Shown here one piece after another: positions 1 to 64,000 of a stretch of 64,000 bases of DNA. The translations under genes were made by a program, and so were the position numbers. A model generated the notes under the pieces. That model searched no databases. It was given only the letters and a program-made list of their open reading frames with translations, and was not told the origin of the DNA. Source of the DNA: Fimbriimonadaceae bacterium (lineage in GTDB: Bacteria; Armatimonadota; Fimbriimonadia; Fimbriimonadales; Fimbriimonadaceae); NCBI GenBank assembly GCA_019454125.1, contig CP075365.1:614218-678217 (forward strand), read 5' to 3'. Numbering within the stretch: position 1 is the first letter of the stretch; every line of letters begins with the position of its first letter.

Positions 1-1
1 C

Positions 2-1624
2 TACCTCGGCAAGGTCAAGATGATCTACATCGATCCGCCCTACAACACAGGTAAGGACTTCATCTACCCGGACAATTACACCGAATCATTGCAGACCTAT
101 CTCGAATACACGGGCCAGGTCGATTCGGAAGGCAGGAAGTTTGGCCCGAATGCCGATTCGGACGGTCGGTATCACTCGCGATGGCTGAACATGATGCATC
201 CGAGACTGTTCTTAGCGAAAAACCTTCTTCGAGATGACGGCGTGATCTTCATCAGCATCGATGATTACGAGGCGCAAAACCTGGTACGGCTTTGCACTGA
301 CATCTTCGGCGAAGAAAACTTTTTAGGCTTCTTGCCAACAGTGATGAATCTGAAAGGCAATAACGATGAGTTCGGGTTTGCGGGAACACATGAATACACC
401 GTTGTCTTTGCCAAACACAAGGATCGGGTTAAGCTATTTGAGTTTCCGATCGATGAGGAGGATGAGGATGACTGGGAAGAGGATGAGCTAGGGTTTTACA
501 AGCGAGGAGCAAATCTCAAAGCAACGGGGAAGAATGCCCCTCGCGAGAAGCGTCCAAACCTCTTTTTTCCCATATACGTCCATGAGGGCAAAGTCCACTT
601 GGAGCGACAAACGCCCACTGATGTAGAGCTACTTCCGATGACCGATGGCCAAGAAATGTCTTGGCGTTGGAGCAAGACAAAGTTTCAGAAACAGCCTGAC
701 GATGTGATTATTGTTGGAGAAGGCGACGGGATCGCCATCTACAAAAAGCAACGTCCAAGCTTGGGCGACTTACCTTCAAAGAAGCCGAAGAGCCTTCTGT
801 ACAAGCCCGAGTATAGTAGCGGCAACGGAACCGCTGCGATCAAGAAGCTTTGCGGAGCACAGCTGTTCTCATCGCCACCAAAACCGCCGGCACTCATTGA
901 AGACTTCGTGAGGATCGGGTCTCAGCCGGGAGACATTGTGCTTGATTTCTTTGCAGGGTCTGGAACTACGGCTCAATCGACTCTCGAACTCAATGCTGAG
1001 TCGGAGGGCGACAGAAAGTTTATTCTTGTTCAGTTACCCGAGGGACTTGATCCCGATAAGCCAGAGCAACGCGCGGGTGCCCAGTTTTGTGACGCAATCG
1101 CTAGGCCCAGAAACATTGCCGAGATCACAAAGGAGCGAGTTCGCAGAGTCATAACTGGCCTGAACAAGCAAGAGAATCTCTTTAATGACAACATCGTGAG
1201 AGACCGCGGATTCCGTTCATTTAAGCTTGTGCCCTCAAACTTCATTCCATGGGACGGAACCGCCTCCAACGACGCCGACCAACTGGCCAAGCAGCTGAAG
1301 CTCGGCATTGACCACACGCGAGGCGACCGCACCCCACAAGACCTGCTTTTTGAAGTCCTCCTCAAGTCTTGGGGCGAACCCGCGCTCAGCCTCAAGGTGG
1401 CTGAAGAAACCATCGAGGGCGTGCGCGTCTTCTCCATCGCTGAAGGCGATTTCCTCATCTGCCTAGAGGAGAAGGTCTCTCTGGAGTTCATTCGTGCTCT
1501 TGCCGCACGCAAGCCCAGCCGAGTTGTCATGCGCGAGTCGGCGTTCGCCGGCAACGACCAGCTGAAGACCAACGCCGTCCAGACCTTCAAGTCCCAAGGC
1601 GTGACGAGCTTCAAGGTGGTGTGA
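2..1624 (+). CDS. mod: Type III restriction-modification DNA methyltransferase, Mod subunit (5' end outside window)
   Basis: Methylates adenine at the recognition site and gives target recognition to the Mod-Res complex. The frame is open from base 2, so the start lies upstream; 540 residues are visible. Motif IV DPPYNTG lies at the very beginning (bases 32-52), and the SAM-binding motif DFFAGSGTT follows about 300 residues later (near base 945). This catalytic-before-SAM order is that of beta-class N6-adenine methyltransferases such as type III Mod. The stretch between them, including an acidic run near bases 450-490, is the variable target-recognition region. The stop TGA overlaps the next ATG (TGATG), and res follows after one interposed gene, so expression should be coupled. 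The amount missing at the N-terminus is unknown. Confidence 0.93.
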   Translation, partial: YLGKVKMIYIDPPYNTGKDFIYPDNYTESLQTYLEYTGQVDSEGRKFGPNADSDGRYHSRWLNMMHPRLFLAKNLLRDDGVIFISIDDYEAQNLVRLCTDIFGEENFLGFLPTVMNLKGNNDEFGFAGTHEYTVVFAKHKDRVKLFEFPIDEEDEDDWEEDELGFYKRGANLKATGKNAPREKRPNLFFPIYVHEGKVHLERQTPTDVELLPMTDGQEMSWRWSKTKFQKQPDDVIIVGEGDGIAIYKKQRPSLGDLPSKKPKSLLYKPEYSSGNGTAAIKKLCGAQLFSSPPKPPALIEDFVRIGSQPGDIVLDFFAGSGTTAQSTLELNAESEGDRKFILVQLPEGLDPDKPEQRAGAQFCDAIARPRNIAEITKERVRRVITGLNKQENLFNDNIVRDRGFRSFKLVPSNFIPWDGTASNDADQLAKQLKLGIDHTRGDRTPQDLLFEVLLKSWGEPALSLKVAEETIEGVRVFSIAEGDFLICLEEKVSLEFIRALAARKPSRVVMRESAFAGNDQLKTNAVQTFKSQGVTSFKVV

Positions 1625-2490
1625 TGAGGAAGTCAAAGCAAGCCAAAATCAGCGTGGCCGGGACCGAAATCTCGGTGGTCAGCGACGCCCGGGGCGACTA
1701 CATCTCGCTGACCGACATGACCCGCGGTTTCGACGGCGGCCCCGCCCTGATCGAGCAGTGGATGCGGGCCAAGGACACGATTCTGTTCCTGGGAGCCTGG
1801 GAGAGCTTGCACAACCCCATTTTTAAACCCCACGAATTCGGGGGGTTTAGGAATGAGGCTGGCCGAAACAGCTTCTATATGTCACCCAAGAAGTGGGTCG
1901 AGGCAACCGGAGCCATCGGGATCTACTCCCAATCGGGTCGCTATGGAGGCGGGACTTTCGCACACCGCGACATCGCCTTTGAGTTCGGAACTTGGCTGAG
2001 CCCAGAATTCAAGCTTTACCTGATCAAGGAGTTTCAGCGGCTCAAAGAGGCGGAAGCCGAACGGCAGAGCCTGGAATGGAACCTCAACCGCTCGCTTTCA
2101 AAGCTGAACTACCGAATCCATACCGACGCAATCAAGGAGCACCTGATTCCGCCGAACTTGACCAAGCGGCAGGAAAGCTTCGTCTATGCGGACGAGGCTG
2201 ATCTGCTGAACGTGGCTCTCTTTGGCAAAACGGCCAAGCAGTGGCGCGACGCAAACCCGGAGCTCGAAGGAAACATGCGGGATTACGCGACGGCGGCTCA
2301 GCTTCTCGTCATGGTGAACCTGGAGTCGCTGAATGCTCAGTGGGTGCGAGACGGCTTGAAGCAACCCGAGCGATTGCGACGACTGCGCGAAGCAGCAGTT
2401 TCACAACTCAAATCTCTCGGCTCCATCAGCCTGCGGTCGATTGACCTACCGCCAAGCCTCCCGATGAGGGACGAGGAGGAGGAAGAGTGA
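1624..2490 (+). CDS. KilA-N domain DNA-binding protein between mod and res
   Basis: About 288 residues. The N-terminal ~140 residues match a KilA-N domain: a short beta segment (ISVAGTEISVV), DYISLTDM, a long insert ending in YMSPKKWVEATGAIG, then GRYGGGTFAHRDIAFEFGTWLSPEFKLYL, of which the AHRDIAFEFGTWLSP part is the family hallmark. The rest is helical and charged and ends in an acidic tail (MRDEEEEE). KilA-N domains bind DNA and are frequent in phages and large DNA viruses. GTG at 1621 is in frame but ATG at 1624, overlapping the mod stop, is the natural start. The 3' end overlaps res by 4 bp (GTGA). Sitting inside a type III operon, it may be an accessory DNA-binding or regulatory subunit; that role is inferred. 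Confidence 0.85.
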   Translation: MRKSKQAKISVAGTEISVVSDARGDYISLTDMTRGFDGGPALIEQWMRAKDTILFLGAWESLHNPIFKPHEFGGFRNEAGRNSFYMSPKKWVEATGAIGIYSQSGRYGGGTFAHRDIAFEFGTWLSPEFKLYLIKEFQRLKEAEAERQSLEWNLNRSLSKLNYRIHTDAIKEHLIPPNLTKRQESFVYADEADLLNVALFGKTAKQWRDANPELEGNMRDYATAAQLLVMVNLESLNAQWVRDGLKQPERLRRLREAAVSQLKSLGSISLRSIDLPPSLPMRDEEEEE

Positions 2491-5486
2491 GGCTTCAATT
2501 CGACCCCAACCAACAATTCCAGCTTGACGCCGTGGCCGCCGTGGCGGACCTATTCGACGGCCAAGAGCGCGGAGCGCCGGAGTTCTCGGTCATCAAGACC
2601 AACTATGCCGGCGAGCTTCTGAGCGGCATGGTGATGACGGAGACCGGAGTCGGCAATCAACTCTTGCTTTCGGACGACCGGCTCTTAACCAACCTGCGAT
2701 CTGTCCAAGAGCGGTTCGACATCGAGGTAGATCCAAACTCGGCTTTGGCAGCTTGGGAGTTGTTCGACGCCCCGGCCGATATCAAACGCCCATGCCCACA
2801 TTTCTCAGTCGAGATGGAAACAGGGACCGGAAAGACCTACGTTTACTTGCGCACAATCTTTGAGCTCTCCCACCGCTACGGCTTCCAGAAGTTTGTGATC
2901 GTGGTTCCCAGCGTCGCGATTCGAGAAGGTGTTCTGAAGAACCTGGAGATCACGGCGGACCATTTCCGGGCGCTCTACAACAACCTACCCTTCGAGTGGT
3001 TTGTCTACGACGCGAAGAAGGTGAACCGCCTTCGACACTTCGCTACGAGCAACACGCTCCAGATTCAGGTCATCAACATCGACGCGTTCCGCAAAAACTT
3101 CTCCGACACGGATGATGACAAAAAGTCGAACGTGATGTACAAGCGGCAAGACCGACTTGGCGATCACATGCCGATCGAGTTTGTCCAAGCCGCGCGGCCC
3201 ATCGTGATCATCGACGAGCCCCAGAGTGTGGACAACACGGACAAGGCTCAGGAGGCGATCAAGGCGCTCAACCCGCTGATGACGCTTCGCTACTCAGCGA
3301 CTCACCGCAATCCGTACAACCTGGTCTACCAGCTCGATCCTGTTCGGGCGTTCGAGTTGCGCCTGGTCAAGCAGATCGTGGTTGCGAACGTGGAGTCTGA
3401 GGATGCCGCCAACGAGCCATTCGTCCGAGTCGAGTCCATCGAATACAAGAAGGAATACAAAGCCAAGCTCCGGATGCTGATCAAGACCGCTGACGGGCCG
3501 AAGGAGAAGTCCATTTCCGTCAAGCCAGGCGACGACTTGTTCTACAAGTCAGGCGAGTTGCACCACTACCAAGACGGTTTCCGCATTGCCGATCTTTCCG
3601 CCGAGCCAGGTGACGAGCACATTCGATTCAGCAATGGCCGCCGACTCGGGCAGGGCGAAGAAATGGGTGGAGCCCGGTCTGACATATGGCGAGCGCAGAT
3701 CAAGAAGACTGTCGAAGAGCACCTGAAGAAGGAGGTCAAGGTCCGCGAGCGTGGCCTCAAAGTGCTTTCGCTATTCTTCATCGACAAGGTCGCCAACTAC
3801 CGCGACTATGACGACGACGGGAATCCGATTCAGGGCAAGTTCGCCCAGGTTATCGAGGAAGAGTTGGCAGCCTTCGCAAACGACCCGCGATTCGCATCGC
3901 TGGAGTGGCTGAAGTTGCCAGTCGGCCAGCTCCACAACGGATATTTCTCAGGCGACCGCAAGAAGCGCAAGGACGGAACCGAGGAGACGATTTGGAAGGA
4001 CACGAAGGGCTCAACGGCACTCGATGACGACACTTACAACCTCATCATGAAGGAGAAGGAGCGATTGCTCGACATGAGCGAGCCACTCCGATTCATCTTC
4101 AGCCACTCTGCTCTGAGAGAAGGCTGGGACAACCCGAACGTGTTCCAAATTTGCACCCTCAATGAGACCCAGAGCACGATGAAGAAGCGCCAAGAAATCG
4201 GGCGCGGCCTTCGATTGCCCGTTGACCAGACCGGTGCGAGAGTCTTTGATGACTCAATCAACAAGCTGTACGTGATGGCCAACGAGAGCTACGAAGCGTT
4301 CGCCAAGGCACTGCAAAACGAATACGAGGAGGACTGCGGCGTCACGTTTGGCAAGGTGCCGATCACGGCTCTTGCCAAGCTCACTCGCGTCATCGACGAC
4401 GAAGAGAAACCCATCGGTCGCGCCGAGGCCGAAGCACTCCGAGACCTCTTGGTCGAGCAAAAGATGATCGACGTTCAGGGCCGAATCCAGAAGGCATTCG
4501 ATCCTCGAAGCCCAGACTTCAAGTTGGAATTGCCCGAAGACAAGGCGGAGCTGACTTCGGCGGTTGTGGACCTGCTGTCGAGCTACCAGATCGAGCATCA
4601 CATCCAGCGCGAAAAGGACGAACGGGTCAACAAGCTGAAGAAACAAGTGTTGCTCACGCCAGAGTTCGAGGAGCTTTGGACGAGGATCAAGCCCAAGACG
4701 ATGTATCGCGTCGAGTTCGAGACCGCCGACTTGGTTGCACGAGCCGTTGCCGAGATTAAGCGCATGCCCAAGATCGAGAAGCCGATTCTAAGGGTTACGG
4801 CCGGAGTGCTTGGCGTGGAGAAATCGGGCGTCACCGCGAAAGGAATGAGCGTGGCCGAAGAGACGCGCGAATACGGCGCACGACCTTTGCCGGACATCCT
4901 TGGCTACCTCCAGAACGAAACCGAACTGACGCGATCGACACTGGTGGAGATCCTCACGAAGTCCGACCGCTTGGCCGAGTTCTTCAACAACCCCCAGCGA
5001 TTCATGGACCAAGTTGCCCGCATTTTGAAGTTCGAGCTGCACCGGATTCTGGTGGACGGCATCAAATACGAGCGCATCGATGGCACCGGGTCAGACGCCG
5101 CTTGGGATCAGATGCTCTTCAAGAACGAGGAGTTGGTCAACTATCTGAAGGCTCTGGAAGTGAAGAAGTCGGTTTACGACTACGTCGTTTATGATTCAGA
5201 GATTGAGCGAGAGTTTGCCGAGCAGCTTGATCAGCGCGACGACATCAAGCTTTTCGTCAAGCTTCCGGGCTGGTTCAAGGTGGACACGCCTGTTGGCGAA
5301 TACAACCCGGACTGGGCCATCGTGAAGCACGACACTTCAACGATCTACTTGGTGCGAGAGACCAAAGGAACGCGAGACTTCCTGAAGCTGAGATCAACCG
5401 AGGCGGACAAGGTGCGGTGCGGGAAGCGCCACTTCGAGGCGCTTGGGCAGGACTTCAAAGTCGTCGTGACGGCAGGTGAGGTGTAA
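2487..5486 (+). CDS. res: Type III restriction enzyme, Res subunit (helicase-nuclease)
   Basis: A 999-residue ATP-dependent helicase and endonuclease that translocates with Mod and cuts when sites in opposite orientation meet. Walker A METGTGKT is near residue 110, motif II IIDEPQS near 240 (DEPx instead of DEAH, common in type III Res), and motif VI EIGRGLRLP near 570. The C-terminus has a PD-(D/E)xK nuclease signature: NPDWAIV about 18 residues before ETKG (residues ~940-961). The length is normal for Res. The GTG start overlaps the KilA-N stop (GTGA). No frameshift or missing motif is seen, so the system looks intact apart from the window edge cutting mod. Confidence 0.94.
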   Translation: MRLQFDPNQQFQLDAVAAVADLFDGQERGAPEFSVIKTNYAGELLSGMVMTETGVGNQLLLSDDRLLTNLRSVQERFDIEVDPNSALAAWELFDAPADIKRPCPHFSVEMETGTGKTYVYLRTIFELSHRYGFQKFVIVVPSVAIREGVLKNLEITADHFRALYNNLPFEWFVYDAKKVNRLRHFATSNTLQIQVINIDAFRKNFSDTDDDKKSNVMYKRQDRLGDHMPIEFVQAARPIVIIDEPQSVDNTDKAQEAIKALNPLMTLRYSATHRNPYNLVYQLDPVRAFELRLVKQIVVANVESEDAANEPFVRVESIEYKKEYKAKLRMLIKTADGPKEKSISVKPGDDLFYKSGELHHYQDGFRIADLSAEPGDEHIRFSNGRRLGQGEEMGGARSDIWRAQIKKTVEEHLKKEVKVRERGLKVLSLFFIDKVANYRDYDDDGNPIQGKFAQVIEEELAAFANDPRFASLEWLKLPVGQLHNGYFSGDRKKRKDGTEETIWKDTKGSTALDDDTYNLIMKEKERLLDMSEPLRFIFSHSALREGWDNPNVFQICTLNETQSTMKKRQEIGRGLRLPVDQTGARVFDDSINKLYVMANESYEAFAKALQNEYEEDCGVTFGKVPITALAKLTRVIDDEEKPIGRAEAEALRDLLVEQKMIDVQGRIQKAFDPRSPDFKLELPEDKAELTSAVVDLLSSYQIEHHIQREKDERVNKLKKQVLLTPEFEELWTRIKPKTMYRVEFETADLVARAVAEIKRMPKIEKPILRVTAGVLGVEKSGVTAKGMSVAEETREYGARPLPDILGYLQNETELTRSTLVEILTKSDRLAEFFNNPQRFMDQVARILKFELHRILVDGIKYERIDGTGSDAAWDQMLFKNEELVNYLKALEVKKSVYDYVVYDSEIEREFAEQLDQRDDIKLFVKLPGWFKVDTPVGEYNPDWAIVKHDTSTIYLVRETKGTRDFLKLRSTEADKVRCGKRHFEALGQDFKVVVTAGEV

Positions 5487-5604
5487 GAATGGCGCTCGAT
5501 TGGCACTCGAATTCGTTGACTGCCAAAAAAGAAACGAAACCCGCATCGAAATCACAGGCAAGGCCGTCAGTATTCTTGGCGGCATTGGCCGAAGCCCGAA
5601 CTAG
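5476..5604 (+). CDS. Possible 42-aa ORF overlapping the end of res
   Basis: A GTG at 5476, inside the last codons of res, opens a 42-codon frame. It has a plausible amphipathic segment (ARLALEFVDC, then RIEITGKAVSILGG) and ends at TAG 5602-5604. I recognise no family. A longer frame from ATG 5489 in another register covers the same DNA, but its arginine-rich composition looks like a shadow. Included because it would be translationally coupled to res; it may not be a gene. Confidence 0.25.
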   Translation: MRCKNGARLALEFVDCQKRNETRIEITGKAVSILGGIGRSPN

Positions 5605-5655
5605 CCTGATCACCCTTCGCGAGCTCCGTTACATACCAGTGAAAAGGACGGAGGC

Positions 5656-5672
5656 GAACCCAAAAAGGGTTC
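5656..5672. other. Perfect short hairpin in leader of small gene
   Basis: GAACCC-AAAAA-GGGTTC, a 6-bp perfect stem with a 5-nt A loop, lies 67 bp upstream of the next small gene. No T-run follows, so it is not a standard terminator; it could be an attenuator-like or RNA-stabilising element. Confidence 0.35.
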
Positions 5673-5739
5673 AAGTCCAAGTTTGCGACCGATCGACGAT
5701 GGGACGAGGCCGTGCCGACTACCTACACAGGAGGCACCT

Positions 5740-5883
5740 ATGGCAGCAGAAAAACGCGTTCATCGAGATGCGGGAACGGGACGCTACGTCACCGAGAAAT
5801 ACGCCGACAAGCACCCCAAGACCACGGTCAGTGAGCCGGCCAGTAAGCCAGCTCCGAAGCCTGCACCGAAGAAGGGCAAGTAG
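5740..5883 (+). CDS. Small HRDAGTGRYV-family protein, 47 aa
   Basis: A 47-residue basic protein. The conserved core VHRDAGTGRYVTEKYADKHP is followed by TTVSEP and a Pro/Ala/Lys tail. I recognise the R-D-A-x-T-G-x-(F/Y)-V ... HPxTTV pattern as a widespread family of tiny uncharacterised proteins, sometimes mis-annotated as a multidrug transporter although it has no membrane segment. A perfect AGGAGG Shine-Dalgarno (5729-5734) lies 5 nt before the ATG, the strongest in this region, so the gene is almost certainly translated. It sits between res and a strong terminator and may be the last gene of the type III operon. Function unknown. Confidence 0.8.
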   Translation: MAAEKRVHRDAGTGRYVTEKYADKHPKTTVSEPASKPAPKPAPKKGK

Positions 5884-5890
5884 AGGATTC

Positions 5891-5916
5891 GTTCTCCCCT
5901 TTGAACAGGGGAGAAC
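5891..5916 (+). terminator. Rho-independent-type terminator after type III operon
   Basis: GTTCTCCCC (5891-5899), an 8-nt loop and GGGGAGAAC (5908-5916) form a perfect 9-bp stem 7 bp after the small gene's stop. The following sequence is T-rich (gtctctttcctt) but has no pure T tract. It separates the type III operon from the helicase gene. Confidence 0.75.
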
Positions 5917-5967
5917 GTCTCTTTCCTTGGCGCGCTCTTCTATTAGCAGCTGTAAGTAACGGAAGCG

Positions 5968-8900
5968 ATGTCTCGACAAGAAGGATTATTCACGGAACAC
6001 CTGCCCAAAATTAAAATCCCCGTCGCCACGCGTGTAGAGGCACATTTTGGGAAGAACAGACTTTTCCAGCTCCTGTTCGAAGGCTACGAGGGGAGTGCAG
6101 AGTCCATCACCGCCGCAAGTGGTACAGAGTCGTGGACGGAGCTAAAGCTACCAACCGGGGATCTATTCCGGGTCTACGAGAGCGGCGCACGATCGACGTT
6201 CACGCATCCCCACCTTCGCGTGGCGGGCTCAAAGCTGAAATGGGAAAATGCCAAGCTTCCCGCCCTCTCGCCGTCATGTCGACAGAATGCGTTGGACTCA
6301 TGGAAGGACGCTTTTAGGTTTTTCCGAGAAGACCCAGGAACCGGCCAACCAGGTTTGCGGCCACCTCAGATAGGAGCTCTTCACGCGATCCACGCTCACT
6401 GGACTGTCGAAGACAAGCCAGCGACAATCGTCATGCCAACCGGAACTGGCAAGACAGAGACCATGTTGGCCACGCTAGTTTCGGAGCGGTGTGATCGTGT
6501 CTTAGTGATCGTTCCCAGTGTCGTTCTGCGTGACCAACTCTTTGGGAAATTTGCAACCCTCGGATTACTGAAAAAGCTAACAAACCTGGCCCAGAGCGCT
6601 CAGTTCCCGGTCGTGGGGCTCATGCGATCGAGTCTCCAAACTGCTACTGCGGTTGACGAACTGTTCGGTTCGGCGAACGTGATCGTGGCTGTCATCAATT
6701 CAGTTGTGGCGAGCAGCCCTGAGGCATTAGCCCGAATTGTTGAAATCTGCAGCCACTTGTTCATTGACGAGGCTCACCATGTCCCGGCCCGAACGTGGTC
6801 ACAGCTCAAGGCTCAGTTTCAGCACAAGCACGTGCTTCAATTTACTGCCACTCCATACCGAAATGACGGAAAGCGAGTGGATGGCAAGGTTATCTACTCT
6901 TTCCCGCTGCGGAAAGCGCAGGAGCAGGGCTACTTCAAGCCGATCCAATACAAGCCGATCTACCAATTTCGCCCGGAACTGTCCGATGAGGCAATCGCCG
7001 AAGCTGCGATCAAGCAGCTCAGGGAAGACCTCAATGTTGGACTCGACCACGTGCTTATGGCCCGTGCTCATCCCATCGAACGGTTGAAGCAAATTCTTCC
7101 GATCTACTCCGCAAAGGCCGCGGACCTCAATCCAGTGATCATCCATTCTCAGATGTCGCAGACCGACCGTAAGCTCGCGTTGGACTCTATGAAGACAGGC
7201 CAGTCTCGTGTGATTCTCTGCGACAACATGCTCGGGGAAGGGTTCGATTACGCACAGTTGAAAGTTGCAGCCCTTCACGATCTACACAAGAGCCTCGCAA
7301 TCACACTCCAGTTCACTGGCCGCTTTACCCGGACGAGTTTAGACGCAAAGCTGGGCCCTGCTACCATGATTGCCAATGCCGCCCTATCTGGAATAGGCAA
7401 CGAGCTAAGGGACTTGTACGCCCAGGACGCCGACTGGAACCGCCTGATTCAGGAAATGGCCGACCAGACGATAGGGTCCAAGGTGAAGAAGACTGAGTTT
7501 TCAGCCACCTTCAAGCCATACGGCGTCGACTTTCCGCCTGAGAACATCCAGCCAAAGATGAGCACCGTCGTTTATCAGACGAAGTGCGAGGAGTGGGCTC
7601 CGAAGACCCTGGAAAAGTGGCTTGAGAGGGCCCAAGTGTTTGCAGGTCCATCGATCAGCGATGAACACCGAACCGCCTTCTACGTTGTCGTGGAAGCGTC
7701 GGAAGTTGAGTGGGGTCTGGCAAAGGATGCGCTTGATGTCCACTACGCACTCTTCTTGCTGCATTGGGATAAGGAGCGTCAATTGCTTTTCATTAATAGC
7801 ACAGACAACAGGGGCTTTCAAAAGGACCTAGCGATGTTGGTCTGCGGCGAGGATGTCGAGAGGGTCCAGGGCGAGGAGATATATCGTGCAGTCTACGGAA
7901 TCAACCGTCTCGTCCTCTTCAACCTCGGGCTAAAGCATGTAACCGGACGCAACGTCCGATTCACCATGCTGGCAGGCTCTGATGTTCTTGAGGGGATCAC
8001 GATAGCCCAGGCCGGGACGCGCACGAAAACAAACCTGTTCGCACACGGCTACGAGGACGGGGAGCGAGCAACAATGGGCTGTTCGATTCGTGGGCGCCTC
8101 TGGTCGTACTTAGTGGCTGACGACATTTCTCACTGGGTCGCGTGGTGTAAGCATATCGGCAATAAACTCCTAGACGATACGATCACCATCGCAAAGATCA
8201 ACGATTGGTTCGTAGTTCCCCAGGAACTTTCCGATCGTCCGCGTTTGACTGCTCTTTCTGCAGACTGGCACGATCAGTTCTTCATTGAACTTGAGAGAAG
8301 GACCTTTATTAAGATTGGGAACGTAGAGTGTCCCGTCTTTGATGCCGACATTGAGATCGTGCCGACTGAAGTGACTGGTCCTTTGAAGTTCGCGGTCAAT
8401 GCAAACGGCAAGCGCGCCGTGTTCAAGATCAAGTTCCAGAACAAGGAGATCAAGTTCGATCAGTTGGAGGGCGACACGGCCATGCTGAGAATTGGCTCGG
8501 CCACTTCAAAGCTCAGCGATGAGTTTGAAAACTATCCGCCGATCATCTACTTCGAAGCCGAAGCCGTCCTGGAAGGCGGACTGCTCGTTCAGCCGAAGAA
8601 AGGTAGCCGCTCTTCGTTTGATCGAACCAAAATCGTCGCCTGGGATTGGAAGGGCACTGACCTAAAGAAGGAGTCCCAAGGAACTGCCCGAGCAGCAGAT
8701 TCAATCCAGTATAGGGCGATTCAGGAATTCCTATCCGACAACTCCTGGGAAGTAATCTTTGATGACGACGGGCCACAAGAAGTTGCCGATATTGTTTGCC
8801 TCAAGCGGCAGGACGACGTCTTGAAAGTGAGCTTGATTCACTGCAAATACTCTCATGGCGATCAGCCGGGGAGTCGAATCGACGATCTGTACGAGGTGTG

Positions 8901-9207
8901 CGGCCAGGCACAAAAGGCGATCAAGTGGAGGGATGAGATGGAGAAAATGATCTCCCGGTTACTTGCACGTGAAGACAAGTCGCTGGCTGACGCCAGGGCC
9001 TCGCGCCTGATTAAAGGGGACCGCAACAGGCTAATCGAACTCAGGAATTCAGCGCGACTGCTACGACCAGATTTCAGTATGTGGCTTGTACAGCCAGGTT
9101 TGTCAAAGGCCGCCGCTTCATCGAGTCAGCTTGAGTTGCTTGGAGGCACGGAGACATTTCTCCATGAGGTACATCAAATCCCACTGCACGTGGTTGCCAG
9201 CGCGTGA
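5968..9207 (+). CDS. Large SF2 (DEAD/DEAH) helicase with probable C-terminal PD-(D/E)xK nuclease
   Basis: A 1,079-residue protein. A specific N-terminal region (~130 residues) precedes an SF2 motor: Walker A MPTGTGKTE (~155-163), motif II FIDEAHH (~264-270), motif III QFTATPYR, and motif VI region LQFTGRFTRTS. About 450 residues with no motif I recognise follow. Near residues 937-961 the pattern EVADIVCLKR ... IHCKYS has the D-x(n)-E/H-x-K spacing of a restriction-endonuclease-like fold. The layout resembles single-protein helicase-nuclease defence effectors and type I R subunits, but no methyltransferase or specificity subunit is adjacent. It has its own upstream terminator, so it is probably an independent module. 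I cannot assign it to a named defence system. Confidence 0.85.
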   Translation: MSRQEGLFTEHLPKIKIPVATRVEAHFGKNRLFQLLFEGYEGSAESITAASGTESWTELKLPTGDLFRVYESGARSTFTHPHLRVAGSKLKWENAKLPALSPSCRQNALDSWKDAFRFFREDPGTGQPGLRPPQIGALHAIHAHWTVEDKPATIVMPTGTGKTETMLATLVSERCDRVLVIVPSVVLRDQLFGKFATLGLLKKLTNLAQSAQFPVVGLMRSSLQTATAVDELFGSANVIVAVINSVVASSPEALARIVEICSHLFIDEAHHVPARTWSQLKAQFQHKHVLQFTATPYRNDGKRVDGKVIYSFPLRKAQEQGYFKPIQYKPIYQFRPELSDEAIAEAAIKQLREDLNVGLDHVLMARAHPIERLKQILPIYSAKAADLNPVIIHSQMSQTDRKLALDSMKTGQSRVILCDNMLGEGFDYAQLKVAALHDLHKSLAITLQFTGRFTRTSLDAKLGPATMIANAALSGIGNELRDLYAQDADWNRLIQEMADQTIGSKVKKTEFSATFKPYGVDFPPENIQPKMSTVVYQTKCEEWAPKTLEKWLERAQVFAGPSISDEHRTAFYVVVEASEVEWGLAKDALDVHYALFLLHWDKERQLLFINSTDNRGFQKDLAMLVCGEDVERVQGEEIYRAVYGINRLVLFNLGLKHVTGRNVRFTMLAGSDVLEGITIAQAGTRTKTNLFAHGYEDGERATMGCSIRGRLWSYLVADDISHWVAWCKHIGNKLLDDTITIAKINDWFVVPQELSDRPRLTALSADWHDQFFIELERRTFIKIGNVECPVFDADIEIVPTEVTGPLKFAVNANGKRAVFKIKFQNKEIKFDQLEGDTAMLRIGSATSKLSDEFENYPPIIYFEAEAVLEGGLLVQPKKGSRSSFDRTKIVAWDWKGTDLKKESQGTARAADSIQYRAIQEFLSDNSWEVIFDDDGPQEVADIVCLKRQDDVLKVSLIHCKYSHGDQPGSRIDDLYEVCGQAQKAIKWRDEMEKMISRLLAREDKSLADARASRLIKGDRNRLIELRNSARLLRPDFSMWLVQPGLSKAAASSSQLELLGGTETFLHEVHQIPLHVVASA

Positions 9208-9212
9208 TAATC

Positions 9213-9279
9213 AGGTTCCTACTTGGGTTCCTAAATGAGATGCACTCATGTGACCCACAATGACCCGAGTCAGGAACCT
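9213..9279. repeat. Nested inverted and direct repeats next to tRNA fragment (possible recombinase site)
   Basis: AGGTTCCT (9213-9220) is the inverse complement of AGGAACCT (9272-9279). Inside are a direct repeat GGTTCCTA (9214-9221, 9226-9233), a direct repeat TGACCC (9251-9256, 9261-9266) and a central ATGAG-N5-CTCAT palindrome (9235-9249). The cluster lies between the helicase stop and the tRNA-Ala 3' fragment. It may be an arm-type or core recombinase binding site, or a structured terminator. Confidence 0.45.
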
Positions 9280-9306
9280 AAAACGAGTCGGTCGAGCGCA
9301 TGGAAG

Positions 9307-9356
9307 TTGCAATCGCACTGCAGAGGTCGTGAGTTCGAATCTCATCATCTCCACCA
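9307..9356 (+). pseudogene. 3' half of a tRNA-Ala(CGC) gene; probable attachment-site remnant
   Basis: The sequence folds as the 3' part of a tRNA. Anticodon stem TTGCA/TGCAG (9307-9311, 9319-9323) encloses the loop ATCGCAC with anticodon CGC (9314-9316). A 5-nt variable loop AGGTC follows, then T stem GTGAG/CTCAT with loop TTCGAAT (9334-9340), acceptor strand CATCTCC (9346-9352), discriminator A and an encoded CCA. No matching D arm or GGAGATG acceptor strand lies within normal distance upstream, so the 5' half is missing. Such 3' fragments mark att sites. The stop codon of the adjacent serine recombinase lies inside it (9345-9347). Confidence 0.72.
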
Positions 9357-10898
9357 ATCTACAGATTTCTCGTTTTCCGGGCCAGCCCCGGCCCCCTCTC
9401 TTGCCACGTTTAGCATCAAATCGAACGGCATATTGAGGTCTGCGACCACCTTTTCGCCGTCGAATTTGCAGTTCGAGAGCATTGCAGAGACGATTTGGCG
9501 TTTTTCGTCCGGACCGGCTGTTTTGAACCTAAGATGGGCGGTCTTGGCGAGTTCTAGAATCTCAACTGCCTCGTCGTAGGAACTCGATTCTTGACCGGAC
9601 AGGGACGCCATCGTTACCTCGATTTCCCGTATCTCACTAACGAGGGCCTGCTTCTTTTCTTTGTGTTCTTCACGGCTAAGAACGCCGTCGGCGTAGTCGT
9701 CGTAAAGGCGCTCTCGCCTGGATTTCGCTCGTCTTAGCTGGCCCTCCAGTGCCGACATCCGGGCGGCATCGACGGTGCGCTCCTCCTCGTATTGGGCCCG
9801 CACGTCCTTACAGAGTTCTTCGAGAATGAAGTCAGGGAGGACGAGTCCCTCCAAGAGTGAGACGAAGAAATCGTCAAAAACCTCTTCGCGGACGAATGGG
9901 CGCGCGCACTCGTGCATGCCCGTGCAGTGATAGTAGGTGTATTTGCCCTTCTTGACCTCCCCCGACATTTGGTGACCACAGGCGCAGCGCAGCATTCCTC
10001 GATAAGCAAGGTTCTTGGCTCCGTAACGGACGCGACTCGTGCCACGACCCGACATCACATCCTGAATGGTTTGCCATGTAGCTTCGGAAATCAGGGGCTC
10101 ATGAACTCCGTCGTGGTCAACACCGTTCCAGCGGATTATCCCGCAGTATGCTGGATTGCGAAGAATGTCCTCCATGCCGCTCTTATGGACGCGTTTGCCC
10201 TTCTTCGTCCTCAATCCAAGCTCTTCCGCTCGCACCGCTAAGGTCTTGATCGAGTGCGCGCCGCTTGCATATTCGAGCATCAACTGCCGCACGATCGGGC
10301 CGCGCACCGGATCGATGGCAATCATCTTGCGCTTGGTTCCCGGCTCGGGTACGTTCAAGTATCCGAGCGGAGCATGTGTGGGATAGATGCCCTGCTGAAC
10401 CTTTTCGTCTAGTCCCTTTCGAATTTCTTCCGAAAGGTTGTCTGAATAGTGTTCGGACATCAAGACCTTGAAATTTTGAACTAGTCGTTCGTGGGCCCTG
10501 GCGTCAGGCAACCACCACCGGTTTTCTCGTAGAAAATATGCCGAGACACCCATAGCCTCCAAGGCCAATGCATCCTTCCGGTTTCTGATAAGCCGGTCAG
10601 TCTTTTCGGTGATGATACATGCTCCAGGAAACTCAGCGAGCACTCTCAACATTCGTGCAAATGCTGGCCTGCCTTCTCGCTTGGCAGAGTGGCTCTCAAC
10701 GAAATCGTCAAGGATCCTGTACCCATTTCGCTCAGCCCATTGCCTTGCCTCACGCAGTTGGGAATCAAGGCTCCAGCCCTCGTCTTCCTGCTCCTTCGTC
10801 GACACGCGCCGATAGAGCACGCACTCCTTAAGGTCGGGGCCAGATGGTGTTAAGACTTGTCGTCCAGCAGATAGTTTTGATTTGAGGTTGCTTTGCAT
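9345..10898 (-). CDS. Large serine recombinase (integrase)
   Basis: A 517-residue site-specific recombinase. The N-terminal resolvase catalytic domain starts with LYRRVSTKEQ (catalytic Ser near residue 33) and continues with the helix around EKTDRLIRNRKDA. A Recombinase domain follows (GYLNVPEPGTKR to the NPAYCGIIRWNG segment), then a zinc ribbon (CACGHQMSG ... YYHC ... CARPF) and a long coiled coil (residues ~370-460) typical of integrases that control direction. The 3' end runs into the tRNA-Ala fragment, the usual placement of an integrase beside its att site. It probably integrated or excises the neighbouring island DNA. Large serine integrases use tRNA genes less often than tyrosine integrases do, which makes the arrangement notable. 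Confidence 0.93.
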   Translation of the reverse strand: MQSNLKSKLSAGRQVLTPSGPDLKECVLYRRVSTKEQEDEGWSLDSQLREARQWAERNGYRILDDFVESHSAKREGRPAFARMLRVLAEFPGACIITEKTDRLIRNRKDALALEAMGVSAYFLRENRWWLPDARAHERLVQNFKVLMSEHYSDNLSEEIRKGLDEKVQQGIYPTHAPLGYLNVPEPGTKRKMIAIDPVRGPIVRQLMLEYASGAHSIKTLAVRAEELGLRTKKGKRVHKSGMEDILRNPAYCGIIRWNGVDHDGVHEPLISEATWQTIQDVMSGRGTSRVRYGAKNLAYRGMLRCACGHQMSGEVKKGKYTYYHCTGMHECARPFVREEVFDDFFVSLLEGLVLPDFILEELCKDVRAQYEEERTVDAARMSALEGQLRRAKSRRERLYDDYADGVLSREEHKEKKQALVSEIREIEVTMASLSGQESSSYDEAVEILELAKTAHLRFKTAGPDEKRQIVSAMLSNCKFDGEKVVADLNMPFDLMLNVAREGAGAGPENEKSVDWWR

Positions 10899-11131
10899 TT
10901 TCGGAGTCCTGTAAGGAAATCGCGCAGCCGTCGCTTCGCACTATCGGCTTCTTCGAGAGTCACGTGGCGGCCGTAAGCTCTTGAGAGGTATGAACGGAAA
11001 TCGTCGTGACAATTGGAAAGTTCGTCGTGAATCGGATCGCGGCGAAATCTACGTGGTCTGGGCCAATAGGGTGCAGGTCGGAATCGAAGGCATGCGGTCA
11101 TATATGAATATGTTCGTTCTTTTTGGATCAA
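10850..11131 (-). CDS. Small protein upstream of and overlapping the recombinase gene
   Basis: Up to 93 residues. The convincing part is the C-terminal half: DDFRSYLSRAYGRHVTLEEA followed by SAKRRLRDFLTGL. Short helical proteins with a (AYGR/E)xVTxEEA...RRLxxF pattern are often found just before serine recombinases; this is recalled family knowledge, not a search result. The 3' end overlaps the recombinase start by 49 bp, so the two are probably co-transcribed. The true start may be ATG 11101 instead of 11131, since the first ~35 residues are Arg/Pro-rich and look less natural. Confidence 0.5.
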   Translation of the reverse strand: MIQKERTYSYMTACLRFRPAPYWPRPRRFRRDPIHDELSNCHDDFRSYLSRAYGRHVTLEEADSAKRRLRDFLTGLRKCKATSNQNYLLDDKS

Positions 11132-11191
11132 AATCGGTCGACAAAATGAGAGTGGGCACGAAATTGCTCGTGCCCACCTTCTGACTCTTCC

Positions 11192-12580
11192 TTAAACCGC
11201 GTCTTGCTCGTCGTGGATTTCGCTGGACGCGACACCCGACCAACGAACGAGCAAGAAGTTAACGCGCTCAACTAGAGCGGGCGCGAGTTGGCAATCCTCG
11301 TCGCGCATCAATAGTTCGATGAGCACCGTTTCAGCGATGTACGAATCCGCGCCATCGACCTTGGCGTAACCGGGAAAGTTCTTGTTGATTTGAACGACGA
11401 CTTTGCCATCCTCTTCGACAAGCGCCGAGCGAACCTCAGGGCTTCCCGCGACGACTTCAATTTCCGGGCAGTCCTTGCCATTCTTGAGTCGACGCATCAG
11501 GCGACGCAGGGTTCCCACGGCTCCGTCCGGTGCCGGAGATTTCGGCGTGTTCTCGCGGCCCGTCTTCTCACCCTTGGGCTCTTTGGAGCCCTCGGACTTC
11601 TCCCTGGGTTCTCGTGGCTTGCGGCCCTCGTTTCCCTCACCAGTCGGGGTCTCTTGCACTTCGACCGGCTCATCCCCCACGCCTTCGGCAAGATGCTTGA
11701 ACATCTCTTTGAGTTGTCCACGAACTCTTTTTGCCGTCTTCTTCTCACGGCCAAGAATTTTCTCGTCGTGACCTTCGCGAAGTTGCCTTATGAGGGCTGC
11801 ACACTCCTTCAGAACTTCACGACCCAGGTCTTTGTAGACCTGATCGTCGCGTTCGACGAAGCCACTCTTGTTGAGATTTGGGGTCAGACCGTCAATCTCA
11901 AGTTCGGAGACGAACTGATTGAGAGAGCCCTTTGCGGCGAAGTTGAAGCCGAACGATTCGTTTTCGACCATCATGCGGCCCTTAGCAAAGAGCCGGAATC
12001 CAGCCTTGACGTATCCGTCTTTCAGCTTTCCGCGTTCCAGTCGACCTGCCCAGCCTCTCGCGGTCACATCGCCAACTTTGACGTCAATCGGGATTTTCCC
12101 GATCGACGCATCGAGCGGCAAATCGACTGGCTTGACTAGCGAGCCGTTCACGACAATCTGAAGCTGCCCAAATCGGAGAAGCCGGTCGTACACAGTGGCA
12201 AGGTCCCGCATGAGCGAATCGACTCTCCACTGACGGCCGTTGATGACGTCCTCGATTTCGATGCGAACACACCCTGAGTTCAGAGAGCATCGTTGGACGG
12301 TCGCAGGAGCGCTTGCTGGGTCATGGGGTGTGGGAGCACCGAAGTCTGCAAAGTCCGTTCGATTTCGCCAGTTGAGGTCCTCGAACATCCAAAGTTCGGA
12401 CTCTCCCGCCTTCTTTGCCCATAGACGCAGGGAGTCGCCCAGATATCCACAAGCAGATTTGCCGCCTTGGCCATAGTGGCCAATGTCGCTGTCCGTGTGA
12501 TGGTCGCCTTCACCCCAGTTGAGCCATGTCGCGATTTCAGCGAGCCCACTCCAAAAGCATCGCGTCGAACTCAGAGTCAT
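11192..12580 (-). pseudogene. 5'-truncated GHKL (HSP90/MORC-like) ATPase
   Basis: The frame encodes the second half of a GHKL ATP-binding domain: EIATWLNWGEGD, then DSDIGHYGQGGKSACGYLGD (glycine-rich lid, near 12,480). An S5-like transducer region, a Pro/Glu/Lys-rich linker (near 11,550-11,650) and a C-terminal helical domain follow. The N box (ExxxN) and DxGxG box that must precede the lid are absent. Homology begins abruptly near 12,547, exactly where the upstream ORF in another frame ends (12,537). The first ATG in frame is 12,580; the frame stays open to 12,835, but that extension is a low-complexity shadow of the upstream gene. Most likely a deletion joined two genes and left an inactive ATPase. 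A programmed frameshift is less likely, since the upstream ORF carries no N box either. Confidence 0.65.
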
Positions 12581-13010
12581 TGACGCCCTGGCGCTTCTTG
12601 AAAGTTGACCTAACTCGATCCGTATCCGCCTTGACCAGCTTGTAATATGCGATGTCGGCATACGCACAGAACTGAAGACAGAGGTCTCGGGTGGTCTTCT
12701 CTTTCGGTGTGCCCCGCTTGTCGCGGCGTCGCGGACCACTGTAGAAGATGTAGCAGAGATTGACATAGGCCTCGACGGCCGATCGTTGAGGGATGTGACC
12801 TTCCTCGTCGAGCCCCTTCTTTGCAAGGAGGTCACTCGCTATGGCCAGTCGCGTTAGCCTTAACGCGATGGCGAAGAGGACGTTGACTTCGGTAGCCATC
12901 GCGGTTGCTTTGACGATCGGGCGGAACTTACGAACCATTTCGCCCCAGCCTGACTCAACGATCGCACTCATCGAGTGCTGGATGGAAATCTCCCTAACCT
13001 CCTCGCTCAC
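12537..13010 (-). CDS. Helical protein of unknown function (DUF5677/HEPN-like in style)
   Basis: 157 residues from a GTG at 13,010. This start is preferred over ATG 13,037 because a strong AGAGGAGGA Shine-Dalgarno lies 6 nt upstream and GTG overlaps the previous stop as GTGA. The protein is mostly helical. Segments such as NVLFAIALRLTRLAIASDLL and RSAVEAYVNLCYIFYSG resemble DUF5677/AbiU2-type helical proteins, but I see no clear RxxxxH nuclease motif. The end overlaps the truncated ATPase frame by 44 bp, so the last residues may also derive from a deletion junction. A role in defence is inferred from position only. Confidence 0.6.
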   Translation of the reverse strand: MSEEVREISIQHSMSAIVESGWGEMVRKFRPIVKATAMATEVNVLFAIALRLTRLAIASDLLAKKGLDEEGHIPQRSAVEAYVNLCYIFYSGPRRRDKRGTPKEKTTRDLCLQFCAYADIAYYKLVKADTDRVRSTFKKRQGVNDSEFDAMLLEWAR

Positions 13011-13621
13011 TGTGAATCCTCCTCTAAGCCTCGCCATAGCTCAACGAACGCTCTTGCTTCGGACCGGAGCAACGGCATTAGGTTGGCCGATGGGAACGGC
13101 GACGTGATCAGGTTGGCGCTGGGAATGTCGAGGATCGCCATCTGCGTTCCCTCTTCGACCAAGGGCCCGAGAACGGCGTGCATCATATAGAGGATCATTT
13201 CGACCTGCCTCTTTGTAAGCTGGGCTTCCTTCCAATAGAGCTTGATGACCGTACTCGTGCCGTTCCAGTTCAAGCCAAGCTCAGGATTGAGTCTAACGAC
13301 GAGTTCATCGAAGCGCCACTCGCTCTTCGGTGGCGCGAACCACACGACCCGCTTTCGCCCCAGAAAGCGACGATAGGCTTCAAGCCGCGCCGGACACTTG
13401 CTTCCCTTGTGGGTGCTGACATGAACCGAGACGGATTTCTCCAGGATCGTGCCATCAGATGAACCCGCAGCGTGGAACTCAACGATGGCTTCCCTCAACC
13501 CCTTGTAGTAGTCCGTGGCAGGACTATATGGACCGCGCTTCCTCAGGGAGTTCACGTGCGTCATCCGGGACGTGCCCGTCTTGACGATGAAGTCGACAAA
13601 TTCGGTGAGTGAAATTTCCAT
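13007..13621 (-). CDS. Unknown protein, first gene of the ATPase operon
   Basis: 204 residues, no family recognised. The N-terminus MEISLTEFVDFIVKTGTSR is helical. The middle is mixed alpha/beta with many basic residues (GRKRVVWFAPPKSEWRF), and the C-terminus is helical (RSEARAFVELWRGLEED). No signal peptide, membrane segment or Cys cluster. It is divergent from the DUF4209 gene across an 84-bp promoter region and coupled to the next gene by a GTGA overlap. Position and codon use mark it as part of the island. Confidence 0.7.
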   Translation of the reverse strand: MEISLTEFVDFIVKTGTSRMTHVNSLRKRGPYSPATDYYKGLREAIVEFHAAGSSDGTILEKSVSVHVSTHKGSKCPARLEAYRRFLGRKRVVWFAPPKSEWRFDELVVRLNPELGLNWNGTSTVIKLYWKEAQLTKRQVEMILYMMHAVLGPLVEEGTQMAILDIPSANLITSPFPSANLMPLLRSEARAFVELWRGLEEDSQ

Positions 13622-13633
13622 CAGTTCGTGTCC

Positions 13634-13661
13634 TTGACTTTGAATGAGTGTTCAGTATACA
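13634..13661 (+). promoter_or_regulatory. Sigma-70-type promoter of the DUF4209 gene
   Basis: -35 TTGACT (13634-13639), 16-nt spacer, -10 TATACA (13656-13661), about 45 bp before the gene start. It lies in the divergent region shared with the gene ending at 13,621. Confidence 0.6.
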
Positions 13662-13671
13662 CTAAACACTC
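13646..13671. promoter_or_regulatory. Operator-like inverted repeat over the -10 element
   Basis: GAGTGTT (13646-13652) and AACACTC (13665-13671) are perfect inverse complements with 12 nt between, covering the -10 box. Within it CAGT-N3-CACT-N-AACAC (13653-13669) recurs with identical spacing at 24064-24080. A repressor site is likely; the XRE protein at 23,059 is the obvious candidate binder. Confidence 0.6.
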
Positions 13672-13705
13672 ACGGATTGCAATCCGCTGATATGGAGAAT
13701 GCGAA

Positions 13706-15529
13706 TTGGAAGAACACACCCCAGAAGCACCGAAGCTGATGTTCACGGACCTGCACGTCACGGCAGACGACTTGCGCGTAGTCCCGTGGCTTGACACGAT
13801 CGAGCAAGACAAGCGAGACGAGGTTGACAACTATTCAACCCCGCTCTTCGCCGCCGCCAGAGTCGCCGCTGAAGCTGGAGACAGACGCGCAGAGCAAGTC
13901 TACGTGCTGCTTGGATCGGCGTCGTCGATGTTCTATGACTCAAACGACGCAGCCGAGCCGCTGAAGCCCATGTTTGTCATGGCGAACTCGCGATCTGCCG
14001 CGCTGAGTGATTTCGAGGATCAACACCTTGACCCAATCGCGGCCGTGTACGCCGAAATCGCCGACCGAGAAATGAAAGCAAGGTTGGCCGACATCCTTTG
14101 GATTCGGCGAAAGGATCACCAAGCAGCGCGGGTCGCGGCCGCCGCATATCTGGAGGGTGCCAAGGCGTTGATGGACCCCGCTGAGTGGGTGCACGGATTT
14201 CACCGATTGCAGCGAGCCATGCAGATCGCCGGAGCGCTGGGTAAGCAGAGCGCAGAACGCAATGCGGTCGCGGACTATGCTCTCGAACTCCTCGCCAAGT
14301 TGGACGGGAGCGATCCTCTGTACTTGACCAGATCAATCATCGACCTCGCCCTTGCATACAAGATTGGTGATCCCGCATTGCTGGCGGGTTACGCGGAAAA
14401 GTCCGCAGAGGGCGCTGAAGGTCGCCAAGACTGGATAACCGCTGCCGACTATTGGGCCCTCGTCGCAACGTGTAGAAGGAAGGCGGGGAACGAAGCGGGC
14501 GCTACCGAGGCTTCGCTTCGTCAGGGAGAAGCTCAAATTTCAGTCGGAGAGACGATGGCTGGGAAGCCAGGACTCGCTGCTGAGCATTGGTTTGAACAGG
14601 GTTTGCTCACGCTGAGGCAGGCAGGTGCTCCCAAGGAACGGCAAGAGGAACTCATGAAGCGCCTTCACGAGCTTCAGAAGGAGCGATTGGAGCACCTGGG
14701 CAAGATCGAAACCAGCGTCCCGATAGATCCACAACTGATCGAGCACATCGAGAAGGTCAAGGGTATGAGTCTCCGAGATGCCCTGGCATTCTGGGCAATT
14801 CAGGTCCGACCAATCGGCAAGGAACGCCTACGTGAGATGGTCCGAGAGCACGTCACCCAGAGTCCTCTTTCGAGCATCTTCTCGAACTCCATCTTGCGCG
14901 AAGACGGCAAGGTCGCCTTCGTGATCCCCGCAATGCCGCTGAATGAGGAGCCAAGCGACGAGTTGCTCCAACTACACATGTGGCGGATGGCGGAGATGAC
15001 CAGACCGGTGACCGCGTGGATGGCCGAGCAGATCCGACACATGATTGCTGGCGAGCACCCGTGGGAGGAAGGTTGTCTGGACTGGCTATTGAACGACAAT
15101 CTCTTCGTCCCGAAGGGACGTGAACCGATTTTCGCGCGCGGCCTTCAATCGGGAATTGAAGGCGATTACCTCATTGCGACGCACCTGCTCGTACCGCAGT
15201 TGGAGAACTCATTCCGGCACGTGCTGAACCAACACGGCGTTCTCACCACCTTCTTGCGCCAAGATGGGACGCAGGACGAGTTCCCGATCAACAAGATCGT
15301 GGAGACTGAGGCATTCAGCCAGATCTTCGGACAAGACCTCGCCTTTGAGTTGAGAGGCTTGCTGGCCGAGCATGCTGGGGCGAACCTTCGGAACAACGTC
15401 TCACATGGGCTTGTTTCGGCGGGAAGTTTCTACAGCCCGAGCAACATCATCCTAGTCCCGCTGACCCTTTGGCTGCTGCTTCATGGAGTCGAGCGGGCGA
15501 GTGAGAATCAAATCGAGCACAACGACTAA
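13706..15529 (+). CDS. DUF4209 domain protein with HEPN-like C-terminus
   Basis: 607 residues. The N-terminal two thirds are helical and repeat-like, rich in Ala, with a TPR-like look. The C-terminal ~150 residues match DUF4209: ARGLQSGIEGDYLIATHLLVPQ, LENSFRHVL, then ANLRNNVSHGL. The last contains R-N-N-V-S-H, an Rx4H arrangement like the catalytic motif of HEPN ribonucleases. DUF4209 proteins occur in many defence islands; RNase activity is inferred. The start is TTG 13,706 with GGAG 8 nt upstream; no ATG is in frame nearby. The promoter carries an operator-like palindrome, suggesting tight repression. No cognate antitoxin is adjacent, apart from the divergent operon at 11.2-13.6 kb. Confidence 0.8.
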   Translation: MEEHTPEAPKLMFTDLHVTADDLRVVPWLDTIEQDKRDEVDNYSTPLFAAARVAAEAGDRRAEQVYVLLGSASSMFYDSNDAAEPLKPMFVMANSRSAALSDFEDQHLDPIAAVYAEIADREMKARLADILWIRRKDHQAARVAAAAYLEGAKALMDPAEWVHGFHRLQRAMQIAGALGKQSAERNAVADYALELLAKLDGSDPLYLTRSIIDLALAYKIGDPALLAGYAEKSAEGAEGRQDWITAADYWALVATCRRKAGNEAGATEASLRQGEAQISVGETMAGKPGLAAEHWFEQGLLTLRQAGAPKERQEELMKRLHELQKERLEHLGKIETSVPIDPQLIEHIEKVKGMSLRDALAFWAIQVRPIGKERLREMVREHVTQSPLSSIFSNSILREDGKVAFVIPAMPLNEEPSDELLQLHMWRMAEMTRPVTAWMAEQIRHMIAGEHPWEEGCLDWLLNDNLFVPKGREPIFARGLQSGIEGDYLIATHLLVPQLENSFRHVLNQHGVLTTFLRQDGTQDEFPINKIVETEAFSQIFGQDLAFELRGLLAEHAGANLRNNVSHGLVSAGSFYSPSNIILVPLTLWLLLHGVERASENQIEHND

Positions 15530-15562
15530 CCGAAACAGGACAGCTTCTCCTGATAAGCAATG

Positions 15563-16585
15563 TTAAAGGTCGCTCAGTCTTGTCACCGGGACGTATACAC
15601 ACCGGCATCCCATGTCGTGAGTGCACTCTGAGTGAGGCAATGGAGGCACGGAATCGAGCGGATAGCGGCCGACTCTGCTCTTGCAGAAGTCGCATGAAGA
15701 TTGGGCGGCGAGGATCTCTACAGCGATGATCACGTCTCTGTTCGCCCGATAGCCTTCAAGTGTCCTCTCATGGTTTGCTCGGAATGCTTCCATTCGTGCG
15801 GCCACCTCCGCTGCCTTCTCTTCCGGTGTGCGGCGTCGGCGTTTACTGGAATCGGACGGTTCCTTGGGGAGCCACTTCTCCGGTCCCGTCCCCCAGAGCA
15901 AGCCCATCGCTGCTGCGATCGTGGTCGGCGGTGCTGTCGAAGGTGGTTTATCCTGGAAGAGCGCCACCAGCAGTCCAAGCTCGTGCGAAATGTCGGGATT
16001 GGACCAGTCAACGCCCATGCCTCTCGGAAGAGGTTGACGCGCTTCGAACCGCCGCACGATCTGGCAAGCCTGCGCCAGTTCACCTCGTTGGAGCGCATCC
16101 ATACATGAATCCTCAGCTTCTTGCCGAGCCGCGTCCGCCTTCTGCTTATAAGCGTCAGCCAAGGTAGTCCCAACCTCAGTGCATCGCAGGGGATGCACGT
16201 CTGATGTCATGGAAGCGATCTCGCTCGGACTGACTCTTTCGACCAGCGTAGCAATCAGTTCCGCTTTCTTGCCCTTGTGAGCGAGGCCGTGACGTTTGCA
16301 GATGTCGACAAGCTCCGGGACGCGGAACTTGACTTCAAGCTTCTCCGCACTGTCGCAGGTGCGCAAAAGACCTTGCGTCACGAAGCCATCGAGGACTCGC
16401 GCGGGCTCCTTACCCAATGAAGCTCGCCAGACGTCATTCCATCCTGGCCCCGTAATGGTCTGCCGGAGCCGAGGTTTCAGGAACAACGACAGCAGGAACA
16501 ACTCCTGCTGAGACAAGGGCTGCGGTTCATTGACCGGTCGCGGCGTGGCGGTTTCGCGCTTGGAGAAGAGTGAACGCAAGTTCAT
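15563..16585 (-). CDS. SAP-domain protein with C-terminal Cys/His cluster
   Basis: 340 residues. A SAP motif lies near residues 90-115 (PELVDICKRHGLAHKGKKAE, then LIATLVERV), a helix-extended-helix DNA-binding unit. The C-terminus has CDFC, then PPLPHSEC, then GCRCVYVPV, a probable zinc-binding or phage-head-like C-x2-C...C...C-x-C cluster. The middle is charged and helical with an RRRRTPEEKAAE run. It is the last gene of the seven-gene type I restriction operon, 28 bp after the previous ORF, and converges on the DUF4209 gene (33 bp apart). A DNA-binding accessory role is inferred. Confidence 0.72.
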   Translation of the reverse strand: MNLRSLFSKRETATPRPVNEPQPLSQQELFLLSLFLKPRLRQTITGPGWNDVWRASLGKEPARVLDGFVTQGLLRTCDSAEKLEVKFRVPELVDICKRHGLAHKGKKAELIATLVERVSPSEIASMTSDVHPLRCTEVGTTLADAYKQKADAARQEAEDSCMDALQRGELAQACQIVRRFEARQPLPRGMGVDWSNPDISHELGLLVALFQDKPPSTAPPTTIAAAMGLLWGTGPEKWLPKEPSDSSKRRRRTPEEKAAEVAARMEAFRANHERTLEGYRANRDVIIAVEILAAQSSCDFCKSRVGRYPLDSVPPLPHSECTHDMGCRCVYVPVTRLSDL

Positions 16586-16613
16586 TTCGCAACTCGTGTG
16601 AGCCTCACCAGCA

Positions 16614-16805
16614 TTACTCCTCGACCTCCGGAATCATCCCTTCGGGCGTCACGAATGCGGCAAACACAACGCCACCGTAGAACTGGAAGACCCACACTCC
16701 AAATCCAGTAGACGCTCCATCAACGGTCCTGTAAGTGAATTTGGTGTGGCTGCCCAGCACCACCGGATCTGGGGCCCCGATAGCTTGAAGTTGCTCCCGG
16801 ATCAA
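16614..16805 (-). CDS. 63-aa ORF coupled to HNH gene (possible frameshifted HNH tail)
   Basis: A TTG start overlaps the HNH stop (TTGA). The product is beta-rich (TKFTYRTVDGAST, then WVFQFYGGVVFAAFV) and looks like a domain tail more than an independent protein. Either it is a small separate partner or the HNH gene has suffered a frameshift near 16,805 and this is its C-terminus. Comparison with homologues of about 235 residues would decide. Confidence 0.5.
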   Translation of the reverse strand: MIREQLQAIGAPDPVVLGSHTKFTYRTVDGASTGFGVWVFQFYGGVVFAAFVTPEGMIPEVEE

Positions 16806-17320
16806 GCCGTATGAGCCGGGTAATAGCGACCAAGATCAAGATCAAAGGCTTCTGCAAACCGTGTGTTGCTGAGTGCCATAGCGATTCCCTTGATAACCAG
16901 ACTAAACCACGGAGTGAAAGGATCGTCCGACAGCTTTGTCCCCATCCCCTCAGCGAGAACGATGCCATCCGCACCAACTATGCGATCAGGCGACATGGAC
17001 TTGGCGAGTTCAAGTAGCGCATTGCGGTGTCCAAGCTCAATCGAACGCTGCACACTGCGTTTGATCTTCCCAGCCATGAGCTTTTGCGCGGTTTCGTGGT
17101 TGCCTCCGAAGATATCGATTGCAAAGAGGTCCCTCACCCTCGAATCGAGTTTCGACTTTTCGCCGTTGCACCTCGTGCATGCCCAAACGATGACCGGTTC
17201 CCAGTTCGCGGCGTTTTCTGCTTCGAACGAACGCGGAATGACGTGTTCCTTGGTCAAGTCTTCGTTAGAGCCGCAATAAGCGCACTCCTGAGGCAGGTCA
17301 GCGATGTTGTTGAAACTCAA
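16802..17320 (-). CDS. HNH endonuclease family protein
   Basis: 172 residues. The pattern is C13-x2-C16, then KEHVIPRS (His26), then C48-x2-C51-NGEKS: the Cys-flanked HNH fold, with the structural zinc bound by the four cysteines and His in the EHVIP motif as general base. The C-terminal half is helical. ATG overlaps the hsdS stop by 4 bp, so it is translated with the type I operon. It may be an additional nuclease effector. See the next ORF for a possible frameshift at its 3' end. Confidence 0.85.
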   Translation of the reverse strand: MSFNNIADLPQECAYCGSNEDLTKEHVIPRSFEAENAANWEPVIVWACTRCNGEKSKLDSRVRDLFAIDIFGGNHETAQKLMAGKIKRSVQRSIELGHRNALLELAKSMSPDRIVGADGIVLAEGMGTKLSDDPFTPWFSLVIKGIAMALSNTRFAEAFDLDLGRYYPAHTA

Positions 17321-18501
17321 AGTTCACCTCGGAAGGCTTTCGAAAGGATCGACCGACGTAGAGCGTCGGCATCCCGTTGAAAGGTGTCGGTTGCTGTGAA
17401 GCGCCGCTGGGCGGTGAGGACTTCGGCGATGCGCTCCTGCTCTGGCATAGGTGGCACCCAGGCTTCGTGTGCGAGGATCGCGGGAGGCTGAACGCGTTGG
17501 CGTCGGAGGCCAAGTCCTTTGCTCTTTGCAGAAAGTGATTGCCAGATGCGCTCGGGCTTGAAGTGGGCAAATACGAACTCAGCCCGACACTCATTTGGAT
17601 TGCAGGTGAAGGTTGGGTATTCGCCTGAGACGTAGAATGCGTCGAAGTCGGCCGAAACGTAGCCATACGAACCCTCGAAGGCAAAGAGGCGGCTGAAAAT
17701 GAACTGTCCCGACTGCACTCGGTTGAGAACCGCCGCGCTTGTCGCCAAACCTGAGATCGGCGGCTTCTCGAACAGCCCCTTAGCGAAGCTGTAGATGCCA
17801 AGGTTCGGATAGTCCTCGCTGGGGTCGACTTTAACGGGATCGAGGTCAAGATGCATGACATCGCCGAGACGGAGTTTGCGCCAGCCGCGCTCGCGCTTTT
17901 GGTCGTCAGTCAGATCATCGCGGTGGGCGAGGGCGATGAGGAGGCGGTCGAAGTCGGCGACAGTTTGGGCGTGGAATGTGGCCGCGCGATCCAGCGCCCC
18001 CATCGCCTCGTGAACCTTGGCTACTATGCGCCTCTGCTCATCGAGCGAGGGGAGGGGGATGGTGAGGGCAAGGAACAGGTCCTCCTTAATCCGAACTCGA
18101 TTTGTGGAACCCTTGCTCGCGCGCTTGCAAAGCTCCACGAACTCCTCGGCCTTAATTACGAGCGACAAATACTCTGGGATGACCCGCGCAATGTTGAAGT
18201 CAAAGAGAGGAAAGTCGTTGGTGACAACGGCTCCATCCAAGGAGTCCGGCAGGAGGGCTACTGCGCCGTGTCGCGCGTCGATGCGGGAAAGGATTAGTTG
18301 GCCCGCTCGCGCAAGGTAACGGCTCTCGGACGCGATCTCCGCCCCACGAACCTTTCGGCGCAACTTTGCACCATTGCCATTTAGGCGAACTGTAACCTCG
18401 GAATACTCTGCATCCAAAGCAAGTCGCACTGTCTCCGTCGAACGTTGGAGCAATTGACCGAGTGGTACGGGCTCGACCTCCATCGTGCTGGCGATGGTCA
18501 C
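17317..18501 (-). CDS. hsdS: Type I restriction-modification specificity subunit HsdS
   Basis: 394 residues. Two target-recognition halves each end in a conserved helical spacer: PLPSLDEQRRIVAKVHEAMG (near residue 150-170) and PPMPEQERIAEVLTAQRRF (near 355-375), then SILSKAFRGEL at the C-terminus. The two-TRD layout and length are normal. It gives sequence recognition to the HsdM/HsdR complex. It overlaps hsdM by 4 bp (ATGA) and the HNH gene by 4 bp. Confidence 0.93.
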   Translation of the reverse strand: MTIASTMEVEPVPLGQLLQRSTETVRLALDAEYSEVTVRLNGNGAKLRRKVRGAEIASESRYLARAGQLILSRIDARHGAVALLPDSLDGAVVTNDFPLFDFNIARVIPEYLSLVIKAEEFVELCKRASKGSTNRVRIKEDLFLALTIPLPSLDEQRRIVAKVHEAMGALDRAATFHAQTVADFDRLLIALAHRDDLTDDQKRERGWRKLRLGDVMHLDLDPVKVDPSEDYPNLGIYSFAKGLFEKPPISGLATSAAVLNRVQSGQFIFSRLFAFEGSYGYVSADFDAFYVSGEYPTFTCNPNECRAEFVFAHFKPERIWQSLSAKSKGLGLRRQRVQPPAILAHEAWVPPMPEQERIAEVLTAQRRFTATDTFQRDADALRRSILSKAFRGEL

Positions 18502-20033
18502 GCCGAGCCCTCTCGAACTAGGTTGTTAATGTCCTCAAGAAGGCCGCCCACCAGTCTCTGGTTCTCGATCATGCGTGCCACGATCTCATGCGGGGCGGCA
18601 TCGTCTTCGACAGAACTGCCTCGCGGATTCTTGATGTCTAGGTTCAGATCGCCAGCCTCAATGTCCGCAATCGGTACACGCCACGCCCGGTCCGACTCTT
18701 TCCGATCCATCCACCAGTCGGCGGCGGGTTGGAACTCTTCTTCCAACATCGGAGCGGTCTTGCTGTACTTCTTCTTCCCCTCGGGCAGCGCTACTTCGTA
18801 GTACCACACCTCGCGCGTGGGGCCCTCGCGATCGAAGAACAGGAGGTTGGTGGGGATGTCGGTATACGGCGCGAACGCCCCAGAGCCAAGCCGCACGATG
18901 GTGTGCAGGTTGAACTCCTTGAGCAAGTCCTCCTTGATACGGGCGCAGATACCATCCCCGAAGAGCACGCCGTTCGGCACAACGACTGCAGCGCGACCTG
19001 GTTTGGGCTGCCGTCGAAGTCTGCGCATGATGAGTTGCAGGAAGAGGAGCGCGGTTTCGCTTGTGCGCTTGTCGGCGGGGAAACCGTTCTGGATCGAGCG
19101 CTCTTCTTCGCCGCCGAAAGGCGGATTGGTGGCGATGACGTCCACGCGCTCGGCGTCGCCGATTTCAGTGAGCTTGACGGCAAGCGAGTTGCCGATGGTG
19201 ATATTGGGTGACTCGACGCCGTGGAGCACGAGATTCATCTGAGCAAGGAGATACGGCAAGGACTTGGCTTCGTTGCCGAAGAGCGTGTGCTCTTGAAGCA
19301 CGCGATAGTGCTCTGCCAATCGAGCTTGCTGTTTGATGTGCTCGTAGGCTTCCACTAAGAAACCACCTGTTCCACAAGCCGGATCGAGCACGGTCTCACC
19401 GAGCTTGGGATCAAGCATCTGGATCATGAACTTGACGACGGGGCGAGGGGTGTAGAACTCGCCAGAGTCGCCCGCCGCGTCGCGCATCTCTCGGAGCATC
19501 GACTCGTAGAGGTGGCTAAGGGTGTGGATGTTCTCGCTCGACGTAAATTTGACCTCATTGATCTTGTTCACCACGTCGCGCAGAAGATAGCCATTTGCCA
19601 TCCGATTCTGAAGTTCGCGGAAGACGTACGCAAGAACGTCTCCCCGGCCACCCGAACGAGTCTTCAGGTAGGCAAAGAGGCCGAGTCCGCGCGTCCCGTC
19701 TGGCCGGATGGCTTCGTCTTGGTTGATGAACGCTTTGAGTTCGTCGCCGGTCAAACCATCCACGGGTCCAGCCCAATCTCGCCATCTGTATGGCGGCTCG
19801 ATCAACTCCTTGTGGGGCCGCCCAGCAAGCTCATCGCTGACCTTGTGCATCTCGTCGGAATCGTCGAGGAACTTGAGGAACATCAGCCACGTGAGCATTG
19901 GCAGCCGGTCGAGGTCACCGTTCAGGCCCTTGTCCTTCCGCATGATGTTGCGGATAGTCTTGATGGTCGAGCTTAGGGACTCTCGCGTAGAGAGCGGCGC
20001 GGCGGCATCGGTGTTTTTCTTTCCTCGGGGCAT
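18498..20033 (-). CDS. hsdM: Type I restriction-modification DNA methyltransferase HsdM
   Basis: 511 residues from ATG 20,033 (MPRGKKNTD), which overlaps the previous stop as TAATG. The frame is open further upstream to 20,246, but that part is antisense-like composition. Features in order: helical N-terminal domain, GEFYTPRPVV (191-200), SAM motif DPACGTGGF (217-225), catalytic NPPFGG (303-308). This is the gamma-type N6-adenine methyltransferase typical of type I systems. Length is normal and no motif is broken. Confidence 0.95.
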   Translation of the reverse strand: MPRGKKNTDAAAPLSTRESLSSTIKTIRNIMRKDKGLNGDLDRLPMLTWLMFLKFLDDSDEMHKVSDELAGRPHKELIEPPYRWRDWAGPVDGLTGDELKAFINQDEAIRPDGTRGLGLFAYLKTRSGGRGDVLAYVFRELQNRMANGYLLRDVVNKINEVKFTSSENIHTLSHLYESMLREMRDAAGDSGEFYTPRPVVKFMIQMLDPKLGETVLDPACGTGGFLVEAYEHIKQQARLAEHYRVLQEHTLFGNEAKSLPYLLAQMNLVLHGVESPNITIGNSLAVKLTEIGDAERVDVIATNPPFGGEEERSIQNGFPADKRTSETALLFLQLIMRRLRRQPKPGRAAVVVPNGVLFGDGICARIKEDLLKEFNLHTIVRLGSGAFAPYTDIPTNLLFFDREGPTREVWYYEVALPEGKKKYSKTAPMLEEEFQPAADWWMDRKESDRAWRVPIADIEAGDLNLDIKNPRGSSVEDDAAPHEIVARMIENQRLVGGLLEDINNLVREGSA

Positions 20034-20707
20034 TAGAGGTCCACTCCCGTGATCGTTTTCAAGTGAGTTGAAACAAGCTTGTCGGTCTTCTTGACAAGCC
20101 TCTCGATGTGATTCATCATGCGCTTGGCCGCATCTTTTCGAACGGCACCCAAGTCCTTCTTCCCGTGGGCAAGGTCGCCTCGAAGTGAAATGTATTCGTC
20201 TAGCTTGGTCTGGGCGCTGGATGCGGTCATCTTTGACCAGAACCACTGGTCTTCGATCTTCTCAAGGCCCAGCGTATTACTGATCAACGAGGAGGCTTGA
20301 GCAGTCTTGGCGGTGTTGAATTCATTTCCCGTCTTTGGAAGGGTGTTGGCGACGCGCTTGGCATTATCTCGGAGAAGGTCGCCAAGGGATTTGGAAGCGA
20401 AGTCCCACAGTTTGGAGGCGTCACCTTTGATGATTCCTTGCGAGTGTTTCTCAATCTCGCCAATCAGGTACGCGGGCAGTTTCGTACGATCCGTGCAGTT
20501 GGTCGCAAGATGGTTTATTGACTCCTCCACCAGATCTTCGATGTACGCTTCCCAAATGGCTGCACAGAAAAGAATCGCAGACTTGTTCAAAATTTGGTGC
20601 TCAGGTGGTCGCCGTCCACGCTTCGCTCCGCTAAGTTTTGAATGGAACCCCAGCAAGTCCTCAACATCCTGCTTGTTCGCTTCGAACCGACTAAGGGACT
20701 GACTCAT
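20033..20707 (-). CDS. HEPN domain protein (MAE_28990/MAE_18760-like) inside the hsd operon
   Basis: 224 residues, all helical. LNKSAILFCAAIWEAYIEDL (residues 40-59) is the first conserved helix of the RiboL-PSP/MAE-type HEPN family. RGDLAHG (176-182) gives the catalytic Rx4H (R176, H181). Such proteins are predicted ribonucleases that act as toxins or abortive-infection effectors. It is inserted between hsdR and hsdM with a 4-bp overlap to hsdR and a 1-bp overlap to hsdM, so its dosage is tied to the restriction enzyme. It may kill or arrest the cell when restriction fails; that is inference. Confidence 0.85.
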   Translation of the reverse strand: MSQSLSRFEANKQDVEDLLGFHSKLSGAKRGRRPPEHQILNKSAILFCAAIWEAYIEDLVEESINHLATNCTDRTKLPAYLIGEIEKHSQGIIKGDASKLWDFASKSLGDLLRDNAKRVANTLPKTGNEFNTAKTAQASSLISNTLGLEKIEDQWFWSKMTASSAQTKLDEYISLRGDLAHGKKDLGAVRKDAAKRMMNHIERLVKKTDKLVSTHLKTITGVDL

Positions 20708-23013
20708 CCGACCTCCGAGATATAGAGCATTTCCTGTAGCTTCGTCACCGCGTCACGCAGTTGAACTGGACCGCCGAACTCAGAGGCAATTTCCTGGATT
20801 GAGCCGTGCTCTGAGATGGGGGGAACTTGGAGAACATCGGGGATGACGAACTGACTCGCACCCACCTCCTCGTATTTCGCGAGTAGCTCTTCGAGGATCA
20901 TCCTCGCGGTCGGACCGAATTGGTCGAAGAACTCGGCCTGCCGCTTCTTGAGGTTCTGCGCGCGTTCTCGCCTGGACCGCAGGGGTGCACCATATGCGAG
21001 ATGGCACATGAGGTCGAAGGGATCGGCGTCTGGCTTTCCCGCAACCTTAGCAAGTTCGTCAAACTCAATCCCTCTATCACGAAGGGCTTCGATGATCTGC
21101 GTGCGCTTGTCCGGCTTCGACCAATCCGCGAGCAAGTCTTCCGCACTTGGATAGAGCCTCCGAACTTGCTCTTTGGTGAAGTCTGTGTATTGAATGACAC
21201 GAAGTTGGTTGCCGTTCGCATCGAGTTCGTAGACCACATGCGCGACCACCTGAACTACTCCGTCGTCCACGTAATACTTGCGACGTCCTTCTCGAACCTG
21301 CGGCGGTTCGCCGTCTCCCCCACCTCCAGGCTCGTCAGGTGGCAATGGCTCGCCGTCGAAGTCTGGATCAGCGAACATCGTGACCGCTGTGCCGGTGTAG
21401 TCGAGAATATTGAAAAAGAGCTTGCCGTAGTCTTCGCGCACGCGCGTACCGCGTCCAATGATCTGCTTGAACTCAACCATCGATCCGATGATGCGAGCGA
21501 GAACGACATTCTTGACAGTCGGGGCATCGACCCCGGTCGTCAGCAATTGGCTCGTTGTGAGGATAACGGGCGTCGATTTCTCCAAGTCTTGGAAGTCGGA
21601 AAGGTGTCCTTTGCCTAGGTCTCCTTCGTCGGCCGTAACGCGACAGACGTAGTTTGGATGCTTCTTAACCAGGTCAGAGTTGAGGTTTATCAACTCCTGC
21701 CTCATCTCAGCGGCGTGTTCTTGATCGACGCAGAAGACGATCGTTTTAGCGAACCGATCGTGTGCTTTCATGAAATCTGTCAAGTGCTTCGCGATCGCCT
21801 TAGTGCGCGCCCGGAGGGCAATCGTTCGCTCAAAGTCCTTCGTGCTGTACTCACCGTCCGGGATCGCCTGACCGAGCCGATCTACCTCGCCCTGACTGGG
21901 CCGGTAGCCAACCGCGTCGTAATGCGTGACGATGCGATGGACTCGGTATGGAGCTAGGAAGCCGTCTTCAATCCCTTGCTTCAGCGAGTAGGTGTAGATC
22001 GGATCGCCGAAGTAGTCGTAGCTGTCGCCATCGTGCCGCCTTACTGGTGTGGCGGTGAGACCGAGTTGGAATGCAGGCTCGAAGTATTCCAGGATATCTC
22101 GCCAGACCGAATCCTCCCTCGCGCTGCCCCGGTGGCATTCGTCGACGATGATCAAATCGAAGAAGTCCGGAGCATATTCCTTGTACAGCCCCGGTCTGGA
22201 TTCATCCTCTGCGATGGCCTGATAGGTCGCGAAGTAGAGTTCGCGGGACTTGATCGCGTTCCCGCGCTCGATCTTTCCCCTAGCATCACCGAAGGGAGCA
22301 AAGGTCTTGTCCTTCGGGTCGTCGACCAACACCGTTCGATCAGCCAAGTAAAGGATGCGAGGCTTGCGCGTGGGGTCGTTCCTGGCATTCCACTTTGACG
22401 TCCAGAGCTTCCAGCAGATTTGGAATGCGGTCGGAGTTTTGCCTGTACCCGTTGCCATGACGAGTAGCACACGCTTCTGCCCACGGACGATCGCCTCAAC
22501 CGTCCGGTTGATGGCGATCTGCTGGTAATACCGTTCCTCATGAGAGCCAGCGGAATAGATCGGCGCAAGGACATGGGCCGTCTGATCGGCGTCCAACGGC
22601 TCCGTGCCATTGAGCCGATGCCAAAGTTCCTCTGGAGTGGGAAACTGACTGACGTTAGCCTCAACTCCCGTGGTTAGGTCGATCTCGATGATATCGTGCC
22701 CGTTCGTCGAATAGGCGAAACAGAGTCCGAGCATCTGCGCATACCGGATGGCTTGTTGGACCCCATTCGCAGCAAGCTCCGACTCAGCCTTAGCCTCGAC
22801 AACCGCGATGTTGAAATCACCCGTGTATTTCAGCAGGTAGTCGGCCTTCAGCGCCTCCCTACGTCGCGCAACCTGGCCCGCGACCACGATTCGTCCTTTC
22901 GTGATCCTGTATTGCTCGGTCATCGAGTGAGGACTCGACTCCCAGCCCGACTCCCGAAGTTTTGGTTCGACGAGTTCTCGGCAAGTGTCGTTTTCGTTGC
23001 GCACAGGCTCCAA
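20704..23013 (-). CDS. hsdR: Type I restriction enzyme subunit HsdR (compact form)
   Basis: 769 residues, the shorter EcoAI-like version of the motor-nuclease subunit. The N-terminal nuclease core has D58 in KADYLLKY and VEAK (72-75), the PD-(D/E)xK signature. Walker A ATGTGKT is at 187-193, motif II VDECHRGS near 280, motif III LTATPVR, and motif VI IIGRGTRVRED near 500. A C-terminal EcoEI_R_C-like part binds the methyltransferase. The start is TTG at 23,013 with no clear Shine-Dalgarno, only ~45 bp from the divergent XRE gene, so the exact start is uncertain. First gene of the seven-gene operon. Confidence 0.93.
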   Translation of the reverse strand: MEPVRNENDTCRELVEPKLRESGWESSPHSMTEQYRITKGRIVVAGQVARRREALKADYLLKYTGDFNIAVVEAKAESELAANGVQQAIRYAQMLGLCFAYSTNGHDIIEIDLTTGVEANVSQFPTPEELWHRLNGTEPLDADQTAHVLAPIYSAGSHEERYYQQIAINRTVEAIVRGQKRVLLVMATGTGKTPTAFQICWKLWTSKWNARNDPTRKPRILYLADRTVLVDDPKDKTFAPFGDARGKIERGNAIKSRELYFATYQAIAEDESRPGLYKEYAPDFFDLIIVDECHRGSAREDSVWRDILEYFEPAFQLGLTATPVRRHDGDSYDYFGDPIYTYSLKQGIEDGFLAPYRVHRIVTHYDAVGYRPSQGEVDRLGQAIPDGEYSTKDFERTIALRARTKAIAKHLTDFMKAHDRFAKTIVFCVDQEHAAEMRQELINLNSDLVKKHPNYVCRVTADEGDLGKGHLSDFQDLEKSTPVILTTSQLLTTGVDAPTVKNVVLARIIGSMVEFKQIIGRGTRVREDYGKLFFNILDYTGTAVTMFADPDFDGEPLPPDEPGGGGDGEPPQVREGRRKYYVDDGVVQVVAHVVYELDANGNQLRVIQYTDFTKEQVRRLYPSAEDLLADWSKPDKRTQIIEALRDRGIEFDELAKVAGKPDADPFDLMCHLAYGAPLRSRRERAQNLKKRQAEFFDQFGPTARMILEELLAKYEEVGASQFVIPDVLQVPPISEHGSIQEIASEFGGPVQLRDAVTKLQEMLYISEVG

Positions 23014-23017
23014 GAGC

Positions 23018-23046
23018 TTGACATATTCGCGGCCATCGTGTAAAGT
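23018..23046 (+). promoter_or_regulatory. Strong sigma-70 promoter of the XRE/ImmA pair
   Basis: -35 TTGACA (23018-23023), 17-nt spacer, -10 TAAAGT (23041-23046). The predicted transcription start (~23,053) is only about 6 nt before ATG 23,059, so the mRNA is nearly leaderless. A GTGCAGT half-site resembling the operators at 13.65 and 24.07 kb follows the -10 box (23,047-23,053), which fits autoregulation. Confidence 0.65.
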
Positions 23047-23058
23047 GTGCAGTTGACA

Positions 23059-23430
23059 ATGACGGAAGAAGTGGGTCCATCCAATCGCTACGGAGCCAAG
23101 CAGCGGGATCTCCGGGTTGCGAAGGGCCTGACGCTCCGGAAGTTCGCAGATGCCCTGGGCGTCAGTCCAACCTATGTGAGCGGGGTTGAGAACGGGACCT
23201 TGCCGCCACCAACGCCCGATCGACTCACCAAAATCGCGGAACTGCTCGAAACTTCGCTTGATGATCTAATTGGACTCGCCGGTCGATGGGATGACGTAGC
23301 CAAGCAAGCCGTGGAGGATCGACCCGAGTTCGTCAGGTTGTTCCGAGCGGCAAAGGACCTCTCCCGTGAACAGGTCGAACAGCTTTCTAAACTAGCTGAG
23401 GAGCTTTCTGAGGATGGCGACGGAGTTTGA
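23059..23430 (+). CDS. XRE-family transcriptional regulator
   Basis: About 123 residues. The helix-turn-helix spans residues ~10-65: RDLRVAKGLTLRKFADALG, then SPTYVSGVENGTLPPPTPD, then LTKIAELLETSLDDLIGLAG. The C-terminal helical tail (EQVEQLSKLAEELSED) probably mediates dimerisation. GTG 23,047 is in frame but abuts the -10 box, so ATG 23,059 is preferred. It overlaps an ImmA-type protease gene by 17 bp, the classical repressor-antirepressor protease pair of mobile elements (ImmR/ImmA in ICEBs1). It is divergent from hsdR and upstream of the herA operon, so it probably controls both. Confidence 0.9.
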   Translation: MTEEVGPSNRYGAKQRDLRVAKGLTLRKFADALGVSPTYVSGVENGTLPPPTPDRLTKIAELLETSLDDLIGLAGRWDDVAKQAVEDRPEFVRLFRAAKDLSREQVEQLSKLAEELSEDGDGV

Positions 23431-24019
23431 TCCTGTACCGGCATGCTTCTGCGGAGTGCAGTTTCTACCAGTTGCCCGACTAGAGCGCATCGTCCGGGAC
23501 AAGCTGGTGCGCTTCGAGCGCGAAACCGGAACCCGGCCCGCACTTCCTATCGACATCGAAGCCCTAGTCGAAATCATGGAGAAAATCGAGGTCGAATACT
23601 TCGATGACGACCATCCTGAGTTCGAACCCGATGTCCTTGGCGCGTACGACTTCTCACGGGACAAGATGTTTGTTCGCGAATCGATCGCGCACGAGGGTCG
23701 ACGTAGGTTTACGTGGGCCCATGAATACGGCCACTACATTCTCCACAAGCCCCATTTTTTGCAGGGAGTCTTCGACTTCTACACAGAGTCGTCAAAGGCA
23801 GTCGTTCAGTTGCACCGGGGCGCGGGGGGCACCCGCAACAAACTGGAGTGGCAGGCAAACATGTTTGCGAGCCACATTCTGATGCCGACCGCGCACGTAT
23901 CCCAACTGTTCCCAAGTGGGTGGACATCGATTGAGGAAGCAGCCAGGATGCTCTCCAGCGAAGCTAATGTCAGCCTCCAGTCGGCACGCATTCGCCTTGA
24001 GAACTTCAACAGAAAATGA
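23414..24019 (+). CDS. ImmA/IrrE-family metallopeptidase
   Basis: 201 residues. Zinc-binding HEYGH motif at 103-107 with the preceding FTWAHE context, and the third-ligand region EWQANMFASHILMP further on, the standard signature of the family. These proteases cleave a cognate XRE repressor after DNA damage or another signal and so switch on the repressed genes. The N-terminus contains CFCGV, which is unusual for the family and could bind metal or be chance. Translationally coupled to the XRE gene. Confidence 0.92.
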   Translation: MATEFDPVPACFCGVQFLPVARLERIVRDKLVRFERETGTRPALPIDIEALVEIMEKIEVEYFDDDHPEFEPDVLGAYDFSRDKMFVRESIAHEGRRRFTWAHEYGHYILHKPHFLQGVFDFYTESSKAVVQLHRGAGGTRNKLEWQANMFASHILMPTAHVSQLFPSGWTSIEEAARMLSSEANVSLQSARIRLENFNRK

Positions 24020-24031
24020 TTCCGACAACCC

Positions 24032-24059
24032 TTGACACGGCCGAAACGTCTGGTATAGT
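24032..24059 (+). promoter_or_regulatory. Promoter of the herA-nurA operon
   Basis: -35 TTGACA (24032-24037), 16-nt spacer, -10 TATAGT (24054-24059), starting 13 bp after the ImmA stop codon. Good matches to consensus. Confidence 0.65.
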
Positions 24060-24063
24060 TGTG

Positions 24064-24080
24064 CAGTGCGCACTGAACAC
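24064..24080. promoter_or_regulatory. Operator-like palindrome downstream of the herA -10 box
   Basis: CAGTGCGCACTG (24064-24075) is a perfect 12-bp palindrome immediately after the -10. The extended form CAGT-N3-CACT-N-AACAC (24064-24080) matches the site at 13653-13669 in all 13 defined positions with identical spacing. A bound repressor would block transcription start. Confidence 0.6.
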
Positions 24081-24196
24081 GTTACACTCAGAGAGGATAG
24101 ATCGTGTGAGGTTGATTGCGGCTCAATGGCAATAGCGATTCAGGTTCGGATCCAAGCCAGACCTGCCATAGTCTTAATCCCGAGGGCAGAAACCGT

Positions 24197-25942
24197 ATGA
24201 ATGAAGAGATTGGTCCAGGAATGCCTATCGAGGATCAGGCATCTAGCATCGCAGTCGGTAGAGTACTAGGAACAGAAGACTCTACTCCTCTGGAGTTCTG
24301 GGTCGCTGTTGAACCCGGACAGTTCCTTCAACTGGATGACGTGGTTGCCGTGACCCGCGAGGTTCCCGGCCGCGAATCGATAACTGTCTATGGTGTCGTG
24401 AACAATGTCCGTGCACGTCACGAAGGTGCTCGCTTTGACAGCGATGTGTTTCTCATATCGCAAGGATTGTTGCCGGCTGAAATTTGTGAAGCCGCGCAAA
24501 TACTCGTGACCCGCTGTGAGCCCGAGGTCTTCCTGCCGCCGCGACCTGGGCAGGAGGTGCGCAAAACGCAAGGAGCCGAGAGAGCTTCCGCGCTGTACTT
24601 TGACGACATGCTGGGGCAAGTTCCGGTGGGCCTCACGCGAGAAAACGAGCCTGTTTATGCGAGTTTGGAGTTCATCGACGGGACTAAGGGAGCCCACATC
24701 AACATCAGTGGCATGTCGGGAGTCGCAACCAAGACAAGTTACGCTCTTTTCCTGCTATACAGCCTTTTCGAATCCGGTGTACTCGGTGCCGAGGTAACGA
24801 ACTCCAAAGCTCTCATCTTCAACGTAAAGGGAGAGGACCTCCTTTTTCTGGATAAGCCCAATTCCGCCTTGTCGGACTCTGACCGAGCAAGATATGCGGC
24901 GCTTGGGCTTGCTCCCGGGCCGTTTGAGAGCGTTGCATTCTGGGCACCTCCTCGCCGAGACGATCAGAATGGCGTTCCCGACGTCAATAGTCGAACGGAC
25001 GGAGCAGTTCGGTCGTTCTTTTGGACACTGCATGAGTTCTGTCGTGACGGTCTCATGGAGTTCTTGTTCGCTGACGTCGATGATGACCGCCAGCAATATA
25101 CGATCGTTGCACAAAACGTCATTGCCCAACTGCGCCGGGCAGAGGCTGCAGAGCAAGGAGCCATCCGTATTCGCGAAGACAACACCAGCCGCACTCTAAC
25201 AACATTCGACGATCTCGTGGAGTATGTTACGGTTCAGGTTGAGGGCGCAAATCAACAATGGACGGGATCATCGATCACAACCGGCACAATCAATGCATTC
25301 ATACGGAGATTGCAAAGCGCTCGACAGCATCTTGGCCATCTCATCCGGGCGGATCTGGTCAATGCCGATCAGCATCGAATTGAGCTTGAGCGAAGAGTCA
25401 CCGTCGTCGATATCCACAGTCTCAATGATCGAGCCCAGCGATTCGTGGTCGGCGTCTTGCTGCGGAAGACGATGCGCGATAAGGAAGCTCAGGGGCGATC
25501 GAGGCCGCTTTGGTTTGTCGTCCTCGACGAGCTAAACAAGTATGCCCCGCGCGAGGGGGGCAGCCCTATCAAAGAGGCTTTGATCGACATCGCGGAACGA
25601 GGTCGATCCCTAGGAATGATTCTCATCGGAGCCCAGCAGACGGCAAGCGAGGTTGAGCGCCGCATTACCGGCATGTCTGCAATACGCGTTGTCGGGCGTT
25701 TGGATAGCGCTGAAGCAACTCGTTCTGAATACGGATACTTGAAAGGAGCGCTCCAGGCTCGTGCCGTGATTCTTAAGCCCGGCACGATGATCGTATCGCA
25801 ACCGTTGGTGCCAGTGCCTCTCTCTGTCGAGTTTCCTTTTCCATCTTGGGCAACACGGTTTTCAGAAGTCGATATGAACGCAAGCGGACTCAGCAACCTG
25901 TCCCCCGACGAAGATCCCTTTGCTAGAATGGGCGGTAATTGA
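24197..25942 (+). CDS. herA: HerA-like hexameric ATPase/translocase
   Basis: About 581 residues. The N-terminal beta-rich HAS-barrel-like region (AVGRVLGTEDSTPLEFWV ... GVVNNVRARHEG) is followed by a RecA/FtsK-type motor. The P-loop GMSGVATKTS (172-181) deviates from GxxxxGKT, as I recall for this HerA branch; Walker B is FVVLDELNKYAP (~437-448), then GRSLGMILIGAQQ. The family pumps DNA together with NurA nuclease during end resection. The frame is open to TTG 24,116, but ATG 24,197 begins the natural N-terminus. The 80-nt leader holds a possible 9-codon peptide from GTG 24,106. First gene of the five-gene operon. Confidence 0.88.
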   Translation: MNEEIGPGMPIEDQASSIAVGRVLGTEDSTPLEFWVAVEPGQFLQLDDVVAVTREVPGRESITVYGVVNNVRARHEGARFDSDVFLISQGLLPAEICEAAQILVTRCEPEVFLPPRPGQEVRKTQGAERASALYFDDMLGQVPVGLTRENEPVYASLEFIDGTKGAHINISGMSGVATKTSYALFLLYSLFESGVLGAEVTNSKALIFNVKGEDLLFLDKPNSALSDSDRARYAALGLAPGPFESVAFWAPPRRDDQNGVPDVNSRTDGAVRSFFWTLHEFCRDGLMEFLFADVDDDRQQYTIVAQNVIAQLRRAEAAEQGAIRIREDNTSRTLTTFDDLVEYVTVQVEGANQQWTGSSITTGTINAFIRRLQSARQHLGHLIRADLVNADQHRIELERRVTVVDIHSLNDRAQRFVVGVLLRKTMRDKEAQGRSRPLWFVVLDELNKYAPREGGSPIKEALIDIAERGRSLGMILIGAQQTASEVERRITGMSAIRVVGRLDSAEATRSEYGYLKGALQARAVILKPGTMIVSQPLVPVPLSVEFPFPSWATRFSEVDMNASGLSNLSPDEDPFARMGGN

Positions 25943-25968
25943 TGGGAGAAGTTCAAGGAGAATCTCCA

Positions 25969-26601
25969 ATGTGCCCCCTAATTCGGGGTGGTTGTGTGAA
26001 GAAGCAGTGCATGATGTGGCGCGAAGATGATTGCATCATTGCACTTTGGCTCCAGTTTGGCGTGCGGGCCCCTACCACCGAGAACTCTGAGTATCTAGAC
26101 GTCGCCGAGCATTTAGCAACTAGGGTCAGCCGCTGGGAGGATGATGACGAGGATCAAGAGTGCCTGCCGAAGTGGTTCCTTGAGACTCAACCAAGCGATT
26201 TAGCATCGGAAGCCATAAGCTTTGCTTTATCCAGTGAAGCAGGCGCTCCCGTCAGCCGGCTAAATCCGTTTATGGTTCTGCAAAGCTACTTCACGTCAAA
26301 GGGCGTCGAACACGTACACGATTACAGCTTGCCGTCCAACCAACGCAGTCAGTTTCGCAAAGTGCAGGAGTCCATCGCTCAACAACTCCCTGTTGCGGTG
26401 GAGCAGGAGACCGCAAGGCGTCGGGATGCACTGGAAGGCTACGTGGCCGAGATCGTCGAAGTTGCTCAACGACGTGGGCTAAAGCGTTTGACTCAATCTG
26501 ATGTCGACGCGTTCTTCGATGCTCGTGGGGAGCGATACGACTGGGAGTACAAGAGGCAGATTTGGTCCAGCGCAAATGCCAAGTTGAAGGGGTTTATGTA
26601 A
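25969..26601 (+). CDS. Four-cysteine-motif protein of the herA-nurA operon, function unknown
   Basis: About 210 residues. The start is ATG 25,969, with AGGAG 8 nt upstream; ATG 25,942, overlapping the herA stop, is an alternative. The N-terminus reads CPLIRGGCVKKQC...C, that is C2-x6-C9-x4-C14-x7-C22, a compact cluster likely to hold zinc or an iron-sulfur centre. The rest is charged and helical, ending in TQSDVDAFFDARGERYDWEY, which looks like a winged-helix or coiled segment. Immediately followed by sbcD (stop and start adjacent). I do not recognise the full-length family. Its fixed place between HerA and Mre11 suggests an adaptor or sensor subunit of the complex. Confidence 0.75.
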   Translation: MCPLIRGGCVKKQCMMWREDDCIIALWLQFGVRAPTTENSEYLDVAEHLATRVSRWEDDDEDQECLPKWFLETQPSDLASEAISFALSSEAGAPVSRLNPFMVLQSYFTSKGVEHVHDYSLPSNQRSQFRKVQESIAQQLPVAVEQETARRRDALEGYVAEIVEVAQRRGLKRLTQSDVDAFFDARGERYDWEYKRQIWSSANAKLKGFM

Positions 26602-27756
26602 ATGAAGATTCTACATACTGCAGACTGGCACGTTGGGCGCACACTCCGGAACCGCTCACGCGCTACCGAGCACCGTGAGGTCCTGAAGGAAATCGGAGCC
26701 ATTGCGCTCGGAGAGGCGGTTGATCTGGTTATCGTCGCCGGTGACCTCTTTGACTCAGTATCTCCCACTGCGGAGTCGGAGGACATTGTGTACGAAGCTC
26801 TGCTGGACCTCGCGGCGACAGGCGCTCAAGTGGTTGTGATCTCGGGAAACCACGACCACCCTCACCGACTGAGCGCCATCGCACCCCTGCTCAGAAGGGT
26901 GAATGTCACTGCCGGCGCTCTCCTCGCGCGCCCCGAGAGCGGGGGAGTCATCTCCGTCCAATCGAAGTCTGGCGAGAAGGTTGCCATCGCCCTTATCCCG
27001 TTCCTCTCGCAAAAAGGTGCGGTTAAAGCTGACGCAATCATGTCTGTAGAACCCGCTCAGAACGTCCTTACCTACCAGGAGATTTGCGGCAACATCGTGC
27101 GACGACTCTGTGAGGGTCTTGAGGAGGGATGCGTCCAACTCGCAGTAGCTCACCTCGCCGTCCAGGGTGGCAAGGTGGGAGGCGGCGAGCGCGCGGCCCA
27201 CTCGATCTTCGAGTACTACGTGCCAGCCATGATCTTCCCGGCAACGCTGCACTACGTGGCTCTAGGGCACCTGCACGCCCCGCAGAAAATCGCGGCTGGC
27301 TGCCCCATGTGGTACTCCGGCTCGCCGCTTCAGCTTGATTTCGGAGACGCGGAGGTCACGAACTCTGTGCTCCTGGTCGAAGCCCAGGCAGGTACTCCGG
27401 CTGAGGTGAGGCCGATTCCCCTCAAGAGTGGGCGTAGGCTGCGTCAACTCAAGGGCACGCTAAACGAGCTTAAACTTCAGCAGGGAAATGTCGGGGACGA
27501 CTACCTGAAGCTCATCGTCAAGGAATCCCCGCGGGTTGGGTTGGCCGATGAGCTTCGGGAGTTGTTCCCCAATGTCGTGGATGTCGTCCTAGAGTACAGC
27601 ACCAGCATCAAAGTCGACGACAGGAGCGACCACGAACAAATGACGCCAGCACAGTTGTTCCGCGCCTATCTGGTCGAGGAGAACGAGGAAGAAGATGCAG
27701 TAATCGCGGCTTTCGAGGGGATTTTGGAGGACAACTATGCGTCCCGTCAGACTTGA
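26602..27756 (+). CDS. sbcD: SbcD/Mre11-family exonuclease
   Basis: 384 residues. All phosphoesterase motifs are present in order: HTADWHVG, VIVAGDLFD, VVISGNHDHPHR, VAHLAV, and ALGHLHAPQ near residues 215-225. It is the Mn-dependent 3'-5' exonuclease and endonuclease that, with SbcC/Rad50, cleans or opens DNA ends and hairpins. The C-terminal capping region is normal. It overlaps sbcC by 20 bp. Its place between HerA-type and NurA-type genes links it to end resection instead of the usual chromosomal sbcDC role. Confidence 0.93.
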   Translation: MKILHTADWHVGRTLRNRSRATEHREVLKEIGAIALGEAVDLVIVAGDLFDSVSPTAESEDIVYEALLDLAATGAQVVVISGNHDHPHRLSAIAPLLRRVNVTAGALLARPESGGVISVQSKSGEKVAIALIPFLSQKGAVKADAIMSVEPAQNVLTYQEICGNIVRRLCEGLEEGCVQLAVAHLAVQGGKVGGGERAAHSIFEYYVPAMIFPATLHYVALGHLHAPQKIAAGCPMWYSGSPLQLDFGDAEVTNSVLLVEAQAGTPAEVRPIPLKSGRRLRQLKGTLNELKLQQGNVGDDYLKLIVKESPRVGLADELRELFPNVVDVVLEYSTSIKVDDRSDHEQMTPAQLFRAYLVEENEEEDAVIAAFEGILEDNYASRQT

Positions 27757-30097
27757 GATCGAAGGTTTTGCCTCTTTCAAAGAACGAACCGTAATCGACT
27801 TTGATGGGGTGGAGCTTTTTGCCCTTACTGGCCCGACGGGGGCGGGCAAATCTTCGATTCTTGACGCGATCGTGTTCAGCCTCTATGGTTCGGTGCCCCG
27901 CTACGACCGGAAGGCTGTGATGCCGGTGATCACGCAGGGCAAGCTCGAGGCAAAGGTTCGACTGGATTTCAGCGTTGGCGAGGAGCAGTTCTCTATTGCA
28001 CGTCGGGTGCGGCGAGCCGGAAACCCCACCTGCTCTTTCGAGAAAGAGGGACAGGCGATTGCCGCCGGGATACGAGATGTCCAGCCGGAGATTGAACGCG
28101 TGATCGGCCTCACCTTCGATCAGTTCACCAAATGCGTGCTGCTGCCTCAGGGAGCGTTTGCACGATTCCTACACGACTCAGGGGCAGAACGCAATGAGTT
28201 ATTGCGCAAGCTGATGAGCCTGGAGATCTACTCCCAGCTTCGGCACCGCGCCGTGAATCGGGCCAACTGCCTCAGGAGTGCTCTGCAACTCAAGCAGGGT
28301 GAACTCCAGGGAATCGGCGATTTCTCTAGTGCAGGCCTCAAGGCTGCTGAAGAAAGGTCGGCTGTTCTAACTGACCTGTTCGATCGAGTCGACCTTAGTT
28401 GGAAGAAGATCGAGGATCTGGAAAGGGAGCGGTTGCGAGCAAGGAGCGAAGCAACTGCTGCAGGCAAGGACTTGGAGTTGCTCGGAAAAGTCGCCATCCC
28501 TCCCGAAGTCACAGCTATCTCCGAAACCATTGCCAGAGCCCAAACAAACTTGGAAGTGGCAACGAAGAACGTCGCTGCCGCTCGTGAAACTGTTACAAAG
28601 AACCAAGAGATTAGGGACAGGCTCCCTCCCATCGATAGCCTGAAAACACAGATCGGTAGCTATGAAAAGCTGACGACCTCCGAAGCTGACCTAAAGAAGC
28701 TCGAGCGAGAGGTCAGTGCCGCAACTGAGGCCAGAGATGGTGCAGTGGCAAAGGAGAAAGCTGCCTCAGAACGCTTGGACGCGTGTAGGACGAAGTTCGA
28801 GCTAATCAAGACCTCTCATCAGGGATTTACAGTAGCAAAGCGCCTGAGCGTAGGTGATCCATGCCCTGTTTGCGGAGGGTCGTTCGAACGTTGCCCGACG
28901 GAAGAGCCTGAAGACTACAAAACCGCACAAGAAGAAGCCAAGGCTGCAGAAGAAGAGCATGGGAAGATCTTTAAAGCCGTTGTTGAAGCCGAATCACAGG
29001 TTAAAAGCAGGAGTGGTCTGCTGACACAGAAACAGGGGGAGGTCCGTGCACAGCTAGAGGAGATTAGTTCCTTGCCAGGAATTGCTGATTTAAAAGCGGC
29101 GCTTGCCGATGCGGAAAGAGCGCAGGAGGCCTGCGACGTGGCTCAACGGGCACTCGTCCAAGCCCTCGAGGACGAGGGAACGCGACGAGCAGAACTGGAA
29201 ACAGCCAGATCTGCAGCCACAATAGTAGCCAGCCAACTCACCGAAACAAAGCAGAGCTTGGTCCACCTCAATCCACCCAGCGACCTTCCGGACGATCCCG
29301 CCAAGGGATGGCAAAATCTGCACGATTGGGCGAAGACCACCACAGAACGCGTCGAAACAAGGGCCACGGACGCCCTAACTCTTGCCACAGAGTCGGAAAT
29401 GCAGCGAGAAGCCCTAGAGAAAGGGCTTTGCGAAGAAGCGGCGAAAGTGGGCGTTCTGCCCGACGACAGGAATATCCGGGATTGTTGCATGGAGGCGCTT
29501 TCCAGTGCCAAGCAGCATCTTACAAACTATGGTGCCAGCTTGGAGCGCGCCAAAGCGATCCGAAATGAAATCAAGGAACTAGAAGCCGACGAGCGGGTCT
29601 ACCGAAAACTCTCGGAGCATCTAAAGACAAACCGTTTCGAGACATGGCTGCTGAACCGATCGTTCCGCGAGCTATGCGATCTTGCTTCTGTCAAGCTCTG
29701 CGAGTTGTCTATGGGGCAGTACTCCCTTGGGGTCACCGACGCTAACGACTTCCAGATCATTGACCATGCGAACGCTGACGAGCGGCGCTCAGTCAAATCC
29801 CTCTCCGGAGGGGAGACATTCCTCGCCTCCCTGAGCCTTGCCCTTGCGCTGGCCGAAGGAGTTTCCTCCCGTTCGGCTACCGGAGCGCGCCTAGAGTCAC
29901 TCTTCCTCGACGAAGGCTTCGGCACACTCGACTCGGAAACACTCGAAACCGTGGCGGGAGCGGTGGAAGAGCTTGGATCCAAGGGTCGGATGATCGGAGT
30001 TGTTACCCACGTCCGTGACTTTGCCGAACGTCTTCCCGTCAGATTCGAAGTCCGAAAAGATACTGGCGGGTCGAAGGTAGAGCGGGTGCAGGTTTGA
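27737..30097 (+). CDS. sbcC: SbcC/Rad50-family SMC-like ATPase
   Basis: 786 residues, shorter than E. coli SbcC (~1,050). Walker A GPTGAGKSSILDAI lies near residues 33-46, the Q-loop region QFTKCVLLPQGAF near 130, and coiled coils flank the zinc hook CPVCGG (~375-380). The signature motif SLSGGETFLASLSLALALAE and Walker B LFLDEGFGTLD are in the C-terminal lobe. All elements needed for ATP-driven dimerisation and Zn-mediated tethering are present. The short coiled coils suggest a compact arm. Confidence 0.93.
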   Translation: MRPVRLEIEGFASFKERTVIDFDGVELFALTGPTGAGKSSILDAIVFSLYGSVPRYDRKAVMPVITQGKLEAKVRLDFSVGEEQFSIARRVRRAGNPTCSFEKEGQAIAAGIRDVQPEIERVIGLTFDQFTKCVLLPQGAFARFLHDSGAERNELLRKLMSLEIYSQLRHRAVNRANCLRSALQLKQGELQGIGDFSSAGLKAAEERSAVLTDLFDRVDLSWKKIEDLERERLRARSEATAAGKDLELLGKVAIPPEVTAISETIARAQTNLEVATKNVAAARETVTKNQEIRDRLPPIDSLKTQIGSYEKLTTSEADLKKLEREVSAATEARDGAVAKEKAASERLDACRTKFELIKTSHQGFTVAKRLSVGDPCPVCGGSFERCPTEEPEDYKTAQEEAKAAEEEHGKIFKAVVEAESQVKSRSGLLTQKQGEVRAQLEEISSLPGIADLKAALADAERAQEACDVAQRALVQALEDEGTRRAELETARSAATIVASQLTETKQSLVHLNPPSDLPDDPAKGWQNLHDWAKTTTERVETRATDALTLATESEMQREALEKGLCEEAAKVGVLPDDRNIRDCCMEALSSAKQHLTNYGASLERAKAIRNEIKELEADERVYRKLSEHLKTNRFETWLLNRSFRELCDLASVKLCELSMGQYSLGVTDANDFQIIDHANADERRSVKSLSGGETFLASLSLALALAEGVSSRSATGARLESLFLDEGFGTLDSETLETVAGAVEELGSKGRMIGVVTHVRDFAERLPVRFEVRKDTGGSKVERVQV

Positions 30098-31011
30098 GAT
30101 TCTCGGTCGAGCAGTGGCAGCCAGAGTTCGGATCTCCTATGGAGGCTATGAATGATGAAGCCTCCCCGCAGGCCATTGACCTGGACGTTGAAGTCTCATC
30201 CAGCGAGTGGCGACCCATTGCTGCGCGTCCAGAAGCTGCGATTTCACGGATCAAGTTCATCGACGGAGTTCGACGAATTGATGCCCGGGTGTGGATCGAG
30301 CGAGAAACCGACGTCCTTCTGGGTCTTTGTGCGTCGTGTGCCGCCGGCGTGGTCTGCTGTGATGGGGCGGCAGAGATTGAGCAGGCTATCGTAAAAAGGC
30401 TCCTCATTACTCCTTCACCTGAGGGTGCCCTCGTCACGAAGCACGCAAACTATGCCCCACGTGCAGCTTCGGACGATCGGCTCGATAGCCTATTGAACGG
30501 CCTTGCTGCCGGTCTTAGCGCACTGGAGGTCGAGGTGGCCGCAACTAGCGGATCATCGGATATGACCGTGATCGACGGACCCTTACGGGGGCGAGAGCAG
30601 ATACCAGGGGCCATTGGATACATCAAAAGCCACCGTGTCGGCTATCTTACGCCTGAGTTGAACTCGTTGCTTAGAAATCTTGGCGCGCGTGAACGCAGCC
30701 CTGTCTTTCTCGTTGAGACCAGTTGGACTCGCTATTCATGGTACATGAGGCTGGAAGAAGCTGTCGGTCATCCGTGGGCTGGAATTGTGCGCTGCGAAGC
30801 ACCCGCAACGAATTCACGCTATGAAGTCGTCGGTCTCGCTGACGCTGCCGTTGCTACATTTCCGCGATTCGCATCTGAGCCCCACAAGGATGGTCGGGCA
30901 CCGCAGAACCTATACCCCATCAAAGGTCTTGAGAATTGTCTTCGTAGTCGGCTTGGCAGTGCTGAACTTCTCTATCGCTCAATTGGGCTGGCATCGAGCC
31001 TGGTCCCTTGA
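30094..31011 (+). CDS. nurA: NurA-domain nuclease
   Basis: 305 residues from TTG 30,094, which overlaps the sbcC stop (TTGA); ATG 30,139 is an alternative, but residues before it (FSVEQWQPEFGSP) look native. NurA-type motifs in order: FIDGVRRIDARVW (~85, first catalytic Asp), VIDGPLRG (~165, second Asp), GYIKSHRVGYL (~180, Lys), RSPVFLVET, and the C-terminal APQNLYPIKGLENCLRSRLG. NurA is a 5'-3' exonuclease and ssDNA endonuclease driven by HerA in archaea. It closes the operon; the island-like sequence ends just after it. Confidence 0.8.
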   Translation: MRFSVEQWQPEFGSPMEAMNDEASPQAIDLDVEVSSSEWRPIAARPEAAISRIKFIDGVRRIDARVWIERETDVLLGLCASCAAGVVCCDGAAEIEQAIVKRLLITPSPEGALVTKHANYAPRAASDDRLDSLLNGLAAGLSALEVEVAATSGSSDMTVIDGPLRGREQIPGAIGYIKSHRVGYLTPELNSLLRNLGARERSPVFLVETSWTRYSWYMRLEEAVGHPWAGIVRCEAPATNSRYEVVGLADAAVATFPRFASEPHKDGRAPQNLYPIKGLENCLRSRLGSAELLYRSIGLASSLVP

Positions 31012-31526
31012 GGCCTTACGTTCTGCGTGTCAAACAGTCTTCGTCCGTCGCGCACGCGAGACAGGAAGCTTTTGGTGCGGTGATCGGCACGGACCTGAAT
31101 GTCTACTAGATGATGGCTTGACTCCGCTACAAGTTCGAAGTGCGTCCACTAATCTCCACCAGATCCCACCGGATCAGGACGGTCCCTAAGGTTGGTTCCT
31201 TGCCGGAAGGCCCTTAAGCGCCGTTACTGCCGCAAGTCGCCTAGGATGCCCCGGCCCGTGACGCCTCCGACATCGGTGCACGTTTCCTCGATGCACGCCA
31301 TGAGGGGATTGGAGAAAGGCGTCGTCCAGAGCGTCCTGTACTGGAGCTGGGCGCCTGCCTGTGACGAAGTGCCGATGCCGCCTGGGTCGTGGTTGGACGC
31401 CCCGGTGACGGGGCCTGGCCCTAACTTCTTGAACGGGCCAGTCCGGCGCCCAGCCCGACCGTTGGTCGACCTCTCCTGACCAGGACGCTCCGCGCCCGCT
31501 TGCTGCGTCCCTCAGGATAAAGAGTC
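31012..31526. other. Gene-poor island boundary, 515 bp
   Basis: No convincing gene. A 95-codon frame (31,192-31,479) has Pro/Arg-rich shadow composition. Base composition changes inside this stretch from the mixed island type to GC-rich core type (clear by about 31,220). A GTTCGAA (31,133-31,139) and ATCTCCACCA (31,152-31,161) recall the T-loop and 3' end of the tRNA-Ala fragment at 9.3 kb. No terminator with a T-run is seen after nurA. Confidence 0.6.
31152..31161 (+). other. Candidate distal attachment-site repeat
   Basis: ATCTCCACCA repeats exactly the last 10 bases of the tRNA-Ala fragment (9347-9356) in the same orientation, at the point where island composition ends. Ten bases alone could be chance, so the call rests on position. 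Confidence 0.4.
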
Positions 31527-31871
31527 ATGTACGAAAGCAAGAAGCAGCCGCTTTTGCCGCGAGGGGACTTCAATGCCCGCGTTGCCCGCCATATCGCCTT
31601 CGCACTGGGAATCATCGCGGCGGCGCTCGGGATCGGCGTGCTGGGCTACCACTATATTGCCGGGCTGGAGTGGGTGGACGCCCTTCTCGACGCCTCGATG
31701 ATCCTGGGGGGAATGGGGCCGGTCAGCAAGCTGCCCACGGACGGGGCAAAAGTGTTCGCCTCGGTCTACGCGCTCTTTTCCGGCCTGGCGTTCATCGGGA
31801 TCATGGGCGTCGTGCTCGCTCCCTTCGCCCACCGGATCATGCACCGCTTCCATGTGGAAGAGGGGGAGTAG
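31527..31871 (+). CDS. Small two-TM membrane protein, K+-channel-like layout
   Basis: 114 residues. TM1 IAFALGIIAAALGIGVLGYHYI (residues ~24-45), then a pore-loop-like segment DALLDASMILGGMGPVSKLP, TM2 VFASVYALFSGLAFIGIMGVVLAP, and a basic C-terminus HRIMHRFHVEE. The TM-loop-TM arrangement resembles 2-TM potassium channels, but the selectivity filter TVGYG is replaced by GGMGP. The transported ion, if any, is unknown. AGGA about 10 nt before the ATG supports the start. Followed 30 bp later by the DUF5661 gene. Confidence 0.75.
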   Translation: MYESKKQPLLPRGDFNARVARHIAFALGIIAAALGIGVLGYHYIAGLEWVDALLDASMILGGMGPVSKLPTDGAKVFASVYALFSGLAFIGIMGVVLAPFAHRIMHRFHVEEGE

Positions 31872-31901
31872 CCGAGGCTGGCTTCCGAGGTAGAAAGAGA
31901 C

Positions 31902-32162
31902 ATGCCTAACAAGCACTTCACCACGGAGCAAGCCAAAGAGATCGGGGAGGCCCTCGGCATCGATTGGAGCCGGTTCGATGTGGAGCAGTTCCGCATGGGG
32001 ATGGACGTCGAGCTGGAGCACGGGAGCCGCGACCCCGCGACGGACGTGACCGGGAACGACCCCGTACTGACGGGCAAGATCGCGCTCGCCCATCTCAACG
32101 AGTTTCCCGACTACTACACACGCCTCGACAAGATGGAACGCGAGGCTGAAGCGGGCGGCTGA
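31902..32162 (+). CDS. DUF5661 family protein
   Basis: 86 residues. The sequence FTTEQAKEIGEALGIDW, RFDVEQFRMGMDVELEHG, DPATDVTGNDP, TGKIALAHLNEFPDYY, LDKMEREAE matches the strongly conserved DUF5661 pattern over its full length. Soluble, acidic, helical. Function unknown; homologues often sit next to stress or membrane genes. Probably co-transcribed with the 2-TM gene. Confidence 0.88.
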   Translation: MPNKHFTTEQAKEIGEALGIDWSRFDVEQFRMGMDVELEHGSRDPATDVTGNDPVLTGKIALAHLNEFPDYYTRLDKMEREAEAGG

Positions 32163-32368
32163 ACCCCGCCGTCAGATCGGCCCGTCGTGGACGCAGTCCA
32201 CGGCTTATTGGAGGGGGACCGATGCGGCTGTCATGGCGGGCGTCAGTAAGAGGAATGGTGTCATCTTTTCTTCATCCGTGACGCGGGCTGGTGCGGCGGG
32301 TCTAACACACTCCCTTTAGCGATTGCCCCAAACCGACGAGAACCTTCATGGGGGCCTAGTACCGAGAT

Positions 32369-32401
32369 GCATAATTATGCGAGTGACGTGCATAATATGC
32401 A
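32369..32401. promoter_or_regulatory. Tandem ARG-box-like palindromes before argR
   Basis: GCATAATTATGC (32369-32380) is a perfect 12-bp palindrome. TGCATAATATGCA (32389-32401) is a 13-bp palindrome with a single central base. Their centres are ~20.5 bp apart, about two helical turns, like paired ARG boxes bound by an ArgR hexamer. The core is AT-rich with flanking GC, as in known ARG boxes. They should give arginine-dependent autorepression of argR and the operon behind it. Confidence 0.75.
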
Positions 32402-32810
32402 TCTAGTGGAAACCAAGGAGGCCAGGCACGCGTTTATCCGTTCTTCGCTCGCGACGCGGCAGATCACGAGCCAACTCATGCTCGTGCGCGAGCTGACGAG
32501 GGCCGGGTTCTCCGTGACCCAGAGCAGCGTCAGCCGCGACTTGGCCGAGCTCGGCGTGGCAAAGGCGAACGGCAAGTACGTGCTGCAGGACGTCCCCTCC
32601 ATCGGAGTGGAATCCTGCGTCGCGGCCGGGCCGAACTTGCTGGTGCTGCGAACCGGAATCGGGGCGGCGCAGGCGGTGGCCTATCGCTTGGACCAGCTCA
32701 ACCTCTCCGAGATCGTGGGGACGATCGCGGGCGACGACACGATCTTCGTCGCCTGCGCCTCGCGGAAAGACCAAGAGGCGATCCAGAGGGCACTCGGGGT
32801 CGGGCAATGA
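32397..32810 (+). CDS. argR: Arginine repressor ArgR
   Basis: About 137 residues. N-terminal winged helix with LVRELTRAGFSVTQSSVSRDLAELG (the SRDL signature). C-terminal hexamerisation/arginine-binding domain ends in GTIAGDDTIFVACAS, where GTIAGDDT holds the Asp pair that binds arginine. An upstream in-frame ATG at 32,367 lies inside the palindromic operator, so ATG 32,397 or GTG 32,406 is more likely the start. It overlaps argG by 4 bp. First gene of the arg operon, which it probably represses. Confidence 0.92.
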   Translation: MHLVETKEARHAFIRSSLATRQITSQLMLVRELTRAGFSVTQSSVSRDLAELGVAKANGKYVLQDVPSIGVESCVAAGPNLLVLRTGIGAAQAVAYRLDQLNLSEIVGTIAGDDTIFVACASRKDQEAIQRALGVGQ

Positions 32811-34000
32811 AAGTCGCCCTGGCCTATTCGGGCGGCCTGGACACGACCTGGTGCATCCCCGTCCTTCGCGACGCCGGGTTCGAGGTCGTCACGGTGACGG
32901 TCGACGTCGGCGGCCTCACGCTGGAGGATCTGCAAGAAGCGGCCACGCGGAGCAAGAAGCTCGGTGTGAAGGAGCATGTGGTCGTGGAGGCCGCGGAAGC
33001 GTTCTTCGACGAGATCGTGCGATACCTGATCGCCGGCAACGTCCTGCGGGGCGGCTCCTATCCGCTGTGCGTCGGGGCGGAGCGGGCGCTCCAGGCGCGG
33101 GAAGTGGCCAAGATCGCGCGCGAAGCGGGTGCGCAGGCGGTGGCCCACGGGTGCACGGCCGCCGGGAACGACCAGTTTCGGTTCGAAACCGCCCTTCGCA
33201 CCCTCGCTCCAGAGCTCGACGTGCTTGCCCCGGTGCGGGACAAGGCGCCGAGCCGGGGCGACCAGGTCGCGCTTCTCGGCCGGCTCGGGCTTGAATTCCC
33301 GGCCGGCAAAGCCAAGTACAGCATCAATTCGGGCCTCTGGGGCGTGACCATCGGGGGCGAGGAGACGACCGGCACGGAGCGGTCCATCCCCGAAGAGGCC
33401 TGGCAACGCACACGCGGGGCGTTCGAATCGGCCAAGCCTCCGACGAACCACAGGGTCCGTTTCCACGAGGGGGTCCCGGACGCCCTGGACGGTCGCGCCA
33501 TGTCGCCGGTGCGCCTGATCGGCGAGCTGGACGCGCTCGCCGCCAGCTATGGCATCGGCCGCGGGATCCACCTGGGCGAGACGATCCTCGGGATCAAAGG
33601 CCGGGTCGCGTTCGAAGCGCCGGCGGCGACCGTGCTCGTCACGGCCCACCGCGAGCTCGAAAAACTGACCCTCACGAAGCGCCAGCAATCGCTGAAGGAC
33701 TTGGTGGGGGCGTTCTACGGCGAGTGGGTGCACGAGGGCCTCTTCACGGAGCCGGCGGCCCGCCAGGCGGAGGCGCTCTTCCGGGAGAGCCAGCGTCACG
33801 TCACGGGCGAGGTGAGCTTCGAGCTGCGCCCTGGCTCCCTTTTCGTGACGGGCGTCAACTCACCCCATTCGATGCATGCGGCCTCCCGCGCCGTCTATGG
33901 CGAGGCGGCCGGAGAATGGACGCCCGAAGACGCGAAGGGCTTCGCCCGGCTTCACGGCCTCTCGGGCATCCTCTTTTCGCGGTCGGAGGGGGCGTCGTGA
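32807..34000 (+). CDS. argG: Argininosuccinate synthase
   Basis: 397 residues; joins citrulline and aspartate with ATP. The PP-loop AYSGGLDTTW is at residues 6-15. VAHGCTAAGNDQFRFE matches the conserved HGCTGKGNDQVRFE segment with two changes (GK to AA, V to F), and YSINSGLWG matches Y-S-I-D-x-N-L-W-G. The divergence may accompany the acetylated pathway implied by argF', although the substrate should still be free citrulline if the M20 enzyme deacetylates first. Normal length. It overlaps the next gene by GTGA. Confidence 0.92.
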   Translation: MKVALAYSGGLDTTWCIPVLRDAGFEVVTVTVDVGGLTLEDLQEAATRSKKLGVKEHVVVEAAEAFFDEIVRYLIAGNVLRGGSYPLCVGAERALQAREVAKIAREAGAQAVAHGCTAAGNDQFRFETALRTLAPELDVLAPVRDKAPSRGDQVALLGRLGLEFPAGKAKYSINSGLWGVTIGGEETTGTERSIPEEAWQRTRGAFESAKPPTNHRVRFHEGVPDALDGRAMSPVRLIGELDALAASYGIGRGIHLGETILGIKGRVAFEAPAATVLVTAHRELEKLTLTKRQQSLKDLVGAFYGEWVHEGLFTEPAARQAEALFRESQRHVTGEVSFELRPGSLFVTGVNSPHSMHAASRAVYGEAAGEWTPEDAKGFARLHGLSGILFSRSEGAS

Positions 34001-35052
34001 GGCCCGTCATCCTGGACAAGATCGCGTCGGTCGCGCTGAACTGCGGGTTGCGCCGCGAAGTGCGCGTTTGCGACGAATATCGCTGCCGGGAGGGGGACGT
34101 GGTCGCCGTCCGGCTCTTGACGAGCAAGCCCAACTACAACTCGCTGGAGCTCGTCACGGGGCGCATGTCCACTCTCAAAAAAGGCGACGTTTTTGTCGGG
34201 GCGCTTGGCCATAGGAACGCGGTGCAGGGATACGCCGGGGTGGTCCCTAAAACTTTAGCGACCGGCGACGAGATCAACCTCCTGAACCTGGGCGGGGTGT
34301 TGGGAGTTTGCGAGTCCTATTCGCCTTTGGTCGGCACTCCGCACATCTGCGAAGTCATTGGGGGGGTGCTCTCGTTTCCGGACCTCCACTCTCGCCGAGG
34401 GGTGCCCGCGAACATCGCCTCGAACTGTCCCGAGTTAGATGATAAATTAAACTCGGATTGTGCGCCGATCATTGCCGTCGTCGGAACGAGCATGAACAGT
34501 GGGAAGACAGAAGCCTGTCTCACAATAATCCAGCAACTCGTCCATTCCGGATATCACGTTAACGCGGCTAAGACGACGGGCGTAAGCCTCCGGAGAGATA
34601 TCTTAGGTATGGAGGACGCGGGCGCGCGGGAAGTCTCGATCTTTACCGATTTTGGAGTCGTGACGACCCAAGGTAAGAACGCGCCCCAATTGACGAAGAC
34701 GATGGTGAACCGATTGAGCCAGTCGAAACCGGACGTCATCGTGCTGGAGCTTGGAGACGGCCTCATCGGCGAGTATGGCGTGAGGGAGATCTTGGGCGAT
34801 CCAGAAATCGCTAAGGCTTTGCGAGCGATCGTGCTTTGCGCGTCCGACCCGGTGGGTGCTTTGGGCGGGGTCTCCGTGCTTCAGGATCGTCATGGATTGC
34901 GGCCGCACCTCGTCACTGGGCCCGCGACCGACAACACGGCCGGCATCCGGATCGTGGAGCGGGAGACAGGAGTCCTGTCGCTGAACTCGCGCCACCACGG
35001 GGACGAGATCGTCGAGAAACTCTTGGAAAGACTAGAGGTGGCACATGCTTAA
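33997..35052 (+). CDS. P-loop protein of unknown role in the arg operon (DUF1611/MobB-like)
   Basis: 351 residues from GTG 33,997, which overlaps the argG stop. The N-terminal ~130 residues are beta-rich (DVVAVRLLTSKPNYNSLEL, VFVGALGHRNAVQGYAG). Then comes a P-loop VVGTSMNSGKTEACLTI (~165-181) and a Walker-B-like VIVLELGDGLIGEYGVR (~245). The P-loop style (GTSMNSGKT) recalls DUF1611 and MobB-like proteins; I cannot assign it securely. Being coupled between argG and argC, it should act in or regulate arginine synthesis. The window's arg set lacks N-acetylglutamate synthase/argJ, and a DUF1611 member is reported as a D-glutamate N-acetyltransferase, so an acyltransfer role is worth testing but speculative. 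Confidence 0.7.
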   Translation: MRPVILDKIASVALNCGLRREVRVCDEYRCREGDVVAVRLLTSKPNYNSLELVTGRMSTLKKGDVFVGALGHRNAVQGYAGVVPKTLATGDEINLLNLGGVLGVCESYSPLVGTPHICEVIGGVLSFPDLHSRRGVPANIASNCPELDDKLNSDCAPIIAVVGTSMNSGKTEACLTIIQQLVHSGYHVNAAKTTGVSLRRDILGMEDAGAREVSIFTDFGVVTTQGKNAPQLTKTMVNRLSQSKPDVIVLELGDGLIGEYGVREILGDPEIAKALRAIVLCASDPVGALGGVSVLQDRHGLRPHLVTGPATDNTAGIRIVERETGVLSLNSRHHGDEIVEKLLERLEVAHA

Positions 35053-36082
35053 GAAAACCATACCTTCCATCGTCTTAGGAGGAGCCGGATATGTCGCAGG
35101 GGAGATGCTCGGTCTCCTCTTGAACCACCCCTCGTTCTTTGTAGAGACCGTTGTTTCTTCTACGCACCAAGGGGAGCGGGTGGACTGCGTCTTTCCCCAC
35201 TTAACGGGCGTGGCGGGAGACCAAGTCTTTGCGGAGATCGATTCGTGCGCCGAAAGGTTACAAGGGAAGAGGCAGGTCGCTTTATTCAGCGCGCTTCCCC
35301 ATGGAGAGTCGGCAAAAATCCTGGACCAAGTTATCGGCCAAAGTCCAGCCGTCCGTGTGCTCGACGTTTCCGCAGACTTTCGATTCTCCGACCCCGACCA
35401 ATACGAAAGGATTTACGGGAGGCCGCATCCCGCTCCCGATCTCCTGAAGAGGTTTACGTGCGCCTTGCCGGACCTCGCGCGCGGGGACGTCGGCGACCTG
35501 GTTTCGCATCCCGGATGCTTCTCGACGGGCATCAGCCTTGGGCTCGCCGGCCTGCGCGAGGGCGACTGGATCGAGCCGGAAGTGCAAGTGAGTGCGGTCA
35601 CGGGGAGCACGGGCGCCGGGCGCCAACTCGGGCCGGGCACCCACCACCCGCACCGCCAAAGCTCGATGTGGGCCTACCAACCGCTTCACCACCGCCACCA
35701 GCCCGAGGTCGAGACGCTGCTGCCTGGTCTCAAGGTCGCGTTCGTGCCTCACTCGGGGCCGTTCTCCCGCGGGATCCACTCCACCATCTTTGCGCGGCTG
35801 AAGCGTCGGGCTTCCGCGGAAGAACTCGCGGACGCCTTGGCCGAGTACTACGCATCGACCCCGTTCGTGAAGGTCTCGACCCAGATGCCGACCCTGAAGG
35901 AGGTCGTCGGGACGAACCGCTGCCACCTCGGCGTCGCCGTCGCGGACGGCCAGCTCGTGGTGACATCGGTCATCGATAACCTCGTGAAGGGGGCCGCCGG
36001 CGGCGCAGTCCAGTGGATGAACCGGCTCTTCAGCCTCGACGAGAAGGAGGGGCTGGTCAATGCCGTTCCTGGCTGGATCTGA
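35045..36082 (+). CDS. argC: N-acetyl-gamma-glutamyl-phosphate reductase
   Basis: 345 residues. NAD(P)-binding start VLGGAGYVAGEMLGLL (GxxGYxGxE type), catalytic Cys in SHPGCFSTGISL (~155), and the conserved VTGSTGAGRQLGPGTHHPHR and VPHSGPFSRGIHSTIF segments. Reduces N-acetylglutamyl phosphate to the semialdehyde. The start overlaps the P-loop gene by 8 bp and the end overlaps argD by 23 bp. The first ~130 codons use more AT-ending codons than the rest. Confidence 0.95.
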   Translation: MLKKTIPSIVLGGAGYVAGEMLGLLLNHPSFFVETVVSSTHQGERVDCVFPHLTGVAGDQVFAEIDSCAERLQGKRQVALFSALPHGESAKILDQVIGQSPAVRVLDVSADFRFSDPDQYERIYGRPHPAPDLLKRFTCALPDLARGDVGDLVSHPGCFSTGISLGLAGLREGDWIEPEVQVSAVTGSTGAGRQLGPGTHHPHRQSSMWAYQPLHHRHQPEVETLLPGLKVAFVPHSGPFSRGIHSTIFARLKRRASAEELADALAEYYASTPFVKVSTQMPTLKEVVGTNRCHLGVAVADGQLVVTSVIDNLVKGAAGGAVQWMNRLFSLDEKEGLVNAVPGWI

Positions 36083-37208
36083 ACCCGAGCTTTCCGTCTA
36101 CACGCGGCTGCCGGTCACCTTGGTGCGGGGGCACGGGTGCCGCGTCTGGGACGACCAAGGCAAGGAGTACGTGGACTTTTACGGCGGCCATGCCGTCGCG
36201 GCCCTGGGCTATGGCCATCCGGCCCTCGTCTCCGCGATCCAGGCGCAAGTGGCAGAGCTGCTTTTCCAGACAAATGCGGTCGACTTGGCGATCCGCGGCG
36301 AAGCGCTTGCCAAGCTCGTCGAGACCGCGCCGCCCCATCTGAGGCGCGCGTTCCTGGTGAACAGCGGGGCCGAGGCGGTCGAGGCCGCGTTGCGACTGGC
36401 GTTCCTCAAGACGGGGCGCACACGGGTCACCGCGTTGCGCGGGGCCTTCCACGGGCGGACCGCGGCAGCGGCGGCCATCACCGACGGCAACGACACGTGG
36501 TACGGGTTTCCCAACGCGCCGTTCGCGGTGGACTGGGTCGGCCCGGAGGACTTCGACCGGCTAGACGACGTGCTCACGGAAGAGACGGCCGCGTTCATCT
36601 TCGAGCCGGTGCAAGGAGTCGCGGGGGCGGTGGACCTTTCGCCGGGCTTCCTTCGACAGGCGGCGCGGCTCTCGGCCGAGCGCGGCGCGCTCCTTATCGC
36701 GGACGAGGTCCAGACCGGCATCGGCCGCACCGGGACCCTCTACGCGGTGGAGCAGCTCGGAGTCGCCCCGGACCTCCTCACCACGGCGAAAGGCTTGGGC
36801 GGGGGTTTCCCGGTCTCGGCTCTCCTCACCACCGATGAGGTCGGCCGAGTCGCCAAGCCCGGGTCGCTCGGCACGACGTTCGGGGGCGGGCCCGTCGCAT
36901 GCGCTGCGATGAAGGCGGTCCTCGAGACCGTCAGCGAACCGGCCTTCCTGGCAGGGGTCCGCGAGCGGTCCGCGAAGCTCCGGATGGGGTGCCTCTATGC
37001 GGGCGCGCGGCGCGTCACCGGCATGGGATTTCTGCTCGGGGCCCACGTCGGGCGGCCGGTCAAGGACGTGCGGGCGGCGCTCTTGGAGCGCGGCTTCCTC
37101 ACGGGTGACGCGAAGGATCCCCAGGTCTTGCGGCTCCTCCCCCCGCTGACGGTATCCCTGGAGGAGATCGACGCCTTCTGTTCTGCGCTGGGCGAGGTCT
37201 TGGCGTGA
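36060..37208 (+). CDS. argD: Acetylornithine aminotransferase
   Basis: 382 residues, class-III PLP aminotransferase. Motifs: NSGAEAVEAALRLA, FHGRTAAAAAIT, LIADEVQTGIGRTG (PLP-ring Asp), and TTAKGLGGGFPVSALL with the Schiff-base lysine near residue 243. Converts N-acetylglutamate semialdehyde to N-acetylornithine, the substrate of the next enzyme. It overlaps argC by 23 bp and argF' by 4 bp. Confidence 0.94.
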   Translation: MPFLAGSEPELSVYTRLPVTLVRGHGCRVWDDQGKEYVDFYGGHAVAALGYGHPALVSAIQAQVAELLFQTNAVDLAIRGEALAKLVETAPPHLRRAFLVNSGAEAVEAALRLAFLKTGRTRVTALRGAFHGRTAAAAAITDGNDTWYGFPNAPFAVDWVGPEDFDRLDDVLTEETAAFIFEPVQGVAGAVDLSPGFLRQAARLSAERGALLIADEVQTGIGRTGTLYAVEQLGVAPDLLTTAKGLGGGFPVSALLTTDEVGRVAKPGSLGTTFGGGPVACAAMKAVLETVSEPAFLAGVRERSAKLRMGCLYAGARRVTGMGFLLGAHVGRPVKDVRAALLERGFLTGDAKDPQVLRLLPPLTVSLEEIDAFCSALGEVLA

Positions 37209-38209
37209 GGCACTTCCTCAGCCTCGCGGACTTTAGCCGGGAGGAGGTGCAGGGCCTTGTCGATTTAGCGCGCGCGCTGAAGCGTGAGCCCGTCGGGGAG
37301 CGACTGCTCCGCAAAGTGGTCGGCCTGCTCTTTATGAACCCGAGCCTGCGCACCCTTGCGAGCTTCCAGGCCGGAGTCGGCCAGCAAGGCGGGACTTCGT
37401 TCGTCGTGCAACCCGGCGCCGGCAGCTGGACGCTCGAACTGGAGGACGGGGCGGTGATGGACGGCAGCGCGGTCGAGCACGTCCGCGAAGCGATCCCGGT
37501 GCTGGCCTCCTACTGCGACATTCTCGGGGTCCGGTCGTTCGCGGACCAGGCGGACTTGAGCGCAGACCTCGCGGACGCGCGCATGCGCCGCTTCGCGGAC
37601 CTGAGCCCGAAGCCCCTCATCAATATGGAGTCGGCGAGCGACCATCCCTGCCAAGCCCTGGCCGATTGGACGACCCTCGACGAACTGGGCGTGCCCCCAG
37701 ACGGCCATTTCGTGCTTTCCTGGGCGTGGCACCCCAAACCGCTGCCGTACGCCGTCCCCGCCGCCGCCCTCCGCATGGCGGCCCAGCGCGGGATGCGGGT
37801 GACCGTGCTCTGCCCGGATGGCTACGCCCTTCCCGAAGACCTGACCAATGCCGCCGCCAGTCTCGGCGCTAGGGAAGTCCGCACGGTCCACGAAGTGGGG
37901 GAAGGGATGCGGGGCGCACACGTGCTTTACTGCAAGTCTTGGTGCTCGCCGGAGTTCTATGGCCGGCCCACGGAAGAGGCCGGACACCGCGCGGGCTTGC
38001 GCGATTGGTGCGTGAAGGAATCGTGGTTCGAGACCGCACACGAGAGCGCGAAGTTCATGCACTGTCTTCCCGTTAGGAGAAATGTAAAAGTGGCAGACGA
38101 AGTCCTCGACGGCCCTCGTTCGGCCGTGCTGCAACAAGCCGAGAACAGGCTTCACGCCCAAAAAAGTGTAATGGTCTCGATAGTGCAAGGGAGCGGGCCT
38201 TGGAGCTGA
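37205..38209 (+). CDS. argF': N-acetylornithine carbamoyltransferase (AOTCase)
   Basis: 334 residues, transcarbamylase fold. The carbamoyl-phosphate loop is NPSLRT (45-50), HPCQ at 147-150, and HCLPVRRN in the C-terminal lobe. Features that distinguish AOTCase from ordinary OTCase: VVQPGAGSWTLELEDGAVMDG, EHVREAIPVLASYCDILGVR, KPLINMESASDHPCQ and the LPVRRNVKVADEVLDGP segment, as I recall from the Xanthomonas enzyme. It carbamoylates N-acetylornithine to N-acetylcitrulline. GTG start overlaps argD (GTGA). A succinylornithine-specific variant cannot be excluded. Confidence 0.85.
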   Translation: MRHFLSLADFSREEVQGLVDLARALKREPVGERLLRKVVGLLFMNPSLRTLASFQAGVGQQGGTSFVVQPGAGSWTLELEDGAVMDGSAVEHVREAIPVLASYCDILGVRSFADQADLSADLADARMRRFADLSPKPLINMESASDHPCQALADWTTLDELGVPPDGHFVLSWAWHPKPLPYAVPAAALRMAAQRGMRVTVLCPDGYALPEDLTNAAASLGAREVRTVHEVGEGMRGAHVLYCKSWCSPEFYGRPTEEAGHRAGLRDWCVKESWFETAHESAKFMHCLPVRRNVKVADEVLDGPRSAVLQQAENRLHAQKSVMVSIVQGSGPWS

Positions 38210-39084
38210 TCTCAGTCCAAGGATTGCGGGCAGCCCTGCCCTATATCCGCAAGTTTTCCGGCAGCCTCTTCGTCTTTAAGCTGGGCGGTGAGGCGCTCGA
38301 ATCGACGAAGCCGCTGGACTCGATCGTCGAGCAACTCACGCTGCTGCACCAGCTGGGCATCCGGTTTGTGGTCGTCCATGGGGGCGGGAGCCAATCGACC
38401 GAACTGCTTGGGCGGCTCGGCGTCGCAAGCGAGTTCGTCGACGGGCGCCGCGTGACCAGCGCGGAGGCAATCAAGGGCATGGTGATGTCCCTCAATGGCA
38501 CGGCGAGGACGGCGATCCTTTCCTCCTGCCGGAGACACCGCCTCCCCGCCATCGGCCTTTCAGGCATCGATGCCGCCATCATCCGCGCCGAGAAACGGCC
38601 GCCGACGACCGCGACGAGCGGCGCGCCAGTGGACTACGGCTTCGTCGGCGACGTCCTGGAGGTGGACCCCGCTCCGCTACGGCATTTGCTGGATGCGGGG
38701 ATCGTCCCGATCGTCAGCTGCCTTGCGGCCGACGACGCGGGCACCGTGCTCAACATCAATGCCGACACGGTCGCTTCCGCCCTGGCGGTGAGCCTGCGGG
38801 CGGCCAAGCTCATCGTCCTGATGAAGCCGCGCGGCGTGCTCCAGGACGTCTCGGATCCGCTCTCGCTCCTCTCGGAGCTCACCCTCGCCGAGCTCAAGGG
38901 CCTAGAAACCGATCAAAGGCTCAACGGCGGGATGCTGCCGAAGGCGAAGGCGATCGAAGCGGCGATTCTTGGCGGGGTCGGGACCGTGCACCTCATCTCC
39001 TATGAGGTTCCAGACTCGATCATGGTCGAGGTGTTCACGAACGAGGGTTGCGGCACCATGGTCGTCGCCGGCGAGGGCGTGTGA
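38200..39084 (+). CDS. argB: Acetylglutamate kinase
   Basis: 294 residues, amino-acid kinase fold. FVFKLGGEAL, VVVHGGGSQSTELLGRLG, FVDGRRVTSAEAI, and NINADTVASALAVSLRAAKLI carry the ATP and acetylglutamate contacts. KLGGE and HGGG are intact. The start is TTG 38,200, overlapping argF' by 10 bp. The C-terminus ends NEGCGTMVVAGEG, close to the usual end. Phosphorylates N-acetylglutamate. Confidence 0.93.
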   Translation: MELISVQGLRAALPYIRKFSGSLFVFKLGGEALESTKPLDSIVEQLTLLHQLGIRFVVVHGGGSQSTELLGRLGVASEFVDGRRVTSAEAIKGMVMSLNGTARTAILSSCRRHRLPAIGLSGIDAAIIRAEKRPPTTATSGAPVDYGFVGDVLEVDPAPLRHLLDAGIVPIVSCLAADDAGTVLNINADTVASALAVSLRAAKLIVLMKPRGVLQDVSDPLSLLSELTLAELKGLETDQRLNGGMLPKAKAIEAAILGGVGTVHLISYEVPDSIMVEVFTNEGCGTMVVAGEGV

Positions 39085-40100
39085 TCGAACGCGCCGCCCT
39101 GCTGGAGCTCCATGCGAAGCTGATCGAGGTGCCTTCGGTCTCGCACCATGAAGGGGCGATCGCGGACTTCGTTCAAGCGCGGCTCGAAAGGACGGGGGTG
39201 CGCGTCTGGCGGGTCGGCGACAACGTGATCGCCAGCGGGTCGGAAAGGCCGCCCAAGCTGCTCCTCAACTCCCACCTGGACACCGTCCCGCCGAACGAAG
39301 GCTGGGCTCGCGACCCGTTCGTCGCCCAGCGCGAGGGGGGCAGGGTCTATGGGCTCGGCTCGAACGACACGAAAGGTTCGGTCGCGGCGATGGTCTTGGC
39401 GTTCGAAGCGGCGGTGGCCCTCGGCCTTGACGAGGTCGCCGTGATGCTGGTGCCGGAAGAAGAGACGGGCGGCAAAGGGACCGAGACCGCCTGGCCCTAC
39501 GTCCGCGACGAACTTGGCTGGCGGCCGGAGGGGGTGCTGGTCGGCGAGCCGACCGAGATGCAGCCCGCCGTCTCCCAGAGCGGACTGGTGGTGCTAGAGC
39601 TCATCGCGCGGGGTGAGGCGTGCCATGCGGCCAACGCCACCGCGAACCCGCTCTTCACCCTTGCGCGGGACCTCGGGCGGATCGAAGGGCTCGGGGGGCA
39701 GCCCACCGTCGTCACCGGCTCGACCGCTCGGAACCAAGTGCCGGGCCTCGCCAGCGCCTATGTCGACTTCCGAACCGAGCCCGGGGTTTCGCACGAGGAA
39801 CTGGTGGGCCGCATTTGTGGGGAAACGGAGTGTGAGGTCCGCGTGGTCTCCACGCGGTTGACCCCTTATGCTTGTCCTGCTGACTGTGCCCTCCTCACCG
39901 CGATCGACCAGGCGATCGGGGGGAAGAGGTTCCATAGCCGAACCATGTCGGACCTCGTCTATTTCTCTGGGTGCAACGCCGTAAAGATCGGCCCTGGCGT
40001 GTCTGCCCGGAGCCATACGGCAGACGAGTACATTCTGGAAGAAGAAGTGGTGCAAGGCGCGGCAGGATATCTGGCGATTATCAGGGAGTTCCTACGATGA
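39081..40100 (+). CDS. argE: M20 deacetylase, probably N-acetylcitrulline deacetylase
   Basis: 339 residues from GTG 39,081 (GTGA overlap with argB). Metal-binding motifs of M20/ArgE/DapE/LysK: LLNSHLDTVPP (His, Asp), GSNDTKGSVAAM, LVPEEETGGKGT (catalytic Glu pair), VGEPTEMQ, and the C-terminal His in GPGVSARSHTADEYI. Next to an AOTCase the logical substrate is N-acetylcitrulline, giving citrulline for ArgG; plain N-acetylornithine deacetylation would bypass argF'. Overlaps argH by 4 bp. Confidence 0.88.
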   Translation: MIERAALLELHAKLIEVPSVSHHEGAIADFVQARLERTGVRVWRVGDNVIASGSERPPKLLLNSHLDTVPPNEGWARDPFVAQREGGRVYGLGSNDTKGSVAAMVLAFEAAVALGLDEVAVMLVPEEETGGKGTETAWPYVRDELGWRPEGVLVGEPTEMQPAVSQSGLVVLELIARGEACHAANATANPLFTLARDLGRIEGLGGQPTVVTGSTARNQVPGLASAYVDFRTEPGVSHEELVGRICGETECEVRVVSTRLTPYACPADCALLTAIDQAIGGKRFHSRTMSDLVYFSGCNAVKIGPGVSARSHTADEYILEEEVVQGAAGYLAIIREFLR

Positions 40101-41296
40101 AACTGGCCCGTTTATGGGATAAGGGGGACAACATCGACGACCTCGTTCTGCGATTTACAGTCGGCGACGACCAGTTGCTGGACGCCCGGCTCGTTCCGTA
40201 CGACGTTCTGGCCTCGATCGCCCACGTCCGCATGCTCGGCCATTGCGGCCACCTTTCGGACCAAGAGGTGCAAGACCTGGTCGAGGCGCTGGAACGTACC
40301 GGGCAGGAGTTCGAAGAAGGGCGGTGGGAGATCGCGCTTGAGGCCGAGGATTGCCACACGGCGCTCGAACAGCAGATCACGGCCGACCTTGGCCCGCTGG
40401 GCGGGAAGGTCCACTTAGGCCGCTCCAGAAACGACCAAGTCTTGACCGCCTTACGGCTTTACTTGAAGGAATCTATCGGCGAAATCGAATCGCTGCTAGA
40501 GTCGGTAGTCGTCAGCTTAGAGGAAATCAGGGGCCGTCAAGGTTCGATCGCGATTCCCGGCTATACACACGGCCAGCAGGCGATGCCAAGCTCGGTCGAT
40601 CTGTGGGCTGGCGCGTTCGCGGCCGAGTTAAAAGACTGCGGCATTCTTCTCGACGCCGCGAGGCAACTGTGCGACCAGTCTCCGTTAGGTTCGGCCGCAG
40701 GTTATGGCACACCGGGGCTGCGCCTGGATCGCGAGTTTTCTGCACGGCTGATGGGCTTTAGCAAGGTACAGGACCCGGTCACCGCGGCCCAACTCAGCCG
40801 GGGTAAAGCGGAGTCCGCTTATGGGTTCGCGCTTGCGCGGATCCTCGACGACCTTGGCCGCTTGGCCGCCGATCTCTGCCTTTTTGCCACCCAAGAGTTC
40901 GGCTTTGTCCGGCTTGCGGACGAGATCTCGACGGGATCCAGCATCATGCCGCAAAAGCGGAACCCCGACGTGTTCGAACTGGTCCGCGCCCACGCTTCCC
41001 AAGCACAAGCCGATCTCTTCGCGATCATGGGCGTCGCTTCGCGGCTGCCGTCCGGCTACCACCGCGATCTGCAACTGATGAAACAGCCCCTCTTCCGAAT
41101 CATCGACCGTGCGGAGGCGGTGCTTTCGGTCATGGCCCACGCCCTAACGAAGATAGGCTTCGATGAAGAGCGGGCTAAAGAAGTCACGACTCCAGGGCTT
41201 TATGCGGCGGAGAAAGCCTTCGCCCTTGTCGCGCAAGAAAACATCTCGTTCCGCGAGGCTTATCGCCGAGTGGCCCAAGAGAACAGCCTTCCTTAG
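40097..41296 (+). CDS. argH: Argininosuccinate lyase
   Basis: 399 residues, fumarase/aspartase superfamily. Contains HLGRSRNDQV, the PGYTHGQQAMP segment, and the signature GSSIMPQKRNPDVFELVRA with the catalytic Ser loop. Slightly shorter than the usual ~460 residues; the C-terminal domain ends early but cleanly. Last gene of the arg operon. Start ATG 40,097 overlaps the M20 gene; the open frame upstream to 39,971 is a shadow. It converges on the CsoR gene 23 bp away. Confidence 0.94.
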   Translation: MKLARLWDKGDNIDDLVLRFTVGDDQLLDARLVPYDVLASIAHVRMLGHCGHLSDQEVQDLVEALERTGQEFEEGRWEIALEAEDCHTALEQQITADLGPLGGKVHLGRSRNDQVLTALRLYLKESIGEIESLLESVVVSLEEIRGRQGSIAIPGYTHGQQAMPSSVDLWAGAFAAELKDCGILLDAARQLCDQSPLGSAAGYGTPGLRLDREFSARLMGFSKVQDPVTAAQLSRGKAESAYGFALARILDDLGRLAADLCLFATQEFGFVRLADEISTGSSIMPQKRNPDVFELVRAHASQAQADLFAIMGVASRLPSGYHRDLQLMKQPLFRIIDRAEAVLSVMAHALTKIGFDEERAKEVTTPGLYAAEKAFALVAQENISFREAYRRVAQENSLP

Positions 41297-41319
41297 GGCC
41301 TGCACGGAACCGTTACCCG

Positions 41320-41610
41320 TTAACGCACAAGTCTCTTTAACGTCGTTCTCAGTTCGTCGATAAGGTCGTCCTTGGACATTTCCAGGGCCTGCACGTGCCC
41401 GTTCCCCTTTTCGTGGCCGATGATGCAAGTCTCGACGTGGTTCGCGGCGATTTCGACGGCGGCTTGATCCAGGGCAGACCGGACAGCGGCCATCTGGACG
41501 AGAACGTCGCAGCAATAGTCGCCGCCGGTAACCATCCGTCGCAAGCCTCGCACCTGCCCCTCGATCCGGGCAAGGCGTCTGTCGACTGACTGTCGGTTGC
41601 ATGTCTGCAT
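41320..41610 (-). CDS. CsoR/RcnR-family metal-sensing repressor
   Basis: 96 residues from ATG 41,610 (MQTCNRQSVDRRLARIEGQVRG). DUF156 pattern: RRLARIEGQVRGLRRMV, then DYCCDVLVQMAAVRSALDQ, then ANHVETCIIGH. The Cys in DYCC, the His and the Cys in HVETC give the C-H-C copper-binding set of CsoR. Frame continues to 41,685, but upstream residues are atypical. An ATAC-N8-GTAT motif (41,620-41,635) overlaps the start region and might be its operator. No copper transporter gene is adjacent, so the regulated gene is not seen here. Confidence 0.88.
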   Translation of the reverse strand: MQTCNRQSVDRRLARIEGQVRGLRRMVTGGDYCCDVLVQMAAVRSALDQAAVEIAANHVETCIIGHEKGNGHVQALEMSKDDLIDELRTTLKRLVR

Positions 41611-41774
41611 GCCTTCATGATACTGGTAAGGGTATATCGAAAAACGTCTTTCAGACCAAAAGGGTGTGGTAATTTCTTTGGACATAGTTCGCCGCGGGAA
41701 AGGTAGGTTTCGTTCCTTTGCGAAAGCTCTAAGGTTGGCTATTTAGTGAATCTCCAGAGTTCAGAAATCATTGA

Positions 41775-42356
41775 ATGTTCGCGAAGGCAGGATATCCCGT
41801 AACGCCCTTCTGGGAGTCCGGCCGGCCCAAATTGCCCGGAGAAAGTCACGGGATTTGGTTTGAATTTGGCCCACCACCGGTTAGGCTTGCGCGTCTATGT
41901 GCCGAAAAGAAGGTTGTGCCAGAGTCGGGCGGATTCTTAACGACGTGGACGGCGTGGGTCTTCTTGGTCCCGCTCGCCCTCACGTCGCTCCTTTGCCTGG
42001 GGCTCCTGGTCTCCAACGCCCTCAACCGGCCCGTGGCGGACCTTGAGGAGGACGAGGAACTCGAAGAGCTCCCGGTCCCGCGGTGGGCCGTCTTCCTGGG
42101 CTTCGACGTCGTGCCCTGGAGCGTGCAATTGATGGCGCTCCTGGGCTCCTTCGGCATCGCCGGCCTTGCTGTTCTGACTGCCCAAGCCTCCCAAAGCCTC
42201 AAGAACCCGGAGCCGTGGGCGAGCCTGGCCATCGCCCTTGTCTCGGCCGTCATCGTTAGCCGCGGGGTCCGCGCCGGCTTCCTGCGGACAGAGCTCAAAG
42301 AAAAGCTCTCCGGGGACGGGGAACCGTCCTCCGAAGAGCTGGACAAGGCCGCTTAA
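41775..42356 (+). CDS. Membrane protein of unknown function
   Basis: 193 residues. A first TM segment WVFLVPLALTSLLCLGLLV (~61-79), an acidic cytoplasmic loop (LEEDEELEELP), then two hydrophobic stretches (LMALLGSFGIAGLAVLTA; ASLAIALVSAVIVS) and an acidic tail. The N-terminal ~50 residues are hydrophilic and the start codon is uncertain. No family recognised. Codon usage is that of the GC-rich core from residue ~55 on. Confidence 0.6.
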   Translation: MFAKAGYPVTPFWESGRPKLPGESHGIWFEFGPPPVRLARLCAEKKVVPESGGFLTTWTAWVFLVPLALTSLLCLGLLVSNALNRPVADLEEDEELEELPVPRWAVFLGFDVVPWSVQLMALLGSFGIAGLAVLTAQASQSLKNPEPWASLAIALVSAVIVSRGVRAGFLRTELKEKLSGDGEPSSEELDKAA

Positions 42357-42368
42357 GCCGAAGGCTTA
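42354..42368. terminator. Small hairpin across two convergent stop codons
   Basis: TAAGCC (42354-42359), loop GAA, GGCTTA (42363-42368): a 6-bp stem that includes the stop codons of both convergent genes. No T-run, so termination is only suggested by position. Confidence 0.35.
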
Positions 42369-43046
42369 GTTGCCGCCGCCACCGCCGAAGCGGTTCTGCG
42401 GGCGCCAGTTCGGATCCATCTTAAAGGGAGCGCCGCCGAGCTCCTTCAGCTTGGCTTTCTGCTCCGCGGTCAGCACCGCACCCATGGCCTCTTCGTTCTT
42501 CTTGCGAAGGTTCTGGGTCTCAGCCTGGGCTTCCTCGCGGTCGATCTCTTGGTTCTGGACGCGGTCCATCGTCTCGCGCATCGTGTCGAACATGCGCTGC
42601 TGAAGGTCCGCGATCTGCTTCTTCTGGTCGTCGCTCAGCCCCAGTTTCTCCTGGATTTCCGGCCGGACCAGCACGCCGTTGCCCGCGATCTGGATGTCGA
42701 GTTCGTCTAGGCGCTTAGCCTGCTGCGGGGTGAGGATCTCCTTGACGGCCTTGTCGTTCTCCTGGCGCATCTTGGCGAACTCCTGCATCATGGCCTGGCG
42801 GTCGCCGCCCTGGCCCGCGTTGCCGCGCATCCCCTGCATGGCGTCGCGCATTTTGGCCTGGAGGGCATCGAGCTTTGACTTTTGGTCGGACGTCAGCTTA
42901 AGGTCGGCTTGGACGTCGGGTCGCTGCAGCAAGAAGGTGGATCCGCCGCCGCGGCCCATCATCATTCCGCCGCCGCCTCGGCCCTGGGCAGAAGCCAACG
43001 CCGCAAAGACGGCGAGCCCTAACGCGAGTACAAGTTTCGTTTTCAT
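42366..43046 (-). CDS. Exported LTXXQ/Spy-like protein
   Basis: 226 residues from ATG 43,046 (MKTKLVLALGLAVFAALASA then QGRG), a clear signal peptide. After a Gly/Met-rich linker come four evenly spaced helical modules each starting with L-(T/S)-x-x-Q: LTSDQKSKLDAL, LTPQQAKRLDEL, LSDDQKKQIADL, LTAEQKAKLKEL. This is the LTXXQ motif of Spy/CpxP periplasmic chaperones. The C-terminus is Gly-rich (RFGGGGGN). A periplasmic chaperone or metal-stress role is likely but unproven. Single gene, convergent with the membrane protein gene. Confidence 0.82.
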   Translation of the reverse strand: MKTKLVLALGLAVFAALASAQGRGGGGMMMGRGGGSTFLLQRPDVQADLKLTSDQKSKLDALQAKMRDAMQGMRGNAGQGGDRQAMMQEFAKMRQENDKAVKEILTPQQAKRLDELDIQIAGNGVLVRPEIQEKLGLSDDQKKQIADLQQRMFDTMRETMDRVQNQEIDREEAQAETQNLRKKNEEAMGAVLTAEQKAKLKELGGAPFKMDPNWRPQNRFGGGGGN

Positions 43047-43156
43047 GGTCGTGACCAGCTCTCTATACCTCGGTACACACCGAAAATTCTCCTTCGACAA
43101 GGAAACTTTGGCGTGGATCAATACGGAATGGACGTGCGTCCGGGCCGGCGGTTCAG

Positions 43157-43915
43157 TTAGGCTGCCCTTTCGTCCGCGTTCTGCTCACCGATGAGAGTCG
43201 CGGCCAGGTTCGCCAAATCCTGTGTGGCCGGTGAGTTCGGCTTGGAAATCACGAACGGTTTCCGGGCTCGGCCACCCTCGATGACGCCTTCATCGCGGCG
43301 CACGACTCCGGCAAAGGCGAGGTCCTTCTTGACGTAAGCCTTCGTCACACGCTCTAACGCCTCAAAGATCTCGCGGCCCTCTTTCTCGTCCTTTGCCATG
43401 TTCACGACGACCCGCACGACCGCGTTCTTCTTCACACGGAAGAGGGTCTTGACGGTCGCATAGGCGTCCGCCACGCTGGAGGGGTCCGGCGTCGTCACGA
43501 GGAGGACTTCATCGGCCTGCTTCAGAAAGGCCATCACCTTGGCGTCAAGCCCGGCGCCCGTGTCAAAGAGCAGGACGCCGTAGTCCGACGCGAGTTCGCC
43601 AAGCTGTTCGAAGAAGGCGCCCAGCCGCTTCGGGCCGCTGCGCATGAGGGTCGGAACGCCGGAGCCTCCCGCAATAAAGCCGACTCCGTCGGGGCCTTCC
43701 GCGACGATCTCACTGATCCGTTTCTGTTCCGCCACGACGTGCTGCAGCGTCCACTCGGCCTTGCAACCGAGCTGGACTTCGACGTTAGCGAGGGCTAGGT
43801 CTGCATCGAAGATCACGGTCTTCGCGCCCTGTTGCGCCAGGCAGACGCCGAGATTGACGGTCAGGCTCGTCTTGCCGACTCCGCCCTTGCCGCTCGTGAC
43901 CGCAATTGTCTTCAT
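43157..43915 (-). CDS. MinD/FlhG-like ParA-family ATPase
   Basis: 252 residues. Deviant Walker A KGGVGKTSLTVNLG (10-23), VIFDADLALANVEVQLG (switch I region, DADLALANV is typical of FlhG/YlxH), and LLFDTGAGLD (Walker B). No clear C-terminal membrane-targeting helix. FlhG-type proteins set flagellar number and position, and the flagellin gene in this window makes that plausible; a pilus or chromosome role is also possible. ATG 43,915 follows the MshEN gene by 10 bp, so the two form an operon. Confidence 0.85.
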   Translation of the reverse strand: MKTIAVTSGKGGVGKTSLTVNLGVCLAQQGAKTVIFDADLALANVEVQLGCKAEWTLQHVVAEQKRISEIVAEGPDGVGFIAGGSGVPTLMRSGPKRLGAFFEQLGELASDYGVLLFDTGAGLDAKVMAFLKQADEVLLVTTPDPSSVADAYATVKTLFRVKKNAVVRVVVNMAKDEKEGREIFEALERVTKAYVKKDLAFAGVVRRDEGVIEGGRARKPFVISKPNSPATQDLANLAATLIGEQNADERAA

Positions 43916-43925
43916 GGTTGCTTCT

Positions 43926-44540
43926 TCACGCGGCCCGCGTGACGGCCTCCAGCAGTTCGAAACGATCGTCGTCGGCATAGATCTTCACGGGCCGCTTTCG
44001 TCGCGGTGGTTTGCCGCCCGTCGCGGGCGGGGCAAAATTGAGGCGGTGGGGCGGTTCCGCCGGCGTCAAGCCGGACTTCGCCACCTCGTGCGCTCGCTTG
44101 GAGTGGGGGTCAAGCTGGTAATGGCGGACGATGGCGTCGAAAAGCGGGCTCGGGGCCGAGAGCTGGAAGTCCACGGCGCGCCCTGCGAGGCGCATCAGGG
44201 AATCGGTCAGCCAGATGTCGAGCGGGTCTGCAACGACGCAGAACATCTTGTCGTTCGTCAGCCGCACGGGGAGCACGAGGCCGGTGATTGCCGTCATTGC
44301 GGGCACAATCTCGAGCGCTTCCGGTTCAGGGACGATCGTATCGAGGTCGACGACTTCATAGCCGTACTGGTCGGCAAGGCAGAGGGTGACGTCTTCCTCT
44401 GTCACGTAGCCGAGCGCTGTCAGCACTTCGCCGAACCGCATGTTGGAGCTGAGCTTTGCCTTCAGCGCCTCCTGCAGCTGGTCTTGCGACAGCAACCCCT
44501 TGTGAATCAGCATCTCGCCGATGCGCTGGAAATGGACCAT
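43926..44540 (-). CDS. MshEN-domain protein
   Basis: 204 residues from ATG 44,540. The first ~130 residues match the MshEN (GspE N-terminal) domain: RIGEMLIHKGLLSQDQLQEAL, RFGEVLTALGYVTEEDVTLCLADQYG, then VLPVRLTNDKMFCVVADPLDI. In pilus and secretion ATPases this domain binds cyclic-di-GMP. Here it stands alone without an ATPase domain, followed by a basic proline-rich linker (PPRRKRPVK). With its MinD-like partner it may couple c-di-GMP to motility; this is inference. Confidence 0.8.
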   Translation of the reverse strand: MVHFQRIGEMLIHKGLLSQDQLQEALKAKLSSNMRFGEVLTALGYVTEEDVTLCLADQYGYEVVDLDTIVPEPEALEIVPAMTAITGLVLPVRLTNDKMFCVVADPLDIWLTDSLMRLAGRAVDFQLSAPSPLFDAIVRHYQLDPHSKRAHEVAKSGLTPAEPPHRLNFAPPATGGKPPRRKRPVKIYADDDRFELLEAVTRAA

Positions 44541-44650
44541 GGGCGACCCTGAGAAGATTCTCGGCAACTCTAGCAACCTTGTTCAGGTCTCTTCGCGCAA
44601 AAGTCAAGGCGATCCTGCAGTGTCGTGAGGAGCGGGTGTAGCATTGGCGG

Positions 44651-46078
44651 ATGCCCCTCGACCTGGCCCACTTCATCGCGAACGAACCCTTCCCGGCCCA
44701 CGACGGGGCGTTCACGGACTCCATCAACCCCTCGAACCCAGGCGAGACCGTCGCCCGCAGTCCGAAGGGTGGGGCAGAGGCGGTCGATAGGGCGGTCGCG
44801 GCGGCGGGCGAGGCCTTCCGCAAGAGCTGCAAGACTCCAGGCCCCGTCCGGGGCAATTGGCTTTCCGCCTGGGCCGAAGCGATCGCCGCCCGCCAAGAAG
44901 AGCTGGCCCAGGCCGTGGCTCGCGAGGTTGGGAAGCCCATAGGCGAGGCCCGGGGCGAGGCGGGTCGCTGCGTCGCGATCCTCCGCTACTTTGCGGGAGA
45001 GTCCGTCCGCCCTTGCGGGCAAGTGATTCCCGCCATTGCGGAGGACTCCCTGCAGGTTTCGCTCGACGCGCCCCTTGGCGTCGTCGGTCTCATCACGCCT
45101 TGGAACTTCCCATTGGCGATCCCGCTTTGGAAAGCCGCGCCCGCGTTGGCGTTCGGCAACACCGTCGTCCTAAAGCCCTCGGAAGAAGCGCCCTATTGCG
45201 CGTCTCTGTTAGCCGAGACCGCCCTTGCCGCGGGCCTGCCGCAGGGGGCTTTTAACGTCGTTTACGGCCTTGGCGAGACCACGGGCGCAGCGCTGGTGGA
45301 GCACCCCGAGGTGGCCGCCGTTAGCTTCACAGGGTCGGAAAGTGTCGGCCGCAAGGTGGCGGTCGCCTGCGCCGCCCGTGGCGCGAAGTGCCAGACCGAG
45401 ATGGGCGGCAAGAACCCGGCCATCGTCTTCTCGGACGCGGACCTCGGCTTGGCCGCGAACTTGGTGGCGGCCGGGGCGATGCGTTTCGCCGGGCAGAAGT
45501 GCACCGCCACAAGCAGGGTGGTGGTGGAGAAAAGCGTCCTGCCCAGCTTCCTAGAGGCGCTTGCCAAGGCGATCGACGCGTTGCCCATCGGGCCCGTCAC
45601 GGACGCGGCGACGGCCCTCGGCCCCGTGGTCACGGACGAGTCCTTGCAGCGATTGGAAGCGGTGGCCGCAGGGGCGGCGGAGCCGGTCGCCTATCGCGCC
45701 AGCGGCCAGGGCGAAGGCTTCTTCTTCGCCCCCACCGTTTTCCGCGACGTCCAGCCAGAGTCCGTGCTGGCGCAGCAAGAGCTCTTCGGCCCCGTCCTGG
45801 CGGTGATAGAGGCGTGCGACCGCGACCAAGCCATCGAGCTCGCGAACGCCTCGCGCTACGGCCTTTCCGCGAGCCTCTTTACGAACGACTTACGCTCCGC
45901 CATGGACTACGTCCGCCGCATCGAGGCGGGCATGGTTCGCGTCAATGCGGACACCACCGGGGTCGACCCTCACGCGCCCTTCGGCGGCTTCAAGGCGTCC
46001 AGCTCGGGCACCCGGGAGCAGGGCCCGGCGGCGCGGGCCTTCTACACCCAGACCAAGACCGTCCAGATAAACGCTTAG
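44651..46078 (+). CDS. Aldehyde dehydrogenase (2-oxoglutarate-semialdehyde type likely)
   Basis: 475 residues. NAD-binding and catalytic motifs: ITPWNFPLAIPLWKAAPAL, GNTVVLKPSEEAP, SFTGSESVGRKV, catalytic Glu in TEMGGKNPAI (~250), nucleophilic Cys in GQKCTA (~284), and ELFGPVLAV. The C-terminus APFGGFKASSSGTREQG is typical of the KGSALDH/succinate-semialdehyde group. The 4-bp convergent overlap with a DapA-family deaminase/dehydratase gene supports a pair acting on hydroxyproline or sugar acids via 2-oxoglutarate semialdehyde. Confidence 0.9.
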   Translation: MPLDLAHFIANEPFPAHDGAFTDSINPSNPGETVARSPKGGAEAVDRAVAAAGEAFRKSCKTPGPVRGNWLSAWAEAIAARQEELAQAVAREVGKPIGEARGEAGRCVAILRYFAGESVRPCGQVIPAIAEDSLQVSLDAPLGVVGLITPWNFPLAIPLWKAAPALAFGNTVVLKPSEEAPYCASLLAETALAAGLPQGAFNVVYGLGETTGAALVEHPEVAAVSFTGSESVGRKVAVACAARGAKCQTEMGGKNPAIVFSDADLGLAANLVAAGAMRFAGQKCTATSRVVVEKSVLPSFLEALAKAIDALPIGPVTDAATALGPVVTDESLQRLEAVAAGAAEPVAYRASGQGEGFFFAPTVFRDVQPESVLAQQELFGPVLAVIEACDRDQAIELANASRYGLSASLFTNDLRSAMDYVRRIEAGMVRVNADTTGVDPHAPFGGFKASSSGTREQGPAARAFYTQTKTVQINA

Positions 46079-46974
46079 ACCTTCGGGCGGGTGTCCAGCG
46101 CCGCCCGGATCTCTGCGAGTGCGGCCTCGCGCTCCGGGCCTGTGACGGGGAACCGCGGGGGCCGAACGACCTCGGTGCCGCGCCCTGCCTCGTGTTGGGC
46201 CAGCTTGATCAGTTGCACGAACTGGGGCCCCGTGTCCATGCGGAGCAACGGCAGGAACCACCGGTAGAGGTCGAGGGCGAGGCCCCACTCCTTGCGACGG
46301 CACAGCTCGAAGAGCTCCACGGACTCCCGGGGCAGGGCGTTGACCAGCCCCGCCACCCAACCCGAGGCGCCGATCGCCATGCCTTCGTAGATCATGTCGT
46401 CCAGGCCGACGAAGATCGCGAGGCGGTCGCCGAGAAGGGCGCGGATCGCCGTGATGCGGCGAGCGTCGCCCGAAGACTCCTTCACCGCCACCAGGTTGGG
46501 ATGGGCGTCCGCGAGCTCTTTGATCTGGTCGGCGCGAAGGTCGGTGCCATAGGCGGCGGGGTTGTTGTAGAGCATGCACGGGAGGGCGGTGGCCGCCAAG
46601 AGCGCCTCGAAGTGGTCGTCCACCTCTGTGCGCGAGCCCTGGTAGACGTAAGGCGGCAGCACCATCAGCGCCGCCGCCCCCTGGCGCTCGCATTCGATCG
46701 CGAAGTCCACCGCCTCCTGGGTGGAAAGGGCGGAAACCCCCGGGATCACGGGCGCACGCTGCCCCACTGCCTTCACGCACGTCCGCACGACCTCGATGCG
46801 CTCGTCGTGGCGCAGGGTCGCGCCCTCGCCGAGCGAGCCGCAGGGCACGATGCCTTTGCAGCCGTTGTCGATCAGCCACTCGCAATGGGCCGCCAGCGCC
46901 GCATGGTCGACGCTCAGGTCGTCGAGGAACGGCGTCGTCACGGCCGGCATGACCCCCTTCCAAGTCAGTTCCAT
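46075..46974 (-). CDS. DapA-family lyase (probable pyrroline-hydroxy-carboxylate deaminase)
   Basis: 299 residues, TIM-barrel class I aldolase family. Schiff-base lysine in VAVKESSGD (K165), catalytic Tyr in YNNPAAYG (Y136). The phosphate/carboxylate loop reads GSLGEG (46-51) instead of the GTTGE of true DapA, so it is not lysine biosynthesis. The sequence style (WLIDNGCKGIVPCGSLGEGAT, MVLPPYVY) fits 1-pyrroline-4-hydroxy-2-carboxylate deaminases or related dehydratases found beside 2-oxoglutarate-semialdehyde dehydrogenases, as here. Confidence 0.85.
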   Translation of the reverse strand: MELTWKGVMPAVTTPFLDDLSVDHAALAAHCEWLIDNGCKGIVPCGSLGEGATLRHDERIEVVRTCVKAVGQRAPVIPGVSALSTQEAVDFAIECERQGAAALMVLPPYVYQGSRTEVDDHFEALLAATALPCMLYNNPAAYGTDLRADQIKELADAHPNLVAVKESSGDARRITAIRALLGDRLAIFVGLDDMIYEGMAIGASGWVAGLVNALPRESVELFELCRRKEWGLALDLYRWFLPLLRMDTGPQFVQLIKLAQHEAGRGTEVVRPPRFPVTGPEREAALAEIRAALDTRPKV

Positions 46975-47100
46975 CCTCAGATTCTATACCCCATCGCCCC
47001 CGGTTCGAGGCGCCGTGCTTACACGCATGCTCCAGCTATGTTCCCGGCTTCATGCTTCTTGAGGGACAAAGCGTGAGACCAGTTTGTCTCCTTGGGCGTT

Positions 47101-47488
47101 GCGCCCCTCCCCCTGGCCCCCTCCCCAAGACGGAGAGGGGGGGTGCGGCCCTCCCCCTGGCCCCTCGCCAAGACGGGGAGGGGGGATGCGGCCCTCCCCT
47201 GGCCCCTCGCCGAGGCGGGGAGGGGGGATGCGGCCCTCCCCTGGCCCCTCGCCAAGGCGGGGAGGGGGGATGCGGCCCTCCCCCTGGCCCCCTCCCCAAG
47301 ACGGGGAGGGGGGATGTGGGCCTTCCCCCTAGCCCTCCCCAAGACGGGGAGGGGGGATGTGACCTTCCTCCTGGCGTCTCGCCAAGGCGGGGAGGGGGGA
47401 AGCTGCCCTCCCCCTGGCCCCCTCCCCAAGACGGGGAGGGGGGTGCGGCCCTCCCCCTGGCCCCCTCCCCAAGACGGGGAGGGGGGGT
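47101..47488. repeat. GC-rich tandem repeat, 9 units of about 43 bp
   Basis: Nine head-to-tail units, each of the form GCGGCCCTCCCCCTGGCCCC, a short C-rich part, CAAGAC or CAAGGC, and GGGGAGGGGGGAT. Every unit can fold by pairing its CCCTCCCC and GGGGAGGGG arms. Units vary mainly in the middle (CTCCCC versus TCGCC) and at the ends. The array fills the space between the dapA-like start (46,974) and the nucleotidase stop (47,491). It resembles intergenic REP/MITE-like hairpin arrays and could also terminate transcription or form G-quadruplexes. Confidence 0.92.
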
Positions 47489-47490
47489 GG

Positions 47491-49041
47491 TCAGCCCTTA
47501 ACGACGACCCGGCCTTCGCGCCGGGCGATCACGGGAGAGTTGGACTTGAAATACTCGATCAGGGCGTCGATGTCGAGCAGGCCCGTGTCGGAGCGCTCGC
47601 CTTTGGCGTCGCGCAGCCCCTCGTGCCCATCGCCGCCAGCGGCCGTGAAGCTATTGAACGTGATCCGATAGACCTGTCCGTCCTCGACGGGGGAGCCGTC
47701 GATGGTGAGCGTCGCCATGCGTTGGCCGGAAGGCTTCGCCGGGTCGAACACCATCTTCACCCCCCGCGAGGGATAGAGGAACCCGCCGCCGAACTCAGGC
47801 AGTTTTGAGCCGCCGTGCTCCAGCGCGGCCCTCAGTTCGGCGCCGGTCAGGTCCAGCACGACCAGGGTGTTGTTGAACGGCTGGACGGTGATCGCCTGTC
47901 CATAGGTGACCTCGCCCGCTTCGAGCGCGGCCCGCACGCCGCCCGCGTTCATGAAAGCGGCGACGCTGCCCTGCTTTGCCGTTGCGGCGAGCATCGCGTC
48001 GGCGATCACGTTGCCCATCAGCGACTCGCCATTGGCCGAGCCCCTGTCGAGCGCGACATCGGCCGAGCCGACCACTTGCTTCATGAGCGACTCAATGGGT
48101 TTGGTGAGGGCGCTGACCATCGAGGCGAGCACGGGGTCTTCGGCGATGAGGGGGGTGACGAGCTCGGGCCCGGCGTCGGTCCAGCTCTGCACCTTGCCCG
48201 CGTCGTCGAACGTGACCTCGATGCGCCCGACCACTTTGCCCCATTCCCAAGCCTGCACGAGCAGGGTGGTGTCGCCGTCAGCGTTCTTGAAGACTGTGGG
48301 GTAGGGGCCGCGCGGCCGGAGGTAGTCCTGGTCGAAGCGGCCCAGGAGACTGTGGCTGTGACCGCCCACGATCACGTCCACCCCGTGGAGCTGTCGGCCC
48401 ATCTCCTTTTCCTCCTCATAGCCGCAGTGGCTCAGCACGACGACCTTGTTGACCCCTTGCCCGGTCAAAGCGTCGATCTCTTGCTGGACGCTCTCGACCA
48501 GGGGCAGCACCTTCACGTTCGGGCCGGGGCTGCTGACTGACTCAAGGTCGGCGGTGACGCAGCCGACGATCCCCACCCGCTCCCCGCCGACTTCCAACAC
48601 GGTGGAGGGTTTGACCACCCCGGCCAGGGCCGGTTCGGCGGAGACGTCCAGGTTGGCGGCCAGCAGGGGGAACTTGGCGAGGCGGGCGAAGTCGCCGAGC
48701 GGGACGGGCCCGCGGTCGAACTCGTGGTTTCCGACCGCCATGGCCTGGTACCCGACGTAGTTCATGTACGCAAGGTCGGCAAGGCCCTGGTAGACGTTGA
48801 AGAACAGCGTCCCCTGGAACGTGTCGCCCGCGTTGAGCAGGATCGGGTTGGTGGCACCCTCGCGGAGGTCGCGGATCAGGGTGGCGTGGCGGGCGTAGCC
48901 GCCCAGGTCGTACTGGCGCGTCCGGGTCGGTTCCACATGGGCGTGGAGGTCGTTCGTGTGGAGGATCGTGAGCTTGAAGTCGGCGAGCGAAACCGAAGCG
49001 AGCGCGAGAGCCGCCCCCAGGGTCAAGATGCGTCGGGTCAC
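47491..49041 (-). CDS. Exported 5'-nucleotidase / metallophosphatase (UshA family)
   Basis: 516 residues. Signal peptide MTRRILTLGAALALASVSLA. Metallophosphoesterase motifs: ILHTNDLHAH, LLNAGDTFQG, AVGNHEFDRG, LSHCGYEEE, VIVGGHSHS. The C-terminal substrate-binding 5_nucleotid_C domain includes ESLMGNVIADAML, FMNAGGVRA, TVQPFNNTLVV and FNSFTAAGGDGH. Hydrolyses nucleotides outside the cytoplasm. Length is normal; no anchor is seen at the C-terminus. Its stop abuts the tandem repeat array. Confidence 0.93.
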   Translation of the reverse strand: MTRRILTLGAALALASVSLADFKLTILHTNDLHAHVEPTRTRQYDLGGYARHATLIRDLREGATNPILLNAGDTFQGTLFFNVYQGLADLAYMNYVGYQAMAVGNHEFDRGPVPLGDFARLAKFPLLAANLDVSAEPALAGVVKPSTVLEVGGERVGIVGCVTADLESVSSPGPNVKVLPLVESVQQEIDALTGQGVNKVVVLSHCGYEEEKEMGRQLHGVDVIVGGHSHSLLGRFDQDYLRPRGPYPTVFKNADGDTTLLVQAWEWGKVVGRIEVTFDDAGKVQSWTDAGPELVTPLIAEDPVLASMVSALTKPIESLMKQVVGSADVALDRGSANGESLMGNVIADAMLAATAKQGSVAAFMNAGGVRAALEAGEVTYGQAITVQPFNNTLVVLDLTGAELRAALEHGGSKLPEFGGGFLYPSRGVKMVFDPAKPSGQRMATLTIDGSPVEDGQVYRITFNSFTAAGGDGHEGLRDAKGERSDTGLLDIDALIEYFKSNSPVIARREGRVVVKG

Positions 49042-49117
49042 CCGAACAAGTTACCCGCCGACGAACCTGGCCCTTATGCGTGCGGCATGCAGCGCTTGGA
49101 CGGAGTACAACTGCGGT

Positions 49118-50161
49118 ATGGGTCCCCTTTTCTCGCAGCTGGCACTCGTCCTGGCGGTGGTGGCCGGTTCTCCGCCTGAGTACTGGTACCGGATGGTGGA
49201 CTGCGGCGACCTTCCGGGCGGGCGGTGGGGGCCACAGCGGGTCTACGGCATCGACGACCAGAACCGGATCGTCGGGGAGGCGAACCTCGTCGGGGTCGGG
49301 CGGAAGACGTTCCTCTGGAGCCCGGAGGACGGCTACACGATCGTCGAGCCGAACGAGCCGTATCAAGTGTGTTACGCCGGAGACGTTGAAGAAGGCCGCG
49401 TTTGCGGCTATTTCCGAGATTCCGAAGGCTACAACATTGCCTACCGCTGGAGCAAAGGCAAGGGGTTCGAGAAGCTCCCGCCCCTGCCCGGGTACCTGGG
49501 TTCAAGAGGGGCGGGGATCAACCGACTGGGCGATGTGGTCGGATTCTCGTTTTCGGCCACCGAGAACCAGGCCGTCGTCTGGAAGGCGGACGGCACCCTC
49601 GTCGACCTCGGCGGCTACCCCGGCCTTCCCTATTCCCGCGGCACCGCCATCAACGACAATGGCCAGGCCGTCGGCGAACTCGTCGGCGACAACTTCCAGG
49701 ACTGGGCCTTCTTCTACGACCCCGGCAAGGGGATGCAACTGACCAAGCCGCCCGGGGCGTTCCGGCAACCTTATCCTCGATCCCTGAATAGCCAAGGTGA
49801 CTCGACGGGCTTTATCGTCGTTGGCCTAGCGGTGTACGCCTACCTCCGCGAGCCGAGTGACGCTTGGACACCGATCAGGATCAACAGTACCGGGATCAGC
49901 ATCGATGACCGACAGGTCGTGACCGGCCTTTACGACGATTCGCCCACCAGCACGACGGGTTTTTTGTGGTCCAAGCGATCAGGCCTCGTAAGGATTGCCG
50001 ACAAGGTCAAGGGATGGGACGAGCGGGCGATTCTTGACCTGCCACTGATCAATCGTCGTGGAACGATCGTCATCACCTGGCTCCCCGCGGGCTCGGACAC
50101 GGCCCGCTCGGCACTGCTCGTGCCGCTTCCGAAACGCTCGGCCGGCCAGTTCCTCCCGTAA
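49118..50161 (+). CDS. Exported HAF-repeat-like protein
   Basis: 347 residues from ATG 49,118; N-terminus MGPLFSQLALVLAVVAGSPP is a probable signal peptide. The body contains repeats of the HAF type: GINRLGDVVGFSFSATENQAVVW, then AINDNGQAVGELVGDN..WAFFY, then SLNSQGDSTGFIV, a beta-propeller-like pattern (x-I-N-x-x-G-x-x-V-G). Likely extracellular and structural. No catalytic motif seen. Followed by another exported protein 75 bp downstream with the same style, probably a duplicated pair. Confidence 0.72.
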   Translation: MGPLFSQLALVLAVVAGSPPEYWYRMVDCGDLPGGRWGPQRVYGIDDQNRIVGEANLVGVGRKTFLWSPEDGYTIVEPNEPYQVCYAGDVEEGRVCGYFRDSEGYNIAYRWSKGKGFEKLPPLPGYLGSRGAGINRLGDVVGFSFSATENQAVVWKADGTLVDLGGYPGLPYSRGTAINDNGQAVGELVGDNFQDWAFFYDPGKGMQLTKPPGAFRQPYPRSLNSQGDSTGFIVVGLAVYAYLREPSDAWTPIRINSTGISIDDRQVVTGLYDDSPTSTTGFLWSKRSGLVRIADKVKGWDERAILDLPLINRRGTIVITWLPAGSDTARSALLVPLPKRSAGQFLP

Positions 50162-50236
50162 GAATTTATGGAAACGCTTGACTCCCCGGTAAAAGCCCGG
50201 GCAGCGTCCAGGCGCAAGTCGCAATCGGCTTGCAGG

Positions 50237-51901
50237 ATGACCCCATGCACAAAACGAAGACTCTGTGCGTCCTTCTCAGTATTCTTACTGGGGGGGGGCG
50301 TCCAAGCGCAAAGCGCGGCCCTTTATTCGCTCACTGAAAACTCCACCATCGGCGAGAGCTACGACCGCGCCGAGGCCGGTCGGCTCGCCCCGTCCGGCGG
50401 CAAGCTTGCCCTCCGCGTCTACAAATCGACCGGCGGCCAAGACAGTAAAGGCGCGTTCCTCAGCGGGACGACCGTCACGCTCCTCCCTCGGATCACCGGG
50501 GCGGACTACGCCGCCGCCCTCTCGACCAACGGCACCGCGTTCAGCGGGAGAGGGAACACCAGCACCGGGGGGGATGTCTCGGCCGCCTACTGGCCGGACT
50601 CATCGACCGTCTACACTACCCTTTTTCCAAACTCGCGCACGATTGGCTGGGCTAACGACATCAACCAGTCCGGACGCCTGGTCTTCCACGCCCAAGGGAG
50701 CTCTTCCCCCCAGCCTGTGCCCTATTGGCGCAACGAGTCTGGCGGGGGCGTGACCGCCCTCAATACCGCCGGCTACACCTACGGCAAGGCGAACGGCATC
50801 AACTCGTCGAACGTCATCGGGGGCGAGGTCTTCAGCAATAGCAACGCATCAGATCGCGTGCCCTGCTACTGGACATACAACTCTGGAATCTCTGACTACA
50901 ACGCCCCGACCCAGCTCACGGGCTGGCCGAGCGGCCGCAGCGGCACCGTGATCGACGTGGGCGACAACGGCGTGCTCGTCGGCTACATGGACCCGGGGGT
51001 CTTCTCCTTTCAACTCGCCCAACCGTTCCGCTACACGGTCTCGACCGCAACGCTCGAGTTCATCGGCGAGCCCGGCCTCACCGGGATGCCGGCCCAGGCG
51101 AACGCGGACGGCAAGATCGTCGGCAACGGGCCGCACCCCTGGGTCTGGCTGCCTTCGGCCTCACCGTGGAACGGCGCCGTCCTCGACCTCGAAGCCTTTA
51201 CGGAGCCGGACGAAGAGGAGGAGGAAGTTTCCTACACGCTCACGGGCATCGACGACGGCAGCGCCAACCCGCGGTTTGGGGGCAACGCTACGAACAGGTC
51301 CAAGGCTTTTACGACTGTGGAGGCGTCCGGTTGGACGAGGCGGCCCCTCCGCTCGACCGAGGCAGGCTTCGTCGGGGAGAATTTCGAATACCAGCTTCCG
51401 TCCTGGCTCGGTTCTTTGTCCCCCACCTTTGGAACGGAAGCCAGCCCGGACGTAGAAGGGACCGCCAAGCTGCCCGACGCCGAATGGTTGCGGTATGAGA
51501 GCCTGGTTCCTGCTAGCGACTCCCCGGCTTCGACTCGTTTGGCGTTCTATGCCAAGTGCGGGATGGATGTCCGCACCATAAACAAACTTGGTGTAAAGGT
51601 GACCTTGCGCTGCAACTTACCGACGTCAATGAGCTTCAATCTCTATCTGTTCAAGGAGAATCTAATGGACAGTGAATGGGTAAGAATGACCACGCAAGAT
51701 GTGCCCTGCAGCAGAGGGTTTCGAACCTTGGAAGCCTATGCGGAAGGGGATGAGGCTCGCCAATTTGTGGATCTTAGCTCGATGCTTGATGCGGACATTG
51801 CCGACATCAACCTGCTGGTTGTGTCCAGCAGTTCACAAACATGGCCGTCAAATGTCGTGTTAGATATCGACCAAGCAACCTTTTACACCCAGGGGCCCTA
51901 G
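50237..51901 (+). CDS. Exported HAF-like protein with homopolymer in signal peptide
   Basis: 554 residues if started at ATG 50,237: MTPCTKRRLCASFSVFLLGG then GVQAQS, a usable signal peptide. A second ATG at 50,245 in another frame has the better Shine-Dalgarno (AGGA, 7 nt away) and gives MHKTKTLCVLLSILTGG, also a signal peptide, but leaves frame after the G9 tract at 50,290-50,298; with 8 Gs it would continue into VQAQSAALYS. The body has HAF-like motifs (GWANDINQSGRLVFHAQG; KANGINSSNVIGGEVF; VIDVGDNGVLVGYMD) and an acidic run, then a beta-rich C-terminal domain. Function unknown, extracellular. Confidence 0.78.
   Translation: MTPCTKRRLCASFSVFLLGGGVQAQSAALYSLTENSTIGESYDRAEAGRLAPSGGKLALRVYKSTGGQDSKGAFLSGTTVTLLPRITGADYAAALSTNGTAFSGRGNTSTGGDVSAAYWPDSSTVYTTLFPNSRTIGWANDINQSGRLVFHAQGSSSPQPVPYWRNESGGGVTALNTAGYTYGKANGINSSNVIGGEVFSNSNASDRVPCYWTYNSGISDYNAPTQLTGWPSGRSGTVIDVGDNGVLVGYMDPGVFSFQLAQPFRYTVSTATLEFIGEPGLTGMPAQANADGKIVGNGPHPWVWLPSASPWNGAVLDLEAFTEPDEEEEEVSYTLTGIDDGSANPRFGGNATNRSKAFTTVEASGWTRRPLRSTEAGFVGENFEYQLPSWLGSLSPTFGTEASPDVEGTAKLPDAEWLRYESLVPASDSPASTRLAFYAKCGMDVRTINKLGVKVTLRCNLPTSMSFNLYLFKENLMDSEWVRMTTQDVPCSRGFRTLEAYAEGDEARQFVDLSSMLDADIADINLLVVSSSSQTWPSNVVLDIDQATFYTQGP
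50290..50298 (+). repeat. G9 homopolymer at signal-peptide frame switch
   Basis: Nine consecutive G within the signal-peptide region. Tract length modulo 3 decides which of two upstream ATG codons is in frame with the mature protein, a layout like contingency loci. Confidence 0.75.
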
Positions 51902-51928
51902 GAGGTAACCCGCGGGCCGGGACTCACG

Positions 51929-52819
51929 TCAGGTCAACCCGACCCAGTCCGCGCCGGCGACCTCGGCCCAGCGTGACCGGACGGCGTGGTACTCGCTTTC
52001 CGGCAGGGGCCCTTGGGCGAGGAGCGCGGCGTTCTCGCGCCAGCGGCTCGGCTTCGTCGTTCCGACGATCGCGGTGGTGACGCCGGGCGTGAAGAGGGTG
52101 AAGCGCAAGGCGGTCCCCGCCGCTTCTGGCCGATACGCCCAAGGGTAGGCCAGCTTCTGCAGGCGGTCCCAATAGGGTTTGCGGTAGGCGCTTTCCGGCG
52201 GTTCGGGGCTTGCCCAGACCGCGTTCGCGACGGGCCGCTTCACGATGACGCCGAGGTCGTTCGCCTGAGTCACAGGCAAGACGAGGTCGATCGCCTCCTG
52301 GTCGCAAACGCTAAGGGAAAGCTGGATCGTGTCGAAGACGCCGCTCTCGGCCGCCCACTTGGCCGCCTCCCCGTCGCCGCTATAGCCGATGAACCGGCTC
52401 TTGCCCTGATCTTTTGCGCGCTGGACGACCTCGATCACGTCGCCTTGCTTGAGGACGTCGAGCGAGCACGAGTGGAGCTGGACGAGGTCGACCCGGTCGG
52501 TCTTGAGGAGCCGCAGGGAGCGTTCGATCCCCTCGGCCATCATCTTGGGCGACCAGTCCTCGCCGTCCAAGCCAGCCGCGTGGCCGGTCTTGGTGAAGAG
52601 GTGGAACTCGTCGCGGCGGTGCGAGACCGCCTTTCCGATCTTCTCCTCGGCGTCCCGATAGCACTCGGCCGTGTCGATGACGTTCAGGCCGTCGTCGAGC
52701 GCTTGGTTGAGCAGGGGGCCACAGTCCGCGCCGGGCTCCATCATGAACCCGATCTCGCTCGTGCCGAAGCCGAGCGCCGTCACTTCCAGGCCGGTCCGCC
52801 CGAGCCGTCTCCTTTCCAT
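51929..52819 (-). CDS. Aldo/keto reductase
   Basis: 296 residues from ATG 52,819 (MERRRLGRTGLEVTALGFGT). Catalytic tetrad visible: D49 and Y54 in IDTAECYRDAEE, K77 in FTKTGH, H116 in VQLHSC. The C-terminal TTAIVGTTKPSRWREN segment binds NADPH. Substrate unknown. It stands alone between an exported protein gene (convergent) and a methyltransferase gene on the same strand. Confidence 0.92.
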   Translation of the reverse strand: MERRRLGRTGLEVTALGFGTSEIGFMMEPGADCGPLLNQALDDGLNVIDTAECYRDAEEKIGKAVSHRRDEFHLFTKTGHAAGLDGEDWSPKMMAEGIERSLRLLKTDRVDLVQLHSCSLDVLKQGDVIEVVQRAKDQGKSRFIGYSGDGEAAKWAAESGVFDTIQLSLSVCDQEAIDLVLPVTQANDLGVIVKRPVANAVWASPEPPESAYRKPYWDRLQKLAYPWAYRPEAAGTALRFTLFTPGVTTAIVGTTKPSRWRENAALLAQGPLPESEYHAVRSRWAEVAGADWVGLT

Positions 52820-52878
52820 TGGGCGGAGCCTACCGCCCTCCGCGCCCGCCCTGCGGCACCGCGGAGGGCGGATGGAGC

Positions 52879-53634
52879 TCACTGGCCGGGCTGCAGCTTG
52901 CGCCCGTGGGCGAATCCCCGGCACTCAGGCAGGGCTTGCGGCACCATGCTCAGCTTCCAGACGTCGACTTCGTCGAAGCCGCTCGACATGACCATCAGGC
53001 CGAGGCAGGCGAGGGAGGGCGCCCACCAGTTCGTGCTGTTGTTGCCGTACTCGTTGTTCGGATAGAACTCGATGACGGGCTGGGCGCCGGGATAGCCCCG
53101 GTGCAGGCCGCCTTGGTAAGGGCTGAAATCGTCCAGGATCGCGGTCTCGACGAACATCTCCCGGTCGCAGACCAGCGAGAGGAAGTCCAGCGCGAGCAGG
53201 GGGTGGCGCAGGTGGTAGAGCGTGCCGAAGAAGAACACGCAGTCGAACCGGCCAAGCCGCTCCTCGGTGACCTCGTAGACGGACATCTCGATCCGCTCGC
53301 AGCGGTCCTTGCCATAGCCCAGGGCGTCGCGGCAGAGGTCGAAGGTCTCCCAGGCGCGGCGGTCCTTGTTCTCGAGCGAGCCGAGGTAGTCGCTGAAGTC
53401 GTCGATCGCCACGACCTGCCTCGCGCCGCGTTTCAAGGCTTCGAAGGTCCAATAGCCGTCCCATGCGCCTACGTCCAGCACGCGCATGCCCGTCATGTCC
53501 GCCGGAATGCGATAGGCGGCGGGTTCCAGCGGCGCCCAACCGGGGGTCACGACTCCGCCCGGCAACTCGATCTTGTGGTACCAGAACGGGAAGCTGTCGA
53601 CGTTTGCCTGTAAATCGTAGGCGCGTTGGGCCAT
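52879..53634 (-). CDS. SAM-dependent methyltransferase (class I)
   Basis: 251 residues. Motif I VLDVGAWDGYWTFEALKRGA (~51-70) with acidic VVAIDD (motif II), then DCVFFFGTLYHLRHPLLAL (motif IV-V). The layout and the FYPNNEYGNNSTNWW segment resemble CmoB-like and DUF1698 methyltransferases. It is divergent from the glycosyltransferase cluster across 79 bp, so it may modify a sugar or tRNA; the glycan link is a guess based on position. Confidence 0.83.
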   Translation of the reverse strand: MAQRAYDLQANVDSFPFWYHKIELPGGVVTPGWAPLEPAAYRIPADMTGMRVLDVGAWDGYWTFEALKRGARQVVAIDDFSDYLGSLENKDRRAWETFDLCRDALGYGKDRCERIEMSVYEVTEERLGRFDCVFFFGTLYHLRHPLLALDFLSLVCDREMFVETAILDDFSPYQGGLHRGYPGAQPVIEFYPNNEYGNNSTNWWAPSLACLGLMVMSSGFDEVDVWKLSMVPQALPECRGFAHGRKLQPGQ

Positions 53635-53713
53635 AGCAAAACTATCGGGAGATTTGTCCTCTTCGAGAGGGATTTGGGCTCAAGAGTTCGAGTGATCCTC
53701 CAATGATGGCAAT

Positions 53714-55366
53714 ATGGCCTTCCCGAACCCGCTTTACCAAGTGGTCGAGGACACGGTCCTCGCTGCCACCGAAGCCCACCGACAAGGTCGGTTCGCGGAA
53801 GCCGAGGCCCAATACCGAGCTGCCCTCGACACGGCCCCCGGCCACGCCCGGGCCACCCAGTACCTCGGAGTCTTGCTGCTCCAGACCGGCCGCGTCGACG
53901 AAGGGCTCTCGCACCTGGAGAGCGCCCTCGTCGCCACGCCGGACGACCCGGAACTGCTCCTGAACTTGGGCAACGCCTATCGCGAGTCCAACCTGCTCGA
54001 CAAGGCCGAACGCGTCTTGCGCCGGGCTGTCCTGAGCGCGAACACCTGGGGGCTGGCGCACATGAATCTGGGAAGCACCTTGCTGGCCTTGGGCGACGTG
54101 ACCGGAGCGCAGGGCCATCTGCGCCAAGCGGTCGCGCTCGACCCCCAGAACATGGACGCCCGGTCCAGCCTCATCCTTTCTTGCCTTTACCGCGACGAGA
54201 CTGCGGCGGAATCGGAGCAGATCGCCAGGGCGACTTGGCCCTCGAGCCCGCCCGAGCGGCCCCGACGAGAAGACCGCGAGCTCCGCACGATCGGATACGT
54301 CAGCGGCGACTTGGGCGAGCACCCGGTCGGGTTCTTCCTGGAGCCGGTGCTCCGCGCCCATGACCGCGACCGGTACCGCATCGTTCTCTTCGCGAACCAA
54401 ACCAACCGCGACGCCCAGACCGCGACCCTCAGCTGGCTCGCCGACGACACGGTTTCGGTCGTGACCGTCTCTGACGAGCGCTTTGCCGAGGTGGTCGCGG
54501 AGGCCCGTGTGGACGCCCTCATCGACCTTTCCGGCCACACCGCCAAGAGCCGCCTGAGCGTCTTTGCGCGTCGAGTCGCCCCTGTCCAGTTCACCTGGCT
54601 CGGGTTCTCGGGGACAACGGGCCTCGCCGCCTTCGACGGCATCCTGGCCGACACGGTCGTGGCTCCTCCCGGTTCGGAGCCGCAGTACGCCGAGCCGGTC
54701 CGACGTTTATCGCACAGCTTCACCTGCGTGCCATTCGAGCGGTTCGTCGCGCCCGAGCACATCGCCCCCGTGACGATGAACGGCGCGGTCACGTTTGGCT
54801 GCTTCAATAACATTGCGAAGCTCAGCCAGCGCGTCATCCGGCTCTGGGCCAAGATCCTGGGCGAGTGCCGCGGTTCGCGGCTTGTCCTGAAGTGTCCGGC
54901 CTACGCGAACGAGTCCGCCCGCCGCAGGGTCATGGACGCGCTGCGCGAAGAGTGCGTGCACCCGAGCCGCGTCGCCTTCATGGGGCCGACCAGCCGCGAA
55001 GACCATCTGGCCGCCTTTGGCGAGATCGACGTCATGTTGGACTCGCTGCCCTATACGGGTGCGACCACGACGGTCGAGTCGCTGGCCATGGGCGTTCCCG
55101 TGGTCACCCGGGCAGGCACGCTCTATAGCCAGCGGATGTCCGCCTCGATCCTGACCACGGCCGGCCTGGCTGAATGGGTCGCCCAGGACGATCAGGGCTA
55201 TATCGACGTCGCCCTCAAGCTCGCGGCCGAGGCGATGGCTGGTGGGTTCGACCGCCAAGCCTTGCGCGACCGCGTCGAGCACTCGCCCCTGGGCGACGCC
55301 CACACGTTCGCCAGGGCGATCGAGGGGCTGTGCGAACTCGCCTGGAAGGAGGCGCCCGTCCGATGA
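53714..55366 (+). CDS. TPR O-GlcNAc-transferase-like glycosyltransferase, copy 1
   Basis: 550 residues: about four TPRs (residues 15-150) then a GT41/SPINDLY-type catalytic region. Key elements: TIGYVSGDLGEHPVGFF (192-208), DLSGHT (271-276), PVQFTWLGFSGTTGL (290-304), FGCFNNIAKLS, the UDP-contact Lys in SRLVLKCP (K393), and DVMLDSLPYTGATTTVESLA (439-458). It should transfer a sugar from UDP to Ser/Thr of proteins in the cytoplasm. First of four tandem paralogues; its stop overlaps copy 2 (ATGA). Confidence 0.9.
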   Translation: MAFPNPLYQVVEDTVLAATEAHRQGRFAEAEAQYRAALDTAPGHARATQYLGVLLLQTGRVDEGLSHLESALVATPDDPELLLNLGNAYRESNLLDKAERVLRRAVLSANTWGLAHMNLGSTLLALGDVTGAQGHLRQAVALDPQNMDARSSLILSCLYRDETAAESEQIARATWPSSPPERPRREDRELRTIGYVSGDLGEHPVGFFLEPVLRAHDRDRYRIVLFANQTNRDAQTATLSWLADDTVSVVTVSDERFAEVVAEARVDALIDLSGHTAKSRLSVFARRVAPVQFTWLGFSGTTGLAAFDGILADTVVAPPGSEPQYAEPVRRLSHSFTCVPFERFVAPEHIAPVTMNGAVTFGCFNNIAKLSQRVIRLWAKILGECRGSRLVLKCPAYANESARRRVMDALREECVHPSRVAFMGPTSREDHLAAFGEIDVMLDSLPYTGATTTVESLAMGVPVVTRAGTLYSQRMSASILTTAGLAEWVAQDDQGYIDVALKLAAEAMAGGFDRQALRDRVEHSPLGDAHTFARAIEGLCELAWKEAPVR

Positions 55367-57150
55367 GCAGCCTCCGGCGGCGGCTCGCCCACCAAAGGTC
55401 GCACGGCCAGACCGACCACCGCGCCCTGTTCCAAATCGCCACGGCCGCCCACCTCGAGGGGCGGCTGGCCGAAGCAGAGGCCGGCTACCTCCGAATCCTT
55501 TCGGCCGAGCCGAACCACGCCAAGGCGAGCCAGTACCTTGGGGCGCTTCTCTTCCAGACCGGGCGGGAGACGGACGGCACCAATCTTCTGGAGGCTGCCG
55601 TCGAGTCGCACCCGGACGACGCAGAGGCGCTCACCAACCTGGCTAACGTCTACCGCATGCAGGCGAGGTATGCCGAAGCGGTCGCGCTCCTCGAGCGTGC
55701 CGTGCGGATCGAGCCGGGCCTTCCTGCCGTCCACATCAATCTCGCGCCGTGCCTGCGCTCCCTGGGGCGCCTGGACGAGGCTCTCGCCGCGGGGCACGAG
55801 GCGGTCCGCCTCCAGCCCGATTCGCCTTCGGCCCACAACGCCTTGGCCAGCTGCCTACTTTGGGCCGGGTTCGTGGAAGAAGCGGTGGCACACCTGGACG
55901 AGACCCTGCGTCTCGCTCCGGACTTCGCCGAGGCCTCGCAGGTGCGGCTCTTCGCCCTCCTGAACAGCGGGGAATGGACGGCCGAGCGCATCGCCGAAGA
56001 AGCCCGCACCTATGGGGCGCGGTTCCGCCCCGTGCCCGCCTCCGTGCCAGACCGACCGCTGAAGTCGGTCGCGTTTCTCTCCGGCGATTTCCGCCGCCAT
56101 CCCGTGGGGCTCTTCCTCGCCCCGATGCTGGAACAGATGGGCATGGGTCTGCGCATCGTCGCCCTTTCTACCGGGCAGGTCCAGGACGAAGTGACGGAAC
56201 GGATCGCCGCCGCGTGTGACGCGTGGCACGATGTCCGCTCCTTGCGGACGGCCGATCTGGTCGCGCTGGCCCGGTCCGAGGGCGTCGACGTCCTCGTCGA
56301 CCTCGCCGGTTACACCGGCGACAACCGTGCCGACGCGGTCGCCGCTCGGATGGCCCCGGTCCAAGTCTCTTGGCTCGGCTACTCCGGCTCGACCGGGCTT
56401 CCGACGATGGACTGGGTGTTCGCGGACGACACGGTCGTGCCTCCGGGCCATGAAGGACAGTACACCGAGCGCGTCTTCCGTCTTCCCAGCTTCCTCAGCT
56501 TCGACCCCGCCTCCGTGCCCGGCGAGGCCACCGAGCCGCCCATGGTGCGCGAAGGGTGCGTCACGTTTGGATCGTTCAACAGCTGCACGAAGATCGGCCC
56601 CGCGGCGATCCACCTGTGGGCGGAGACTTTGCGCGCCGTCCCCGGATCGCGGATCCTTTTGAAAGACCAGCGCTTCTCGTCCGGGATCGCCATGGAGCGG
56701 GTCTTGGGCGAGTTCCAGTCCGCCGGTATCGGGCGCGAGCGGGTGGACTTCCTCCCGGGACTCTCGTTCGAAAAGCACCTGGAGGCGTTCTCCAAGATCG
56801 ACGTCGCCCTGGACACGACCCCTTATGGCGGCGCGACCACGACGCTCGAGGCGCTCGCGATGGGCGTGCCCGTCGTCTCCCTCACGGGTGATCGGTATGT
56901 AAGCCTCATGTCCGCTTCGATCCTCGAGCGGGCCGGTTGCGGGGAGTGGGTCTCCGACTCTCCCGCCGGGTATGTCGAGACGGCGAAAGGCCTGGTCGCG
57001 GACGCCGCCCGACTCAGCGAGGTCCGGTGCGGCCTTAGGCGGCGCCTGTGCGCCTGCCCCCTCACGGACATCGCTTCCTATGCGGCCTCTTTCGAAGCCG
57101 CCCTCAAGACGGTTTGGACCGAATCCCGCACCCAGGAAACCCATGGATAA
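55363..57150 (+). CDS. TPR O-GlcNAc-transferase-like glycosyltransferase, copy 2
   Basis: 595 residues from ATG 55,363. About five TPRs (residues 20-200), then the same catalytic region: VAFLSGDFRRHPVGLF (236-251), DLAGYT (313-318), PVQVSWLGYSGSTGL, FGSFNSCTKIG, SRILLKDQ, DVALDTTPYGGATTTLEALA. The usual GHT is GYT here: Tyr317 replaces the conserved His that in human OGT (His558 region) contacts the diphosphate. The enzyme may therefore have altered donor use or reduced activity. The 3' end overlaps copy 3 by 8 bp. Confidence 0.88.
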   Translation: MSSLRRRLAHQRSHGQTDHRALFQIATAAHLEGRLAEAEAGYLRILSAEPNHAKASQYLGALLFQTGRETDGTNLLEAAVESHPDDAEALTNLANVYRMQARYAEAVALLERAVRIEPGLPAVHINLAPCLRSLGRLDEALAAGHEAVRLQPDSPSAHNALASCLLWAGFVEEAVAHLDETLRLAPDFAEASQVRLFALLNSGEWTAERIAEEARTYGARFRPVPASVPDRPLKSVAFLSGDFRRHPVGLFLAPMLEQMGMGLRIVALSTGQVQDEVTERIAAACDAWHDVRSLRTADLVALARSEGVDVLVDLAGYTGDNRADAVAARMAPVQVSWLGYSGSTGLPTMDWVFADDTVVPPGHEGQYTERVFRLPSFLSFDPASVPGEATEPPMVREGCVTFGSFNSCTKIGPAAIHLWAETLRAVPGSRILLKDQRFSSGIAMERVLGEFQSAGIGRERVDFLPGLSFEKHLEAFSKIDVALDTTPYGGATTTLEALAMGVPVVSLTGDRYVSLMSASILERAGCGEWVSDSPAGYVETAKGLVADAARLSEVRCGLRRRLCACPLTDIASYAASFEAALKTVWTESRTQETHG

Positions 57151-59233
57151 GTTGGCAAAGCGCGCAATGAAGGCGGTCGGCCCGCGACAGGCCCCTCCCT
57201 CCCTCGTCGAGAAAGGGCTTGCCCGGCTCCAGGCCGGAGACGCCCTTGGGGCCTCCGGCTTCCTCAGCCAAGCCGTCGAGGCGGATCCGAACGACGCGCG
57301 GGCGCTGCGGCTCCTCGGCACCGCCGCCTTGCACCTCGGGCGGCCCGACCAGGCCCGCCACCTGCTTTCGCGGTCCGTCGAGATCGACCCGGACAGCTTT
57401 GACGCCTACTGCAACCTGGGGAGTGCCTACATGGCCCTCCAGCAGCCGCGCGAATCGCTCGGCGCGTGCGACCGCGCCCTTGAACTGAACCCCGACTCTC
57501 CGGACGCGCACTACAACACGGGCAACGTCCACCTTGCCCTGGGCGATTCGGCAAGCGCGGTCGGCTGCTACCGCCGGGCGCTCAGTCTTCGGCCGGGTTG
57601 GCCCGTCGCGCTCATCAACCTGGGCGTCGCGCTCATGGGGCTTGGCCGCTATGGCGACGCCCTGGGTGTCCTCGACGAGGGCATCGGACTCGCTCCCGCC
57701 CACCCGAAGGCTCACCTGAACCGGGGGGCGGCGCTACGCATGCTCGGCCGGATCGAAGAGGCGCAGGCCGCATTCCAACAAGCCGAACGGCTTGACCCAA
57801 GTTATCTTGGTGCGAAGACGAACCTCTCCGGCCTCTACCGGGACATCGGCGACATCGCGGCCGCGACCCTCTATGCCGAGGCCGCCGTGAACCTGGATCC
57901 GACCGACCCCGAGGCGTTGAACGCCCGCGGGAACGCGCGGCTCATGCAAGGCGACTCGGAAGGGGCCTTGGCTGACTTCCGCACCGCGCGCGACAAGGCT
58001 GCGGACCGGCCCGACTACGGCAGCAACCTTGTGCTCGCCACCCACTACTCGTCCGAGGTTGACGGGGCGCGGGTCGCCCGCGAGGCGATCCGCTGGGCTA
58101 CGCGGCACACCCCGCGCTTCCAGCAAGCCCCTCCTGCACGCGGGCCGATACGGCGCATCGGGTTCGTTTCCGGCGACTTCTGCGAACACCCGGTCGGGCT
58201 CTTCTTCGAGCCACTCTTGAACCACCTCGCGCGACGCTACGAGGTCGTCCTCTTTGGGAACGAAGTGGTCCAAGACCGCCGCACGGAGCGGCTACGGGCG
58301 GCCACCAGTCTTTGGTCGGACCTGACCGGTCTCAACGCGGCAGACGCGGCCGACGTCGTCCGCTCGGAGGAGATCGACGTCCTCATCGACCTGAGCGGCC
58401 ACACCCGTTCGGGACGGCTCGACCTTTTCGCCTTGCGCCCCGCACCGATGCAGTTCACTTGGCTCGGTTTCTCGGGCACGACTGGCATGAGCCAGTTCGA
58501 CGGCATCCTGGTCGACCGGCACCTGGTGCCTTTCGACCAAGAGAACGACTACAGCGAGCCGGTCTTGCGCTTGCCGGACAGCTTCCTTTGCGCCCCGAAC
58601 TTCGCCGACTATCCGTGGGAAGGCGCCGCGCCTTCGCCGGAAGGGCCGGTGGTCTTTGGCTGTCTGAACTCCCCTGCAAAGGCGTCCGAACCGTACGTGC
58701 AGGCGGTGGCCCAGATCGTTGGGGCCGTGCCGGACGCAAAGCTCCGACTGAAGAACACGTTCTTTGGCGACGCCCTGGTAGCCTCCCGGTTCCTCGCGCT
58801 CTTCGAGCGTCACGGCATTGGGCCGGAGCGGATCGAAGTCGTCGGCAAACTGGCCCGGCCCGAGCACTGGCGAGCCTTGGCCGCGATCGATGTGGCGCTC
58901 GACCCTTTCCCCTATAACGGCGCGACGACAACGGTCGAGTGCTTGACCGCCGGGCTTCCACTGGTCACCCTTTCCGGCGACCGGTACTCGGCTCGTATGG
59001 GCGCGAGCCTGCTCGCGGCGGCGGGTCTATCGGGAACGGCCGTCGAAACAGTCGAGGACTATATCGCGAGCGCCGTCTCGCTCGGCAGGGACGTGGCGCA
59101 GGTACGGACCGGTCGCGAGGAGCGCCGCCACGCCTTTTTGGCCTCGCCGCTCCACGATGATGCCCGCTTCTCCGCAGGGTTCATCGACGTCCTCGAAGAG
59201 GCTTGGACGGGGCTCGCGACCCAAGCCGCATGA
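57143..59233 (+). CDS. TPR O-GlcNAc-transferase-like glycosyltransferase, copy 3
   Basis: 696 residues from ATG 57,143, the longest copy. About eight TPRs (residues 20-290), then RIGFVSGDFCEHPVGLFF (338-355), DLSGHT (416-421), PMQFTWLGFSGTTGM, FGCLNSPAKAS, AKLRLKNT, DVALDPFPYNGATTTVECLT. The longer TPR superhelix should give it a different substrate reach from copies 1, 2 and 4. Coupled by overlap to copies 2 and 4 (ATGA). Confidence 0.9.
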   Translation: MDKLAKRAMKAVGPRQAPPSLVEKGLARLQAGDALGASGFLSQAVEADPNDARALRLLGTAALHLGRPDQARHLLSRSVEIDPDSFDAYCNLGSAYMALQQPRESLGACDRALELNPDSPDAHYNTGNVHLALGDSASAVGCYRRALSLRPGWPVALINLGVALMGLGRYGDALGVLDEGIGLAPAHPKAHLNRGAALRMLGRIEEAQAAFQQAERLDPSYLGAKTNLSGLYRDIGDIAAATLYAEAAVNLDPTDPEALNARGNARLMQGDSEGALADFRTARDKAADRPDYGSNLVLATHYSSEVDGARVAREAIRWATRHTPRFQQAPPARGPIRRIGFVSGDFCEHPVGLFFEPLLNHLARRYEVVLFGNEVVQDRRTERLRAATSLWSDLTGLNAADAADVVRSEEIDVLIDLSGHTRSGRLDLFALRPAPMQFTWLGFSGTTGMSQFDGILVDRHLVPFDQENDYSEPVLRLPDSFLCAPNFADYPWEGAAPSPEGPVVFGCLNSPAKASEPYVQAVAQIVGAVPDAKLRLKNTFFGDALVASRFLALFERHGIGPERIEVVGKLARPEHWRALAAIDVALDPFPYNGATTTVECLTAGLPLVTLSGDRYSARMGASLLAAAGLSGTAVETVEDYIASAVSLGRDVAQVRTGREERRHAFLASPLHDDARFSAGFIDVLEEAWTGLATQAA

Positions 59234-61023
59234 GGTTCGACTACCGCAAAGCCTACGAGTCGGGGCAGTACCAAGCGGTCGAAGAGGCGCTCTGGGGCCT
59301 ATCAGAGGATGCGGACGCCCTCCACGTCTTGGGGCTCTCACGCTTCGCCCGGGGCCAGTTCCCGGAGGCGGTGGAAGCGTTGAGCCGCGCCTTCAGCGCC
59401 GATCCCACTAACCTGGAAGTCCGCACGAACCTTGCCATCGCCTTGCGCCGGGCGGGTTCGGGAGAGGCCGCCCGCGAACTCCTGCTCGAGGTCGAGGCAG
59501 CCTCTCCGCGCGACGCCCGGTATTGGAACGCGCTTGCGGCCCTTTACCTGGACGGGTCCGCGTGGCTCCCGGCCCGAGAGGCACTGGAGCAGGCGGTGTC
59601 GGTCCAACCCGACCATCCGGAGGCGAACGCCAATCTGGCGATTGCGGCCCTGGCCCTCGGGGACTGGTCGAGCGCCTCGCAGGGAGCGCGGGCGGCGACG
59701 GCCCTCGCCCCCGAGTCCGCGACGGCTTGGACCGTCCTCGGGCGCGTCCATTTTGCCGCTGGCGAGGTCGAGGAAGGCTTGCGTTGCCTGGAGCTGGCCC
59801 ACCAACTTGACCCGGACTCCGGCGAGGCGGCGAGCTACCTCTTGCTTCGGGCTGCGGCCTCACCGGACTGGTCGCCCGAGCGCCTCCGCGCCCTTGCCGA
59901 AAAGGTTCGGCCGGCCGAGCGCCCGCGTCCCCCTTCCGCTCGCCGCGGCGGTCTTAAGGTCGGCTTTGTCTCCGGCGACCTTCTCCGGCACCCGGTCGGC
60001 CTCTTTCTGTTGCCTGTCCTGCGGCACGCAGCGGCGGGAGTCGAGGTCGTCTCCTACGCGAACCAGGCGCGGTCCGACGAGGTCACCGACGAGCTCCGCA
60101 CCTACGCCCACCAGTGGCGCGACATCTGGCGCCGAGGGCCGCAGGAGGTCTCCGCGCTGATCGAGGCGGACGGGATCGACGTCCTGGTCGACCTATCGGG
60201 ACATTCGAGCGGCAACCGTCTGGACGTCTTCGCTTTACGGCCCGCCCCCCTCCAGGTGGCGTGGCTCGGCTATTCCGGGACGACCGGTCTCTCGGCGATG
60301 GACTTCGTCCTCTTGGATCCGACCGTCGCCGCTGGCGACGTCCGTGGACACTACACGGAATCGATCTTGAAGCTGCCGCACAGCCTCTTTTGCATGCCGA
60401 AGCCGGGCGACGCCCCTCCTCCCAACCCGGGTGGCGAAGGGCCGCCAAGGTTCGGGGTTTTCAACAACCCCGCGAAATTCAGCCAGGGATGCGGACAGGC
60501 TTGGGGCGAGGTCTTGCGCAGGGTCGAGCACTCGCGGCTGCTCATCAAAGGCCCGCACTTCCATGACCCAGGACTGGCGCGGCGCTTCAAGGCGCGTCTC
60601 CGGCGGCTTGGAGTCGATCCTTCGCGCGTCGACTTGGAGGGCTACACCGACCGGGCCGATCATTGGCGGTCGATCCAGTCGGTGGACGTCGCTCTGGATA
60701 CGTTCCCCTATGGCGGGGCGACGACCACCACCGACTGTCTTTGGGCCGGCGTGCCGGTCGTGACCCTGATCGGCGATCGTTACACCTCCAGGATGGGGGC
60801 CAGTATCGTTCGCGCGGCGGGCCATCCGGAATGGGTGGCGGAAGACGACGCCGACTATGTCAATAAGGCAGGGGATCTCGTGGCAGACCGCAGAAAGCTT
60901 GCGGCCACACGCCTTGCGCTTCCCGAGGAAGTCGCCTCCTCGCCCTTGGCAGACGAAGCCGGCTTCGCGGCGGCTTTCTGGGGCCTTGTGCAAGAACTCG
61001 CGGGCCGCGACCAAGCAGCCTAG
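59230..61023 (+). CDS. TPR O-GlcNAc-transferase-like glycosyltransferase, copy 4
   Basis: 597 residues from ATG 59,230 (ATGA overlap with copy 3). About five degenerate TPRs (residues 5-200), then KVGFVSGDLLRHPVGLFL (243-260), DLSGHS (321-326, Ser instead of Thr), PLQVAWLGYSGTTGL, FGVFNNPAKFS, SRLLIKGPH, DVALDTFPYGGATTTTDCLW. Last gene of the glycosyltransferase operon; a hairpin 16 bp after its stop separates it from the convergent flagellin gene. Confidence 0.9.
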   Translation: MRFDYRKAYESGQYQAVEEALWGLSEDADALHVLGLSRFARGQFPEAVEALSRAFSADPTNLEVRTNLAIALRRAGSGEAARELLLEVEAASPRDARYWNALAALYLDGSAWLPAREALEQAVSVQPDHPEANANLAIAALALGDWSSASQGARAATALAPESATAWTVLGRVHFAAGEVEEGLRCLELAHQLDPDSGEAASYLLLRAAASPDWSPERLRALAEKVRPAERPRPPSARRGGLKVGFVSGDLLRHPVGLFLLPVLRHAAAGVEVVSYANQARSDEVTDELRTYAHQWRDIWRRGPQEVSALIEADGIDVLVDLSGHSSGNRLDVFALRPAPLQVAWLGYSGTTGLSAMDFVLLDPTVAAGDVRGHYTESILKLPHSLFCMPKPGDAPPPNPGGEGPPRFGVFNNPAKFSQGCGQAWGEVLRRVEHSRLLIKGPHFHDPGLARRFKARLRRLGVDPSRVDLEGYTDRADHWRSIQSVDVALDTFPYGGATTTTDCLWAGVPVVTLIGDRYTSRMGASIVRAAGHPEWVAEDDADYVNKAGDLVADRRKLAATRLALPEEVASSPLADEAGFAAAFWGLVQELAGRDQAA

Positions 61024-61038
61024 TCGAAACGCCAGAAG

Positions 61039-61066
61039 GCCCCGGCTGGGAGAACCCGACCGGGGC
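61039..61066. terminator. Bidirectional terminator between glycosyltransferase operon and flagellin
   Basis: GCCCCGG (61039-61045) and CCGGGGC (61060-61066) form a 7-bp GC stem, with an inner GGG/CCC pairing inside the loop. It lies between the convergent stops at 61,023 and 61,099. No long T-run on either side. Confidence 0.6.
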
Positions 61067-61098
61067 TACTGGGAAATGTCCCTTTGAAGCGGACCCGC

Positions 61099-62493
61099 TT
61101 ACCTGAGCAGCGAGAGGACGCTCTGAGGCGCGCTGTTCGCCTGCGCGAGCATCGAGAGGCCCGACTGCTGCAGGATCTGAAGGCGCGTGTAGTTGGTCAT
61201 TTCCTGGGCGATGTCGATGTCCGCGATACTCGAGAGCGTCGAGTTCAGGTTTTCCTTGGCGACGCCGAGCGAACGGACGTTCGATTCGATCGTGTTGCTC
61301 ATGAAGGAGCCGATCGTGGCCCGGCCGCTGCTGACCGTCTGGATCGCCGCGTCGATGGCGTCCAAGGCGCTCGTCATGGTCGAACCGGTGATGTCGAGTG
61401 CGTTGATGCCGAGAGTGGCCGCAGAGAAGTTGGTGAGGTTGAGCCGCGCCGTCTGGTCGCCATTGGCGCCGATTTGGAAGCTGCTCTGCCCCGCCGTGAC
61501 CTGGATGACCCCGGTCTGGGCGCCGGCCGTGCCGTTGCCCGTCTCGGTGAGGACGATCTGGTTGCCAGCCGTGTCCTTCAGGGTGAGGCCGGAGCCGCTG
61601 CTGAAGGTGACGGTGGCGCCGTTGTAGGTGACGCTCGCGACCGCGTCGACACCCGCGTCGCTGGCCGAACCGGCGCCGGTCTGGATGAGGCCGGCGGTCA
61701 CGGTGGTCAGGTTGATCGTCTGGTCGCTGCCGAAGGACTTGGAGCGCATTTTGATCGCGCCGCCCGCACCGGTGTACTCGGCGACGACGCCCGTTTGGTC
61801 TGAAGCGCTGTTGATCTTGTCCACCAGGTTGGCGACGGTCTCGCCAGTCTTCGTCGTGAAGGCGTACCCGTTGACCGAGAAGTTGCCTGCGGCGACCGTG
61901 GTGGAAGAAGTGGCGTACGTCTGCGAACCCGTGATCGTGGCCTGCTCGCCGACGGTGGAGACCGTGATCGAGACTGCGCCGTTGGTGGTCATGGCGGCGC
62001 CGTCGAAGGTGCCGGTGAAGTTGACGCTCTTCACGCGGTCCGGGTTGTTGACGGTGCCGAAGGCGCCCGCGGAGCCGTCCAGCAGCTTGCGGTTGCCGAA
62101 AGTCGTGGTCGACGAGATGCGGTTGATCGAGTCGACGATGTTGTTGAGCTGGGTCTGGTTCGCCTGCTTCTGGGTGGCGTCGACGGACGCGTTACCGTTG
62201 GCGACAGCGAGAGCGCGGGCGTCGCGAAGCAGCTTGCTGACTTCGTCGAGTGCGCCGTCGGCGGTCTTTGCGTAGTTGAGCGCGTCCTGGTTGTTGCGCA
62301 GGGCCGCGTCCATGCCGCTGATCTGGCGGCGGAAGTTCTCGGCGGCGATCAGGCCAGCCGGGTCGTCCGCGGCCGAGTTGATGCGTAAGCCGGTCGAGAG
62401 TCGCGTAATGGACTTGTTAGTCTCGGCACCGGTGGTGCTCAAGTTCCGAAAAGCGGACATCGCCGCAACGTTCGTGTTGATTCGAAACGACAT
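61099..62493 (-). CDS. fliC: Flagellin
   Basis: 464 residues. N-terminal D0/D1 domain SFRINTNVAAMSAFRNLSTT, SITRLSTGLRINSAADDPAG, and LRNNQDALNYAKTADGAL. C-terminal D1/D0: SFMSNTIESNVRSLGVAKEN, DIDIAQEMTNYTRLQILQQS, ANSAPQSVLSLLR, the conserved end. The central variable region (~170-370) is Ser/Thr/Gly-rich, as expected for a surface domain and possible O-glycosylation target. GGAGG lies 4 nt before the ATG. I could not find a clear sigma-28 or sigma-54 promoter upstream. Confidence 0.95.
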   Translation of the reverse strand: MSFRINTNVAAMSAFRNLSTTGAETNKSITRLSTGLRINSAADDPAGLIAAENFRRQISGMDAALRNNQDALNYAKTADGALDEVSKLLRDARALAVANGNASVDATQKQANQTQLNNIVDSINRISSTTTFGNRKLLDGSAGAFGTVNNPDRVKSVNFTGTFDGAAMTTNGAVSITVSTVGEQATITGSQTYATSSTTVAAGNFSVNGYAFTTKTGETVANLVDKINSASDQTGVVAEYTGAGGAIKMRSKSFGSDQTINLTTVTAGLIQTGAGSASDAGVDAVASVTYNGATVTFSSGSGLTLKDTAGNQIVLTETGNGTAGAQTGVIQVTAGQSSFQIGANGDQTARLNLTNFSAATLGINALDITGSTMTSALDAIDAAIQTVSSGRATIGSFMSNTIESNVRSLGVAKENLNSTLSSIADIDIAQEMTNYTRLQILQQSGLSMLAQANSAPQSVLSLLR

Positions 62494-62606
62494 AGTTCCT
62501 CCGTGAAGTCGCTATCAGTGGACGCTGGGCGAGCCCAACGGGCCTTCCTGGCCCTTCGTCCAAGGTCTGCATTCCGCCTCGGGCAGAAGCGGGAGGACAG
62601 CAGAGG

Positions 62607-62648
62607 TACCGGGGTTCCGGCAATCCCCCAGAATTACCGGGGTTCCGG
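62607..62648. repeat. Direct repeat upstream of flagellin
   Basis: TACCGGGGTTCCGG occurs at 62607-62620 and again at 62635-62648 (14 of 14 identical, 28-bp period). Each copy contains the imperfect dyad CCGG-GGTT-CCGG. It lies in the divergent region between the flagellin gene and the gene at 62,670, so it may bind a regulator. Confidence 0.55.
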
Positions 62649-62669
62649 GATGCAGGTACGGTTAAGCCC

Positions 62670-63083
62670 GTGAACCTCACCGAATACGCGGCCGAGAGGA
62701 AGCGGGCGGCCTACGAACGGCTCCGAGCGGGACTGGAGCCAGAGGAAGGTTTGTACGACCAGGCCCTGTTGCAGGAGGCCCGGACTCACGGCGAGCCCCG
62801 GGTCGGATCCACCACCTACACCCCCGATTCAATCCGGATGGAGTTCATCTACAGCGGGGCCGGGCAGACCCTTGTCTTCTCTGTCACCCTCCCTGCCCCC
62901 GAGCGGATCGTGTTCCTCCCGGTGCCGAAATGGGTGGTCGAGACCATTTGGCAGGGCGACGTGGACGGTTCCTACCACTTTGAGAGCCGGGCTCGCGAGT
63001 TGCTCGAAGAGTTCCGGGCCGAGACCGAACCCGGGTCGAACGATAAGTGGTTCGGGGCCCAACGCGCCAAACGGCGAGAGTGA
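62670..63083 (+). CDS. Unknown small protein
   Basis: 137 residues from GTG 62,670. An N-terminal charged helix (EYAAERKRAAYERLRAGLE), a beta-rich centre (VGSTTYTPDSIRMEFIYSG, LVFSVTLPAPERIVFLPVPKWV), and a charged helical end. No family recognised, no signal peptide or membrane segment. Divergent from flagellin, with a shared upstream region. Confidence 0.6.
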   Translation: MNLTEYAAERKRAAYERLRAGLEPEEGLYDQALLQEARTHGEPRVGSTTYTPDSIRMEFIYSGAGQTLVFSVTLPAPERIVFLPVPKWVVETIWQGDVDGSYHFESRARELLEEFRAETEPGSNDKWFGAQRAKRRE

Positions 63084-63124
63084 GGTCCCTGGGAACCCTG
63101 CCGGGGTCGGGCTAACGTTCTCCC

Positions 63125-64000
63125 ATGCGCACGATCGTCGCGACTTGGAAGGAGCCGGGACGGGTGGCGATCGAAGCCGCCCGCGACCGCGCCCGGCCCG
63201 GGTCGCTCTTGGCCGACTGCCTGGAGGCGGGCCTGGCCGCCGCCGAAGACGACCCGAGCCTGCTCGCGATCGGTCGGGGATCGTTCCCGAACAGCGACGG
63301 GGAACTGGAACTTGACGCCAGCATCATGGACGGCCGCGACCTGCGGGCCGGCGCCGTCTGCGCGATGCGGGGCGTGCTCCCCGCCATTACGGTCGCCCGT
63401 TGGGTCATGGAGCGCACACCCCACATCATGCTGGCCGGGGACCAAGCCCGGCGCTTCGCCATCGAACAAGGGCTGCAACCCCAGAACCTGATGACGGAGG
63501 AGAGCGTGCGCCGCTATAACGAATGGCGGGAGAGCCCGGGGGTCGAGGACGAATACGTCCACAGCACCCACGACACCGTCACGATGCTCGGGTTGGAACA
63601 GCCGGGCCACCTCGTGGCGGCAAGCTCCACAAGCGGCTGGTCGTTCAAGATGCCGGGCCGGGTGGGAGACTCGCCCATCTTTGGGGCGGGGATTTATGCC
63701 GACGACGAACTGGGCGCGGCCGGGGCCACCGGTTGGGGAGAGGAGCTTTGGAAGGCCTGCTCCGCTTTCCGCACGGCCCAGGCGATGGGCCGGGGCCTCA
63801 GCCCGCAAGAAGCCTGTGAAGAGACCGTCGCCCACCTCCTGCGACGCCAACCGGAAAGCCGCTTGCGGCCCTGCGTCGTGCTCGCCCTCGGCCTGGACGG
63901 CAGCTTCGGCGCCGCCACGACGAACGGCGAGTTCGAACTCTGGGTGTGGCACGAGGGCAGCGACCCCGAGATGAAGGTCTACCGGGCTTCCGGTTCTTGA
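63125..64000 (+). CDS. N4-(beta-N-acetylglucosaminyl)-L-asparaginase family Ntn hydrolase
   Basis: 291 residues; the stop codon is the last base of the window. The N-terminal half holds GRGSFPNSDGELELDASIMD. The autocleavage site and nucleophile are in HDTVTMLGL (Thr151 would become the new N-terminus of the beta chain). SGWSFKMPGRVGDSPIFGAG and GATGWGEELWK are the conserved beta-chain loops that bind the asparagine part. The family hydrolyses glycosylasparagine or beta-aspartyl bonds. Near a glycosylation locus, but O-linked sugars are not its known substrate, so a functional link is doubtful. Confidence 0.9.
   Translation: MRTIVATWKEPGRVAIEAARDRARPGSLLADCLEAGLAAAEDDPSLLAIGRGSFPNSDGELELDASIMDGRDLRAGAVCAMRGVLPAITVARWVMERTPHIMLAGDQARRFAIEQGLQPQNLMTEESVRRYNEWRESPGVEDEYVHSTHDTVTMLGLEQPGHLVAASSTSGWSFKMPGRVGDSPIFGAGIYADDELGAAGATGWGEELWKACSAFRTAQAMGRGLSPQEACEETVAHLLRRQPESRLRPCVVLALGLDGSFGAATTNGEFELWVWHEGSDPEMKVYRASGS

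Follow-up and report, generated by a model that had tools for sequence, protein, structure and literature searches.

A HerA-SbcD-SbcC-NurA operon behind a CapH/CapP-like switch as a candidate horizontally acquired DNA-end resection module in a Fimbriimonadaceae bacterium

We describe an operon that may constitute a bacterial module for DNA-end resection, acquired horizontally and placed under the control of an ssDNA-responsive switch, a reading for and against which we consider the chances to be about even. In the window, i.e., the whole 64,000-nucleotide stretch of DNA that was analyzed, five genes follow one another on the plus strand behind a near-consensus promoter: herA, encoding a hexameric dsDNA translocase of the D. 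radiodurans type (24197-25942); an orphan gene for a 210-aa protein with four cysteines (25969-26601), preceded by the Shine-Dalgarno sequence aaGGAGaa; sbcD/mre11 (26602-27756); a short sbcC/rad50 of 786 aa (27737-30097); and nurA, encoding a nuclease with an RNase H-like fold (30094-31011). The first two genes start with ATG and nurA with TTG; sbcC overlaps sbcD by 20 nt and nurA overlaps sbcC by 4 nt. The herA start is probably the ATG at 24197 rather than an upstream TTG at 24116, because conservation sets in only just past the ATG. Rechecking of coordinates, promoter and gene identities confirmed this five-gene run as it had been observed in the original prediction.

The four core assignments of that prediction (HerA, SbcD, SbcC and NurA) proved right by profile, PDB sequence and fold matches. 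HerA matches D. radiodurans HerA over its full length (7f6d_B, residues 12-559, E 2e-141 in a PDB sequence search), as found for members of the bacterial HerA-NurA end-resection complex, and its motifs GxSGVATKTS, a Walker A variant, and LDELNKYAPR are invariant among relatives. NurA is recognized by no Pfam, NCBIfam or PADLOC model, yet the last gene matches D. radiodurans NurA (7f6d) both by sequence (2.7e-17) and, as a predicted model with a pLDDT of 88.5, by fold (Foldseek, 7f6d_G 1.3e-17, TM 0.73; 1zup 5e-16). Residues D57, E145, D161 and K178 are invariant among relatives, and the modeled nuclease fold with its invariant acidic residues suggests that this protein, too, belongs to a HerA-NurA complex. 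SbcD exceeds the curated cut-off of its family (TIGR00619, 183 versus 77.65 bits), as expected of an SbcCD subunit, with a PDB SbcD match of 8.6e-26. SbcC stays below its own (TIGR00618, 270 versus 478.5 bits), a cut-off that we regard as length-sensitive because all 14 control genomes give a match but just 1 of them exceeds it. The Pfam domains AAA_23 and SbcC_Walker_B are recognized, and the Walker A motif, the CPVC zinc hook, the LSGGE signature and the Walker B motif LFLDEGFGTLD of an SbcC protein are present and conserved in relatives.

The operon had been predicted to lie behind an XRE/ImmA switch, and this was borne out; PADLOC and the best PDB matches specify the pair as CapH/CapP-like. 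The repressor gene (23059..23430, plus strand, with an alternative GTG start at 23047) encodes an HTH_3 protein (2.9e-16) that matches the whole PADLOC capH profile (3e-12) and, best in the PDB, 7t5u (4.7e-8). It is adjoined by a gene for an ImmA/IrrE protease (Peptidase_M78) with an intact HEYGH motif (23414..24019, plus strand), which matches PF06114 (1.3e-14), capP (1.3e-23) and, as its best PDB match, CapP (7t5t, 2.6e-5). Known CapH/CapP-type regulators control BREX, CBASS, DISARM and Pycsar operons (PMC13373217). The arrangement in the window resembles them (PDB 7t5u, 7t5t) in that adjacent genes for an XRE repressor and an M78 protease lie upstream of the operon, whereas the operon itself is a DNA-end resection set and no recognized immune system, the operator is putative and repressor cleavage is predicted. 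The PprI(IrrE)/DdrO pair of Deinococcus (PMC10904395) likewise combines an M78 protease with an XRE repressor, and by analogy the ssDNA signal may be common to both; in contrast, the protease in the window is shorter and finds its best match in CapP, and the switch is local, with a candidate site at two promoters only.

These two promoters suggest how the switch may be connected to the operon. The switch promoter, TTGACA-N17-TAAAGT (23018..23046, plus strand), agrees with the consensus at 10 of 12 positions, a match that is supportive only, given a scan background of ~2.5 promoter-like matches per region. The resection operon promoter, TTGACA-N16-TATAGT (24032..24059, plus strand), agrees at 11 of 12 positions and has a TG ahead of the -10 box; its -35 box lies 13 nt past the ImmA stop codon. 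Operator-like site 1, GTGCAGTTGACAATGA (23047..23062, plus strand), begins 1 nt past the -10 box of the switch promoter, and operator-like site 2, a 20-bp inverted repeat TGTGCAGTGC/GCACTGAACA (24060..24079, plus strand), covers the expected transcription start of the operon. Judged by sequence, a motif common to both promoters and placed directly past the -10 box may thus be a shared operator. Across the 2.65 Mb of the genome, the corresponding pattern GTGCAGTNNNCANTG is found at two places, the xre promoter and position 24061 in the herA promoter; it was derived post hoc from these same two sites and, with 11 fixed bases, is expected by chance about once in this genome, so the weight of this evidence lies in the common position and not in the count alone. 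Taken together, the candidate operators of the two promoters and the short distance of 13 nt between ImmA stop codon and -35 box suggest that the switch is genuinely wired to the operon.

Based on these features, we propose the following working model. At rest, the XRE/CapH-like repressor would bind the shared operator at its own and the herA promoter and thereby repress both. Single-stranded DNA, which activates both CapP (PMC13373217) and PprI (PMC10904395), could arise at stalled forks or double-strand breaks, from invading DNA or where the adjacent Type I RM enzyme has cut; by analogy with CapP/CapH and PprI/DdrO, it would activate the ImmA/CapP-like protease, leading to cleavage of the repressor and expression of the operon. 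SbcCD (Mre11-Rad50) would then recognize and open blocked or protein-bound ends, in keeping with the known chemistry of this complex, and HerA would thread the duplex and drive NurA, leaving a 3' tail as the 5' strand is digested, the polarity described for D. radiodurans HerA-NurA (PMC9960219). The catalytic residues of this proposed resection step are conserved. Its products would be ends ready for RecA, while foreign linear DNA lacking a repair partner would be lost. Since resection would itself yield the ssDNA to which the protease presumably responds, the circuit would amplify itself for as long as ends remain; a switch of the proposed kind would be induced by what the machine makes, a testable circuit at the border of repair and immunity. 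The main job of the module is most likely the repair of host or island DNA, and the destruction of invader ends is possibly a by-product or second use that may include ends left by the neighboring RM enzyme.

The set differs from its known counterparts in composition and control. It has in common with D. radiodurans HerA-NurA (PDB 7f6d; PMC9960219) the full-length HerA with the same Walker A variant and the sequence and fold of NurA; however, a two-gene nurA-herA operon is found there, whereas here SbcD and SbcC are included in another gene order and the switch and the Cys protein are added. The archaeal herA-mre11-rad50-nurA cluster (Constantinesco 2004, cited in PMC9960219) groups the same four functions, while in the window SbcD and SbcC are bacterial-type (TIGR00619, TIGR00618), HerA and NurA resemble the bacterial proteins of D. 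radiodurans and T. maritima, and regulation differs. Although best known from archaea, HerA-Mre11-Rad50-NurA is widespread as an operon in Actinomycetota, Gemmatimonadota, Chloroflexota and some Gammaproteobacteria. In the literature searched, older HerA-family surveys aside, we found no description of a bacterial four-gene operon or of its coupling to such a switch.

The core order HerA-SbcD-SbcC-NurA on one strand is complete in 43 of the 50 bacterial relatives that have at least 6 kb of sequence downstream of herA, many relatives being fragmentary MAG contigs; a recurrence of this kind is more than chance. In Chloroflexota, about 15 genomes have the arrangement NurA-HerA-SbcD-SbcC, and this HerA is present in about a third (50/148) of the class sampled around locus L048. 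The original prediction favored a dedicated system acting on invading DNA. In such an anti-phage or anti-plasmid system, the switch would sense infection ssDNA, the operon would degrade invading ends or kill the cell, and the Cys protein would be a sensor or specificity factor. We regard this as rather unlikely, because the nearest neighbors in 53 loci are mostly metabolism and transport genes and a single full-length SbcD is found in 44 of 47 carrier genomes, the operon apparently providing their only full SbcCD. Nor did the core operon appear enriched near defense genes across genomes, judged from the 53 loci themselves rather than a formal control set. Synteny, metabolic neighbors and the single SbcD instead mark the relatives' set as a repair-type chromosomal end-resection operon, close to the situation that the prediction had itself named as speaking against it, whereas the copy in the window does lie on a defense island. 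What favors a defense role is this RM-rich island, the known presence of CapH/CapP-type regulators on immune operons (PMC13373217) and the neighborhoods of two other copies. One of these, at locus L061 in Truepera, adjoins an OLD-type AAA-TOPRIM nuclease. The other, on a Streptomyces plasmid, adjoins an ImmA gene as well as genes with the annotations TIGR02680/TIGR02678/DUF2397, which we take to be Wadjet-like.

Taken as a unit, the set corresponds to no PADLOC family, which also argues against a dedicated immune system. SbcC and HerA match mad3 (4e-26) and mad8 (7e-11) of MADS; membership was rejected, since the full mad1-8 set is absent and the matches are confined to related ATPase and Type I RM folds, and the two hits are better explained by SbcC and a D. 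radiodurans-type HerA. In TdpAB, a nuclease and a HerA-like translocase act together in defense. It is the third-best fold family for NurA (PDB 8wfd, Foldseek 9.5e-5), but the TM score is only 0.40 and no TdpC-like partner was identified here. The DUF4297-HerA anti-phage system (PMC11291478), in which a HerA-family translocase does defend together with a nuclease partner, lends the defense reading some support; it differs in its nuclease and in lacking SbcCD, and HerA in the window matches antiphage HerA profiles weakly.

Besides chromosomal copies, there are plasmid-borne ones in Streptomyces, two cyanobacteria and one Chloroflexota, and an ImmA/IrrE protease gene tends to accompany the mobile copies. 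Such a gene lies upstream of three copies on plasmids and one on a Chloroflexota chromosome (L018, L020, L021 and L151) and at none of the 61 other loci with >3 kb upstream. The association comprises five loci, of which L020, L021 and L151, all arranged sigma-unknown-ImmA-NurA-HerA-SbcD-SbcC, are not independent, and the Fisher values of 7e-6 and 1.5e-5 ignore relatedness. The plasmid copies, together with the large serine recombinase that the island encodes, would fit a module that repairs or processes the island's or plasmid's own ends after transfer, excision or restriction. That some ICEs are controlled by ImmA/XRE-type pairs points the same way. We nevertheless consider such self-help of a mobile element improbable: most copies are chromosomal in stable neighborhoods, and the island ends or an empty site could not be defined, because the arg side aligns to relatives while the left flank gene is missing from most of them.

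The setting in the host supports acquisition. In agreement with the predicted defense island, we found a Type I RM system with a HEPN gene, whose operon is divergent and adjoins the resection operon, a Type III RM system, PDC-S39 and the serine recombinase. The operon sits at the edge of this low-GC, RM-rich island (GC 54-58% versus 60-70% beyond 31 kb), a residence equally expected of a defense system. Only 1 of 61 genomes of the host family has an SbcD above cut-off, which rules out plain housekeeping inheritance and, together with the lower GC, indicates that the operon is foreign to the family. In a HerA tree, the protein from the window is long-branched and groups with a long-branch plasmid sequence, a topology that points to no particular donor lineage. 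The operon's SbcC and full SbcD are the only ones in this genome; together with the family relatives lacking an SbcD above cut-off, this could mean that an SbcCD-less lineage simply gained a repair operon in place of housekeeping resection, with the island and the XRE/ImmA pair being incidental. The operator-like sites at both promoters, the 13-nt spacing and the recurrence of ImmA at other copies make this unlikely, and we prefer an acquired module that is wired to the switch.

The orphan protein had been proposed as a fixed part of the set and a dedicated sensor or adaptor. Its N-terminal pattern C-x6-C-x4-C-x7-C is exact on rereading (C2, C9, C14 and C22 of the 210-aa form), and its codon use is of the coding type (0.105 per codon in its own frame, with negative values in all five others). 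However, searches of 80 operon loci and 291 phylum genomes, and of plasmids and viral contigs, found no relative, which excludes a conserved adaptor and weakens the anti-phage reading further. Hence, of the overall interpretation, the core identities, the island setting and the switch stand, while the dedicated defense system with a dedicated Cys sensor is not supported. Nor does the space from herA to sbcD look like a conserved cargo slot: the gap is <=150 nt in 54 of 72 loci, and the inserts of >1 kb in 12 of 72 are unrelated and partly on the opposite strand. A more speculative and doubtful extension is an infection-inducible amplifier of end degradation, in which RM- or phage-made ends would yield ssDNA, the CapP-like protease would free the operon, foreign ends would be chewed and further ssDNA would hold the switch on, with the Cys protein as an adaptor that tunes or targets the complex; if true, a repair machine would here serve immunity in a self-amplifying way. 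A single-sequence AF2 model of the Cys protein, which gave no match in a fold search, has a pLDDT of about 90 over residues 62-210 and predicts a helical C-terminal domain. By its cysteine pattern, the N-terminus is a possible metal or Fe-S site, and the protein is a lineage-specific accessory, perhaps a redox- or metal-sensitive adaptor.

Family scans assigned SbcD and SbcC clearly, matched HerA weakly and gave no match for NurA; the latter two identities were settled by comparison with the sequences of solved structures. There, the hit to D. radiodurans HerA had an E-value of 2e-141 and covered almost all of HerA, and NurA matched D. radiodurans NurA at 3e-17, in line with the original HerA and NurA assignments. 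An AlphaFold model of NurA built from 21 relatives (pLDDT 88.5) was closest in fold to the NurA of the D. radiodurans HerA-NurA structure 7f6d and to that of T. maritima, and D57, E145, D161 and K178 are invariant among relatives. All five genes kept their positions, with small start-site corrections only: the most probable start codon is ATG 24197 for herA and ATG 25969 for the Cys protein gene, the latter preceded by a good ribosome-binding site. sbcC and sbcD overlap by 20 nt, nurA and sbcC by 4 nt, and the operon promoter (24032-24059) matches 11 of 12 consensus positions. The leader of herA also contains a short frame of nine codons (24106-24135, +; GTG AGG TTG ATT GCG GCT CAA TGG CAA TAG), which could be fortuitous or could encode a leader peptide.

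The upstream XRE/ImmA pair is CapH/CapP-like: PADLOC assigned capH and capP, and the closest solved structures were 7t5t (CapP) for ImmA and, for XRE, the HTH domain 7t5u, which we take to be CapH. GTGCAGTNNNCANTG lies 1-2 nt 3' of the -10 box at both the xre and herA promoters, at the latter within a 20-bp inverted repeat, and has no further occurrence in the 2.65 Mb genome. The pattern was derived from the two sites themselves, and about one chance match is expected genome-wide; the case for a shared operator-like motif comes from the same position at both promoters, not from the count. ssDNA activates both CapP (PMC13373217) and PprI (PMC10904395), and each cleaves its repressor. The data show which proteins the genes encode, the conservation of their synteny and active-site residues, their single-copy status, their foreign distribution and the promoter motif common to xre and herA; in the proposed mechanism XRE would repress the operon, ssDNA would trigger cleavage of the repressor by the protease, the core proteins would process DNA ends jointly, and the circuit would amplify itself.

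Among 61 genomes of the family, SbcD exceeded the cut-off in this genome only, where HerA, NurA, SbcC and SbcD are each single-copy. Between the left part of the window and ~31 kb the GC content is 54-58%; past that point it is 60-70%. This distribution and composition point to horizontal acquisition of the operon, which borders a defence-rich island, the predicted setting. Within the low-GC stretch lie a Type III RM set (20-5486, +; Mod methylase, KilA-N protein, Res with endonuclease domain), a SNF2-like helicase, a large serine recombinase (9345-10898, -), a DUF7380/DUF4209 protein (13706-15529, +) matching candidate defence family PDC-S39 at 1e-143, and a Type I RM operon. A ResIII/Helicase_C protein (5968-9207, +) has 92% identity in a genome of another genus (G008) and is absent from the same-genus genome G001, and was therefore recently transferred. 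A RiboL-PSP-HEPN gene (20036-20707, -) between hsdM and hsdR of the Type I RM operon resembles RM-guarding anticodon nucleases in arrangement.

Scanning 84,980 species genomes yielded candidates that included 498 HerA relatives; the top 80 of these (57-65% identity) came mainly from Actinomycetota, with others from Gemmatimonadota, Gammaproteobacteria, one Truepera and one Chloroflexota. In 43 of the 50 relatives whose sequence extends 6 kb or more past herA, the genes HerA, SbcD, SbcC and NurA follow in this order on one strand; Chloroflexota usually arrange them as NurA-HerA-SbcD-SbcC (about 15 genomes). The HerA is present in 50 of 148 genomes sampled from the class of one carrier locus, L048. 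A single SbcD above the curated cut-off was found in 44 of 47 carrier genomes tested, many of them incomplete MAGs, and the operon therefore appears to be their sole full SbcCD. The Truepera genome (G312) has a second SbcD above cut-off. Between herA and sbcD, 12 of 72 relatives, among them L027, L034, L035, L036, L066, L094 and L097, carry 1-7 kb of unrelated genes, part of them on the opposite strand.

ImmA/IrrE adjoins the operon on three plasmids (Streptomyces, Chlorohelix, Aulosira) and in L151, a Chloroflexota chromosome-sized contig, and at none of 61 loci with >3 kb upstream from the species-genome HerA scan. Fisher tests of the association gave 7e-6, or 1.5e-5 with a hand-made count, and take no account of relatedness or of how few plasmids were sampled. 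Three loci, L020 (4925-9830), L021 (4717-9740) and L151 (4651-9628), place a sigma-70-like factor, an unknown protein (35% identity between L020 and L021) and ImmA/IrrE ahead of NurA-HerA-SbcD-SbcC, a second, putative damage-switch arrangement for this resection machine. Because this layout is common to them, independent ImmA/operon associations perhaps number three.

The original prediction of a dedicated defence set found no support in the 53 chromosomal copies, whose immediate neighbours are for the most part routine genes: ABC and EamA transporters, mannosylglycerate synthase, MFS, aminotransferases and glycerol-3-phosphate dehydrogenase. PADLOC matched few of 136 neighbours, largely generic ABC/SMC (mad3) or SNF2-helicase. 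These neighbours carry no obvious defence signal, which falls short of a measured depletion. An OLD-type AAA-TOPRIM gene lies immediately upstream of the Truepera copy (L061 2821-4704). D. radiodurans HerA-NurA digests the 5' strand while translocating (PMC9960219), and hairpin ends of the phage type are open to attack by SbcCD (PMC12624138), so repair and invader degradation are both chemically reasonable. Conservation and context make repair the more likely main role, although a defence role still fits the island and the immune-style switch.

The Cys protein gene is probably real, judging by codon use. Its product, proposed as a fixed sensor or adaptor, is instead an orphan with no relatives in the collections searched. 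A single-sequence model was confident for residues 62-210 only and matched no known fold in the fold search; the four Cys of the N-terminal region suggest metal or Fe-S binding.
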